Of a stretch of 64,000 bases of DNA, positions 1-64,000 are shown piece by piece. Origin of the DNA: Eunapius fragilis (Eukaryota; Porifera; Demospongiae; Spongillida; Spongillidae); contig OY811991.1 in assembly GCA_963681505.1 (NCBI GenBank), forward strand, positions 3,048,671 to 3,112,670. Reading direction: 5' to 3'. The first letter of the stretch is position 1; the number at the start of each line of letters is the position of its first letter. Below the pieces are notes generated by a model. That model saw only the letters and a program-made list of their open reading frames with translations, was not told the DNA's origin and did no database searches. The position numbers and the translations under genes are program-made.

Positions 1-249
1 CCAGATAGACACCAATATATCAAGATTGGTGCCAGGAAGGCAGGAATCCTGCCAAGGTATTGAAAGGCAGGAATCCTGCCCAGGAATACATAACCTGGCC
101 AAAAGGTGGGCTACCATTATATTGGACCTTGGCTTAGGGTCATAGCTTAGATGCTCAAGAATCTTTGCTACTTAGGGGTAAGATTCTTGGCAAGATAAAA
201 TCAAGATTGTACCCAAATAGTTTTTTGCTGGGCACACTACATGCTTCTG
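1..249. other. Left-edge sequence, no gene seen
   Basis: I see no coding region or RNA gene here. A short motif around gcaggaatcctgcc occurs twice between about 38 and 80, a small local duplication. Confidence 0.4.
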
Positions 250-1541
250 TCCCATGGCTTCCATGTCTCCACTACGTGCTCATGTCCCGTGGCCTCCACT
301 AGACCCTCATGTCCCATGGCCTCCACTAGACCCTCATGTCCCATGGCCTCCACTAGACCCTTATGTCCCATGGCCTCCACTAGACCCTCATGTTCCATGG
401 CCTCCACTAGACCCTCATGTCCCATGGCCTCCACTAGACCCTCATGTTCCATGGCCTCCACTAGACCCTCATGTCCCATGGCCTCCACTAGACCCTCATG
501 TCCCATGGCCTCCACTAGACCATCATGTCCCATGGCCTCCACTAGACCCTCATGTTCCATGGCCTCCACTGGACCCTCATGTCCCATGGCCTCCACTAGA
601 CCCTCATGTCCCATGGCCTCCACTAGACCCTTATGTCCCATGGCCTCCACTGGACCCTCATGTCCCATGGCCTCCACTAGACCATCACGTCCCATGGCCT
701 CCACTAGACCCTCATGTCCCATGGCCTCCACTAGACCCTCATGTCCCATGGCCTCCACTAGACCCTCAAGTTCCATGGCCTCCACTAGACCCTCATGTCC
801 CATGGCCTCCACTAGACCATCACGTCCCATGGCCTCCACTAGACCCTCATGTTCCATGGCCTCCACTAGACCCTCATGTCCCATGGCCTCCACTGATGCT
901 CATGACCCATGGCCTCCACTAGACCGTCACGTCCCATGGCCTCCACTAGACCCTCATGTCCCATGGCCTCCACTAGACCCTCATGTCCCATGGCCTCCAC
1001 TAGACCCTCAAGTTCCATGGCCTCCACTAGACCCTCATGTCCCATGGCCTCCACTAGACCATCACGTCCCATGGCCTCCACTAGACCCTCATGTTCCATG
1101 GCCTCCACTGGACCCTCATGTCCCATGGCCTCCACTGATGCTCATGACCCATGGCCTCCACTAGACCATCACGTCCCATGGCCTCCACTAGACCCTCATG
1201 TCCCATGGCCTCCACTAGACCCTCATGTCCCATGGCCTCCACTAGACCCTCAAGTTCCATGGCCTCCACTAGACCCTCATGTCCCATGGCCTCCACTAGA
1301 CCATCACGTCCCATGGCCTCCACTAGACCCTCATGTTCCATGGCCTCCACTAGACCCTCATGTCCCATGGCTCCACCAGACCCTCATGTCCCATGACCTC
1401 CACTAGACCCTCATGACCCATGGCCTCCACTAGACCCTCATGTCCCATGGCTCCACTAGCCCCTCATGTCCCATGGCCTCCACTAGACCATCATGTCCCA
1501 TGGCCTCCACTGATGCTCATGACCCATGGCCTCCACTACTT
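250..1541. repeat. 27-bp minisatellite (sat-1), about 47 units
   Basis: The array is built from a 27-bp unit containing cccatggcctccactagacc followed by ctcatgt. Point variants include cacgt for catgt, ccttatgt for cctcatgt, and a gatgctcatgac variant that recurs near 893, 1136 and 1513. That recurrence implies a higher-order unit of roughly 240 bp in part of the array. Because 27 is a multiple of 3, every frame stays open, giving spurious reading frames of 200-300 codons on both strands. The unit is related to sat-3 at 12841-13110 (20 of 27 positions match by eye). Confidence 0.97.
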
Positions 1542-2649
1542 GTCCTGACGCACAATAGCATATGGACCATCATGTTAATACTGTCTTTGGTAAATTCTTT
1601 CCCTAATGATCTCATTACAATTGTCTGATGCTGAAATACGCTCTTTTTGTTAGGTACATACTACACACACATTCACACACAACCAGCTGCCATGGGCAGT
1701 CATTACATCACATGCTTTGGTGTCTATGCTATTGTTTTTCAAATATCTTGTGTTGCCATAGGCACACCTAGGTATGTACACACATAACAAATACAAAACA
1801 CAAGGGTTGCCTTTGGGAGTCATATATTTCCTCATATGTTTCTCTTTGTATGTAAATTTTTTGTTTCCTTGGCATTACACACATGCAAACAAACGTACAA
1901 CTCACAACGCACACCCACTCTTGTTACCCTTCCCCTCATACATGTACATGTACCTCAAGCATTATACCTGTAAGTCTTTATTTGTGTGCTATATGTATTC
2001 ACATCGAGTCATAAGGATTTATTTATTTTTACACAACATGTCTCATTGACAGTACTGAAACCACTGTCTTAACTTTAATGAAACTGTTTACATCAATACT
2101 TATATCACTACATTACTGAGTGAACCTTTGCTACAAAAAGCTCCATAGATTTCACTACTTTAACACTGGCCAACATCCTATCAACAAGAAAATGGAAATG
2201 GTACGACCGCCATGGTGATGCATAAGAAGCATCAAAAGAAGAGGGGCCAGGAGGGGAGGAGGAAGTGGAGGAGTGACAGTGGAGTTATCATTTATAATCA
2301 AGTGTGCATATTAAGTGACGTTGGAACAAATTTGCATGTGTGTGTGCGTGGGCCCATCCTAATAAAAATACAGCCATATAAGTTCAACAAACATTACATG
2401 TACAGCAAACACAAACATATACAGTTAGGCTCCCTGGCCAAGATAGCCCAGATCGGATCAGGGCCATTTTTAACAGGCCATAAAATCTCAGCCACCACTG
2501 ACTTGGAGGAGGACTAGTGAATAGCTAGGTGAGATGACATATTTACTTAACTACTACAACATACAATATCCTCACAACGCTATAGTGATAATATATTCTC
2601 TGAGATATTTACACAAATTTCACACAATACATCATTCATGCATGCTTCA
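1542..2649. other. Intergenic AT-rich stretch
   Basis: I recognise no gene. There are short CA/CACA-rich patches near 1665-1685 and 1885-1915, and only short, low-complexity open frames. The 3' untranslated region of the minus-strand gene that ends at 2650 probably lies in the right part of this stretch. Confidence 0.4.
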
Positions 2650-3987
2650 TCAACACATACAAGTAACATTGTTCCCAATGTGTGATGCCAGACACCCTCT
2701 ACCTTGAGTAGTCCAAGATTGCCTTGCTATCGAGATGGGTGCTACAAATGCAGCGTTTATGGCATAAGAGCTGTCCCCATGCACTAACACGTCGGCCCCG
2801 CTCAGGATCAGGAAGTCCACCCACACAGATTTTTCATCGTGATTGTCGCTGCCCCCAGCAAAATGGAAAGGGGTAAATGAAGCAGTCCGAGTCCTATTCC
2901 CATACTTCTGCATGGCCCACTCTTTTGTCACTGTGGAGTCCGTTGCAAGATAAACCAGCGCGTTTGGACCAATCAGGTAATCTGCTAACCTATGACTGTA
3001 GCCCAATATACAGGACCATGCTGATTCATCTTCAAATAGCTTCCAGTTTTTGAGGCTCCAAAGGTAGTTCCATTTCTCTTCGGCGGGGGTCCCCTTGAAC
3101 CCTGTCCTCAGGTGCACTGCCAGGTAGGGATGTCTGTCAATGCCAAGTGCCCTTTTAACGCTGCCCACGTGGTCCAATAACTCGCTCCTGAACTTGAACA
3201 GGTAATTGAAGACGGCGTGGTTCAGCTGCACCCACGGCTGGCTGGCCTCGACGGTGAAACGACCCATATCGCCTATGAGGCGCAGCAGCATCGAGTACCA
3301 CAGGGAGCTCTGGGTGTAGTACACCCCTTCGGCCCTGCCCCTCGCCAAGATGGACTTGACGCCGAGCTTATCGAAGCCGTTGTCAATGGAGGAACCCGTG
3401 TCCATCAAGGACTCGTCGCAGAGCAGCATGGGGTTTACGAACACATTTCCGTGGACGATCAAGTGCAGCTCGCTCCCGAATAGGTCCTTGCTGAACTCCT
3501 CGTACTTGTCCCTGCTCCACGCGAACGACGAAGTGGACGGGTACCTCTTGTGAGGGCACAGCCCGTCGACGCACATTCCGATGTTGCTACTGTTGGCGAC
3601 GTCCCAGTTGACTTGGTTTTGCTCGAGGTGCCTTGTGGCCTTGCGGTAGAAATCGTCCCAGTATATCGTGAAGACGCGGTCCGACATGAGGGCTATGAGG
3701 AAGAAGAAATGTACTCTGTACAGCTGGTCTCCGACTCCCCCACACATCCGGTCAGCGCACACCACCGTCAGCGTCCTCACCCCCCGGTCGAGGTCTTCCA
3801 CCCCGCGCCTATGGAGGGTTTTGTAGCGCTTCAGGGACGAGTTAAAGGTCGACCATGCCTCTCGCTCCGAGAGACGTGGGTGGTAGGCGGGCTTGGAGCG
3901 TAGCAGGTGCAAAGACAGACTGGTTATACCCACCGCAACAACGACGAGAATGAGCGCGGCTAGGCGTTTGTAGAAGATTATCTGCAT
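2650..3987 (-). CDS. Type II membrane fucosyltransferase-like protein, single exon
   Basis: The product is 445 aa. Residues 1-8 are a short basic cytoplasmic tail and about 9-29 form a hydrophobic signal anchor, the usual layout of a Golgi type II glycosyltransferase. Motifs fit the GT-B fucosyltransferase fold: a glycine-rich N-terminal motif (about 80-93, MCGGVGDQLYRVH), an HLRTGFKGT segment (292-300) at the place where related enzymes have the HxRR-type GDP-fucose-contacting motif, LATDS (347-351), and a C-terminal DFLILSGADVLVHGDSSYAI block (391-410) typical of this group. The likely role is transfer of fucose from GDP-fucose to a glycan or protein in the Golgi; the acceptor cannot be inferred. 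The start is the first ATG and gives a clean signal anchor. The frame is uninterrupted and GC-rich compared with its flanks. It is divergent from the transposon gene starting near 4338. The fold-level call is fairly safe; the exact family (FUT8-, POFUT- or GT37-like) is not. Confidence 0.7.
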   Translation of the reverse strand: MQIIFYKRLAALILVVVAVGITSLSLHLLRSKPAYHPRLSEREAWSTFNSSLKRYKTLHRRGVEDLDRGVRTLTVVCADRMCGGVGDQLYRVHFFFLIALMSDRVFTIYWDDFYRKATRHLEQNQVNWDVANSSNIGMCVDGLCPHKRYPSTSSFAWSRDKYEEFSKDLFGSELHLIVHGNVFVNPMLLCDESLMDTGSSIDNGFDKLGVKSILARGRAEGVYYTQSSLWYSMLLRLIGDMGRFTVEASQPWVQLNHAVFNYLFKFRSELLDHVGSVKRALGIDRHPYLAVHLRTGFKGTPAEEKWNYLWSLKNWKLFEDESAWSCILGYSHRLADYLIGPNALVYLATDSTVTKEWAMQKYGNRTRTASFTPFHFAGGSDNHDEKSVWVDFLILSGADVLVHGDSSYAINAAFVAPISIARQSWTTQGRGCLASHIGNNVTCMC

Positions 3988-4337
3988 CGTCTTGCCGTTT
4001 TCGGGGACAGGTATTAATTGCGCATCAATATATGTTGTTTGCGGCTGGAAACTGTGCTAATAATTAGATTATTACGGTATTGGTTTCGAAATGGTGAAAT
4101 GACTGCTAATTAAAGACATCCAATGTTTTCAAGCTGTCCATAACTCAGAAGAACCAGCTAATGTATAAATGATAACAACTGAGAGCACTAGACACAATTT
4201 CTTGACATGTTCATCCTATGCGCATACCTCAAATTGCACCATAATAGTATGCGCAGGCCGTTTTTATAAGAGCACGCGGCACATTATTACGAGGGGTAGT
4301 TACGAAACTCGGCAGCGTGGACTCTGTGTACTGATCT
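3988..4337. other. Spacer between fucosyltransferase-like gene and RAG1-N-like transposon
   Basis: This stretch holds the upstream region of the minus-strand gene and probably the 5' end of the transposon. I could not find terminal inverted repeats for the transposon by eye. Confidence 0.3.
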
Positions 4338-7300
4338 ATGAGGTAAGCATATAATACAAATGACCAGAAGGCGTGTGACAATCGGAATAAACAAGCCTAA
4401 AGCGCTGACGTATTCTCTATCCCATAAACAAGCCTAGCGTATTTTATGAATAATCGATAAAGTTCATGCGTACGCATTGTACATGAACATGATTATAGGA
4501 ATGAAGTACCACATCCAGCAAGTGCCTATGTATTGCAGAGTGTGTGGGCTGAGGCTAAAGAAGACCAGAGAGAAGCCAAATACTTGCTACCATTGCAAGG
4601 TTTTCTCAGCAGAGCTGAAAATTGCCTTTAGCATTGACACCTCAGGTGATGATGCCCGCAAAGTTTCTGCATCTGTTGCAAGCATTCTATGCAGAGAATC
4701 ATTAACTCAATCACAAAGGGGTTGCATTACAAGTGTGCTGTCATCCCATTTCAGTGGGTTAAGCATGAGGAGAAGGAATGCAAGGTAGAACTATTGCTTA
4801 ATCATATACATGTATTTGAAATAACAGTGTTCATGCAGGTGTGTGAGCACTTCAATATGTGTGCACATGGACATGTTAGGAGGTCGACAGTGTCTAGTGG
4901 ACGACAAGCAGGCATCACTCCTAACTTGCTCATTACCCATCTGTGGAAGATTGCCCCTCCTCCAAGTGTTCTACATGAGCCTTGTCCACTAACGGCAGCC
5001 AAGAACAGCATGTCAATCTTGAAGGAGCTGAAATGTGTATTATGTTCCAATATTCTCTCACAGCCACTGGAAATTGCATGCAGTTTACTTGTATGCATAG
5101 TTGATATGATAGCAGCCTCTGGTTCTGTGAACTGTCCTTTCTGCTCAGATGATGGCCCCCTTGTTCCATCTCATATCAGACCAGCATCGAATGCTATACT
5201 TCTGCTGCTATCAGAAGTTTTGGTTCATTGTACAAGTTGTGGTCGGGATGTTAAAGCTGTAGAATATGATGCACACGAATGTGTACCATTGCTTACACCT
5301 GGAGAAGAAAGACAAGCAGTGGAACTTCTGAAGAGGGCTGTATCCTGCAGTCCTGAAACAGGTGCCATACAGCTTGCTACAGGATTAGGAGGACAAGTTA
5401 AGCGCATTTAGTGATGGTATGGTACTATTAGTATTACATATTAACAATTTATCACTTAGCCAATCACATTCATACAACTTACTAAAGCCAGGCAACAAAC
5501 CTCAGCTGCCTGTGCAAAGACAGTAAAGACAAGGTGCTCTGAAATGCAGACTATACGCAGCATTATCAGTGGAGGAGATTCATCTGCCCTCATCCAGAGA
5601 GAAGTACTCACCCTCACTGATAAAGAGCGCCAATCTCTGTTGGATGAAGCAGGCATCTCATCTTCAAGAGAAATTGGGGCTGCTGAGGTATTGGCAATAA
5701 AGGCTGGGCTTGCCATGCCATGGAATAAATTGCGACTACTAAGACAGTATAGCTTTGCAATACAAAATAGTGCAGGTGGTATAACTCACTGTTTTTTTCA
5801 GGTGGCTGAAATCATCAGGGATTCGTCTTGCTGGGGAGGAGAGGATGCGACATATTTCAACCCAGATTGTGGGTGATAACTTGAAAGGCGAGATTGCCCC
5901 CTTTTCATTTCCACTTCCTTCTGGTGGCGAGGAGATAAGAGGAGCCCCTTTGGTGTACATTCCACATCTTGTGGACAAGGTTGCACAACTCTTAGATGGG
6001 AATGAAAGGTAAAGAGAAGTCGTGACAAATGGATTAATACTCTGATTAGATATGTTTTTAGGGCAGGCAGGCTTACCTGGCATGAAGGTTATATACCTCC
6101 TAGTGAGGTGTGGCTAAAGATAGGAGGAGATAAGGGTGGTGGAACATTCAAGATGAATTTTCAGTTTGTCAATGTTGCCACACCAAACTCAGTCCATAAC
6201 ACGTGTGTGTTTAGCTGCTTTGCGGCTGGTGATAGCATCACCAATATGGCACTTGACCGCTTTAAAGACCAGGTTGAACATCTGCATGGAATGAAATGGA
6301 GGTAGGAAATAAGGCTTACAAGCATTTTATTAATATGCAGGCAGTACACGACCAAGGTATTTGTGTGTGGTGACTATGAGTTTCTGTCCAAGATGTATGG
6401 CATATCTGGAGCCAGGGGTATGTGAAGAGGATGCTACCCTTGTCCATACTGCATCATCAAGAGTGAGAAGATGGCAATCTCTTTATCAGTCCGAGGACAT
6501 GCTGCTGAGAGGACCCTTGAGAGTATGCGTGCTGATCACCAGCGCTTTATCTCAGCAGAGGGAATCAAAAAAGATGCACAGATGTTTTATAACTGTATCT
6601 CACCTCCTTTTTTTGACATTCCAGTCTTGCAGGTAAATTCACCCAGCATATTGCTCAATGCATGTGCATGAATTACGTCATGAAAAATAGGTTTGCCCAC
6701 CTGGCCTCCACATAATGCTGGGCATATTTACCAAGCTATTCCATTTGCTGGAAGCTTTATGCTGTCAGCTGGACCTGGAGTTAGCATCACTTTCAACGGA
6801 GTTTGATTCATCCAACTTTTCTAAGTACAGTGAAGCACTTCAAATCCTTCCATCTCTCCAAGCGGAGCTTGAAGAGGCCTGGCAGTCACAGCAAGAACTG
6901 CAGAAATGGCAACCTATATGGCATTAATGAATAGTAACAGAAATCCTCTAGCCAAGGCTCTTCTGAAACAAGCTGCAGACAAAATGAAATCTGTCAAGTC
7001 ACTTGTAAGTTGCAATAAATATTTAAATGAGTAATTAATTAAAACATCTGCACCACTAGGAAGCCAAGGTTGTCAAATGCCAAGCTACAGGGGTTTTGTG
7101 AAAAAGAAGGGCCATTTGTCAAGACACTTGACAATGCTTTGCAATCCTTTGGAGTTCAAAGGCAGCAATATTTCAGTGGAGTATTTATTGGCAACCATGT
7201 CCATAAGGCACTGAAGGTAGAATTTTTTTATTATGCAGATAAAAATTCATATTACATGGCTACTTTTCTCAGCTACCCAATGTCAAGACCCTTTGTACAT

Positions 7301-7850
7301 CAATCTCACAAATGGCACAACAACAACTGCCCCGTCGATCTGATGAGGTAGTGGGAAAAGTTTCACAGTTTATTACAGCATTTTCCTTATTTGGTAACTG
7401 TCATAATGTTTGTGATCGTAACTTTATTGATGAGGCACATGCTCAAGCACTAGACAAGGTTAGTAACGACTTTTGTGCGATTTGTTTATAAAATTTGTCC
7501 TCCACGTAAATAAACAGGCTATTCTAGAGTTCTTTCTCTTCTATCGGGATACATTTCCAGAGGCAACAGTTCCAATTAAAATGCACCTTTTGGAAGATCA
7601 TGCTGTACAGTGGGCTAATTCAAACCATGTTGGCTTTGGCCTACTTGGTGAACAAGGTGCAGAGTCTATACATGCCAAGTTTAATCGGCTTGCCCTGGCA
7701 TTTGCGCCCATCAGAGACAGAGTGAAGAACCTACAGTGTATTTTAAAAGAACATCTCTTAAGCATTGAGACACAATTGCTAGCTGCCATCCCACCTCCCT
7801 CAAAGAGAATAAAGAGCAATACTTCCAGTAGCTCTGCAGAACCTCAATAA
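4338..7850 (+). pseudogene. N-RAG-TP-like transposon gene: RAG1 N-terminal zinc/RING region plus transposase-like C-terminal part
   Basis: Predicted exons: 4338-4342 (ATG-AG), 4539-4784, 4839 to about 5400, about 5510-5746, 5802-6008, about 6062-6301, 6341-6632, 6691-7004, 7060-7216, 7273-7458 and 7518-7850, with short GT-AG introns. The N-terminal part matches the vertebrate RAG1 N-terminal region in order: RVCGLRLKK with a second CxxC (CYHC), an AFSIDTSGDD segment, PQSFCICC, then HEEKECKVC created by the 4785-4838 splice. Next is a RING-like LKCVLC...C-x4-C block (about 5032-5150), and then HCTSCG...EYDAHEC. After this comes a part with no RAG1-core resemblance: RQWLKSSGIRLAG, GGDKGGGTFKMNFQ (near 6125), a CPYC pair (near 6440), and a C-terminal MHLLEDHAVQW...GEQGAESIHAKFN block. 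Damage includes a frameshift near 4650 between the first zinc pair and PQSFC, loss of the last RING cysteine (CIVD), a TGA near 6423, and a frameshift near 6900. The stop overlaps an AATAAA at 7846-7851. The homology call is strong; exon edges are predictions. Confidence 0.75.
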
Positions 7851-8569
7851 ATTTGTATTTTAACAATATACACGTCTGAATGCGGCTGCTGGGTCATGCA
7901 CAGAGCAGTTGTTCTTTGAATTAATTTGTACTATCTCAAATAACCTCCGAAAAATATTGTCTATAATATCATCCCGTCTTTTATTCTTTAGAGACACCTC
8001 CCCTACATGACAAAAATGGCGGATTTTCGAACGCTCAACGTATAGTTCAGAAAAGGCGTCATCGTTAGTATTTAATACAACCTACAGTGTACTTTACCGC
8101 TGTATTTGTTGTTTGGCCTGTCTCACTCCCTGAATGCCATACTCCTTTTTTGTATACACTATGTCGAAACACGCCGTGCGTAAGTCGATTGGTTGCGACA
8201 ATCCATGCTAACAGTTAGCAACGTAAGGCCGGGCGATTTATGCTTTGCTATAACAGTCAGAGGTGTTCGCCACTTCTAGTATGTTTTTTAGGTATATTGT
8301 GCATTTGGTGTCTTGGTGCAAAGCACATTCTAAGTGACATCGGTTGTCTGGTTCGTTGCTATGGGACAACGTAATATTTCGGGCGTAGGGTCAACTTTCC
8401 ACGCGTTCAATGGGAGCAAACCACCGTGAATAACTGTGGTCTTAATGCTTGTTACGTAACCGCGCGCGCGCGTCAAACACACAAAAACATATAATTGCGT
8501 CGGCACGTGGTTTGGTGCCGAAATCATATTCACAGTTAATTTCCACGCGCCCTGGCTGCTTCATTATAG
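7851..8569. other. Transposon 3' flank and AT/GC-mixed spacer
   Basis: No gene is recognised. An alternating (cg) run lies at about 8460-8471, and a small palindromic patch, ggcacgtggtttggtgcc, near 8501. A donor-like gaactggaag/gtaagc near 8604 parallels the exon-1 donor of the element at 4338 and probably belongs to the second, degraded element. Confidence 0.35.
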
Positions 8570-9264
8570 GCATCCAATGTTTACAATTGAGGCTGAACTG
8601 GAAGGTAAGCGATGATCAGGAGACATGTAGCTACAAGTATTAGCAATACAAAAGTGGTAACGAATTTTCTATCACCACAAACAAGCTGAACGAAATACCT
8701 TGTGGTTTTGTCCTAATAGATTGCTACCACAACCAACATTTTAGAGTGTGTGGGCAGAGGCCAGGGCAAAGAACTATATAAGTGCAAAGCATTCTCAGCT
8801 GGCGCTGAAAATAGTTTACATTGACACATCTGGGAATGATGTTCTGCATGTACATGTACTGAAAGCTCTCAATGGAGAGACCACCACAAAGGGAGTGCAT
8901 CACAAATGTGCAGTGATCCAATTTTGAGTGATAAAGCATACATATCAAGAATGAATACACATGCATTACATCATGGTGTCCAGGTATGCTGTGGTCAGCA
9001 GTTGATAGGGTTCGTCAGGCAGGCATTTTGCCTAATTTACTAATAGCTTATCTTGAAAAGATTGCCCTTCCTCCAGTCCTCTTATGTGAGCCTAGACTAC
9101 CTTTGGCAAGCGTGAACAACCGGTTGATGCTAAAGGCGCTGAAGTGTGCACCGTGCTTCAACATCCTCTCGCAGCCGCAGTGTGGTGCACTGATGTGCGT
9201 CACGTGCCTCCAGGAGTGGAAAGCAGCATATCCCTATGGCGTGCCAAAGGTATACACTGGCTAA
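8570..9264 (+). pseudogene. Second, degraded RAG1-N-like transposon fragment
   Basis: The order of segments follows the element at 4338: a broken zinc-pair exon (about 8730-8935, with frameshifts), then after an acceptor at about 8981 a segment RQAGILPNLLIAYLEKIA and a RING-like LKCAPCFNILSQPQCGALMC followed by VTC. Here the third CxxC of the RING is intact (C-x4-C-x2-C), unlike in the element at 4338. Amino-acid similarity to the first element is roughly 60 percent by eye, so this is a separate subfamily and not a duplicate. The coding part stops at about 9250, where sequence of the neighbouring repeat family begins. No transposase-like part is visible downstream. Confidence 0.65.
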
Positions 9265-9370
9265 TGTGTCCATTCCATTAGGTAAATATACCCCTGCATA
9301 CCTCAGCGCATCCTCCACATTGGGTTATATGCCTCCGCATTGGGTATATGTATCAATTTGAGTATACACC

Positions 9371-9657
9371 CAGGGGCGGATGCAGGGTTTTGGGGCGGGG
9401 GGGGGGGGGGGGGGGGTGTGTGAAGTGATTTTAATAACGCGGTTTTACCCCCCCCCCCCCCCCCCCCCCCCCCCAAAGAAGTCGTGAATTTAATAGCACG
9501 GTTTTGCGGGATACCCTACTCCACCCCCCACCCCCCTCCCCTCCCCTATCGTTACACGTATAGCACACGTAAGAAGCCGTGAATTTTTAATAACATAGGT
9601 TTTGCGGGGGGGGGGGGGGGGGGGTATACCCTACTCACCCCCCTAAATCCGCCCCTG
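9371..9657. mobile_element. hAT-like MITE with CAGGGGCGGAT termini
   Basis: The element starts with caggggcggatgcaggg and ends with the inverse, ccctaaatccgcccctg. A 5-bp direct repeat acacc abuts both ends (9366-9370 and 9658-9662). The interior is dominated by poly-G and poly-C runs and has no coding capacity. The CAGGGG-type ends resemble hAT termini, but an 8-bp target duplication is not clear, so the superfamily is tentative. Confidence 0.6.
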
Positions 9658-9889
9658 ACACCTCCGCGTTACGGATCCAGGGGTGAGGATATGTGTGGGG
9701 GCGTGGTGCGGGGCACTCTCCCCCGCCTCTTCAAGAATGTATGCGCTATAATAATTGCATGCACGTCTCAAGAAATGTACAAGCTATACAGAGCTTCTGG
9801 GGCTGAGCCTCTTGGATGCTATACTACACCCACGGAGACCCTATGGCTTAGACGAGGATCCGCCGCTCGGTATGTACATTTCGCATTTG

Positions 9890-10008
9890 GTGGTCCCTAG
9901 TCTCGTACCCAGACCCACGCCACAGCAGCGGGTGGATTACATCACGTAGCGGTGATGTAATCCACCCGCTGCTGTGGCGTGGGTCTGGGTACGAGACTAG
10001 GTGGTCCC
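9890..10008. mobile_element. Perfect-palindrome MITE (49-bp arms) with about 8-bp target duplication
   Basis: Arms 9897-9945 and 9952-10000 are perfect reverse complements around a 6-base centre (gtagcg). The flanks carry gtggtccc at 9890-9897 and again at 10001-10008; because the last base overlaps the palindrome, the duplication can be read as 7 or 8 bp. An 8-bp duplication would fit a hAT-type transposase. Degenerate relatives of one arm occur at about 13784-13840 and 15743-15795. Confidence 0.75.
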
Positions 10009-10179
10009 GTGCTCAGACCCACACCATCTCGAGTGTCTTGACGCCCCCAATATATATGTGTCGTTTCCTTGCGTCACGCTGTCACAGCTATGGAAGTTGT
10101 GCGGGGCGTCCCATTTGAACGTAGAGAAAGAAAGCCCGCACTTTGTGATAGCTATTGGTCTGGGGACCAGATGAGCATT

Positions 10180-10233
10180 GCATGCAGGAACGGGCGTGAC
10201 CAAAACCAAAACCAGCTATGCATGGATTTCGAT
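10180..10233 (+). repeat. Left 54-bp terminal inverted repeat
   Basis: It runs from gcatgcaggaacgggcgtg to tgcatggatttcgat and is the exact reverse complement of 15204-15257. Confidence 0.9.
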
Positions 10234-10382
10234 GAGCCATCATTTTTTATTTCCTTTTTTTTTTGTTGCATGAAATTATTTAATACTGCTCCCCATTACT
10301 TCTCCTTTATCTAGCAATGGTTACCCCATACATACATGCATACCTCAGTGCATCCTCGGGATTCAGTATATACCTTGGGCTG

Positions 10383-12435
10383 ATGTGTTGCATACACTGA
10401 ACTGGTCTACTGCATGTACTGGACTGATGTGTTTTGTGCACTGGGCTGATGTGATGCATGTACTGGACTGGTGTGTTGTATGTACTGGACTGGCGCGTTG
10501 AATGCACTGGTGTTGAATGTACTGGTTGTACATATTGGGCTGATGTGTTGTATGTATTGGTTGTATGTACTGGACTGATGTGTTGTATGTACTGGACTGG
10601 TGTGTTGATGTACTGGTATTGAACGTACTAGACTGATATATGTTTTATGCACTGGTCTGCTATGTTGTACATATTGGACTGATGTGTTGTATGTATTGGT
10701 TGTATGTACTGGACTGATGTGTTGTATGTACTGGACTGGTGTGTTGATGTACTGGACTGATGTGTTGATGTACTGGACTGGTGTTTTGATGTACTGGACT
10801 GGTGTGTTGATGTACTGGACTGGAGTGTTGATGTACTGGACTGATGTGTTGATGTACTGGACTGGTGTGTTGATGTACTGGACTGGTGTGTTGATGTACT
10901 GGACTGATGTGTTGATGTACTGGACTGGTGTGTTGATGTACTGGACTGGTGTGTTGATGTACTGGACTGGTGTGTTGATGTACTGGACTGATGTGTTGAT
11001 GTACTGGACTGGTGTGTTGATGTACTGGACTGGTGAGTTGTATGTACTGGACTGGTGTGCTGATGTACTGGACTGGTGTGTTGATGTACTGGACTGATGT
11101 GTTGATGTACTGGACTGGTGTGCTGATGTACTGGACTGGTGTGTTGATGTACTGGACTGATGTGTTGATGTACTGGACTGGTGTGATGTATGTACTGGAC
11201 TGATGTATTGCATTTACTGGACTGGTGTGTTGATGTACTGGACTGATGTGTTGATGTACTGGACTGGTGTGTTGATGTACTGGACTGGTGTGTTGATGTA
11301 CTGGACTGGTGTGTTGATGTACTGGACTGATGTGTTGATGTACTGGACTGGTGTGTTGATGTACTGGACTGGTGAGTTGTATGTACTGGACTGGTGTGCT
11401 GATGTACTGGACTGGTGTGTTGATGTACTGGACTGATGTGTTGATGTACTGGACTGGTGTGATGTATGTACTGGACTGATGTATTGCATTTACTGGACTG
11501 ATGTGTTGATGTACTGGACTGGTGTGTTGATGTACTGGACTGGTGTGTTGATGTACTGGACTGGTGTGTTGATGTACTGGACTGGTGTGTTGATGTACTG
11601 GACTGGTGTGTTGATGTACTGGACCGGTGTGTTGATGTACTGGACTGGTGTGTTGATGTACTGGACTGGACTGGTGTGTTGATGTACTGGACTGGTGTGT
11701 TGATGTACTGGACTGGTGTGTTGATGTACTGGACTGGTGTGTTGATGTACTGGACTGGTGTGTTGATGTACTGGACCGGTGTGTTGATGTACTGGACTGG
11801 TGTGTTGATGTACTGGACTGGTGTGTTGATGTACTGGACCGGTGTGTTGTATGTACTGGACTGGTGTGTTGATGTACTGGACCGGTGTGTTGATGTACTG
11901 GACTGGTGTGTTGATGTACTGGACTGGTGTGTTGATGTACTGGACTGGTGTGTTGATGTACTGGACTGGTGTGTTGATGTACTGGACTGGTGTGTTGATG
12001 TACTGGACTGGTGTGTTGATGTACTGGACTGGTGTGTTGATGTACTGGACTGGTGTGTTGATGTACTGGACTGGTGTGTTGATGTACTGGACTGGTGTGT
12101 TGATGTACTGGACTGGTGTGTTGATGTACTGGACTGGTGTGTTGATGTACTGGACTGGTGTGTTGATGTACTGGACTGGTGTGTTGATGTACTGGACTGG
12201 TGTGTTGCATGTACTGGACTGGTGTGTTGATGTACTGGACTGGTGTGTTGATGTACTGGACTGGTGTGTTGATGTACTGGACTGGTGTGTTGATGTACTG
12301 GACTGGTGTGTTGATGTACTGGACTGGTGTGTTGATGTACTGGACTGGTGTATTGCATGTACTGGACTGGTGTAATGTGTGTACATCACATATGTGTTTG
12401 CATGGTTTGTTGCATGTACTGGACTGGAGTGTAGC
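10383..12435. repeat. 21-bp minisatellite (sat-2), about 97 units
   Basis: The unit is gatgtactggactggtgtgt plus t (21 bp). Variants include gactgat for gactggt and gaccggt, plus a higher-order repeat of about 280 bp: two long blocks ending in gagttgtatgtactgg (near 11034 and 11370) and in gatgtattgcatttactgg (near 11200 and 11480). The period is a multiple of 3, so long repetitive frames of 180-590 codons are open on both strands. They are not gene evidence. Confidence 0.97.
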
Positions 12436-12840
12436 CAAGGGGCATCAGGATATCAGTGGTGGCTATGAGGTAAGGATCATGTAGTGGAGGCTGTGGGACA
12501 TGAGCATATACATGTATACTAGGGTCCACTACATTACATGCTAATGTCTCATAGTACTCACTATCTTTATATCCCATGACTATTGCTGATCATCTTTACA
12601 TGCAGTTATAAATAATGGCGCGCCAAAAGTATATCAGCCCCAATGTGTACCGCATTGGGTATATACCTCCATTCATTAGGTATATATACCCCTCATACTA
12701 TAGCATCCCATTGCTCCTTCTTTATCTACCAATGGTGCTCCCTTCCTCCTGGACTGGTGTCTTGCATGTACTGGATTGGTGCAGGTATGTAGTGGAAGCC
12801 ATGGGACATGACCATGTACTTACATGTACATAAATGGGGC

Positions 12841-13110
12841 GTCTCCTCTACATGGTCCTGTCCCATAGCCTTCACTACATGGTCCTGTCCCATAGCCTTC
12901 ACGACATGGTCCTGTCCTATAGCCTTCACTACATGGTCCTGTCCCATAGCCTCCTCTACATGGTCCTGTCCCATAGCCTTCACTACATGGTCCTGTCCCA
13001 TAGCCTTCACTACATGGTCCTGTCCCATAGCCTTCACTACATGGTCCTGTCCCATAGCCTTCACGACATGGTCCTGTCCCATAGCCTTCACTACATGGTC
13101 CTGTCTCAGA
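12841..13110. repeat. 27-bp minisatellite (sat-3), about 10 units
   Basis: The unit contains ccttcactacatggtcctgt followed by cccatag. It aligns with the sat-1 unit at 20 of 27 positions, so the two arrays share an ancestor. Single dispersed units of the same family, in the opposite orientation (gtagtggaggccatgggac), occur at about 12483, 12780, 13190 and 13435. Confidence 0.95.
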
Positions 13111-13230
13111 ACCCTGTCATTTTTTAAACCTCTCAATGGTGCAGTCTACATTTGAGCATATGTAGTGGAGACATGAGATGTCAACATGAGCATGTAGTGG
13201 AGGCCATGGGACTCTTCTGGATGTGCTTTA

Positions 13231-13238
13231 GATGTGTG

Positions 13239-13291
<53 letters not shown>
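13231..13291. repeat. (GT)n microsatellite
   Basis: An uninterrupted gt dinucleotide run of roughly 30 units in the centre of the foldback-like element. Confidence 0.97.
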
Positions 13292-13293
<2 letters not shown>

Positions 13294-13543
13294 ATATGTA
13301 CCTAAAATAAAGGTGCACATGGCCAAATATCCAAACATCAATTCTAACAATAAATTATAACTGCATGTAAATATGATCAGCAATATTCATGGGATATAAA
13401 GATTGTGAGTACTATGGGACAGTAACATGTAATGGAGTATGGGACATGAGTATGTAGTGGGCCCTAGTACATATGCTCATGTCCCACGGCCTCCACTACT
13501 TGATCCTTGCTTCATAGCCTCTATTAATATTCTGATGCCCTTG

Positions 13544-13719
13544 GCAACACACCAGTCCAGTACATGCAACACACCAGTCCAGTACATGCAACACACCAGT
13601 CCAGTAGATGCAACAAACCAGTCCAGTAGATGCAACACACCAGTCCAGTACATACAACACACCAGTCCAGTACATGCAACACACCAGACCAGTACATACA
13701 TCACACCAGCCCAGTACAG
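13544..13719. repeat. sat-2 in inverted orientation, first block
   Basis: Units of caacacaccagtccagtaca are the reverse complement of sat-2, about 8 copies with cagtagatg variants. This is the inner part of the right arm of the foldback-like element. Confidence 0.93.
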
Positions 13720-13783
13720 GGTTGTTGTCAGACTTTCGAAGGGGGTGGGTCAGATATGTGTGAATGAGTTTGCTTAGAGAGAC

Positions 13784-13850
13784 CTAGTCATGGTTCCAGA
13801 CCCAATGGACACAGCTGTGGATGGACTACAGGGAGGTCGTTAGCCCCCAT
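13784..13850 (+). mobile_element. Degenerate relative of the palindromic MITE arm
   Basis: cctagtcatggttccagacc, then caatggacacagctgtggat and ggactac, follow the arm of the 9897 palindrome with substitutions. It interrupts the inverted sat-2 array. Confidence 0.5.
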
Positions 13851-13883
13851 CAATTCCCTCCCTCCTCCCTCTCACTGTGGCCC

Positions 13884-14200
13884 TGCAGTACAATACATAA
13901 AACACACCAGCCCAGTACATACAACACACCAGTCCAGTACATGCAACACACCAGTCCAGTACATGCAACACACCAGTCCAGTACATAGTACAGTATATGC
14001 AACACATCAGCCCAGTACATTCGACAAACCAGTCCAGTACACATATCACACCAGTCCAGTACATACATCAGTCCAATACACCAGCCCAGTACATACAACA
14101 CACCAGTCCAGTACATGCATCACATCAGCCCAGTGCGTAAAACATATCAGTCCAGTATATGCAGTAGACCAGTTCAGTGTATGCAACACATCTGCCCACT
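13884..14200. repeat. sat-2 in inverted orientation, second block
   Basis: About 13 degenerate inverted sat-2 units (caccagtccagtacatgcaa). The outer units match the unusual outer units of the left arm (cagtagaccagttcagtgta against the complement of tacactgaactggtctactg), so the two arms are homologous and not independently expanded. Confidence 0.9.
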
Positions 14201-14475
14201 CAATGGGAAGGTATATATACTGAATCCAAAGGATGCACTGAGGTATGCAGAGTGTGTATGACCCTTGGTTGAGGGGGGAGGGGGGGGGGGGCAACCATTG
14301 CTAGATAAAGGAGAAGTAATGGGGAGCAGTATAACGGTACACTGGGTAAATATTGAACTAATAGCTTACGCTGATGCAACACATGAATAAAAAATAGTAT
14401 CACACGTTTCTTTGTTGTTGTATTTACGAGGGAGCTTTTGCATTTCAACCCCCTCCTCCCTGCCACTCCCCCCTC

Positions 14476-14706
14476 GAATATGTCCACCCCTGGTATATGT
14501 CCACCCCTGGTATATGTCCACCCCTGGTATATGTCCACCCCTGGTATATGTCCACCCCTGGTATATGTCCACCCCTGGTATATGTCCACCCCTGGTATAT
14601 GTCCACCCCTGGTATATGTCCACCCCTGCACTGCTACATGATGTGTGCTCATTTGATATGTCCACCCCTGGTATATGTCCACCCCTGGTATATGTCCACC
14701 CCTGCA
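14476..14706. repeat. 17-bp minisatellite, about 11 units in two blocks
   Basis: The unit is tccacccctggtatatg. Nine units are followed by tgcactgctacatgatgtgt, then three more units and a repeat of the same tail. It lies in the part of the right side that has no left-arm counterpart. Confidence 0.95.
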
Positions 14707-14715
14707 CTACTACAT

Positions 14716-15203
14716 GATGTGTGCTCATTTGAGCACAATGAATGGCCTCACATGGCACAACTCGTTCAGCTCTGCAATTTGTACAGCTTTTCTCACCTCA
14801 ACCATATCAGTGGATAAGGGTACAAAATCTTTTTAGCCTCTGCGTACCTGGCATAGTTCCAATCATTTTATGCCTTTCCTCAAGTACCTTGACCTTTGTC
14901 ATGTTCTTGCAGTAGTGTTGCAAGCCAAGGTGTATTCCCTTGACGTGGCTAACTGCAACTTAATTCGTAGAGCTGCAGTGCTGCATCATAATGCAAATAA
15001 TGGAATGGCAATGGTGCTGGACCGACTTGGAACAACCACATTGTGCAGTGAATGCCTTCTACAATGCAACAAAGGGTGCATGCATGTGCCACACAATATG
15101 CTATGAATGCCTCCTTAGTTGTTAATGTATCAAAGAGGTGTGCATGCCACACTGTGCTAGCATTCATAACATACATGTATTGTGACACAGCAATGCTTAC
15201 CCA
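14716..15203. other. Unassigned sequence within the foldback-like region
   Basis: No known gene is recognised. A short open frame at 14870-15106 on the plus strand has many Cys and Leu residues but no motif I can name. Confidence 0.3.
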
Positions 15204-15257
15204 ATCGAAATCCATGCATAGCTGGTTTTGGTTTTGGTCACGCCCGTTCCTGCATGC
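15204..15257 (-). repeat. Right 54-bp terminal inverted repeat
   Basis: Exact reverse complement of 10180-10233. Confidence 0.9.
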
Positions 15258-15742
15258 ATGATCAGAAATTGTCTTTTTATAGTGCTTATAATATTCAATG
15301 TAACATGAATGCAATGCCATATTGCTATATAGCTACACTTATAAGGTTATAGAAAATAGCTGGCATCTTTACTGCCTGCAACCTGGATGCCGCTTTACTG
15401 TTGCAGTATTCAGACTGTTAGCTGGCGCCGCACACAAGTACGAACCAGTTGAGTCCCAGACAGCACAAGTATAATTGGTGGGAAGAGGGCGATCGTTGAT
15501 ACAGCATACAGCATAACCTATTTATAGCAACTAGGCAAAACCTGTCTGACTCCAAACCAAACTGGTTTGACAACTTAAAACCAGTTCCTAACACTAAACC
15601 AGTTTCTAACAATGTACAGAACTCAGGTGCTACTGTAGACAATGGCCTAGACCTTACATGTACAACACCTAATATATCACAACTGTGTAGAGAGCCTCCA
15701 CAACATCCTCATGCATACACTGGCAGAGCTAAGGAGGTCCCG

Positions 15743-15800
15743 GCCTAGTCTCAGAACCAGACCCAACAGACGCAGCTGTGGATCGATTACACCATGCAGA
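15743..15800 (+). mobile_element. Degenerate relative of the palindromic MITE arm
   Basis: cctagtctcagaaccagacc, then caacagacgcagctgtggat and cgattacacca, match one arm of the 9897 palindrome with a few substitutions; the second arm is missing. Confidence 0.5.
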
Positions 15801-16221
15801 GATTGAAACAGCAATGTTCTTGATCACCACAATAGTAACATGCAGGCTCATTTTGCATTTATAGCCCTATCATTTTAATGTGATGTAACAAGACCTCTAG
15901 TAAAGCTGCAGCATACAGGCACTAGAAGTAGTTGAATTATCATTGTGACCTCTTTCCCAAGTGTACTTTAATAACTGCTTGAGTATAGATACCTGTTTGA
16001 TATCTAAATCTAATCAAGCTAGGTATCAGTAATTGAGTAGCAATGGGCTTCATTTCTAAGCTGAGTATCTTGAGAATCATACATCCTGGCCCGTAGCAAG
16101 GGCAAAAAACTGGGGTGGCCAAAAATCGGACCATTATCAGCCGGCTAGAATCCAACGCTGGCCTTCCTCATTTTCCTCACAGATGTGGTTTCATTATAGA
16201 AGTGGTCATTTCAATGCAACT

Positions 16222-16272
16222 ATATATATAATTATATATATATAATATATATATAAATATATATATTTGGTC
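16222..16272. repeat. (TA)n-rich microsatellite
   Basis: Alternating ta/at run with short interruptions. Confidence 0.9.
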
Positions 16273-16429
16273 TAAGTGTATGTTGTGTACTGTATTGTGT
16301 TCGATTATTAGCATACTCAACGTACTAGCACCAGATAACATAGTTTGCCTACACACTTGTTATTGAATTTTCACTAATTAAATCATTTATGAATAAAGTA
16401 TTTTTACTGCTCAAAAAGTGGACAAGAAC

Positions 16430-17560
16430 TAGGGAGATCTGATAGAGTTCAGCACAAAGTCAGAATGGATTATGTTGATGTCATATGGCAGCAAGTGTAG
16501 AGAACTGGCTCAGCCCAATGTGAAGAAACGAGGAAGCTGGGTGAAATGGTGCTGCATAAGGATGTCATCTTACCCTCATCCAATCCCCTGTTGTGCTAGC
16601 CGGAAAAAAGTCTGCACGCTTCTGTGTCAATTACCCTAGATGGGTGCTTACCCTCTACCGAGGTCAATGACATGCTGGACACCCTGGCTGGATCACAGCT
16701 GCTTACTACATTGGTGGTTATTGGAGAGATGAAACCAGAGGACAAAGAGAAGACTGCATTCTGAACCTTGGAGGGGACCCTGCAATGTACCTGAAACCTT
16801 CCATGTATGGTGTACTGAAGGGACTGCAGTTTATCTAGTTCATCTGGATGACATGGGTTTGTCTTGGCTCAACCCCAATCTCAGTGTGATATACAACAAA
16901 TCCTGGGATGAGCCAGTTTTTATTGCCAGTTCATAAAGGACTTCACCATTGAAACAGTGCCAGTGCTTGGAGCCCAGGAATGTGGTTCTAGGGAGACTGT
17001 CCACCATGAGCTGTTCAGGTAATCATGCTCAGCCAATATTTATTGGCCAAAATCAAGATGGAGTGATTATTATGGCCAAATTCCATTCTGTCCTGGTCCA
17101 ACATGTTGCATGCCTCCGTGGTTCATGATCTTGCTTCCTTCCTCCATGAACATTGACAAATCATATTTGGAGACTGACATAACACGAGTACGCATTACAC
17201 TACTTCTTATGACCTTGGGGGTCACACGATTGTCTGATTGCCTCACTAATTTTCTTGATTTCTTTTTTCTTGCAAAAAAATCTATCAAATGATATGTAGC
17301 AATAAAAATAATTGGATCCATAATTATATAAAGAATTTTGGCTGAAAGATCCTGGCCAGGATTCATTGGCAAGATCTTGACCACATCCAAGGATTAAAAA
17401 AAAATGGATCCGCGTTTTTTACGAAACCCATTCTGGAAGAGCATTCAAGAGCTACGTGGCGGTATGACTGGTGGCGATTTTGAAGAGGCGAAGACAATGG
17501 CCCGGATTACAGCTCGTTTCTATTGACCTGGATGTGGTGGATGCACCGAATTATTTGGTA
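16430..17560 (+). pseudogene. Decayed Gypsy-type (Ty3) pol fragment
   Basis: Read in shifting frames, pieces resemble reverse transcriptase of LTR retroelements in the expected order: LPSSNPLLC with an arginine-Phe-Cys-like stretch (about 16570-16640), DMLDTLAGSQLLTTL (about 16669-16713) and PEDKEKTAF (about 16734-16760). An RNase H-like start follows near 16945. Near 17500 a segment EEAKTMARITARFYWPG (with one stop) resembles the integrase zinc-binding region. Stops and frameshifts are frequent and no LTRs were identified. This is a pattern judgement without alignment. Confidence 0.4.
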
Positions 17561-17739
17561 CATACTGTTTGCCTTCGTTGCTCCAGAATTAGTGATGGAC
17601 ATTAAAGATGGAGCTGGGCTCCCATGTCACATTGTCTATATTGCTCAATCCCTTAATTGCTTCTTTTTTATTTTGTGTGTTAATTAATGTACTTTGTTTA
17701 TTGTACGTGTTCTGAGGTGCATTGTTATTGCAATATTTA

Positions 17740-20700
17740 ATAAAGCCGTATGGGGTATGGAGCACAGAAGATCCCTGCAAGTCATGTGGGGCACGGAGCA
17801 CTGAGATATGGTGCTTATCTGCAGAAGCTTCATACTGGCTGAGAAATCTGCTTCCAGAAGTTCTTTCGCAAAATTCTGCGCAACAATGTGTGCATGTATT
17901 ACAAGAGACCAGCAATGAACGGTAAGGGCACAGAAGATCCCTGCAAGTCATATGGGGCATGGAGCACAGAAGATCCCTGCAAGTCGTATGGGGTATGGAG
18001 CACAGAAGATCCTATGGAGCATGGAGCACAGATGATCCCTGCAAGTCGTATGGGGTATGGAGCACAGATGATCCCTGCAAGTCGTATGGGGTATGGAGCA
18101 CAGAAGATCCCTGCAAGTCGTATGGGGCATGGAGCACAGAAGATCCCTGCAAGTCGTATGAGGCATGGAGCACAGAAGATCCCTGCAAGTCGTATGGAGC
18201 ATGGAGCACAGAAGATCCCTGCAAGTCGTATGGGGCATGGAGCACACAAGATCCCTGCAAGTCGTATGGGGTATGGAGCACAGAAGATCCCTGCAAGTTG
18301 TATGGGGCATGGAGCACAGAAGATCCCTGCAAGTCGTATGGGGCATGGAGCACAGAAGATCCTATGGAGCATGGAGCACAGATGATCCCTGCAAGTCGTA
18401 TGGGGCATGGAGCACAGAAGATCCCTGCAAGTCGTATGGGGTATGGAGCACAGAAGATCCCTGCAAGTCGTATGGGGCATGGAGCACAGATGATCCCTGC
18501 AAATCGTATGGGGTATGGAGCACAGGAGATCCCTGCAAATCGTATGGGGCATGGAGCACAGAAGATTCCTGCAAGTCGTATGGGACATGGAGCACAGAAG
18601 ATCCCTGCAAGTCGTATGGAGCATGGAGCACAGAAGATCCCTGCAAGTCCTATGGAGCATGGAGCACAGAAGATCCCTGCAAGTTGTATGGGGCATGGAG
18701 CACAGAAGATCCCTGCAATTTGTATGGAGCATGGAGCACAGAAGATCCCTGCAAGTTGTATGGGGCATGGAGCACAGAAGATCCCTGCAAGTTGTATGGG
18801 ACATGGAGCACAGAAGATCCTATGGAGCATGGAGCACAGATGATCCCTGCAAGTTGTATGAGGTATGGAGCACAGAAGATCCCTGCAAGTTGTATGGGGT
18901 ATGGAGCACAGAAGATCCTTGCAAGTTGTATGGAGCATGGAGCACAGAAGATCCCTGCAAGTTGTATGGGGCATGGAGCACAGAAGATCCCTGCAAGTTG
19001 TATGGGGCATGGAGCACAGAAGATCCTATGGAGCATGGAGCACAGATGATCCCTGCAAGTCGTATGGGGTATGGAGCACAGAAGATCCTATGGAGCATGG
19101 AGCACAGATGATCCCTGCAAGTTGTATGAGGTATGGAGCACAGAAGATCCCTGCAAGTTGTATGGGGCATGGAGCACAGAAGATCCTATGGGGCATGGAG
19201 CACAGAAGATCCCTGCAAGTTGTATGGGGCATGGAGCACAGAAGATACCTGCAAGTTGTATGGAGCATGGAGCACAGAAGATCCCTGCAAGTTGTATGGG
19301 GCATGGAGCACAGAAGATCCCTGCAAGTTGTATGGGGCATGGAGCACAGAAGATCCCTGCAAGTTGTATGGAGCATGGAGCACAGAAGATCCCTGCAAGT
19401 TGTATGGGGCATGGAGCACAGAAGATCCCTGCAAGTTGTATGGGGCATGGAGCACAGAAGATCCTATGGGGCATGGAGCACAGAAGATCCCTGCAAGTTG
19501 TATGGGGCATGGAGCACAGAAGATACCTGCAAGTTGTATGGAGCATGGAGCACAGATGATCCCTGCAAGTTGTATGAGGTATGGAGCACAGAAGATCCCT
19601 GCAAGTTGTATGGGGCATGGAGCACAGAAGATCCTATGGAGCATGGAGCACAGATGATCCCTGCAAGTCGTATGGGGTATGGAGCACAGAAGATCCTATG
19701 GAGCATGGAGCACAGATGATCCCTGCAAATTGTATGAGGTATGGAGCACAGAAGATCCCTGCAAGTTGTATGGGGCATGGAGCACAGAAGATCCTATGGG
19801 GCATGGAGCACAGATGATCCCTGCAAGTTGTATGGGGCATGGAGCACAGAAGATCCCTGCAAGTTGTATGGGGCATGGAGCACAGAAGATCCTATGGGGC
19901 ATGGAGCACAGAAGATCCCTGCAAGTCGTATGGGGTATGGAGCACAGAAGATCCTATGGAGCATGGAGCACAGATGATCCCTGCAAGTTGTATGAGGTAT
20001 GGAGCAAAGAAGATCCCTGCAATTTGTATGGGGTATGAAGCACAGAAGATCCCTGCAAGTCGTATGGGGTATGGAGCACGGAAGATCTTATGGAGCATGG
20101 AGCACAGATGATCCCTGCAAGTTGTATGAGGTATGGAGCACAGAAGATCCCTGCAAGTTGTATGGGGTATGGAGCACAGAAGATCCCTGCAAGTTGTATG
20201 GAGCATGGAGCACAGAAGATCCCTGCAAGTTGTATGGGGCATGGAGCACAGAAGATCCCTGCAAGTTGTATGGGGCATGGAGCACAGAAGATCCCTGCAA
20301 GTTGTATGGGGCATGGAGCACAGAAGATCCCTGCAAGTTGTATGGGGTATGGAGCACAGGAGATCCCTGCAAGTTGTATGGGGTATGGAGCACAGAAGAT
20401 CCCTGCAAGTTGTATGGGGCATGGAGCACAGAAGATCCTATGGGGCATGGAGCACAGAAGATTCCTGCAAGTCGTATGGGACATGGAGCACAGAAGATGG
20501 AGCATGGAGCACAGAAGATCCCTGCAAGTCCTATGGAGCATGGAGCACAGAAGATCCCTGCAAGTTGTATGAGGTATGGAGCACAGAAGATCCCTGCAAG
20601 TTGTATGGGGTAATGGAGCACAGAAGATCCCTGCAAGTTGTATGGAGCATGGAGCACAGAAGATCCCTGCAAGTTGTATGGGGCATGGAGCACAGAAGAT

Positions 20701-21405
20701 CCCTGCAAGTTGTATGGGGCATGGAGCACAGAAGATCCTATGGAGCATGGAGCACAGAAGATCCCTGCAAGTTGTATGGGGCATGGAGCACAGAAGATCC
20801 CTGCAAGTTGTATGGGGTATGGAGCACAGAAGATCCCTGCAAGTTGTATGGGGCATGGAGCACAGAAGATCCCTGCAAGTTGTATGGGGTATGGAGCACA
20901 GGAGATCCCTGCAAGTTGTATGGGGTATGGAGCACAGAAGATCCCTGCAAGTTGTATGGGGCATGGAGCACAGAAGATCCCTGCAAATCGTATGGGGCAT
21001 GGAGCACAGAAGATTCCTGCAAGTCGTATGGGACATGGAGCACAGAAGATCCCTGCAAGTCGTATGGAGCATGGAGCACAGAAGATCCCTGCAAGTCCTA
21101 TGGAGCATGGAGCACAGAAGATCCCTGCAAGTCCTATGGAGCATGGAGCACAGAAGATCCCTGCAAGTTGTATGAGGTATGGAGCACAGAAGATCCCTGC
21201 AAGTTGTATGGGGCATGGAGCACAGAAGATCCCTGCAAGTTGTATGGGGTATGGAGCACAGGAGATCCCTGCAAGTTGTATGGGGCATGGAGCACAGAAG
21301 ATCCCTGCAAGTTGTATGGGGCATGGAGCACAGGAGATCCCTGCAAGTTGTATGGGGTATGGAGCACAGGAGATCCCTGCAAGTCATATGGGGTATGGAG
21401 CACAG
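17740..21405. repeat. 36-bp minisatellite (sat-4), about 100 units
   Basis: The main unit is gatccctgcaagttgtatgg followed by ggcatggagcacagaa (36 bp). Single-base variants (cgta/tgta, ggtatg/gcatg, gagcatg) are distributed in blocks. A 26-bp short variant, gatcctatggagcatggagc plus acagat, lacks about 10 bp and recurs roughly every 100-360 bp, which gives higher-order structure. The 26-bp units shift frame, so overlapping repetitive frames of 100-500 codons exist on both strands. A separate unit lies upstream at about 17750-17800. Confidence 0.97.
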
Positions 21406-21509
21406 AAGCTCAAGACTGAGGCTTTCTCGCGCCTTGCCACTCAGACTGAACGTGTGAAAATCAATAGAATTACTCAAGCGGGAAATGTGCACACACTTTC
21501 ACATGCAGC

Positions 21510-22286
21510 TACACAGGGTATTTGCAAAAGAGCGCAACGCTTTTAAATGAATATAATTCCTTAATAGGATTGTCACTCTAAATGAATTTATGAATGTACA
21601 ATAACCATGTACGTTTAGTCAAATACGAACCCCATTGTTACAATTTAGCAGTTCAAAAGATAAAATCAAATAGCTTGTAATCAACTAAATTGACAAACAA
21701 TTTACGACAACTTTTAATTAATACGTGATTTGCGTTATTAAAACTCAAAATTAATAAAAATGTTGTGGTCATATAGCTTTTTCAAGTTTGATTTGTTGTT
21801 TTGAATTTTAACTAGTAAAATGCCAATCAAGTTTCATACTTTTTCAAAGCCTCGTCAGCATTATTCTGCAGTTATACCATTAAATAATCCATTACCAAAT
21901 CAAAGATGGTAAAATTATTTACCACATACTTCAACCTTAATAACTTTAAAGTAAATGGTCTTAAATGTTAATAACTCACTATATTGAACCTAGTAACTTG
22001 AAATCAGTACTGTTCCACCCCATATCCAGATCTTGTGTTACTTATTATTAGTTATTAAAATCAATTATCTTAAACCGCAATATTGAATTACCGTTAATAG
22101 AGGGCTTTGAATATTTTGATTTATGAGGGTTTTGATACAGTTACTTAACCGCTTATGATAATTGAAATCCAATTGGATTATTGGCCTAACTACTGCAACA
22201 TATGTTAAAGAAATCTAATTAATTTCAATCCTGCAAGAGTTATAGGGATTTTAAAGCAATGTGTTCTTTCGCAAACACCCTGTGTA
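21510..22286. mobile_element. TIR element, about 777 bp, TA-flanked (left assembly copy)
   Basis: Same sequence as 38461-39237; see that entry. Confidence 0.55.
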
Positions 22287-22980
22287 TATTAGGCAGCACC
22301 GATAAAGTTAAAATTGACTAATAAGTATGCCCCGATTTTGCAGCGATTTGGACTCTCCTGCAGAAGGATATTTAAGCGGGCTTTTTTTTACATGTACGAA
22401 GAGGATCGACCTATACACAGCGAATAAACACGTCAAATCAACTGGTTATTGAATCACAATTGATTTGACAATAAAATCGAACGCACTTGATTTTAAAACA
22501 TGCGTTGATTTAACAATTGATTTAAAATCCTTTGTGAAATCAATAATTGCGTTATTCTGCTGCCCCATATTTGTATTTGTTACATTACAGGGTGTCCAAG
22601 AATGACCCGACAGTGTTAACGTTTGAAGCGAAATGCCTTAGGATAAAAATTATCTATCTATATCCGTTTAGTCAAATACGAGCCGCATTATTAGAATTCG
22701 ATTTATCTTTAACAGTTCAAAAGATAGCTTGCAATTAATTAATTTGACACGAAAATTTTTAATTAATAAAAAGATTTATAAACTGCAGAGTAACCTTGAT
22801 GAATTTTTGAAGCATTGGCATTTTAATATTCAAACAACAAATCAAACTTGATATTCACTACTTTGATTTTTAATAACTCACCATTACATAATCTAATACA
22901 AAATGAAATGGTGTTTTTTATTTTAAAACGACCCTGGAATCTCGGCGGACTTACTTCACGAAGCAGGTTTCACCGCTTGC

Positions 22981-23483
22981 GTGGATTGCAAATTAGTCCT
23001 TGTTACCATTAAGCGGTCCCGGTGCACGTCCTGCTTGATTGACAGCCGCCATTCATCCAAGTCCAATGGCAGCAGCTGTGAGTCCTTGTTTAATAATAGC
23101 GGTTCGATACTTGGTAGTTCGCTACCGCCCTCCGAGCCACCTTTATGTTATAATACGTCGTCACCTGGGCCATCCCGATCGTCGGTTTCGCATGGGACAC
23201 CCTCATCACCGCAGCCCTCTCCTAGCACTTCATTCACACCTTCTTCTTCGGCAGTGCCAGCGCATACACTCCACATAGAACCTTCTGTGCCTCCATCACC
23301 TGTCCCAGTATCGCCCGAGCCTTTGCAAGTGGAGTCGGGAAGTGATCGAGCTATCCTCGCAATGATATCGCCTCAGGTACCAATAGTCCGACCTCTACAC
23401 AGGAAGCAGTGCATTGTAGCTGACTGCCACGAGCTAATTGCTCCAACCATGTGGCGTTCACATATGGGCCTTCACGCACGGGG
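22981..23483 (+). CDS. Retrotransposon ORF, 5' part cut by the assembly gap (same locus as 39932-43315)
   Basis: Identical to the first 503 bp of the ORF at 39932. It runs into the gap just after a C2H2-like segment (C-x4-C...H-x3-H). Translated past 23683 it would join unrelated sequence, so no protein should be predicted across the gap. Confidence 0.85.
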
Positions 23484-23683
23484 NNNNNNNNNNNNNNNNN
23501 NNNNNNNNNNNNNNNNNNNNNNNNNNNNNNNNNNNNNNNNNNNNNNNNNNNNNNNNNNNNNNNNNNNNNNNNNNNNNNNNNNNNNNNNNNNNNNNNNNNN
23601 NNNNNNNNNNNNNNNNNNNNNNNNNNNNNNNNNNNNNNNNNNNNNNNNNNNNNNNNNNNNNNNNNNNNNNNNNNNNNNNNNNN
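23484..23683. other. Assembly gap, exactly 200 N
   Basis: Two hundred N in a row. The base before it corresponds to 40434 and the base after it to 6736, so the gap joins the end of one contig to the start of another that overlaps it by about 16.75 kb. Exactly 200 suggests a placeholder length. Confidence 0.98.
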
Positions 23684-24801
23684 CTATTCCATTTGCTGGA
23701 AGCTTTATGCTGTCAGCTGGACCTGGAGTTAGCATCACTTTCAACGGAGTGTTGATTCATCCAACTTTTCTAAGTACAGTGAAGCACTTCAAATCCTCCA
23801 TCTCTCCAAGCGGAGCTTGAAGAGGCCTGGCAGTCACAGCAAGAACTGCAGAAATGGCAACCTATATGGCATTAATGAATAGTAACAGAAATCCTCTAGC
23901 CAAGGCTCTTCTGAAACAAGCTGCAGACAAAATGAAATCTGTCAAGTCACTTGTAAGTTGCAATAAATATTTAAATGAGTAATTAATTAAAACATCTGCA
24001 CCACTAGGAAGCCAAGGTTGTCCAAATGCCAAGCTACAGGGGTTTTGTGAAAAAGAAGGGCCATTTGTCAAGACCACTTGACAATGCTTTGCAATCCTTT
24101 GGAGTTCAAAGGCAGCAATATTTCAGTGGAGTAATTTATTGGCAACCATGTCCATAAGGCACTGAAGGTAGAATTTTTTTATTATGCAGATAAAAATTCA
24201 TATTACATGGCTACTTTTCTCAGCTACCCAATGTCAAGACCCTTTGTACATCAATCTCACAAATGGCACAACAACAACTGCCCCGTCGATCTGATGAGGT
24301 AGTGGGAAAAGTTTCACAGTTTATTACAGCATTTTCCTTATTTGGTAACTGTCATAATGTTTGTGATCGTAACTTTATTGATGAGGCACATGCTCAAGCA
24401 CTAGACAAGGTTAGTAACGACTTTTGTGCGATTTGTTTATAAAATTTGTCCTCCACGTAAATAAACAGGCTATTCTAGAGTTCTTTCTCTTCTATCGGGA
24501 TACATTTCCAGAGGCAACAGTTCCAATTAAAATGCACCTTTTGGAAGATCATGCTGTACAGTGGGCTAATTCAAACCATGTTGGCTTTGGCCTACTTGGT
24601 GAACAAGGTGCAGAGTCTATACATGCCAAGTTTAATCGGCTTGCCCTGGCATTTGCGCCCATCAGAGACAGAGTGAAGAACCTACAGTGTATTTTAAAAG
24701 AACATCTCTTAAGCATTGAGACACAATTGCTAGCTGCCATCCCACCTCCCTCAAAGAGAATAAAGAGCAATACTTCCAGTAGCTCTGCAGAACCTCAATA
24801 A
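23684..24801 (+). pseudogene. 3' half of the N-RAG-TP-like gene (right assembly copy)
   Basis: Corresponds to 6736-7850. It begins inside exon 8 at the contig edge. Single-base indels in the first 460 bp change frames relative to the left copy. At about 24008-24075 this copy keeps a longer continuous frame, and at about 24134 the left copy does, so neither copy alone can be taken as correct. Confidence 0.7.
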
Positions 24802-25519
24802 ATTTGTATTTTAACAATATACACGTCTGAATGCGGCTGCTGGTCATGCACAGAGCAGTTGTTCTTTGAATTAATTTGTACTATCTCAAATAACCTCCGA
24901 AAAATATTGTCTATAATATCATCCCGTCTTTTATTCTTTAGAGACACCTCCCCTACATGACAAAAATGGCGGATTTTCGAACGCTCAACGTATAGTTCAG
25001 AAAAGGCGTCATCGTTAGTATTTAATACAACCTACAGTGTACTTTACCGCTGTATTTGTTGTTTGGCCTGTCTCACTCCCTGAATGCCATACTCCTTTTT
25101 TGTATACACTATGTCGAAACACGCCGTGCGTAAGTCGATTGGTTGCGACAATCCATGCTAACAGTTAGCAACGTAAGGCCGGGCGATTTATGCTTTGCTA
25201 TAACAGTCAGAGGTGTTCGCCACTTCTAGTATGTTTTTTAGGTATATTGTGCATTTGGTGTCTTGGTGCAAAGCACATTCTAAGTGACATCGGTTGTCTG
25301 GTTCGTTGCTATGGGACAACGTAATATTTCGGGCGTAGGGTCAACTTTCCACGCGTTCAATGGGAGCAAACCACCGTGAATAACTGTGGTCTTAATGCTT
25401 GTTACGTAACCGCGCGCGCGCGTCAAACACACAAAAACATATAATTGCGTCGGCACGTGGTTTGGTGCCGAAATCATATTCACAGTTAATTTCCACGCGC
25501 CCTGGCTGCTTCATTATAG

Positions 25520-26214
25520 GCATCCAATGTTTACAATTGAGGCTGAACTGGAAGGTAAGCGATGATCAGGAGACATGTAGCTACAAGTATTAGCAATACA
25601 AAAGTGGTAACGAATTTTCTATCACCACAAACAAGCTGAACGAAATACCTTGTGGTTTTGTCCTAATAGATTGCTACCACAACCAACATTTTAGAGTGTG
25701 TGGGCAGAGGCCAGGGCAAAGAACTATATAAGTGCAAAGCATTCTCAGCTGGCGCTGAAAATAGTTTACATTGACACATCTGGGAATGATGTTCTGCATG
25801 TACATGTACTGAAAGCTCTCAATGGAGAGACCACCACAAAGGGAGTGCATCACAAATGTGCAGTGATCCAATTTTGAGTGATAAAGCATACATATCAAGA
25901 ATGAATACACATGCATTACATCATGGTGTCCAGGTATGCTGTGGTCAGCAGTTGATAGGGTTCGTCAGGCAGGCATTTTGCCTAATTTACTAATAGCTTA
26001 TCTTGAAAAGATTGCCCTTCCTCCAGTCCTCTTATGTGAGCCTAGACTACCTTTGGCAAGCGTGAACAACCGGTTGATGCTAAAGGCGCTGAAGTGTGCA
26101 CCGTGCTTCAACATCCTCTCGCAGCCGCAGTGTGGTGCACTGATGTGCGTCACGTGCCTCCAGGAGTGGAAAGCAGCATATCCCTATGGCGTGCCAAAGG
26201 TATACACTGGCTAA
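25520..26214 (+). pseudogene. Second RAG1-N-like fragment (right assembly copy)
   Basis: Same sequence as 8570-9264, offset 16950. Confidence 0.65.
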
Positions 26215-26320
26215 TGTGTCCATTCCATTAGGTAAATATACCCCTGCATACCTCAGCGCATCCTCCACATTGGGTTATATGCCTCCGCATTGGGTATATG
26301 TATCAATTTGAGTATACACC

Positions 26321-26395
26321 CAGGGGCGGATGCAGGGTTTTGGGGCGGGGGGGGGGGGGGGGGGGGTGTGTGAAGTGATTTAATAACGCGGTTTT

Positions 26396-26429
<34 letters not shown>

Positions 26430-26608
26430 AGAAGTCGTGAATTTAATAGCACGGTTTTGCGGGATACCCTACTCCACCCCCCACCCCCCTCCCCTCCCCT
26501 ATCGTTACACGTATAGCACACGTAAGAAGCCGTGAATTTTTAATAACATAGGTTTTGCGGGGGGGGGGGGGGGGGTATACCCTACTCACCCCCCTAAATC
26601 CGCCCCTG
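26321..26608. mobile_element. hAT-like MITE (right assembly copy)
   Basis: Same as 9371-9657 except for homopolymer lengths. Confidence 0.6.
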
Positions 26609-26840
26609 ACACCTCCGCGTTACGGATCCAGGGGTGAGGATATGTGTGGGGGCGTGGTGCGGGGCACTCTCCCCCGCCTCTTCAAGAATGTATGCGCTAT
26701 AATAATTGCATGCACGTCTCAAGAAATGTACAAGCTATACAGAGCTTCTGGGGCTGAGCCTCTTGGATGCTATACTACACCCACGGAGACCCTATGGCTT
26801 AGACGAGGATCCGCCGCTCGGTATGTACATTTCGCATTTG

Positions 26841-26959
26841 GTGGTCCCTAGTCTCGTACCCAGACCCACGCCACAGCAGCGGGTGGATTACATCACGTAG
26901 CGGTGATGTAATCCACCCGCTGCTGTGGCGTGGGTCTGGGTACGAGACTAGGTGGTCCC
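26841..26959. mobile_element. Perfect-palindrome MITE (right assembly copy)
   Basis: Same as 9890-10008, including the flanking gtggtccc repeats. Confidence 0.75.
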
Positions 26960-27130
26960 GTGCTCAGACCCACACCATCTCGAGTGTCTTGACGCCCCCA
27001 ATATATATGTGTCGTTTCCTTGCGTCACGCTGTCACAGCTATGGAAGTTGTGCGGGGCGTCCCATTTGAACGTAGAGAAAGAAAGCCCGCACTTTGTGAT
27101 AGCTATTGGTCTGGGGACCAGATGAGCATT

Positions 27131-30100
27131 GCATGCAGGAACGGGCGTGACCAAAACCAAAACCAGCTATGCATGGATTTCGATGAGCCATCATTTTTTA
27201 TTTCCTTTTTTTTTTGTTGCATGAAATTATTTAATACTGCTCCCCATTACTTCTCCTTTATCTAGCAATGGTTACCCCATACATACATGCATACCTCAGT
27301 GCATCCTCGGGATTCAGTATATACCTTGGGCTGATGTGTTGCATACACTGAACTGGTCTACTGCATGTACTGGACTGATGTGTTTTGTGCACTGGGCTGA
27401 TGTGATGCATGTACTGGACTGGTGTGTTGTATGTACTGGACTGGCGCGTTGAATGCACTGGTGTTGAATGTACTGGTTGTACATATTGGGCTGATGTGTT
27501 GTATGTATTGGTTGTATGTACTGGACTGATGTGTTGTATGTACTGGACTGGTGTGTTGATGTACTGGTATTGAACGTACTAGACTGATATATGTTTTATG
27601 CACTGGTCTGCTATGTTGTACATATTGGACTGATGTGTTGTATGTATTGGTTGTATGTACTGGACTGATGTGTTGTATGTACTGGACTGGTGTGTTGATG
27701 TACTGGACTGATGTGTTGATGTACTGGACTGGTGTTTTGATGTACTGGACTGGTGTGTTGATGTACTGGACTGGAGTGTTGATGTACTGGACTGATGTGT
27801 TGATGTACTGGACTGGTGTGTTGATGTACTGGACTGGTGTGTTGATGTACTGGACTGATGTGTTGATGTACTGGACTGGTGTGTTGATGTACTGGACTGG
27901 TGTGTTGATGTACTGGACTGGTGTGTTGATGTACTGGACTGATGTGTTGATGTACTGGACTGGTGTGTTGATGTACTGGACTGGTGAGTTGTATGTACTG
28001 GACTGGTGTGCTGATGTACTGGACTGGTGTGTTGATGTACTGGACTGATGTGTTGATGTACTGGACTGGTGTGCTGATGTACTGGACTGGTGTGTTGATG
28101 TACTGGACTGATGTGTTGATGTACTGGACTGGTGTGATGTATGTACTGGACTGATGTATTGCATTTACTGGACTGGTGTGTTGATGTACTGGACTGATGT
28201 GTTGATGTACTGGACTGGTGTGTTGATGTACTGGACTGGTGTGTTGATGTACTGGACTGGTGTGTTGATGTACTGGACTGATGTGTTGATGTACTGGACT
28301 GGTGTGTTGATGTACTGGACTGGTGAGTTGTATGTACTGGACTGGTGTGCTGATGTACTGGACTGGTGTGTTGATGTACTGGACTGATGTGTTGATGTAC
28401 TGGACTGGTGTGATGTATGTACTGGACTGATGTATTGCATTTACTGGACTGATGTGTTGATGTACTGGACTGGTGTGTTGATGTACTGGACTGGTGTGTT
28501 GATGTACTGGACTGGTGTGTTGATGTACTGGACTGGTGTGTTGATGTACTGGACTGGTGTGTTGATGTACTGGACCGGTGTGTTGATGTACTGGACTGGT
28601 GTGTTGATGTACTGGACTGGACTGGTGTGTTGATGTACTGGACTGGTGTGTTGATGTACTGGACTGGTGTGTTGATGTACTGGACTGGTGTGTTGATGTA
28701 CTGGACTGGTGTGTTGATGTACTGGACCGGTGTGTTGATGTACTGGACTGGTGTGTTGATGTACTGGACTGGTGTGTTGATGTACTGGACCGGTGTGTTG
28801 TATGTACTGGACTGGTGTGTTGATGTACTGGACCGGTGTGTTGATGTACTGGACTGGTGTGTTGATGTACTGGACTGGTGTGTTGATGTACTGGACTGGT
28901 GTGTTGATGTACTGGACTGGTGTGTTGATGTACTGGACTGGTGTGTTGATGTACTGGACTGGTGTGTTGATGTACTGGACTGGTGTGTTGATGTACTGGA
29001 CTGGTGTGTTGATGTACTGGACTGGTGTGTTGATGTACTGGACTGGTGTGTTGATGTACTGGACTGGTGTGTTGATGTACTGGACTGGTGTGTTGATGTA
29101 CTGGACTGGTGTGTTGATGTACTGGACTGGTGTGTTGATGTACTGGACTGGTGTGTTGCATGTACTGGACTGGTGTGTTGATGTACTGGACTGGTGTGTT
29201 GATGTACTGGACTGGTGTGTTGATGTACTGGACTGGTGTGTTGATGTACTGGACTGGTGTGTTGATGTACTGGACTGGTGTGTTGATGTACTGGACTGGT
29301 GTATTGCATGTACTGGACTGGTGTAATGTGTGTACATCACATATGTGTTTGCATGGTTTGTTGCATGTACTGGACTGGAGTGTAGCCAAGGGGCATCAGG
29401 ATATCAGTGGTGGCTATGAGGTAAGGATCATGTAGTGGAGGCTGTGGGACATGAGCATATACATGTATACTAGGGTCCACTACATTACATGCTAATGTCT
29501 CATAGTACTCACTATCTTTATATCCCATGACTATTGCTGATCATCTTTACATGCAGTTATAAATAATGGCGCGCCAAAAGTATATCAGCCCCAATGTGTA
29601 CCGCATTGGGTATATACCTCCATTCATTAGGTATATATACCCCTCATACTATAGCATCCCATTGCTCCTTCTTTATCTACCAATGGTGCTCCCTTCCTCC
29701 TGGACTGGTGTCTTGCATGTACTGGATTGGTGCAGGTATGTAGTGGAAGCCATGGGACATGACCATGTACTTACATGTACATAAATGGGGCGTCTCCTCT
29801 ACATGGTCCTGTCCCATAGCCTTCACTACATGGTCCTGTCCCATAGCCTTCACGACATGGTCCTGTCCTATAGCCTTCACTACATGGTCCTGTCCCATAG
29901 CCTCCTCTACATGGTCCTGTCCCATAGCCTTCACTACATGGTCCTGTCCCATAGCCTTCACTACATGGTCCTGTCCCATAGCCTTCACTACATGGTCCTG
30001 TCCCATAGCCTTCACGACATGGTCCTGTCCCATAGCCTTCACTACATGGTCCTGTCTCAGAACCCTGTCATTTTTTAAACCTCTCAATGGTGCAGTCTAC

Positions 30101-30189
30101 ATTTGAGCATATGTAGTGGAGACATGAGATGTCAACATGAGCATGTAGTGGAGGCCATGGGACTCTTCTGGATGTGCTTTAGATGTGTG

Positions 30190-30244
<55 letters not shown>

Positions 30245-32208
30245 ATATGTACCTAAAATAAAGGTGCACATGGCCAAATATCCAAACATCAATTCTAACA
30301 ATAAATTATAACTGCATGTAAATATGATCAGCAATATTCATGGGATATAAAGATTGTGAGTACTATGGGACAGTAACATGTAATGGAGTATGGGACATGA
30401 GTATGTAGTGGGCCCTAGTACATATGCTCATGTCCCACGGCCTCCACTACTTGATCCTTGCTTCATAGCCTCTATTAATATTCTGATGCCCTTGGCAACA
30501 CACCAGTCCAGTACATGCAACACACCAGTCCAGTACATGCAACACACCAGTCCAGTAGATGCAACAAACCAGTCCAGTAGATGCAACACACCAGTCCAGT
30601 ACATACAACACACCAGTCCAGTACATGCAACACACCAGACCAGTACATACATCACACCAGCCCAGTACAGGGTTGTTGTCAGACTTTCGAAGGGGGTGGG
30701 TCAGATATGTGTGAATGAGTTTGCTTAGAGAGACCTAGTCATGGTTCCAGACCCAATGGACACAGCTGTGGATGGACTACAGGGAGGTCGTTAGCCCCCA
30801 TCAATTCCCTCCCTCCTCCCTCTCACTGTGGCCCTGCAGTACAATACATAAAACACACCAGCCCAGTACATACAACACACCAGTCCAGTACATGCAACAC
30901 ACCAGTCCAGTACATGCAACACACCAGTCCAGTACATAGTACAGTATATGCAACACATCAGCCCAGTACATTCGACAAACCAGTCCAGTACACATATCAC
31001 ACCAGTCCAGTACATACATCAGTCCAATACACCAGCCCAGTACATACAACACACCAGTCCAGTACATGCATCACATCAGCCCAGTGCGTAAAACATATCA
31101 GTCCAGTATATGCAGTAGACCAGTTCAGTGTATGCAACACATCTGCCCACTCAATGGGAAGGTATATATACTGAATCCAAAGGATGCACTGAGGTATGCA
31201 GAGTGTGTATGACCCTTGGTTGAGGGGGGAGGGGGGGGGGGGCAACCATTGCTAGATAAAGGAGAAGTAATGGGGAGCAGTATAACGGTACACTGGGTAA
31301 ATATTGAACTAATAGCTTACGCTGATGCAACACATGAATAAAAAATAGTATCACACGTTTCTTTGTTGTTGTATTTACGAGGGAGCTTTTGCATTTCAAC
31401 CCCCTCCTCCCTGCCACTCCCCCCTCGAATATGTCCACCCCTGGTATATGTCCACCCCTGGTATATGTCCACCCCTGGTATATGTCCACCCCTGGTATAT
31501 GTCCACCCCTGGTATATGTCCACCCCTGGTATATGTCCACCCCTGGTATATGTCCACCCCTGGTATATGTCCACCCCTGCACTGCTACATGATGTGTGCT
31601 CATTTGATATGTCCACCCCTGGTATATGTCCACCCCTGGTATATGTCCACCCCTGCACTACTACATGATGTGTGCTCATTTGAGCACAATGAATGGCCTC
31701 ACATGGCACAACTCGTTCAGCTCTGCAATTTGTACAGCTTTTCTCACCTCAACCATATCAGTGGATAAGGGTACAAAATCTTTTTAGCCTCTGCGTACCT
31801 GGCATAGTTCCAATCATTTTATGCCTTTCCTCAAGTACCTTGACCTTTGTCATGTTCTTGCAGTAGTGTTGCAAGCCAAGGTGTATTCCCTTGACGTGGC
31901 TAACTGCAACTTAATTCGTAGAGCTGCAGTGCTGCATCATAATGCAAATAATGGAATGGCAATGGTGCTGGACCGACTTGGAACAACCACATTGTGCAGT
32001 GAATGCCTTCTACAATGCAACAAAGGGTGCATGCATGTGCCACACAATATGCTATGAATGCCTCCTTAGTTGTTAATGTATCAAAGAGGTGTGCATGCCA
32101 CACTGTGCTAGCATTCATAACATACATGTATTGTGACACAGCAATGCTTACCCAATCGAAATCCATGCATAGCTGGTTTTGGTTTTGGTCACGCCCGTTC
32201 CTGCATGC
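27131..32208. mobile_element. Foldback-like composite element (right assembly copy)
   Basis: Same as 10180-15257, offset 16951. Terminal repeats are at 27131-27184 and 32155-32208. sat-2 is at about 27334-29386, sat-3 at 29792-30061, the GT microsatellite at 30182-30242, inverted sat-2 at 30495-30670 and 30835-31151, and the 17-bp array at 31427-31657. Confidence 0.65.
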
Positions 32209-33380
32209 ATGATCAGAAATTGTCTTTTTATAGTGCTTATAATATTCAATGTAACATGAATGCAATGCCATATTGCTATATAGCTACACTTATAAGGTTA
32301 TAGAAAATAGCTGGCATCTTTACTGCCTGCAACCTGGATGCCGCTTTACTGTTGCAGTATTCAGACTGTTAGCTGGCGCCGCACACAAGTACGAACCAGT
32401 TGAGTCCCAGACAGCACAAGTATAATTGGTGGGAAGAGGGCGATCGTTGATACAGCATACAGCATAACCTATTTATAGCAACTAGGCAAAACCTGTCTGA
32501 CTCCAAACCAAACTGGTTTGACAACTTAAAACCAGTTCCTAACACTAAACCAGTTTCTAACAATGTACAGAACTCAGGTGCTACTGTAGACAATGGCCTA
32601 GACCTTACATGTACAACACCTAATATATCACAACTGTGTAGAGAGCCTCCACAACATCCTCATGCATACACTGGCAGAGCTAAGGAGGTCCCGGCCTAGT
32701 CTCAGAACCAGACCCAACAGACGCAGCTGTGGATCGATTACACCATGCAGAGATTGAAACAGCAATGTTCTTGATCACCACAATAGTAACATGCAGGCTC
32801 ATTTTGCATTTATAGCCCTATCATTTTAATGTGATGTAACAAGACCTCTAGTAAAGCTGCAGCATACAGGCACTAGAAGTAGTTGAATTATCATTGTGAC
32901 CTCTTTCCCAAGTGTACTTTAATAACTGCTTGAGTATAGATACCTGTTTGATATCTAAATCTAATCAAGCTAGGTATCAGTAATTGAGTAGCAATGGGCT
33001 TCATTTCTAAGCTGAGTATCTTGAGAATCATACATCCTGGCCCGTAGCAAGGGCAAAAAACTGGGGTGGCCAAAAATCGGACCATTATCAGCCGGCTAGA
33101 ATCCAACGCTGGCCTTCCTCATTTTCCTCACAGATGTGGTTTCATTATAGAAGTGGTCATTTCAATGCAACTATATATATAATTATATATATATAATATA
33201 TATATAAATATATATATTTGGTCTAAGTGTATGTTGTGTACTGTATTGTGTTCGATTATTAGCATACTCAACGTACTAGCACCAGATAACATAGTTTGCC
33301 TACACACTTGTTATTGAATTTTCACTAATTAAATCATTTATGAATAAAGTATTTTTACTGCTCAAAAAGTGGACAAGAAC

Positions 33381-34511
33381 TAGGGAGATCTGATAGAGTT
33401 CAGCACAAAGTCAGAATGGATTATGTTGATGTCATATGGCAGCAAGTGTAGAGAACTGGCTCAGCCCAATGTGAAGAAACGAGGAAGCTGGGTGAAATGG
33501 TGCTGCATAAGGATGTCATCTTACCCTCATCCAATCCCCTGTTGTGCTAGCCGGAAAAAAGTCTGCACGCTTCTGTGTCAATTACCCTAGATGGGTGCTT
33601 ACCCTCTACCGAGGTCAATGACATGCTGGACACCCTGGCTGGATCACAGCTGCTTACTACATTGGTGGTTATTGGAGAGATGAAACCAGAGGACAAAGAG
33701 AAGACTGCATTCTGAACCTTGGAGGGGACCCTGCAATGTACCTGAAACCTTCCATGTATGGTGTACTGAAGGGACTGCAGTTTATCTAGTTCATCTGGAT
33801 GACATGGGTTTGTCTTGGCTCAACCCCAATCTCAGTGTGATATACAACAAATCCTGGGATGAGCCAGTTTTTATTGCCAGTTCATAAAGGACTTCACCAT
33901 TGAAACAGTGCCAGTGCTTGGAGCCCAGGAATGTGGTTCTAGGGAGACTGTCCACCATGAGCTGTTCAGGTAATCATGCTCAGCCAATATTTATTGGCCA
34001 AAATCAAGATGGAGTGATTATTATGGCCAAATTCCATTCTGTCCTGGTCCAACATGTTGCATGCCTCCGTGGTTCATGATCTTGCTTCCTTCCTCCATGA
34101 ACATTGACAAATCATATTTGGAGACTGACATAACACGAGTACGCATTACACTACTTCTTATGACCTTGGGGGTCACACGATTGTCTGATTGCCTCACTAA
34201 TTTTCTTGATTTCTTTTTTCTTGCAAAAAAATCTATCAAATGATATGTAGCAATAAAAATAATTGGATCCATAATTATATAAAGAATTTTGGCTGAAAGA
34301 TCCTGGCCAGGATTCATTGGCAAGATCTTGACCACATCCAAGGATTAAAAAAAAATGGATCCGCGTTTTTTACGAAACCCATTCTGGAAGAGCATTCAAG
34401 AGCTACGTGGCGGTATGACTGGTGGCGATTTTGAAGAGGCGAAGACAATGGCCCGGATTACAGCTCGTTTCTATTGACCTGGATGTGGTGGATGCACCGA
34501 ATTATTTGGTA
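33381..34511 (+). pseudogene. Decayed Gypsy-type pol fragment (right assembly copy)
   Basis: Same as 16430-17560. Confidence 0.4.
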
Positions 34512-34690
34512 CATACTGTTTGCCTTCGTTGCTCCAGAATTAGTGATGGACATTAAAGATGGAGCTGGGCTCCCATGTCACATTGTCTATATTGCTCAAT
34601 CCCTTAATTGCTTCTTTTTTATTTTGTGTGTTAATTAATGTACTTTGTTTATTGTACGTGTTCTGAGGTGCATTGTTATTGCAATATTTA

Positions 34691-37600
34691 ATAAAGCCGT
34701 ATGGGGTATGGAGCACAGAAGATCCCTGCAAGTCATGTGGGGCACGGAGCACTGAGATATGGTGCTTATCTGCAGAAGCTTCATACTGGCTGAGAAATCT
34801 GCTTCCAGAAGTTCTTTCGCAAAATTCTGCGCAACAATGTGTGCATGTATTACAAGAGACCAGCAATGAACGGTAAGGGCACAGAAGATCCCTGCAAGTC
34901 ATATGGGGCATGGAGCACAGAAGATCCCTGCAAGTCGTATGGGGTATGGAGCACAGAAGATCCTATGGAGCATGGAGCACAGATGATCCCTGCAAGTCGT
35001 ATGGGGTATGGAGCACAGATGATCCCTGCAAGTCGTATGGGGTATGGAGCACAGAAGATCCCTGCAAGTCGTATGGGGCATGGAGCACAGAAGATCCCTG
35101 CAAGTCGTATGAGGCATGGAGCACAGAAGATCCCTGCAAGTCGTATGGAGCATGGAGCACAGAAGATCCCTGCAAGTCGTATGGGGCATGGAGCACACAA
35201 GATCCCTGCAAGTCGTATGGGGTATGGAGCACAGAAGATCCCTGCAAGTTGTATGGGGCATGGAGCACAGAAGATCCCTGCAAGTCGTATGGGGCATGGA
35301 GCACAGAAGATCCTATGGAGCATGGAGCACAGATGATCCCTGCAAGTCGTATGGGGCATGGAGCACAGAAGATCCCTGCAAGTCGTATGGGGTATGGAGC
35401 ACAGAAGATCCCTGCAAGTCGTATGGGGCATGGAGCACAGATGATCCCTGCAAATCGTATGGGGTATGGAGCACAGGAGATCCCTGCAAATCGTATGGGG
35501 CATGGAGCACAGAAGATTCCTGCAAGTCGTATGGGACATGGAGCACAGAAGATCCCTGCAAGTCGTATGGAGCATGGAGCACAGAAGATCCCTGCAAGTC
35601 CTATGGAGCATGGAGCACAGAAGATCCCTGCAAGTTGTATGGGGCATGGAGCACAGAAGATCCCTGCAATTTGTATGGAGCATGGAGCACAGAAGATCCC
35701 TGCAAGTTGTATGGGGCATGGAGCACAGAAGATCCCTGCAAGTTGTATGGGACATGGAGCACAGAAGATCCTATGGAGCATGGAGCACAGATGATCCCTG
35801 CAAGTTGTATGAGGTATGGAGCACAGAAGATCCCTGCAAGTTGTATGGGGTATGGAGCACAGAAGATCCTTGCAAGTTGTATGGAGCATGGAGCACAGAA
35901 GATCCCTGCAAGTTGTATGGGGCATGGAGCACAGAAGATCCCTGCAAGTTGTATGGGGCATGGAGCACAGAAGATCCTATGGAGCATGGAGCACAGATGA
36001 TCCCTGCAAGTCGTATGGGGTATGGAGCACAGAAGATCCTATGGAGCATGGAGCACAGATGATCCCTGCAAGTTGTATGAGGTATGGAGCACAGAAGATC
36101 CCTGCAAGTTGTATGGGGCATGGAGCACAGAAGATCCTATGGGGCATGGAGCACAGAAGATCCCTGCAAGTTGTATGGGGCATGGAGCACAGAAGATACC
36201 TGCAAGTTGTATGGAGCATGGAGCACAGAAGATCCCTGCAAGTTGTATGGGGCATGGAGCACAGAAGATCCCTGCAAGTTGTATGGGGCATGGAGCACAG
36301 AAGATCCCTGCAAGTTGTATGGAGCATGGAGCACAGAAGATCCCTGCAAGTTGTATGGGGCATGGAGCACAGAAGATCCCTGCAAGTTGTATGGGGCATG
36401 GAGCACAGAAGATCCTATGGGGCATGGAGCACAGAAGATCCCTGCAAGTTGTATGGGGCATGGAGCACAGAAGATACCTGCAAGTTGTATGGAGCATGGA
36501 GCACAGATGATCCCTGCAAGTTGTATGAGGTATGGAGCACAGAAGATCCCTGCAAGTTGTATGGGGCATGGAGCACAGAAGATCCTATGGAGCATGGAGC
36601 ACAGATGATCCCTGCAAGTCGTATGGGGTATGGAGCACAGAAGATCCTATGGAGCATGGAGCACAGATGATCCCTGCAAATTGTATGAGGTATGGAGCAC
36701 AGAAGATCCCTGCAAGTTGTATGGGGCATGGAGCACAGAAGATCCTATGGGGCATGGAGCACAGATGATCCCTGCAAGTTGTATGGGGCATGGAGCACAG
36801 AAGATCCCTGCAAGTTGTATGGGGCATGGAGCACAGAAGATCCTATGGGGCATGGAGCACAGAAGATCCCTGCAAGTCGTATGGGGTATGGAGCACAGAA
36901 GATCCTATGGAGCATGGAGCACAGATGATCCCTGCAAGTTGTATGAGGTATGGAGCAAAGAAGATCCCTGCAATTTGTATGGGGTATGAAGCACAGAAGA
37001 TCCCTGCAAGTCGTATGGGGTATGGAGCACGGAAGATCTTATGGAGCATGGAGCACAGATGATCCCTGCAAGTTGTATGAGGTATGGAGCACAGAAGATC
37101 CCTGCAAGTTGTATGGGGTATGGAGCACAGAAGATCCCTGCAAGTTGTATGGAGCATGGAGCACAGAAGATCCCTGCAAGTTGTATGGGGCATGGAGCAC
37201 AGAAGATCCCTGCAAGTTGTATGGGGCATGGAGCACAGAAGATCCCTGCAAGTTGTATGGGGCATGGAGCACAGAAGATCCCTGCAAGTTGTATGGGGTA
37301 TGGAGCACAGGAGATCCCTGCAAGTTGTATGGGGTATGGAGCACAGAAGATCCCTGCAAGTTGTATGGGGCATGGAGCACAGAAGATCCTATGGGGCATG
37401 GAGCACAGAAGATTCCTGCAAGTCGTATGGGACATGGAGCACAGAAGATGGAGCATGGAGCACAGAAGATCCCTGCAAGTCCTATGGAGCATGGAGCACA
37501 GAAGATCCCTGCAAGTTGTATGAGGTATGGAGCACAGAAGATCCCTGCAAGTTGTATGGGGTAATGGAGCACAGAAGATCCCTGCAAGTTGTATGGAGCA

Positions 37601-38356
37601 TGGAGCACAGAAGATCCCTGCAAGTTGTATGGGGCATGGAGCACAGAAGATCCCTGCAAGTTGTATGGGGCATGGAGCACAGAAGATCCTATGGAGCATG
37701 GAGCACAGAAGATCCCTGCAAGTTGTATGGGGCATGGAGCACAGAAGATCCCTGCAAGTTGTATGGGGTATGGAGCACAGAAGATCCCTGCAAGTTGTAT
37801 GGGGCATGGAGCACAGAAGATCCCTGCAAGTTGTATGGGGTATGGAGCACAGGAGATCCCTGCAAGTTGTATGGGGTATGGAGCACAGAAGATCCCTGCA
37901 AGTTGTATGGGGCATGGAGCACAGAAGATCCCTGCAAATCGTATGGGGCATGGAGCACAGAAGATTCCTGCAAGTCGTATGGGACATGGAGCACAGAAGA
38001 TCCCTGCAAGTCGTATGGAGCATGGAGCACAGAAGATCCCTGCAAGTCCTATGGAGCATGGAGCACAGAAGATCCCTGCAAGTCCTATGGAGCATGGAGC
38101 ACAGAAGATCCCTGCAAGTTGTATGAGGTATGGAGCACAGAAGATCCCTGCAAGTTGTATGGGGCATGGAGCACAGAAGATCCCTGCAAGTTGTATGGGG
38201 TATGGAGCACAGGAGATCCCTGCAAGTTGTATGGGGCATGGAGCACAGAAGATCCCTGCAAGTTGTATGGGGCATGGAGCACAGGAGATCCCTGCAAGTT
38301 GTATGGGGTATGGAGCACAGGAGATCCCTGCAAGTCATATGGGGTATGGAGCACAG
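34691..38356. repeat. 36-bp minisatellite sat-4 (right assembly copy)
   Basis: Same as 17740-21405, with identical length over about 3.7 kb. Confidence 0.97.
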
Positions 38357-38460
38357 AAGCTCAAGACTGAGGCTTTCTCGCGCCTTGCCACTCAGACTGA
38401 ACGTGTGAAAATCAATAGAATTACTCAAGCGGGAAATGTGCACACACTTTCACATGCAGC

Positions 38461-39237
38461 TACACAGGGTATTTGCAAAAGAGCGCAACGCTTTTAAATG
38501 AATATAATTCCTTAATAGGATTGTCACTCTAAATGAATTTATGAATGTACAATAACCATGTACGTTTAGTCAAATACGAACCCCATTGTTACAATTTAGC
38601 AGTTCAAAAGATAAAATCAAATAGCTTGTAATCAACTAAATTGACAAACAATTTACGACAACTTTTAATTAATACGTGATTTGCGTTATTAAAACTCAAA
38701 ATTAATAAAAATGTTGTGGTCATATAGCTTTTTCAAGTTTGATTTGTTGTTTTGAATTTTAACTAGTAAAATGCCAATCAAGTTTCATACTTTTTCAAAG
38801 CCTCGTCAGCATTATTCTGCAGTTATACCATTAAATAATCCATTACCAAATCAAAGATGGTAAAATTATTTACCACATACTTCAACCTTAATAACTTTAA
38901 AGTAAATGGTCTTAAATGTTAATAACTCACTATATTGAACCTAGTAACTTGAAATCAGTACTGTTCCACCCCATATCCAGATCTTGTGTTACTTATTATT
39001 AGTTATTAAAATCAATTATCTTAAACCGCAATATTGAATTACCGTTAATAGAGGGCTTTGAATATTTTGATTTATGAGGGTTTTGATACAGTTACTTAAC
39101 CGCTTATGATAATTGAAATCCAATTGGATTATTGGCCTAACTACTGCAACATATGTTAAAGAAATCTAATTAATTTCAATCCTGCAAGAGTTATAGGGAT
39201 TTTAAAGCAATGTGTTCTTTCGCAAACACCCTGTGTA
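38461..39237. mobile_element. TIR element, about 777 bp, TA-flanked, non-coding
   Basis: The left end tacacagggtatttgcaaaa and the reverse complement of the right end, tacacagggtgtttgcgaaa, match over about 39 bp with six or so differences; weaker similarity continues for another 20 bp. Both ends carry TA, as in TA-targeting elements such as Tc1/mariner. The interior is AT-rich with no ORF. A related single end lies just outside it (39532-39840) and shares gtttagtcaaatacga (38564 and 39617), plus an inverted match of caagtttgatttgttgttt. Confidence 0.55.
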
Positions 39238-39931
39238 TATTAGGCAGCACCGATAAAGTTAAAATTGACTAATAAGTATGCCCCGATTTTGCAGCGATTT
39301 GGACTCTCCTGCAGAAGGATATTTAAGCGGGCTTTTTTTTACATGTACGAAGAGGATCGACCTATACACAGCGAATAAACACGTCAAATCAACTGGTTAT
39401 TGAATCACAATTGATTTGACAATAAAATCGAACGCACTTGATTTTAAAACATGCGTTGATTTAACAATTGATTTAAAATCCTTTGTGAAATCAATAATTG
39501 CGTTATTCTGCTGCCCCATATTTGTATTTGTTACATTACAGGGTGTCCAAGAATGACCCGACAGTGTTAACGTTTGAAGCGAAATGCCTTAGGATAAAAA
39601 TTATCTATCTATATCCGTTTAGTCAAATACGAGCCGCATTATTAGAATTCGATTTATCTTTAACAGTTCAAAAGATAGCTTGCAATTAATTAATTTGACA
39701 CGAAAATTTTTAATTAATAAAAAGATTTATAAACTGCAGAGTAACCTTGATGAATTTTTGAAGCATTGGCATTTTAATATTCAAACAACAAATCAAACTT
39801 GATATTCACTACTTTGATTTTTAATAACTCACCATTACATAATCTAATACAAAATGAAATGGTGTTTTTTATTTTAAAACGACCCTGGAATCTCGGCGGA
39901 CTTACTTCACGAAGCAGGTTTCACCGCTTGC
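39238..39931. other. AT-rich leader upstream of the retrotransposon ORF
   Basis: It holds the related TIR-element end noted above (39532-39840) and two stretches rich in aattgatttgac/ttgatttaacaattgattt near 39400-39480. The ORF frame is open from 39878, after a TAA at 39875-39877. Confidence 0.4.
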
Positions 39932-42900
39932 GTGGATTGCAAATTAGTCCTTGTTACCATTAAGCGGTCCCGGTGCACGTCCTGCTTGATTGACAGCCGC
40001 CATTCATCCAAGTCCAATGGCAGCAGCTGTGAGTCCTTGTTTAATAATAGCGGTTCGATACTTGGTAGTTCGCTACCGCCCTCCGAGCCACCTTTATGTT
40101 ATAATACGTCGTCACCTGGGCCATCCCGATCGTCGGTTTCGCATGGGACACCCTCATCACCGCAGCCCTCTCCTAGCACTTCATTCACACCTTCTTCTTC
40201 GGCAGTGCCAGCGCATACACTCCACATAGAACCTTCTGTGCCTCCATCACCTGTCCCAGTATCGCCCGAGCCTTTGCAAGTGGAGTCGGGAAGTGATCGA
40301 GCTATCCTCGCAATGATATCGCCTCAGGTACCAATAGTCCGACCTCTACACAGGAAGCAGTGCATTGTAGCTGACTGCCACGAGCTAATTGCTCCAACCA
40401 TGTGGCGTTCACATATGGGCCTTCACGCACGGGGTCTCTTTCGGGGGGATGTACCTAGAGAATGGTTACAGGAACAAGGCCTGTACATATGTGATTGTCG
40501 AGCACTTGTGGCTAAATCTCGACGTGCATCGCATTCGCGAAGATGCGTAGCTGTCTTGGCAGCTCCTCCGGATCCAGCACCGATACCATCGCTTTCGGAA
40601 ACCGAGTCCTCGCACAGTACAAACACAGTTTTACCATCTTTTGAAGAAGTTTGCCTACTATCCTGCCGAACCTTACGACACATTCCCAAAAAGTCTCGCC
40701 CTGCTTTTGCTCTTGCGTTGTCTTTTTCTTTGAAAGCAGTGCTTCACGACAACTCATTGGACTCTTGGCTGAAGTTATTTATGCTTCCAAAGTGCCTCTT
40801 GCCTTCAAAGAAAAGGGGTGGTAGGCATAATAAACCAACCCCAATAGATGCGCTATGCAATCTGTGGTGCAGAGGAGAACACGCAACACTATGGAATATG
40901 GCGATGAGTCACAGAGCGATAGGCATCCACTCAGATGATTCTATCCCGCGAAATCTCATTAATTTTGCAGTCTCGCTGTCTCGTGAGGGTATGTTTGCTA
41001 AAGCTTGTAGAATTTTAGCATCCTCTGGCCTGGCACCAAATAGTGATGACACTTGGAAGTTGTTAAAGGATAAACACCCTGAGGGGCCGCTCCCTATTAT
41101 CCCAGAAACAACTTCACAATCCATATCACTGAATGAAGATTTTGATGTTTATAATATCCTGAAATCTTTTCCAAAGGGTACAGCAGCAGGTCCTTCTGGT
41201 CTACGGGTACAGCACCTGTTGGATGCAGCTTCAATTCCACTTCCCACTACAATTTGTTCCCTTCTCAGGAGGGTTGTTAACCTCTTGGTCTCTGGGAAAG
41301 TCCCCCAGGAGGTTTCTCGTTTCATGGCTGGTGGGTCCTTGACAGCACTCAGCAAGTTAAAGCCTGGTTGTGCCCCGGACATAAGACCAATTGCTGTGGG
41401 TGAGGTCCTGAGAAGATTGACAGGGAAATGCTTGTGTGCTGTCATTAAACATAGGGTTGTTGATTTTTTTGAGCCCATACAGTTTGGTGTGGCTTGTCCA
41501 ATGGGTTCAGAAAAGGTTATTCATGGAATAAGGGCCTGTGTGGATAAACATTGGAATGATTTGGACTTTTCTGTTCTCAAGGTGGATTTCAAGAATGCAT
41601 TCAATTTAGTCTCCAGAGATGCTGTTTTACAGGAATGCGCGAAGCATTTCCCAGATTTGCTTCCTTGGGTGGCATGGTGTTATGGCTCTCACCCTTTTCT
41701 GTGGCACCCTATGGGCCAGCTAACATCACAATCAGGTGTGCAGCAGGGAGACCCACTGGGTCCTTTTCTGTTTGCTTTGGTCCTGCATAAGGTTGCTGGA
41801 GCTATTAAAGACGATACTGAGTGCAACCATCTATTATATCAAGCTTGGTATCTGGATGATGGCATATTAGCAGGCAAGAAGTCTTCAATTTGTAGATCTT
41901 TGACCCTTATACAGGAGTTAGGACCCCCTCTTGGCCTACATATCAATATCTCTAAATGTGAGCTGTACTGCCCAAGTGATGCCTCCCCTTTCCCACCAGA
42001 GCTCAAAGTTTTCCAATTGCCTCATTTTGAGATATTAGGATGCCCAATTGGTGACTACATATACTGTGCAAATTTTATTGCCTCAAAACGGCTTGAAGCT
42101 CGCAAGCTTTTGCACTGCTTGATAGAGGTTTCTGTCATAGACCCTCAAGTAGCTTTAACATTACTTCGTCTATGTGGTAGTTTTTGCAAGTTAAGCTACT
42201 TGGCTCGCTCAATTCCAACCAACTTGGTATCAGATGCTTTCAAGCTCTTCGATGATGACATCCACCACTGTTTCATGGACTGCATAGGTTTTGAAATGTC
42301 AGATGAGGCATGGTGTCAGGCCCAACTTGGCCTTAACAGTGGTGGTCTTGGGTTGCGCTCACTGTCCCTACACTCCAGCTCAGCTTTTATTGCTTCCTTC
42401 TGCTCCTCTGGGGTGTATGATACAGATGACATACACCTTACAAATGCCTTGGACCACTTCAATTCTACTGTTGCTCCAATTGAGAAACTATCTGTCAATT
42501 CTGTGGTTTCCTCACCTGTCAGTCAGAAGCTTCTGTCTTCAAAAGTAAACGACTATTGCTTTCAAGTCCTCTTTGATGAATCCTCCCCTGCTAACAAGGC
42601 TCGGTTGCTATCAGTTTCAGCCCCCCACGCGACATCCTGGTTATCAGTTATTCCCTCCACATCCCTAGCTCTCCATCTTGACCCAATTGAATTCAGGGTA
42701 GCTGTCAAGTGGTGGCTAGGCCAAGATACCTCCCAGGGCTCTCAGTGTGCTTTCTGCCCTGCCCACAGTCTGGACCCTCTTGGACACCATGCATTAACAT
42801 GCAAATGTGGGGGTGATGTTATTACACGCCATAATGCTCTCAGGGACACTTTAGCGCACTTTCTTCACCGTGCACATGCTTCAATCGAAGTTGAAGCTGG

Positions 42901-43315
42901 TGCTGGGCTCTTTCCTGACCATTCACAGTCACGGCCTGCTGATATTCTCGTGAAGCATTGGAACCATGGAAGGCCCGTTGCCCTGGACATCTCCGTTGTC
43001 TCACCGCTAAATCCTTCAACTTTAGCTGAAGCGGGAGCAACGGTTGGTGCAGTCCTTGACGCAACGGAGAGGAGGAAACACCAGGCCAATGATGTAAAGT
43101 GTTTAGCTTTAGGGTGGGTCTCAACCCCTCTAGTAGTTGACTCCTATGGGGCTTGGGGTAACGAAGCTTCAATATTTCTGGCTCAGATAATTGCTAGGCT
43201 TGCGATCCACAAGTCTCTGCCAAAGGCACAGATATCTTTTGAGCTTTTCGCAAGCTTGAGCATTTGCCTAACAAGAGCGAATGCCAGAGCCATCCTCCGT
43301 AGAATCCCATCTTAA
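39932..43315 (+). CDS. Non-LTR retrotransposon polyprotein: zinc fingers, reverse transcriptase, restriction-like endonuclease
   Basis: The frame is uninterrupted for 1127 codons here and is open from 39878. The codon at 39932 is GTG; the first ATG is at 40313 (codon 128), so the true start is unsettled. N-terminal part: a Cys-rich start (CVDC...CTSC), a Ser/Pro-rich linker, a C2H2 finger (C-x4-C...H-x3-H, about codons 145-165), then a C-x-C...H-x4-C pattern. Reverse transcriptase (about codons 410-720): AAGPSGLR, the catalytic Asp of KVDFKNAF (about 550), SGVQQGDPLGPFLFAL, the YLDD catalytic box (about 640), GLHINISKCELY and EILGCPIG. C-terminal: CAFC...GHHALTC (C-x2-C-x9-H-x4-C, about 938), GGDVITRHN, then RPADILVKHW...ALDISVV (about 1000), matching the CCHC plus PD-(D/E)xK restriction-like endonuclease of R2/NeSL/CRE-type elements, which act by target-primed reverse transcription. 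No disabling mutation is seen. Clade assignment needs a tree. Confidence 0.88.
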   Translation: MDCKLVLVTIKRSRCTSCLIDSRHSSKSNGSSCESLFNNSGSILGSSLPPSEPPLCYNTSSPGPSRSSVSHGTPSSPQPSPSTSFTPSSSAVPAHTLHIEPSVPPSPVPVSPEPLQVESGSDRAILAMISPQVPIVRPLHRKQCIVADCHELIAPTMWRSHMGLHARGLFRGDVPREWLQEQGLYICDCRALVAKSRRASHSRRCVAVLAAPPDPAPIPSLSETESSHSTNTVLPSFEEVCLLSCRTLRHIPKKSRPAFALALSFSLKAVLHDNSLDSWLKLFMLPKCLLPSKKRGGRHNKPTPIDALCNLWCRGEHATLWNMAMSHRAIGIHSDDSIPRNLINFAVSLSREGMFAKACRILASSGLAPNSDDTWKLLKDKHPEGPLPIIPETTSQSISLNEDFDVYNILKSFPKGTAAGPSGLRVQHLLDAASIPLPTTICSLLRRVVNLLVSGKVPQEVSRFMAGGSLTALSKLKPGCAPDIRPIAVGEVLRRLTGKCLCAVIKHRVVDFFEPIQFGVACPMGSEKVIHGIRACVDKHWNDLDFSVLKVDFKNAFNLVSRDAVLQECAKHFPDLLPWVAWCYGSHPFLWHPMGQLTSQSGVQQGDPLGPFLFALVLHKVAGAIKDDTECNHLLYQAWYLDDGILAGKKSSICRSLTLIQELGPPLGLHINISKCELYCPSDASPFPPELKVFQLPHFEILGCPIGDYIYCANFIASKRLEARKLLHCLIEVSVIDPQVALTLLRLCGSFCKLSYLARSIPTNLVSDAFKLFDDDIHHCFMDCIGFEMSDEAWCQAQLGLNSGGLGLRSLSLHSSSAFIASFCSSGVYDTDDIHLTNALDHFNSTVAPIEKLSVNSVVSSPVSQKLLSSKVNDYCFQVLFDESSPANKARLLSVSAPHATSWLSVIPSTSLALHLDPIEFRVAVKWWLGQDTSQGSQCAFCPAHSLDPLGHHALTCKCGGDVITRHNALRDTLAHFLHRAHASIEVEAGAGLFPDHSQSRPADILVKHWNHGRPVALDISVVSPLNPSTLAEAGATVGAVLDATERRKHQANDVKCLALGWVSTPLVVDSYGAWGNEASIFLAQIIARLAIHKSLPKAQISFELFASLSICLTRANARAILRRIPS

Positions 43316-43465
43316 CTGTAGTGTGTTTATATATAGCAAGTGTTGTGTGTATGAGCTATCATCTAATTGTATTAATATATTGTGTTTAATTACCTTACTG
43401 CTGTATATCCGTGTATTCATGTAATAATAATGGACTAATTATTATTATTTTAAAAATTTTAATGA
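43316..43465 (+). other. 3' untranslated end of the retrotransposon
   Basis: An AT-rich tail ends in taataataatggactaatta followed by ttattatttt. Related fragments at about 44670 and 61117 also end in taat/attatt-rich tails, which suggests a shared 3' end without a poly(A) tract. The exact element end is blurred by the adjacent foldback. Confidence 0.4.
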
Positions 43466-44080
43466 TGGGGGCAAAGAAATCTGTATGGACCCCATCGTCC
43501 AATACTGTAGAGCTTGAAAAGAGAATTACGAATCTGCTTTTAAAATAACAATCTGACTTAAGAGAAAAAAGATACGGGGGATTTTAAAAAGAGGGCGTAG
43601 GGGACCACCCTACGCCCCTTACCTTTTATTATCTTTTTTTGTTTTGCTTCAGATTCACATGGGATTCACACCGATCGATTCCTCGCAGTGAAAGTAGCTA
43701 GTTAGGACCCAAGCACAACTTGTAAACCCTCGCTAAAACCTTGAGCGGGAACGGCCGGGTTAAAATGTTAACTACATAACTCTAGGTTTTAGTGAGGGTC
43801 TACAGATTGTACTTGGGTGCTAATGAGTTACTTTCACTGCGAGGAATCGATCGGTGTGACTCTCAAGTGAATCTGAAGTGAAACTAAAAAGATACGAAAA
43901 TGCGATAAAATGTAAGGGGCGTAGGGTGGTACCCCCTACGCCCTCGTTTTTAAATCCCTCGTATCTTTTTTTCTCTTAAGTCAGATTTTAATTTTAAAAG
44001 GAGATTCGTAATCCTCTCTTCAAGCTCTACAGTATTGGACGATGGGGTCCATACAAATTTCTTTGCCCCTCCCCCCCCCC
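43466..44080. mobile_element. Foldback MITE, about 610 bp, near-palindromic
   Basis: The left arm (about 43468-43750) and right arm (about 43785-44075) are reverse complements at roughly 90 percent by eye. Shared blocks in order: ggcaaagaaat, tggaccccatcgtccaatac, tgtagagcttgaa, tctgacttaagagaaaaa, agggcgtagggg, ccaccctacgcccctta, cacaccgatcgattcctcgc and agtgaaagta. A short centre lies near 43750-43785. The right end abuts a poly-C run. No ORF and no clear target duplication. Confidence 0.85.
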
Positions 44081-44218
44081 TCGCACTAAGACATCACAAA
44101 CATAAAACTTAAAACAAAAAACTTACTGTCCATCTTCATTGTCCCCAACACTGGAGCAGTATTGCCCCGTTGGATGGCAACTGATAGTCTCTGGGTAAGG
44201 TGACTAATTAGTAAGAGT

Positions 44219-44644
44219 GTGAGTTTGGAAAGTGGACATGGTATCACCAGAGACCTTACCCACACCAGACCTGCTGACATCCTTATTGCTGGCTGGGACA
44301 GAGGCAAACCTGCGGCGCTTGACCTGACCATCACTTCACCACTCTGCTCTGCCATATTGAGTGAGTCATGTCACCAGGCTGGTGCATCAGCCCTTGCACC
44401 AGAGGCCCGCAAGCTCCACTTCAATGGACCCAAATGCCAGGAGTTGGGCTGGTCCTGCATTCCATTAGCAGTGGAGACATATGGTAATTGGGACAAGCAG
44501 GCCCACAATATGTTTTCCAGGCTGGCATTCTACCTGGCCATTCACCAGTCCTCTCCAAAGTCATCAGTGGTGGCAGAGATCTATGGCCGGTTGAATATGA
44601 CTCCATCCTGGCCAGGGAGCTCCCACCCACCTAACTGCTATTAG
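44219..44644 (+). pseudogene. 3' fragment of an endonuclease-type retrotransposon
   Basis: The translation matches the C-terminal end of the ORF at 39932: THTRPADILIAGWDRGKPAA, LDLTITSPL, then CQELGWSCIPLAVETYGNW and IYGRLN. It lacks the zinc fingers and reverse transcriptase, as expected for a 5'-truncated insertion. An AT-rich tail with ttattattac follows near 44680. The sequence is clearly diverged from the intact copy, so it is an older or related subfamily. Confidence 0.75.
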
Positions 44645-44879
44645 CTTGTGCTTTGTGCAAAAGTAATGGTTATAAAATTATTATTACTATTTATGAATCA
44701 ATTCTTAATTTCTAACTTCTTGTCATAGCAAATGCAAAGGCACTGCTATCCTGAGCATATGGCATAAACTTTCAATAATTATTACATAATACATACATAC
44801 CACTAAGCTTATAAAGTTATTATTATTATTTAATTATAGTCAACATTCCTAGCCAGTACGGCCCTGGGCTTTTATCAGA

Positions 44880-45522
44880 TTGATGTCAATCTTCCATACA
44901 TCTCACCAATCACTCTGGCTTTGTGAAATGAGGGGCCAGTAGAGCGAAGGTTCTCCTTGCCTCCTCACCTCAGTTGCAGTATGTCTCCACTGCTAGAGGC
45001 ACACATACCCAGCCCAACTTGGCACATTTTTTTGGGTCATTGATTCCTTTCTGTAGCTTCAGCAGCAGCACCCACACTCAGACATGCCTCAGTCGCATAA
45101 GAAGTTAATGGGTGTGGGCTTGAAGTGACTGAAGTACACACTTTGATAGCATTGTCAGTTTTAGTTATGCTTCTTCTGAATTCTCAATTACAACTGATCT
45201 AAGGGTGCTTGCAAGGATTCTAGCAAAGGCTGGCTGGCCTTGTTCTCGCTGTACAAAAAATGCAGGGTGGGGCAGCAGAGCTGAAAAACCTCTTCAAGAG
45301 ATGGGAGACTGTGGAGGTATCTGACGAGATAGTGGGAGGGAGTACTACATCTGGAGTGTTTGCTCTGAATCTACATCGACAACAACGATGTGAAAGAGTT
45401 CTAGAATTGGACACTAGTTGGTGGCAAGAAGTGCAAATAGACAGGTCCAGGTCAAGCAGCCAAGAGCTAGGGACATCTCCTGGGAAAAGATCATGTGCAA
45501 GAAGAGACATATATGAATGCAT
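44880..45522 (-). pseudogene. Internally deleted retrotransposon copy, minus strand
   Basis: Reading the minus strand, the N-terminal region (LLAHDLFPGDVPSSWL...SICTSCHQLV...SRTLSHRC, 45522-45230) matches the zinc-finger region of the ORF at 39932. A short ARILAS segment follows (about 45200-45230). The C-terminal region then appears with frameshifts (GAAAEATERN, CAKLGWVCVPLAVETYC, about 45095-44960). The reverse transcriptase is missing, so an internal deletion joined both ends. Confidence 0.65.
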
Positions 45523-45554
45523 CTCTTCAAGGTAGAGCGGAAGCTTGAAGGATT

Positions 45555-45656
45555 ACATACATACATGCATACATGAATACATGCATACATGCATACATGC
45601 ATCCATGCATACATGCATCCATGCATACATGCATACATGCATACATGCGTATACAT
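45555..45656. repeat. Microsatellite of catacatg/catccatg units
   Basis: Alternating tacatgcatacatgcatcca pattern, about 100 bp. Confidence 0.9.
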
Positions 45657-46890
45657 AAACCATACTTAAATCTAAGCCAGAAGGTGTGGCTCCTCTTATA
45701 AGTGTCCTGCATAGGATATTCTATGTTTGAGCTAAACTTCCACAAGCACATATATCTAAGAGTACGCTAACATAAGCTCACATATACCGCCCGCGTGATC
45801 TGATTTGGATACAAATTTGCAATCAGTATATTTAAAAAAAAAAACAATATCTATTTTATCATTGTCTACCCATCTACAAGTCTTTTCGTGCATAATATAT
45901 AAAATTGAGGACCATTGTTCATTAGCTAGAGGATTATAAATAATACAGAGCTGCAAGTAAAGTGTGAACACCTGTGCACACGGTGCGTACACTGTGCACA
46001 GGTGTTCACGCAAATAGACAATATGCTGGTGAAATTTGAAACCTCTAAAAAGAAAAATATTTAGACACTTATGCATTTGCATTGCTTACAATACATCTCG
46101 TCATTATATTTCACATGCAAAGTTAACAGAGACAACAGAAAGTTTCTGAAGCAGAGTCCAACCTATTCACCACTAACAATTCTTCAGTAGAAAATGACAC
46201 ACAACTTATGCTTTTGCTTACAATACATCTCGTCATAATTCCACAAAGTTTACACAGACAACAGAAGCAGAACTTGTCTGCCTCAGTATATAGAAGATGA
46301 AACATGCAGCTATTACTATATAGTGCGATTATCAGTATTTTGGACCGCGGGACCAAATTTATCGCGGACCAAATTTCTATACTGACAGGCCGTCGTGTTT
46401 GCCAGCATCTGACAGACGCGCTGGCCACTTCCAAGGAAATTTGAATACATATCTAAAACCAGCAATCAAATCGCTTTAGGAATATAATAATTCAAAAAAA
46501 AAAAAAAAAAACACGCCACTATGCTTTTCAAATAACATGATGCTTCATGGACCCGCGGTGTTAAGAATATAACTTTTTAATCGCATACAATGGAAGGCAA
46601 TTCTTAATGGTTTTGAAGTGTTGTTTGGATTCATTTTGAATGATGGTGTGAAGCAAATGACACTTCTCAACACTAATTTTCCAAGTTTCACTGATAATGA
46701 ATGGATGCACAGAAAGGTAAGTGATATATTTTCAAAATTTGTCCGTTTGCTTTGTTGGCTAGAATAAAGTTTATCACCTTGTATTATGCAAACCAGATGA
46801 CTCAAACATGTGATATTATATAAACATGCATACGTTGTAGACAGCTGCTTAATGAATGGATATGTCCATCACCTCACCGCTAAATTGTAT
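45657..46890. other. Intergenic region, no gene seen
   Basis: It contains a 16-bp perfect inverted repeat (45964-45979 with 45994-46009), a small direct duplication around gcttacaatacatctcgtca (about 46083 and 46208), and a poly-A run near 46494-46511. No coding region is recognised. Confidence 0.4.
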
Positions 46891-47175
46891 ACATGTATAG
46901 TACTCTGTTGGAAGCGCCACAGGCCACTGAGTCAAGGAAGCACCAATCTAATGACCATAAATGCTCTGAATTAGTGTGAGTATGTGTCCCTATGGTGGTT
47001 GAAACTTACGGAGCTTGGGGAAAGGAAGCCACTGCCATTATCTCCACAATTGCCTACAGACTTGCCACCTCCACGTGCCGGCCAAGGTCACAATGAGATC
47101 CATGGCCGGTTGAATCTCAAACTTGTACGTGCCACCTCAACAGCTGTCTTTTCCAAGATAGCTCCGCCACCATGA
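46891..47175 (+). pseudogene. 3' fragment of an endonuclease-type retrotransposon
   Basis: Frameshifted pieces ESRKHQSNDHKCSEL, VCVPMVVETYGAWGKEA and IHGRLNLKLVRA match the C-terminal end of the ORF at 39932. A TGA near 46976 and a frameshift near 47085 disrupt it. It ends about 220 bp upstream of the acyloxyacyl hydrolase start. Confidence 0.7.
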
Positions 47176-47398
47176 TGTATTTTGCTATGTATTGTATTAT
47201 AATACGTTATCAATGATCAGTGTAAAACACATGTGTCAAAAAATGATCTAAAACTGATTGGAATCGGGTACCATCACACCATTATATGGATAAACTATAA
47301 GGGTGCAAGCCTACGTGACCCTTTAAAAAATCATTTGAGCAGCCTTCTTTCTATTCATTGAAATCATATCGCGCGCATCACGTGTCGATTCTCCCAAA

Positions 47399-49096
47399 AT
47401 GTTTCACCAGGCAGTTCTGCTAGTGTGCGTCGTGCTCTTCGCATCCACACCTTGTGCCCTCGGAGCCTGGCCATTTGGCGTGAGCGACCAGAATGGCGGC
47501 ACGAAGTGCGTGACGTGCACCGTCATAACGGGCCTCGTGGAACAAATGTCCGAGATATACAACATATCTATCTCCGAGTCTCTGTCCCGCTTCTGCAAGT
47601 TCCTGCCAACGGGGCTGCAGGAGGCGTGCGTAGTGCTGGTCCTGAATTACGGCCCGGAGGTGGTCGAACTGCTCGAGAACAAGGAAACCCCGGACGTCGT
47701 GTGCCTGGCCATCGGGATGTGCACGAGCACCTCCGGGGAGGTGTGTCACCTGTTTCCCCTCCCCTCCACCCGCGCAAAGGAGCGGATCGAAGCGGCAAGG
47801 GAAAGAGCCGCCGCGACGAAAAGGGCGGATTTTCCGGACCTCTGCAGCATCCCCGTCGTGAAGCCCATCTGCGAGATCTTCGAGAGGTTCGGCAACGACC
47901 ACTTTCCCGTGGACGACATTGACCACGACGACTTCTCCGACCTGCACACGTTTCGCGGCACCTCGTGGCGCGGGAAGGACTGCTCCGACGCGGACGCCGC
48001 TATCCACCCGGGCCGGTACACAGCGGACGACGCCTTCATCGACACCAACTGCAACGGCATATACGGCACGAACCCGAACACGGGAAAGACCTACGAGTCG
48101 GAGCTGTGTGAAGGGACAGGACAGATGGGTACGGCCGTCCTCGGCGACAGCGTCGGGGCCCACTTCCACATCCCCCCTCAGTGGTTCACAAGCAGGGACC
48201 TCAGCGTGGACGCCTTCCAGGACATCCTCTTCATCCTGGAGAACGAGCTGGACTGGCCCATGCTGTCCAGCACCACAGCCTACACCAACTCCACCTGGAG
48301 CGGGATCACTGGCCCCGTGGACTCCACCTACCTCAGGATGCGGGCAATTAACAGGTGCAACCACAGGGACTACCAGAACATTGCCGTCAACGGGGCCCGT
48401 TCGTCTGCCATGGCGGAGAACATCGTCCAGAGCTATGCCCGGAACAAGACCGACAACCCGGCGTTCATCGTGTTTGAGCTCATCGGCAACGACGTGTGCA
48501 GCGGGCACCCGGACATCGATCACATGACCACCCCGCAGGAGTTCTACGCCAACAACCTCAAGACGTTCCGCTACCTGGACGAGTATCTCCCAAGTGGGTC
48601 CGTCATCATCGCCAACGGCCTGGTGGACGGTCGCGTCCTGTACGACTCCCTCCACGACCGCATACACCCCATCGGGTCCTATCGCAACGACGTCACCTAC
48701 GCCGCCTTCTACGACTACCTCAACTGCCTGCAAATATCCCCGTGCTTCGGGTGGATGAATACCAATGAGACGTGGCGCAACCTCACCACGGAGAGAGCGG
48801 TGGAGCTCAACCAGGCCCTGAAGGCGCTCGTGGCAAACCAGACCTTTGACAACTTCAAACTGTACTACGTTGACCCACCCGTCCAGACCGCCATCAACCA
48901 GTGGGTGGAGCAGGGGGGCGAGGCCTGGCAGCTGATAGAGCCGGTGGATGGGTTCCACCCCAACCAGATAGGCAACGCCCTCACCACGGCCGCTTTCTGG
49001 AACCTGATGGAGAGCACCTTCCCTGAGGTGATCCCACCCGTTAACCCCCACAACGACGAGATAGTCCAGCTGTTCGGTGATCAGGGTGGATACTGA
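47399..49096 (+). CDS. AOAH: Acyloxyacyl hydrolase, single exon
   Basis: The product is 565 aa; vertebrate AOAH is about 575. Residues 1-22 are a signal peptide. A saposin B-type domain follows, with six cysteines at about 37, 40, 66, 77, 102 and 108. Next come a DxD/calcium-site-like region (RGKDCSDADAAIHPGRY...DTNCNGIYG, about 191-223) and a GDSL/SGNH hydrolase domain: GDSVGAHFHIP with the catalytic Ser at 251, a Gly block (NGARSS, 331-336), GND (363-365), and DGFH with catalytic Asp 517 and His 520. AOAH removes secondary acyl chains from lipid A of bacterial lipopolysaccharide and so inactivates it; in animals it acts in endolysosomes or after secretion. The frame has no intron although vertebrate AOAH genes are multi-exon, and it is GC-rich compared with its flanks. 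A possible ATTAAA poly(A) signal lies at 49204-49209. Family identity is very secure; the enzyme has all catalytic residues. Confidence 0.93.
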   Translation: MFHQAVLLVCVVLFASTPCALGAWPFGVSDQNGGTKCVTCTVITGLVEQMSEIYNISISESLSRFCKFLPTGLQEACVVLVLNYGPEVVELLENKETPDVVCLAIGMCTSTSGEVCHLFPLPSTRAKERIEAARERAAATKRADFPDLCSIPVVKPICEIFERFGNDHFPVDDIDHDDFSDLHTFRGTSWRGKDCSDADAAIHPGRYTADDAFIDTNCNGIYGTNPNTGKTYESELCEGTGQMGTAVLGDSVGAHFHIPPQWFTSRDLSVDAFQDILFILENELDWPMLSSTTAYTNSTWSGITGPVDSTYLRMRAINRCNHRDYQNIAVNGARSSAMAENIVQSYARNKTDNPAFIVFELIGNDVCSGHPDIDHMTTPQEFYANNLKTFRYLDEYLPSGSVIIANGLVDGRVLYDSLHDRIHPIGSYRNDVTYAAFYDYLNCLQISPCFGWMNTNETWRNLTTERAVELNQALKALVANQTFDNFKLYYVDPPVQTAINQWVEQGGEAWQLIEPVDGFHPNQIGNALTTAAFWNLMESTFPEVIPPVNPHNDEIVQLFGDQGGY

Positions 49097-49297
49097 CAAT
49101 GTTTGAGTTAGCTAGGCCACAGGGCTACCACTGTGTACTGATGCTGCCTGCCTGTCGTGTGGTGTTTGCATTAATATTGTATGCAATTCCTTCAGTTTTA
49201 GGAATTAAAAAGAAAAAGTGTTATTTATATTTTAATGATCCATTGACCTCCAATGGTTCGAATACACAATAATAATGCCATAACAACTCGGTTTGGG

Positions 49298-52200
49298 CTA
49301 TGGATAGGATGAGTCTGATGATGCTAGTTTTGAGATTAGCTCGGCATACATTGGGCTAATGACAAAATCATTCTTCTTGCCATGCTTGTATACTTTTCCA
49401 TAAGCAGGTGTGTCATCTGACTCTGACCCTGAGGTAACGGCATCAGACCTCTCATCCTGTGCACTCATAACCGATAGTGATGCATCTTCCTCTCTGCTAG
49501 AGCTGTCCTCCCCAACAGTCATCTTCACACTTGGCTGTTTCTTCCCTGTTACTTTTGTGGCACTGCCTGCACTTCGTGGAGCGGTGCGTGACTTCTTAAG
49601 TGTGGGTGGGCCTAGAGATCCCTCCTCTCCCTCTCTCTCTTCCTCCTCCTCTTCCTCCTCCTCCCCCCCTTCCTCCTCCTCCCCCTCCACTTCTTCCTCC
49701 TCATCTGATTGCATGGTTACAGTGGTCTCTACTGTCTTCATGGTGTGCACAGTCTCATTGGCCCGTGAGGAGGTTGGGCTATCCCTCGGTTGGTGCCGCT
49801 GCTGCTGTTGCTGCTCTGGGTGCCTCCTGCCATGATGGGAGGCTTGTGAGGGAATACCTAGAGCATATGTGTGTCCAGAGGTATTGAGAATGATGTGCTG
49901 AGATGGAAAATCTCGTATGTCATTCAGTGTGTTAAGCAGAGCCACAAAGTCTGGTCGTTCAGACGGAGTGAAGTACCAACATTGCTGAATCATGAAAAAC
50001 CTAAATGAGAGGTAAAGTACAATATTGATAGATCAGGTCATGTGAGTATGGGGGAAGGGGTAAATACCAAACTCACAGATTCTTGCTGAAACACGGCAAC
50101 TGCACTGGTCTCCTGCCTTCCTCCATACACCTGTGAAGGTATGCAGGTTCCACATCAGGGAATGGTATACCCTCTGGAAGTAGACATGTACATTGGATAG
50201 AAGTTATATACAATAATATACTAGTAGATAAGAGCAAGGTAGAAAGTGACAAAGAGAGAGAGTGAGAGAGACGAAGGGAGAGAGGATGGAGGAAGAAGGA
50301 AGGGGGAGGGGAGAGAGGAGGGAGAGGAAGGGAAGGGAGGGGAATAGGGTGTGTAACCTTTTTGAAAAATCATATTAGAAACATGAAATTTGTAACGATT
50401 AATGCACCATTAATTTGCCAACGTTTTTCAATATATTGGCACGCGTATTTATTGCCAGGTTTTTGTCGCTACTCCTTCTAGCTTATATTATCAGCTTATG
50501 AATTATCAAAACAACACGTACCCATAGTTGTAATGGATTGTTTGAATTGTTCGAACAGCATGGCCCCCCCCCCCCCCCCCCCCCTCCCTCCCACGGCCCA
50601 AGAATAAAAGCGACAAGTAGCAAAACCAAAAAGGCCTATGAAACCACAATGACGTGGCAAATCTGGTGGCCGGAGCGCCGCTTCAAGCATATGACAAAGC
50701 CGTCATGCAATCAAGCAGACACGTCAACTTATATGCTCATTTATTAGTAGGTTTATCTGTTAGTTTACGTGAGATTAGATTATCATGAGATTTGTTATTT
50801 ATTTGGATGAGATATACCGTGTGATTTAAGAACAGCCCTATTTATGAATACCGTATACAACAACACTTACGCAGACTCAAACCCAAACACACACGCACGC
50901 ACAAACACAATATAATTGAAAAGGTTGCACGTGTTGATTACGTAACTATTTCAATCTTTTCACGAAATGTTTTTAATTTTCATGGTAAATAACTTTCGAT
51001 GTCCGCGAGACCTTGAAAGGGATGCCAAATCCGCGCAACTCACGAAAAATCCGTGAGAGTTGACGTGTCTGAATTATAAAGACATGTACGATATTCAGAA
51101 TGTCATGGGTGAACTTCTGGAAAAGGATGTATGATAGCGGAGGTAGTGATCGGTATGCGTGATAGCGTAGGTAGTGTTCGGCACCTAGGGAACGTAGTTG
51201 TATTAAATTATACTTACTGCTTCCTACGACAACCCAGAAGGGTGGCTTCTATCCTTTTTTGAAATATTGAAACGCCTTCTTGAAGGCGCTGTGTTGTGTT
51301 GAAAGTGTCCTACACTACCCCTTTGGGCCCGAAGATGACACCTGGACTTAGCTGATGCAAAGGAGTACGTAGCGCGTTTGACTAATGCACATGTACCATA
51401 CTGCAGAGAGCGGAATACCAAGGTCAAGCAAACTATGCCAAACGTATTTAAATTGCCGGACCCAACTGATGGTTGCTGGGTTCCCAGTCTAAGTGTTGAT
51501 TGCATCAACGAAATTTCTTTTTACGGTTTAATTAAGCCCGTTAGTAAGCCATTGTCAGACGGGTACATAAAAAGGTCCGACCGACTTCTGCATATGAAGG
51601 AAACAAATATAGATCAATCAGAACTAAGAATCGGTTATTTCAGAGATAATATATAACTCAAATTCTGAAATCGGATAGCACTAAATTCATAGTCGACCGG
51701 ATAGGTAATCGCGAAAGGTCGAATAACCTAGCATACCTGAAAATCGGTTACACACTTTAGAGGGGAACGTGGAATTGATAGGGAGGGAGAAGGAATAGAG
51801 AAATGAGAATGGAGGTAGGAAGAGAAGGGCACTGATGAAGAAGAGAGCTACAAAGAGAGGGGAAAGCGAAAATAATACCACGTACCAAGAGTGACCAATT
51901 TGTACACTAGTATTCCAAATGACCATCTGTGTATAAGAGATTCCACATGCATCATCACATAGCGTGTATGATGAACATGTGGGTTAAGATATAACTGCAT
52001 GCATAATCACGTGCACATGTAGGGCAACAATAAAAATAAAAGAGGCAGTGGTGGGCATATTCTGGTTAGCATAAAATGACTCACACATCACTCTTGACAG
52101 AATATCTTTTATGCCAGATGCACTCTGGAGCCATATCTTGAAGGTAGTGCCCTCTTTCAGTGACGAGGTAGTAATTGCCTTCGTGCGGTTGCCCAAAATT

Positions 52201-54438
52201 TCCAATTTTCACGACTAAGTCATTATAAATAAATGTATTGCGTGTTGATATATCTTTGTGCACCAGTCCTCTTAGTGACAGGAATTTCTGTAATACATGT
52301 GAGAATGGTATTACACATGCGCTGTTGCATACTAAACTATGCCCCAAAACTGATCTTAATTGACATGCATGCAAACACACAAATCTTTCCCTACAATGTA
52401 TAACTCACCATGGCTTCAGCCACTTGAACTGCAATGTTCATCAAATCTCTTGCAACATGTGCTGAGTAGCTGGACTCAGTGGACTGATGTATTGATAGCA
52501 TGTACCAGTCTGGAACAAATCCAGTCTTGATGGAAAGGAGGAATTTATCCAAGGTACCAAATGTTGCATATTCAAGGAGCAGACACGTGGAGCAGTCCTT
52601 GATTTGCATGTGATACAATGACATAATGTTTGGATGACCTCCAGCCTTTAATTAGCCGGTGGTTTCCGTCGAGGGAGTGGGAGGGAAATTAGTGGTATGC
52701 AACTTGAATGTTTTGGACATTTAAAATCAACGTACATTCTCTCCTATTGCTTTCAGTATATCTTTCTCATTTTTCAACTCATTTAACCCCAACAGAGATG
52801 TCTGATCTGTATAAGAATTGGTTTGCATAAAACATCACATCTTGTGCAAAAAATGATGTACCTCTCAATCTCTTTATGGCAACCTCAGATGAGCCAACCA
52901 AAGCTTTGTGCACGACTTTGAATGTTCCCTTGTGGAGAAGGTCTTCAAATACGATAGCATCGAACGTTATTTCTAACGATATTATCCCATCTGTGAAGAA
53001 AAGGACCACAATGTTCTATAATGGAGGTGTAGTGCGGAGGGAGGGGGGGAGGGAAGTATTGTTTTAAAAAAGTTCTTACCATTGAAAATGCTTTCCTGCT
53101 GAGTTTGATATTCATCAATGTAACCATGTTGCTCCATCTCCACCTCATCGGTAAGTCTGGAATGGTTGTAGCTGGGCTGCCTCTTCTTGCACACTACCAG
53201 TGATACACAGCACACCACCCCAATAATGCTAATCAGAATAACAAGGACGATGGCATTGGCCGATATGATAGCCACCTCCCACTCCTGCAATCTTAATGCC
53301 ACCACAGGGGAAGGGCTTGGTGAATCTGATGGTGCGAGTGCTCTTCCTGTCACAGAATGCATGCATACATTAAACAAGAAGGGAAGTTAAACAAACTTTA
53401 GTTTGGATGGGGCAGTGTACTGAAAAAGCACCAAAATATTTAATGTTAACCATTACAGTTACATTTACCGCCCCACGATGCAATAACATATTATTCATGG
53501 GTTGTGCGCAGGGGACTTGAGAACGGTGTTGTCTTTGTACAGTGAACGTATTTATGACATTATGCAACGCTCCCATGCGTACACATGCATGTGATTATAG
53601 CTCCGGTTGACGTACACATGCACAGTACTAGTAAACCATGCCTCGATTGATAACCACAAACATGTCGAACAGAGGTCCGCACATCACAGCTCATGCGCAT
53701 GTATGCATGCATGCATATATTTGCTAACCACTGATGCGCCGTTTAGCAGTCACGTAAGTCACCGACGATCCGTTTGCTAGCGTGATTTTCGTTAAACAAG
53801 CGTAGTCGCCTGCAGAAACAGCCGTGGTGTCTAGAGTCCGTGTGGGGTCGGACAGCTCCCCGATTCCATGGGTGAGGTTCAGCGAGGCGCCAACTTTGAA
53901 CCAGGCGGCACTTACGGTGAAGCACTCACCGCTCGAGCACAGAGAGTGGCTGCAGGTCTGGTTTGAGTCGGGGAACATATCGGCGTCAAAACCGGTCGCA
54001 TTTAGTCCCCCTGCGCATAGTGTACACTCGTGAAAATACATATTGGTATATAACTGCTGGAAGGTTTAAATTACCGTAACGGCGGTCCAGGTCTGCTAGT
54101 ATTAATAATTGCAGAGCTGCCGAAACATTCACCTTGACTTCAAATCTACACAGGCAGATGACTGACGCTATGGGAACGTGTTGGGACAGCTCGTACACAC
54201 CAGGTTCCGATACAGCACAGGTGAGGACCGCTCCGTTTTGGTGGGTGGGCGGTAGAGTCTCGCGTTTCACGACGTTGCCGTCAAAATCAAACTTTGTGTA
54301 CGTCCAGTGCGAGGGGAATGAACGCTCAGTCGTACAGTTCACACTAGCGGTGCCGTTGTAAGGTATGTATAACGTTTGTAGGGGTGTAAAGCACTGCTTG
54401 CTGTTAGAAAGTACAACCACCGCAAGGCCTGCCAGCAT
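49298..54438 (-). CDS. Receptor tyrosine kinase-like protein with NFG in place of DFG, ten exons
   Basis: Exons in order (minus strand): 54438-54075, 54010-53729, 53346-53080, 52990-52862, 52806-52736, 52645-52409, 52287-52085, 51926-51886, 50173-50077 and 50000-49298. All junctions are GT-AG and phases agree, giving one frame of about 797 aa. Layout: hydrophobic start, Cys-bearing extracellular region with several N-glycosylation sites (about 15-235), membrane segment (about 238-266), kinase domain (about 305-600), then a Glu-rich/Ser-rich tail. Kinase motifs: a degenerate glycine loop (LHKGTFKVV), VAIK with the beta-3 Lys, an alpha-C Glu in NELKNEKDIL, GGHPNIM, HKDISTRN (460-467), NFG (480-482), MAPE, SDVWSFG (across the 41-bp exon 8) and CWYFTPSERPDF. 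The metal-binding DFG Asp is Asn, so catalysis is probably impaired (known for the family). The N-terminus is uncertain: the frame stays open upstream of the ATG at 54438 to a stop at 54517, so an upstream exon may supply a fuller signal peptide. A minus-strand ATTAAA lies at 49231-49236. Confidence 0.85.
50260..50345. repeat. Purine-rich low-complexity tract in kinase intron
   Basis: A ga/ggga-rich run lies within the 1.7-kb intron between exons 8 and 9 of the minus-strand kinase gene. A poly-C tract follows near 50563-50583. Confidence 0.85.
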
Positions 54439-54487
54439 GCACACAGAAGCAATGATGAATGCAGCTTTCTCTTTCACCCTCACTCCT

Positions 54488-54615
<128 letters not shown>

Positions 54616-54699
54616 GCAAAGCACATACACTGATGAACTCACTCATGATGAGCAGATAGAAGTAGAAGTTAGTTCCATTTCCATCCCTAGCTGTCGGCA

Positions 54700-55984
54700 T
54701 ATCAACTACCTAAACAGCATGCAGGAGGATAGTGGGCGTGTAACAGAACTATAGTAATTAATCTGCGTATTGGAAGTCACGTGATGAAAACCATGCGTAG
54801 ATACATTTTATTCCCAACGCTACATGTATGGTATCAGCTAGCAGTTACCACTACACTTCATGGCACATGCTTAAAAAGAGTACATAAGATTTAGAAATAC
54901 AGTGACAATGTATGAGATCGATCGGATTTAGCTAATGTTGGAGGAATCATATAGGTTGTCCCCCTGAAAAAAAAATCCCTTCGGACATTTATATTGTCCC
55001 CGCCTACCGAACATTTTAATGGAGAATACGGAGTCGTGGTAGTGAATAGGGACTCCAGCACATATTATAAAAATTTTCCAGGAAAGAACTTCAAAGTTGA
55101 CGCGTGCAGTTATACTATACTCGTAATTACAAATTCAGGCCACTGTAACTCCATGATGGACAGGCTAATTTCCAGTGCGTAAGAAGAGGTTGTAGAGGAC
55201 TTAGAAAATGAAATAATATGAAAACTTGAAAAAATATGCGCTAGGTCCCTTTTCGCTGCATGCCACGATCCCACATCATTATATCGGCACTCGCCGCGGA
55301 CATTATAACCCGATGTCCCTCTTAGGACAAACTACCAAAGCGTGTAATAACTTGGGGGAAAAAGTCAAGCAATTATGTAGCAATCTCGTGATCGTTCACA
55401 TTTAAGAGATGAGTTTGGTGGATTTCTTACTTGAGAGGCAATTCAGTTTTTATATTTCTAAATTTGATTATAATCATTAGATTTCAGTTTAAAGTGAAGT
55501 ACAACTGATTAGATGTCAGTATTTACATTGTTTCCAATATGCATGAGTCAGCTAATAATCAAAAGACAAAGAATTCAGATTTACAATGATAAAAAACAAT
55601 TTGGAGCAAGGTTGGAATTATACAATTATAATACTACATGCTGTGAAGTATATGACCCCCGAAACCTGGGTTGGGCTGGATGGACTAGCCCTATTTCCTG
55701 AGCTGATTTTAGCAAAGTCGACGCCATAAATTTATACTATTATTAATGTTGAAATCATCGTTCATTGTACATGTGAAAGCATGCAGCTCAGCGTATAAGT
55801 ATAGTCGCTGATCAATTTTCATTGCAATGTTTAGTTAGGGCGATATATGCATCAATGTAGGTGGAATTCATGCAAATTAATTGCTACCTTGAAGTTCAAG
55901 TCTGGGTCAAACATGCAGCATGAAAGATTATATGATGGCAGTCAGTAAACATTAATTAAAATTCGTAATACCATCGCATGCTAG
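54700..55984. other. Intergenic region, no gene seen
   Basis: AT-rich sequence with only short open frames and no recognisable domain. It may contain the kinase gene's promoter. Confidence 0.4.
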
Positions 55985-57470
55985 CACTTGGCAGGTGTCA
56001 TATGGTAGGTACTTGGAAATTTCGCCAAATGTTACACAACACGAAAGGTTGGGACAGGTAGGTCTTCTTTAAATTTTAGTTTTCGATGATATGGTTTAAA
56101 GGCAATAAAACTACAAATTTGCCTGGATCATGGAGCTTTGAGCGCTCTTTCAAGCAGCATTATAAATATAAACCTTACGCCATAATTAAGTATAGTGCTT
56201 TCTAATAATCGCTGTGTGTTTTATTCATTCAATAATCGTACCTCCTTTAAAAAGCAGTGTAGGCAGGCCATGCATTTCTCTTACCATGAAAGAGATCTAC
56301 CTTCAAGCAATGGCTCATTTTCAGCTACGTATTTGTTATTCTATAATCCTCTGTTAAAAGATGTGTTGCTTTAATTTACAACGCTCTTGTTCATACAATT
56401 GCGTAATTCACCTTTAATATGCCTTTAAAAAAATATATTTCCCTTTGTTTAATGCATCGTTTCATCGACATATGAGTGCTATGATATGCAACTTTCAGAA
56501 TTATGAGCAATTTGGTTAGAGACCAGGTTAATGTTTAATCTCCAGCTCATCGTCCTTATTTAAACGCGTTTAGCGTCCTTAATTAAGAACGAGCTTTTTG
56601 CCATGAAGATGAGTAACTAAGAGCAGCTTATTTCATTTTGTGATTGTGCAAAGGTCACTCCTTCTTTTGATGATAAATTATATCAACAACAGCTATACTG
56701 ATATTAAGAACTTGTCCACTGATACTAGCTGTAGAATCGGTATTTTTTAACAATGCCTTTGACACAGCATATTGATAGGTACTTGGATATCATTTCACGT
56801 AACGTTAAATCTGCGTACCCAAAAATTACATAAAAAATTGTGACTGGTTTTTGGGAAGGTTACGAGAGGTAGGTCTTTTTGAAAATGTTGTTCTCGATAG
56901 TTTAAGGACGATAAAGTTTCAAATTTGCCCCGATCGTGGAGGTCTGTACGCTCTTTCACACAGTGTTATGTGTATAACCATACGCAATACGAATGTTGGG
57001 GCGTACTGCTTTCTAATTAGAGTATACAATAAACGTTGCGAAATTTTTTCTTCCCATATTTGTACCTTCTTGGTAACGTCAAAAGACGTTGTAGACATGC
57101 CATTGCTATTTACCACGAAACTTTCAGGACGATCTGACAATGCGCAATGGCTCATTTTCAGCCCGCCATTGGATGTGTGACAACTATCGTATTACATGTC
57201 ACATTAAGATAGAATTTGGTTTTCTTAGTGTGTAATCAATCCTCTGTTAAAAGATGTGGTTGTTTTATTTAAAACACTCTCTTGTGGGATATTATTTGAT
57301 CTATTATACCTTCGGGTAATATAATCATGCCTTTTTTTGATGACATTTTCTCCGTACCTTCTTTTAAACAACTTGCATCGTTTCATTGATCTATTGGTGT
57401 TATAATATGCAAGTTTCAGAATTTTTGGACTATGCGCAATAATTTATTTTTGCTGAGAATATGTTATTGA
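55985..57470. repeat. Two diverged direct repeats of about 600-700 bp
   Basis: Unit 1 (about 55985-56560) and unit 2 (about 56770-57470) share ordered blocks: taggtacttgga, gaggtaggtctt, caaatttgcc, gctctttca, gcaatggctcattttcagc, atcctctgttaaaagatgtg and gcatcgtttcat. They lie immediately upstream of the transposase-like gene at 57642 and may belong to that element. Confidence 0.65.
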
Positions 57471-57641
57471 ATAGCGGGACATCATTGCGTGTGCATGCCA
57501 ATTTCCCTAATGGTGCTAGGTACTAGAGTCTAGTTGGGAATACATACAAAATTCGTTTTTCAGATACAGATTTTCCTAGACTTCTAGCATCAGTAGCTTT
57601 ATGAATTATGATTAGCCATAATACATTCAATTCCTTTTCAG

Positions 57642-60452
57642 ATGGCTGTTAAATTGGTCAAGGACTTAGAAGAACTGATTGAGACCTATCAAGATGATAT
57701 AAATGAAGATATGACACTTAAAAGAGCACTAAGAAGAGGACTGGTTATGCATTTGCACTCAAAAGTTGGAAGAAGTGAATATGCTCAAACTGCTACCTCA
57801 GTAGCTCATATATTGAACGTGAGTAACATTCCTTGGAGTCAGAATATTGAGGCATTAAAAATATCCATTTGTAAGTTGTGCAAAAGAATAAGTACATTTA
57901 AAAAAAACTTAACTAGAGATTGGGAGAGTATTGTGCAACTCCTAAGTGAAAATCACATATCTGTTGACAAGGTTGAGTTGCCTCATCAAATTCCTGAAGA
58001 GAGTGTGACTAAACAACCATACACAGAAGTATTGCCACCTGCCAAAAAGATGAGAGGAGATTGTGAAAAATGTTGTATTCAAAGAATGGAGATAAGTAAT
58101 CTTACAGCTAAATTGAAATCAATGCAAAAACAAAATCAGGTTATTCAGTTAAAAGACCAGCTGAGAAAAATGAAGCAAGCTATAACCCATAAGCATAATA
58201 TTGAAATTGGTTTAAGAAATCAACTGCGTAAATTTAAACAGGAAAGACAAGTATTCCTACAAAAGATTAAAAAATTATCCTCAAGTGCAGCAAAGATGAA
58301 GGAAACAGCAATGTTTTTAAAACTTAAAAAGGTAAATAAGTCAAAAGCTAATTATGTACAAAAATACAATGAACTAAGTAATAATCAAGGAGTTATAGAA
58401 AAGGAACTGAATGCAAAAGTGAGTGAATTAAATTTAAAAGTTAGAGAATTACAAAGAGATAATAATGACCTTGGTGCCCAAATGGAAGAGCTGAGGAATT
58501 GTACAACACAAACACTGGATAGCAAAAAAGATCATAAAACATATGACATTCCCATAAGAAAAGCCATTTATCACTGTCTTATACAGCAAGTTCCAGTTGA
58601 AACTGCAGTTGGTGTTATTGAAAATGTTATTAAGGAAATGACAGGAACCACGATAAATTTCTTACAAGACAAAACCACAGTAAGCCAAATGGCTTATGAG
58701 TTAGGTGTATTAAGTGACATACAGACTGGAGATATATTGACTTCCACTGATAACATAACAATAGCTTGGGATGCAACATCCATAGATGGTTCCCATATAA
58801 ATGAGGTTCACATATGTGTCCCAGGAAGTTTGTATGTATTAGAATTAAATCAGTTACCGGGTGGAACAACTGAGGATTATTACACACACACACATAACTG
58901 AATCAATAAACCGAATTGTCTCTACATATTAACCAAGATTATGTTTCTGTTAAAAAAAGTGTACTCACACATTCAATGCACTATGAGTGATCGTGTTAGT
59001 GTTAACCACTGCGTAAAATTGAAATTAGATGAGCAATTTGAGCATACACTTCTTGAACTTAAATGCAATGTTCATCCTCTAGATAGCATATCAACTGATA
59101 TCAGAGGTGCTTTAAAAAAAAAAGATAAAGAACAGAACATAGAAAGCAGCACAATTGGTAATGACTGTAGGGTTGGTGATTTAATTTATGGTCTAACAAA
59201 AATGCGATATAAGCAAGGCAAGGGTGATCCTGCAGGATTCAAGCATTTTCTTCACCAAGAAAATATAAAGCCTGGTGATATGTAGGTAATAGATTTCATG
59301 TTCTGTTTTACTTAAGTGGAATATTTTTCCAATTGAAAGATATATTATTAAATTACCTGCTAAGTATGTGCCTCAATAATACCACTCTGAGAACATCTCT
59401 TATAAAGGACTTACAAAATAATGGCATACTTATTCAGCTTAGAGTACTTGGATTAATTGGAAAAGTAATAACAGGACCTTGGATGAAGATATTTTATTGC
59501 AATAATGAAGGTAAAAGTAATTTAGAAGTGGTTTCCATCCTTAAGGCAAGTGTCAATAGATTGCAATACGTTGTAAAAACACCGGAATTATTTTTAACCA
59601 CATCTGAGGATTTGTTTGCAGAGAAATTGAATGAGAACGATGAAACTCTGAAGTGCTTGCAGAGTGAGATTCCACCTCTTGAAAAGGAGCAATTCAACAT
59701 CTTAATGACTATGGCATTACAATGTGTTCTTGATGTTCTGCAAAGACAGCTTCAGCCGTATCTAACTGGTGCATTATCAAACCCTACTGAAGAAATGCTA
59801 TCCAGAAGTCAAAGTGCTCCAATACACAACATGCATTCAGAGCAAACCCTTGCTCTAACTGACCATCAAATACGACGTGCAAGAAATGCAACCATTGGTT
59901 TTGTTGATGGCAAAGTCAAATTTAAAAGAAACAGAACTACAGTGGTTAGAAGAAAAGGATAAACATAGTCAAGAAAAACTGATCTCATTTGCAATAGGGA
60001 GAGCTAGATATGCTCGATGGTAGCAGAAAGCTAATGATAATTTAAGGTTAGAAATAGAACATGCAAGGCTTATGCATAAGCAACAGAAGCGTGATAAAAC
60101 ATCAAGGTCAAAGACTGAAAAGAACTTTAGAGACGTAATCTTAAAAAAATGTAATGTAAATGAAACTTTTTCTGACCTTGTAACTGAGATAGCAGAAGTA
60201 GTGAACACTGTATTAGAAAATCCTTATTGGCTAAATGGAAAGGATGTTACACATATGTGGAATATTTCACCGGGACAGGACAAAGAGTTCAGTGGCAAAG
60301 TGCTAAATGTCAAGAACTCAAAAAAATTAAGGTATAAAAGTTATAATATCATATTGGAGTGCTCATGAATTGGAAGAGGAAAGTGAAGACGATACCTTGA
60401 CTTTAGATAAAGTGTTAACTGATATTGTGCATCATGACCTAGTGATACATTG
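57642..60452 (+). pseudogene. Frameshifted DDE-type transposase-like gene with coiled-coil N-terminal region
   Basis: The first frame (57642-58901) is intact for about 415 codons: an N-terminal alpha-helical region, a CEKCC motif, a long coiled coil (about codons 150-300), then ITIAWDATSIDGSHINEVH with a candidate catalytic Asp. After frameshifts near 58875 and 58930, CTMSDRVSVNH follows (second candidate Asp) with LKCNVHPLDSI and KGDPAGFKHFL. After another near 59283, GNRFHVLFY follows, then LGLIGKVITGPWMK, and a C-terminal NMHSEQTLALTDHQIRRARN with a candidate Glu. A final frame change near 60345 leads to a C-terminal end at 60452. Similar ordered blocks occur in multi-copy transposon-derived proteins of cnidarians and fishes, but I cannot name the superfamily. 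The first codon follows a splice-acceptor-like ttccttttcag, so an upstream exon is possible. At least four frameshifts make it non-functional as assembled. Confidence 0.6.
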
Positions 60453-60789
60453 ATTTTAAAGTGTTCGGAAATTCTATTTTCATGTTACAAATATGTATTC
60501 TGTGTATAAGTCTATAATGTAATGTTCTGATTTGAAAGTCTCGAATGAAGATACTATAAAGATATGATGATTTGAAGATCGGCGTTATAGCGATCACAGT
60601 TTTTCTAATTTTACCGCATTGGTCGCTATACATTCTTATTTCGGTACTTAACGGTCCATTACTCCAGTTAGAATAAAGCTACAGAAAATACAAAAGCAGT
60701 TTTGAAAACCACTAAGTATGCTCTTTACACTGGTTCATGTAGTTACGCGTGAACGTAAGTTTGAATTTTTTTTGTCAAGTACCTAATAT
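60453..60789. other. Spacer, no gene seen
   Basis: AT-rich sequence; it may include the 3' end of the transposase-like element. No terminal repeat was identified. Confidence 0.35.
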
Positions 60790-61100
60790 TGACAGAATTA
60801 TGAACGACAATCAAGTGTTTTGCTAGAAGCGAGCATGACGGCGGGTTCGGCAGCCCTTGTGGCCAAGAAAAGAAAGCATAACACCAATGATAGGAAGTGT
60901 GAGGAATTGGGTTGGGTCTGCACCCCACTTGTAGTCAAGACCTATGGGTGTTGGGGTGCTGCAGCAGTGGCGGCCTTTTCTAAGGTTGTAGGTCGCCTTT
61001 CCACCAGGCTAAACGAACCCAAGTCCAAGACCATCCAGCCGCCTAGGGTTGGCCTTAGTGAGAGCCAATTGCAGAGCCATCCTGTCTAGGTTAACTTGAC
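60790..61100 (+). pseudogene. 3' fragment of an endonuclease-type retrotransposon
   Basis: KHNTNDRKCEELGWVCTPLV and VKTYGCWG match the C-terminal end of the ORF at 39932. After a frameshift/deletion near 61028, LVRANCRAILSRL follows in another frame. The tail gtaataattattatgt near 61117 resembles the tails of the related copies. Confidence 0.75.
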
Positions 61101-62164
61101 TGTAAGGCCGCATCAATTATGTAATAATTATTATGTATCTTTAGTGTAATAGTTTGCAGGTTAGAGTATTTATATGTATATTTAATAATATATAAATTTT
61201 AAATAGTACAAACTAATATAAAATTATATTTTCAGAAAGTTTGATGATTGCGTTTTGAGCATTATTTTAGTTCTTCTGTTGGAAATCAGGAGTGTGGTAT
61301 ATATATTATTAGCAATTGATGCTTGGAAAAAGTTTAATATTTCATTGATTTGTTAGTCATCTCTCACCTCAGTAAGTACCATTGGCATTGCCACTGTCAA
61401 CTTGCAGTATTCAAATGTTACTGATGGAACTTGATGCCTTCGATTTCCTTATAAGGATTTGACAAATGACTGTGATAAAATTACATTAGTCATGTGATCA
61501 ACTCCAGTGAAATAAGCAAGATTCGGCTTCATCATTGCTTGAACTAGGATAGCCCCCTCTGTTGAAGGATGGGGGAAAAACATTTAGGGTCATGCTACAA
61601 ACCTTGTCGTCCAATTGAGATAGTAAAAACAATCAAGAGAGCTACTAAAAAGTGTAATGTTCACACCACAAGGGCCAGGCATATCCCAAGAATGAACGAG
61701 TAACTCCTCTCATACCGACTTGCTCCAATGCCACAGTTGACCACTGCAATTTATTTGACAGTTTAGGTGAGGTTTTAATTGCAATTTGTCTCACATACAG
61801 GACCTGAAGTCCTGATCTAATCAGGCTCCCATGAAAGCAATTGAAAATCCAGCTTCTGGCCCAGGCAAATGTTTTAAAAAATCTATTATTGTGATCATAC
61901 CATCATCATAATACTACTATTCATAAAATTGCTTCTACGACTTAGATTTTGTTGCTGTGTTGTACATTTCATTTATCCTTGCTTGTAAATAATAATGATA
62001 AACATATTTTTATTATTATTTTTTAAATTGCACCACTTCTCATTTATACAACACACAGTATACACAATTATAAAAGATACGAATACCTAGAAATAAATAA
62101 ATAAATAGACAAATAAATAAAATAAAACACAGGAACACGAGAAGCACTGAGTGCTGAAATTCAT
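61101..62164. other. Intergenic region, no gene seen
   Basis: AT-rich, without recognisable coding sequence. A short aaataaataaataaataga run lies near 62093-62120. Confidence 0.4.
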
Positions 62165-62944
62165 TCTGGCAAGCATGGAAGCCCTGCACCATCTTCAATC
62201 TCCATCCTTCTCCTCCATTTCACTCTACTGCCACGAATGCACAGATCTGTGGCACGAAGGACAGCAAAAAGCATCTTTGCACGCACATAACCCAGCACTC
62301 ACTGTTTGATTTGTGCCAAATTGCAGCCATTTTTTCAGCGAAATGACGCATAAATGCCTTTGCCTCAAGACCCAGTACCCCACCAGCTGTCACAACAAAT
62401 GGTGTAAAAGATACGTTAATCATATCAGCAGCTTGTGAGTATTTTTGTTTCTTAGTGTACTCAATCGAGGAAAGAACTGCACCCACATCACGATGCAAGT
62501 AGGAATTAGCGTCTGAATCCAACTACTCGAACATAAAAAAAGTAGTAGCTTGAGGCTGCCATACACAATGAACAGAAAGATCAGCAACTAAAGCAGGAAC
62601 ATTTTCTTGGCCATTTGGTTCTCTTATGACAGGTTCTCTCACAACCTCTTTATAGGCAATTGAAGCCAGGTCACCAAGGGCATCCCTGATTTCATTGTGT
62701 CTTTGAATGACTAAACCGCCCTTTCTACAATCAACCTGGGCATTTTGAACTGACTACCACAACCATCACACACAGCTGATAATCGTAGTAATGGTCGATG
62801 ATATCTCAGTGCCAGTGAGTTCCGAAATTCAGTGGTAGATAGATCAAAATGATGGTATGCCAATGGTATTACTGTCAACCATGCCGAGGTCTTTCCATCA
62901 ATTCCTCGTTGTACAGCTCTTTTCTTGTTGTCGTCAATTAACAT
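62165..62944 (-). pseudogene. C-terminal fragment of a second retroelement family
   Basis: Reading the minus strand: AVQRGIDGKTSAWLTVIPL, FDLSTTEFRNSLALRY, CDGCGSQF, then in shifted frames a RHNEI-like segment near 62700, NGQENVPALVADLSVH, DVGAVLSSIEYTKKQKY, INVSFTPFVVTAGGVLGLEA, and an end ATDLCIRGSRVKW with a stop at about 62165. The order (LTVIP, CxxC, RHN, a conserved acidic segment, GVLG.EA, IRGSR) parallels the ORF at 39932 but the sequence is distinct, so this is a different reverse-transcriptase element family. The reverse transcriptase itself is absent. Frameshifts and stops are present. Confidence 0.6.
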
Positions 62945-64000
62945 ATTAATTAAATTAAAATAAAAAACTAAAATATTCTATATTGTTTTGGATTCTATAC
63001 GATAGCCCCCAAGTATATTATGTTGGCAAGTTACATTGCCAAAAGAAATAATTTTGTTCTACATAAGTGAGAAAGAGCATGAGGACTAGAAATGTAATGG
63101 CATGAGATTAAGCCTCACACCTGCCATCATTATCACCTACAAGAATGCCATGAAAATTATTATAACAGTGTGAAAAGTGTGCTGAAATGTTGGAATTTAC
63201 AGCTGTTGAATTGAACAAGTCTGAGAAATTATCTATGTATGCACACACATACACACATATTGCACGGTCATGGTTTTCGGATAGCTATATAGTTACTAAA
63301 TGTGAGTAAATTCAAATCTGCCATAACGTAGTTTTGCGACCGCCCAACTATTTAACCTTTAATCTCCCGACGTCCTACGTGTAGGACGCAAGTAAAAATT
63401 AGTATTTTGGGCAAACGATGTGTGAGAAGAACGAATTCTACTGCCAGTAGTACAGTCAAAAGCATGTTTTTGATAAAGGGGTGTGTTTGGAAAATGGTGA
63501 AGCGGGCACATGTATTGTCAGAAAAATAAAGAAGGCCTAAGGAAAAAAGGGGGTTTGTAAGACAGGCCTCTGGCACTTAACACAGTAAAAAGCAAGTACG
63601 TAGTAGAGTGGGAAGACGAGGGCTCCACGACAGAATCTACGAAGGCATTTGTTCGCCGCACGTTCTAGGGCAGCACCTGCAAAGGGGAAAGGAACCCCCC
63701 CCCCCCCCCCCCCCCGCCCACCCGGTGCAGGATGATGATAAATGATGATTGCGAAGATGGGAGAGTGAAGAATTTTCTACGGCGGAAGAGGTTGATGACA
63801 ACGATGAACCTCAGCGGAACGCGTGGTATACTATTATTGTCAAATACATACATGCGCATGCGCATACATACAAAGTTCGACTCCCTTTTTACTTCTTCGT
63901 AGCAATGATTTACCTTGTCCTGCTTCAGAATTTGATCACTCTTACTAGCTACAAGCAGTGTTTATGCTTCATGAGAGTCTTTGGGCAGTAGGAGATGCCT
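62945..64000. other. Right-edge sequence, no gene seen
   Basis: Short open frames only. A poly-C run lies at about 63695-63715 and an atgcgcatgcgcat palindromic patch near 63850. Confidence 0.4.

Follow-up and report, generated by a model that had tools for sequence, protein, structure and literature searches.

Chapaev transposons that combine a CHAPA domain with a RING finger go back to Kapitonov and Jurka 2007, as cited in PMC4411706; the RING occurs in two Chapaev subgroups. According to the argument set out in the same source (Kapitonov and Koonin 2015, PMC4411706), the CHAPA and the RAG1-type RING seen in Chapaev were fused to the core before the Chapaev, Transib and RAG lineages split. 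A second described system is N-RAG-TP of Aplysia californica, a transposon whose protein resembles the RAG1 N-terminus (as outlined in PMC8355894 and PMC2996935), and a rival model, given in PMC8355894 with reference to Panchin and Moroz, has a Transib recombining with an N-RAG-TP element. It is disputed between these accounts whether the N-terminal third of RAG1, the vertebrate antibody-gene recombinase, was inherited with its core (PMC4411706) or taken from another transposon (PMC8355894). What the element described here has in common with N-RAG-TP, as that is described, is a transposon-encoded protein with a RAG1 N-terminal-like part; N-RAG-TP might, at a guess, be related to Chapaev, and no Aplysia protein is among the matches listed in the homologue searches. 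Chapaev elements with RAG1 N-terminal parts are already published, and the sponge element is a further case of that architecture. In the literature on Chapaev, N-RAG-TP and the origin of RAG1 that fell within the scope of the search (subscription papers, Repbase and supplements lie outside it), neither such sponge elements nor a comparison between the divergence of the N-terminus and that of the core was found.

The DNA analysed (the window) is a stretch of 64,000 nucleotides from the freshwater sponge Eunapius fragilis (G000:C21:3048671-3112670). It contains a dead copy of what is almost certainly an autonomous cut-and-paste Chapaev transposon, whose single transposase gene fuses an N-terminal region homologous to that of RAG1 to a DUF1280 DDE core. 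The features of this copy are the following.

4027..4030, no strand: target site duplication AATA, left copy; the same 4 bp stand at the right border, and duplications are found at the homologous borders of relatives
4031..8428, plus strand: Chapaev DNA transposon, whole element, decayed; its borders are common to sister copies
4483..4784, plus strand: exon 1, CHAPA zinc-binding part, homologue of the RAG1 N-terminus; a 10-bp deletion at 4659/4660 disrupts the frame
4839..5396, plus strand: exon 2, homologous to the RAG1 ZDD (1RMD): rest of the C-x2-C, RING (C3HC4) and C2H2-type finger
5520..5746, plus strand: exon 3, linker followed by the first part of the core; its 5' border is uncertain
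5802..6008, plus strand: exon 4
6062..6301, plus strand: exon 5, DUF1280 match (E 1e-11); the codon at 6129-6131 encodes the candidate first catalytic Asp (in GGDKGG)
6341..6632, plus strand: exon 6; candidate second Asp (CGDYEF) at 6372-6374, and a C-x2-C
6691..7004, plus strand: exon 7
7060..7216, plus strand: exon 8
7273..7458, plus strand: exon 9
7518..7850, plus strand: last exon, with KMHLLEDH and GEQGAES; a candidate catalytic Glu is encoded at 7662-7664, and the stop codon lies at 7848-7850
8429..8432, no strand: target site duplication AATA, right copy; the same 4 bp stand at the left border

In this copy the left end is decayed, while the right end (..AAACCACCGTG) is retained and AATA is present on both sides. 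The ends of L021, a better preserved relative, read CACGGTTGTTTGC on one side and CACGGTGGTTTGC from the opposite side; they start with CACGGT and form a terminal inverted repeat in which 12 of the 13 end bases match. Terminal inverted repeats beginning with CA(C) are a Chapaev feature, and Chapaev target duplications are 4 bp long. Perfect 4-bp duplications flank 14 of 15 related copies at homologous borders (12 close copies and three of a second subfamily, with L036-L040 outside the sample), the exception being L029, which has none. The RSS heptamer is CACAGTG, and the right end of the window copy (8413-8428), read inward, starts with CACGGTG, one base off; this likeness may be chance within a clade of CA..TG ends, as 5'-CA..TG-3' termini are attributed to most of this transposase clade in PMC12730594.

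The family is large: exon 2 has at least 150 matches genome-wide (the best 150 of 602 candidates scored, certain copies counting twice) and DUF1280 at least 131 (from the best 150 of 168 candidates scored); these profile counts cover the 219-Mb assembly of 24 contigs and are all lower bounds. When nine close copies were aligned to the window copy over their whole length (L023-L025, with inserts or gaps, were left out), eight were 96.5-98.0% identical in ungapped columns and the internally rearranged L031 was 85.8% identical. L031 and L032 both lack the same single base pair close to the beginning of exon 1, yet their 4-bp duplications differ (AATT and ATTT), so a defective copy may have moved in trans.

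Several further observations concern the surroundings of the element. A tandem segmental duplication of 16.75 kb (99.9% identity) occupies positions 6736-23483 and 23684-40434 of the window; the 3' part of the Chapaev is present again in its second copy, from 23684 onwards, with the last exon at 24466-24798. Behind the first element, at about 8608-9231 and again in the duplicate at 25945-26181, lies a second, degenerate CHAPA and RING fragment, which belongs to a different Chapaev subfamily and shares 72.5% identity with Ephydatia muelleri P0001 along 80 residues. A 468-aa open frame on the minus strand (2650-4056), with the Chapaev directly upstream, gives a weak and non-significant O-FucT match (E 0.066). 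Long tandem repeat arrays with units of 27 bp and 21/22 bp flank the element at about 199-1540 and 10376-14260.

The nine modelled introns of the window copy are all GT..AG (9/9). L021 and L034 have a pair of exons in place of its exon 6; the intron that separates them, 58 bp long in L021, is truncated in the window. L021 has eleven exons and is open throughout except for one frameshift, which its 945-aa read-through crosses. L034, of the second subfamily, gives 937 codons with no stop when spliced by projection from L021; nine of its ten projected introns are GT..AG and the exon 2/3 acceptor is GG. The exon 2/3 junction is uncertain because two splices fit and the projected acceptor of L034 is not AG. 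The original prediction had the region begin at 4338; that position is not an exon start in our model, in which exon 1 has its in-frame ATG at 4483 and the first two exons span 4483-4784 and 4839-5396. An extra non-coding exon may lie upstream of 4483.

The window copy is dead and non-functional. Ten bp present in 12/12 aligned sisters are missing between 4659 and 4660, the RING is damaged near 5088-5103, and splicing with the modelled exons leaves 35 stops and additional frameshifts. The codons for both candidate Asp residues and for the Glu are retained. The Asp of GGDKGG is presumably catalytic, and the candidate Glu aligns with the RAG1 Glu counted as residue 962 in a weak hhalign match. 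Chapaev transposases have C-x2-C and H-x(3-4)-H between the second Asp and the Glu; by eye, CPYC after the second Asp and KMHLLEDH before the Glu are candidates for these two motifs.

The first two exons of L021 read CRVCG, SIDTSSDD..QPESFCICCKHSM, W.KH...C-K-V-C, RING and CTSCG..YDAHEC. Residues 102-382 of mouse RAG1 (6oem, 21wb and 1RMD) present CRIC/CRVC, HPxxFCxxC, W.PH...C-x2-C, RING and C2H2. Most of the motifs named in the original prediction are indeed found in the window copy, namely a first CxxC pair (CRVC), a segment ending in AFSIDTSGDD, an H...C-x2-C created by the 4784/4839 splice, where GT/AG joins H-E-E-K-E-C-K to V-C, and a final CTSCG...DAHEC finger. The RING-like block is also there, with one Cys lost in the window copy, since LVCTKCIVDM of L021 reads LVCIVDM at that place. 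However, PQSFCICC, which had been taken as the counterpart of HPxxFCxxC, has to be rejected as a genuine motif: it lies in another frame than AFSIDTSGDD and is an artefact of the 10-bp deletion absent in 12/12 sisters. At this site L021 reads ...IDTSSDDARIQPESFCICCKHSM, that is QPESFC, and L034 reads ...VNIHPEMFCKQCQLSM, that is HPEMFC, with the exact HPxxFCxxC layout. The related copies thus keep QPESFC or HPEMFC as well as H...C-x2-C, and the condition that would have refuted the original prediction is answered in its favour by them.

A profile of nine N-termini (A4) finds residues 102-382 of RAG1 first, with an E-value of 2.1e-22, its best non-RAG chain being a double-RING chimera (2.2e-12); the part before the RING finds the RAG1 chain 21wb, which stops short of the RING, at 8.8e-11. 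In hhalign, A4 and mouse RAG1 align with probability 99.05 and E 2.1e-18 along 236 columns at 23% identity. A profile of five N-termini from the lineage of the window copy (A3) matches full-length mouse RAG1 at 2.1e-10, the alignment extending from upstream of HPxxFC through the final finger. Searched alone, the L021 N-terminus has RAG1 1RMD as its best PDB match (2e-7), and eleven RAG1 sequences rank above the first non-RAG RING (3.3e-5) among solved structures. L042, a single-exon relative in the same genome, matches 21wb at 8.3e-7 and PF12560 at 8.6e-12 on its own.

PF12560 (RAG1_imp_bd) has at least 76 matches in the genome (136 scored), 74 of them above its curated cut-off and some only with neighbours in frame, and it was above cut-off in 3/8 and 5/7 sequences of the two sets scanned. 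The strong RAG1 matches were obtained with profiles, with other subfamilies and by searching the L021 N-terminus among solved structures: the exon 1 frame of the window alone gives E 0.056 with PF12560, exon 1 of L021 gives 2.6e-4, below cut-off, and the whole 945-aa read-through gives 0.39. Exon 2 of the window alone matched no RING family at E ≤1, and PF00097 is just above its cut-off in exon 2 of L021. As far as sequence comparison can tell, the first two exons are homologous to the N-terminal region of RAG1 along some 240 residues, beyond mere RING likeness. The central claim of the original prediction, a RAG1 N-terminal region (zinc-binding part, RING and C2H2) inside a transposon gene of a non-bilaterian, is therefore upheld by significant matches that go beyond a generic RING.

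The catalytic core is of another kind than that of RAG1. DUF1280, a family of Chapaev transposases as described in PMC3985635, matches the 945-aa read-through of L021 at E 3e-12. The sponge family thus presents a DUF1280-type DDE transposase core (DUF1280/PF06918), a CHAPA domain and a RING (with a C2H2), CA..TG ends and small target duplications in common with Chapaevs that carry CHAPA and RING. It differs from known Chapaevs in belonging to a freshwater sponge, where it forms several subfamilies including the open second subfamily of L034. The element is assigned to Chapaev because of DUF1280, the ends and the 4-bp duplications. Among the 62 matches listed for the 945-aa protein, 55 are EMCRGX_ [Ephydatia muelleri] or Em... 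entries, and L034 is separated from E. muelleri P0001 by 0.12 changes per column in the N-terminal tree. Chapaev-like proteins of Patiria, Acanthaster, Strongylocentrotus, Lytechinus, Hydra and ENA contigs (P0046-P0049, P0053, P0061, P0052 and P0074) have cores about 27-36% identical to the sponge cores; a RING is present in P0046, P0061, P0052 and P0074, and a CHAPA with HPxxxCxxC in P0052.

The core would bind the CACGGT ends and its DDE triad would cut them, with insertion at a target site staggered by 4 bp. A non-catalytic role is presumed for the N-terminal region, which by analogy with RAG1 may act in dimerisation, partner binding and perhaps ubiquitin ligation. It is likely that this N-terminal module is of the same kind as the one that became the N-terminus of RAG1.

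The genome also contains a second repeated family, of Transib type as judged from one copy. The only genome-wide match to PF12940, the RAG1 core (E 0.0066, below cut-off), belongs to this family, which has at least 94 matches (108 scored), and was rejected as a RAG1 core. One copy, L052 (L052 1-2801, G000:C6:6030100-6032900), has an 807-aa open frame whose best solved structure is 6pqn, moth HzTransib (2.3e-27), followed by 6b40, RAG1L of amphioxus. It has no Pfam match at E ≤1, hence no recognised CHAPA or RING. By its sequence, L052 is a Transib-type element without a RAG1-like N-terminus.

The origin of the RAG1 N-terminus, as distinct from the identity of the sponge element, can be approached through the divergence of the two halves, for which fusion and co-inheritance predict different ratios. 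In Chapaev proteins with both parts, N-terminal identity is lower than core identity in 35/35 pairs (of the 66 pairs possible among 12 sequences, those with more than 80 N-terminal and more than 200 core columns were kept), and the N-terminal tree distance exceeds the core distance in 45/45 pairs, with ratios of 1.2-3.0. Between L021 and L034, dN/dS is 0.23 for the N-terminal part and 0.13 for the core, so that both halves are under purifying selection in this one pair of subfamilies. The N-terminus is the faster-evolving part, because identity, tree distances and dN/dS agree.

A sponge N-terminal profile of ten sequences (L021 and nine E. muelleri proteins) scores 161, 150 and 135 bits against three L042-type proteins, 70 against P0052, 58 against the RAG1 N-terminus, and 41, 22 and 11 against sea-star P0046, P0074 and Hydra P0061. 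P0052 is the sole full-length comparison, because the N-termini of P0046, P0061 and P0074 are partial, which lowers their scores; P0047-P0049 have next to no N-terminus as annotated. The core profile scores 311-535 bits against 7/7 non-sponge or ENA-contig Chapaevs, and the Chapaev core aligns with that of P0052 at E 1.3e-99 in hhalign, whereas a nine-sequence Chapaev core profile found no RAG1 or Transib chain among solved structures at E ≤10. As a positive control, L052 as a single sequence finds 6b40 at 2.7e-7. Scores and detection are preferred here because tree distances saturate beyond roughly 3 changes per site; the N-terminal tree does not place RAG1 either inside or outside Chapaev, and P0061, unusual in composition, forms a long branch in it.

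The RAG1 N-terminus thus scores within the range of Chapaev N-termini from other phyla while the cores are nearly unalignable, which we read as discordant histories of the two parts and hence as favouring module exchange. On balance we favour the view that the two halves of RAG1 have different histories, a Chapaev-type CHAPA-RING-C2H2 module and a Transib-type core having come together long after the cores had diverged; the comparison covers one RAG1 sequence and includes saturated distances, and the transfer may have run in either direction.

The co-inheritance proposed by Kapitonov and Koonin in 2015, with CHAPA, RING and core fused in the ancestor of Chapaev, Transib and RAG and the N-terminus lost in Transib, is a serious possibility that we consider short of probable. 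It can draw on the published domain argument (in PMC4411706) and on a superfamily tree that groups RAG1 and DUF1280 in one clade (as given in PMC3985635). The cores also share remote motifs: the Chapaev core profile has a weak match to the mouse RAG1 core (hhalign probability 2.8, P 0.016) in a stretch of 55 columns that includes the candidate catalytic Glu, and it is collinear with the sponge Transib L052 along 154 columns, again weakly (P 0.0026). However, had RAG1 kept its two parts together, the core ought to be as easy to detect as the N-terminus, which it is not, and the measured ratio favours exchange.

That the element is RAG-like in the sense of RAGL, with a RAG1 core, or is a host gene domesticated from such an element, is very improbable. 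The RAG1-type N-terminal region is present, and cnidarian RAGL gene pairs have been reported (as mentioned in PMC7204232), but the core is DUF1280 where that of RAG1 is of Transib type, no RAG1/Transib-type catalytic core was found by PF12940 in the 945-aa protein at E ≤1, and copy number together with target duplications shows a mobile element.

Convergence, or a generic RING with zinc ligands, is likewise very improbable and was rejected: although the RING part also draws matches from numerous generic RING chains, the three modules stand in identical order, 21wb is matched with no RING in it, and permuting the RAG1 N-terminus with every Cys and His fixed speaks against this reading. None of 1000 such shuffles exceeded 20.3 bits against A4 (real RAG1, 89.7), and the highest of 999 scored against A3 reached 16.0 (real, 48.0). 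With the CHAPA part, the highest values were 19.6 bits of 997 scored against A4 (real, 45.3) and 11.7 of 987 scored against A3 (real, 22.6). Across the family, the RAG1-type N-terminal layout goes well beyond what chance would give.

The two kinds of transposon meet at one place. A Transib of 4,073 bp (L045/L053, G000:C5:3301466-3305538), with broken frame, 12-bp perfect ends starting with CACAGTG (CACAGTGGTTTA) and a 5-bp duplication CAGCC, is nested within a Chapaev gene between the CHAPA exon and the RING, in the same orientation; the empty site is seen in three relatives. One CHAPA-Transib pair within 15 kb was observed and 0.5 expected (76 x 48 places, 48 of the 94 Transib-family matches being used). 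The single nesting gives no sign of functional fusion, because it is within chance expectation, and shows only that the two kinds of transposon meet.

For the dispute on the origin of RAG1, the sponge genome provides outgroup data, because it has the N-terminal module in several lineages, each time with a Chapaev core, next to a separate Transib-type family. If module exchange is true, a sponge that has both transposons would hold the two halves of RAG1 still apart, and the nested Transib would picture how their joining may have started.
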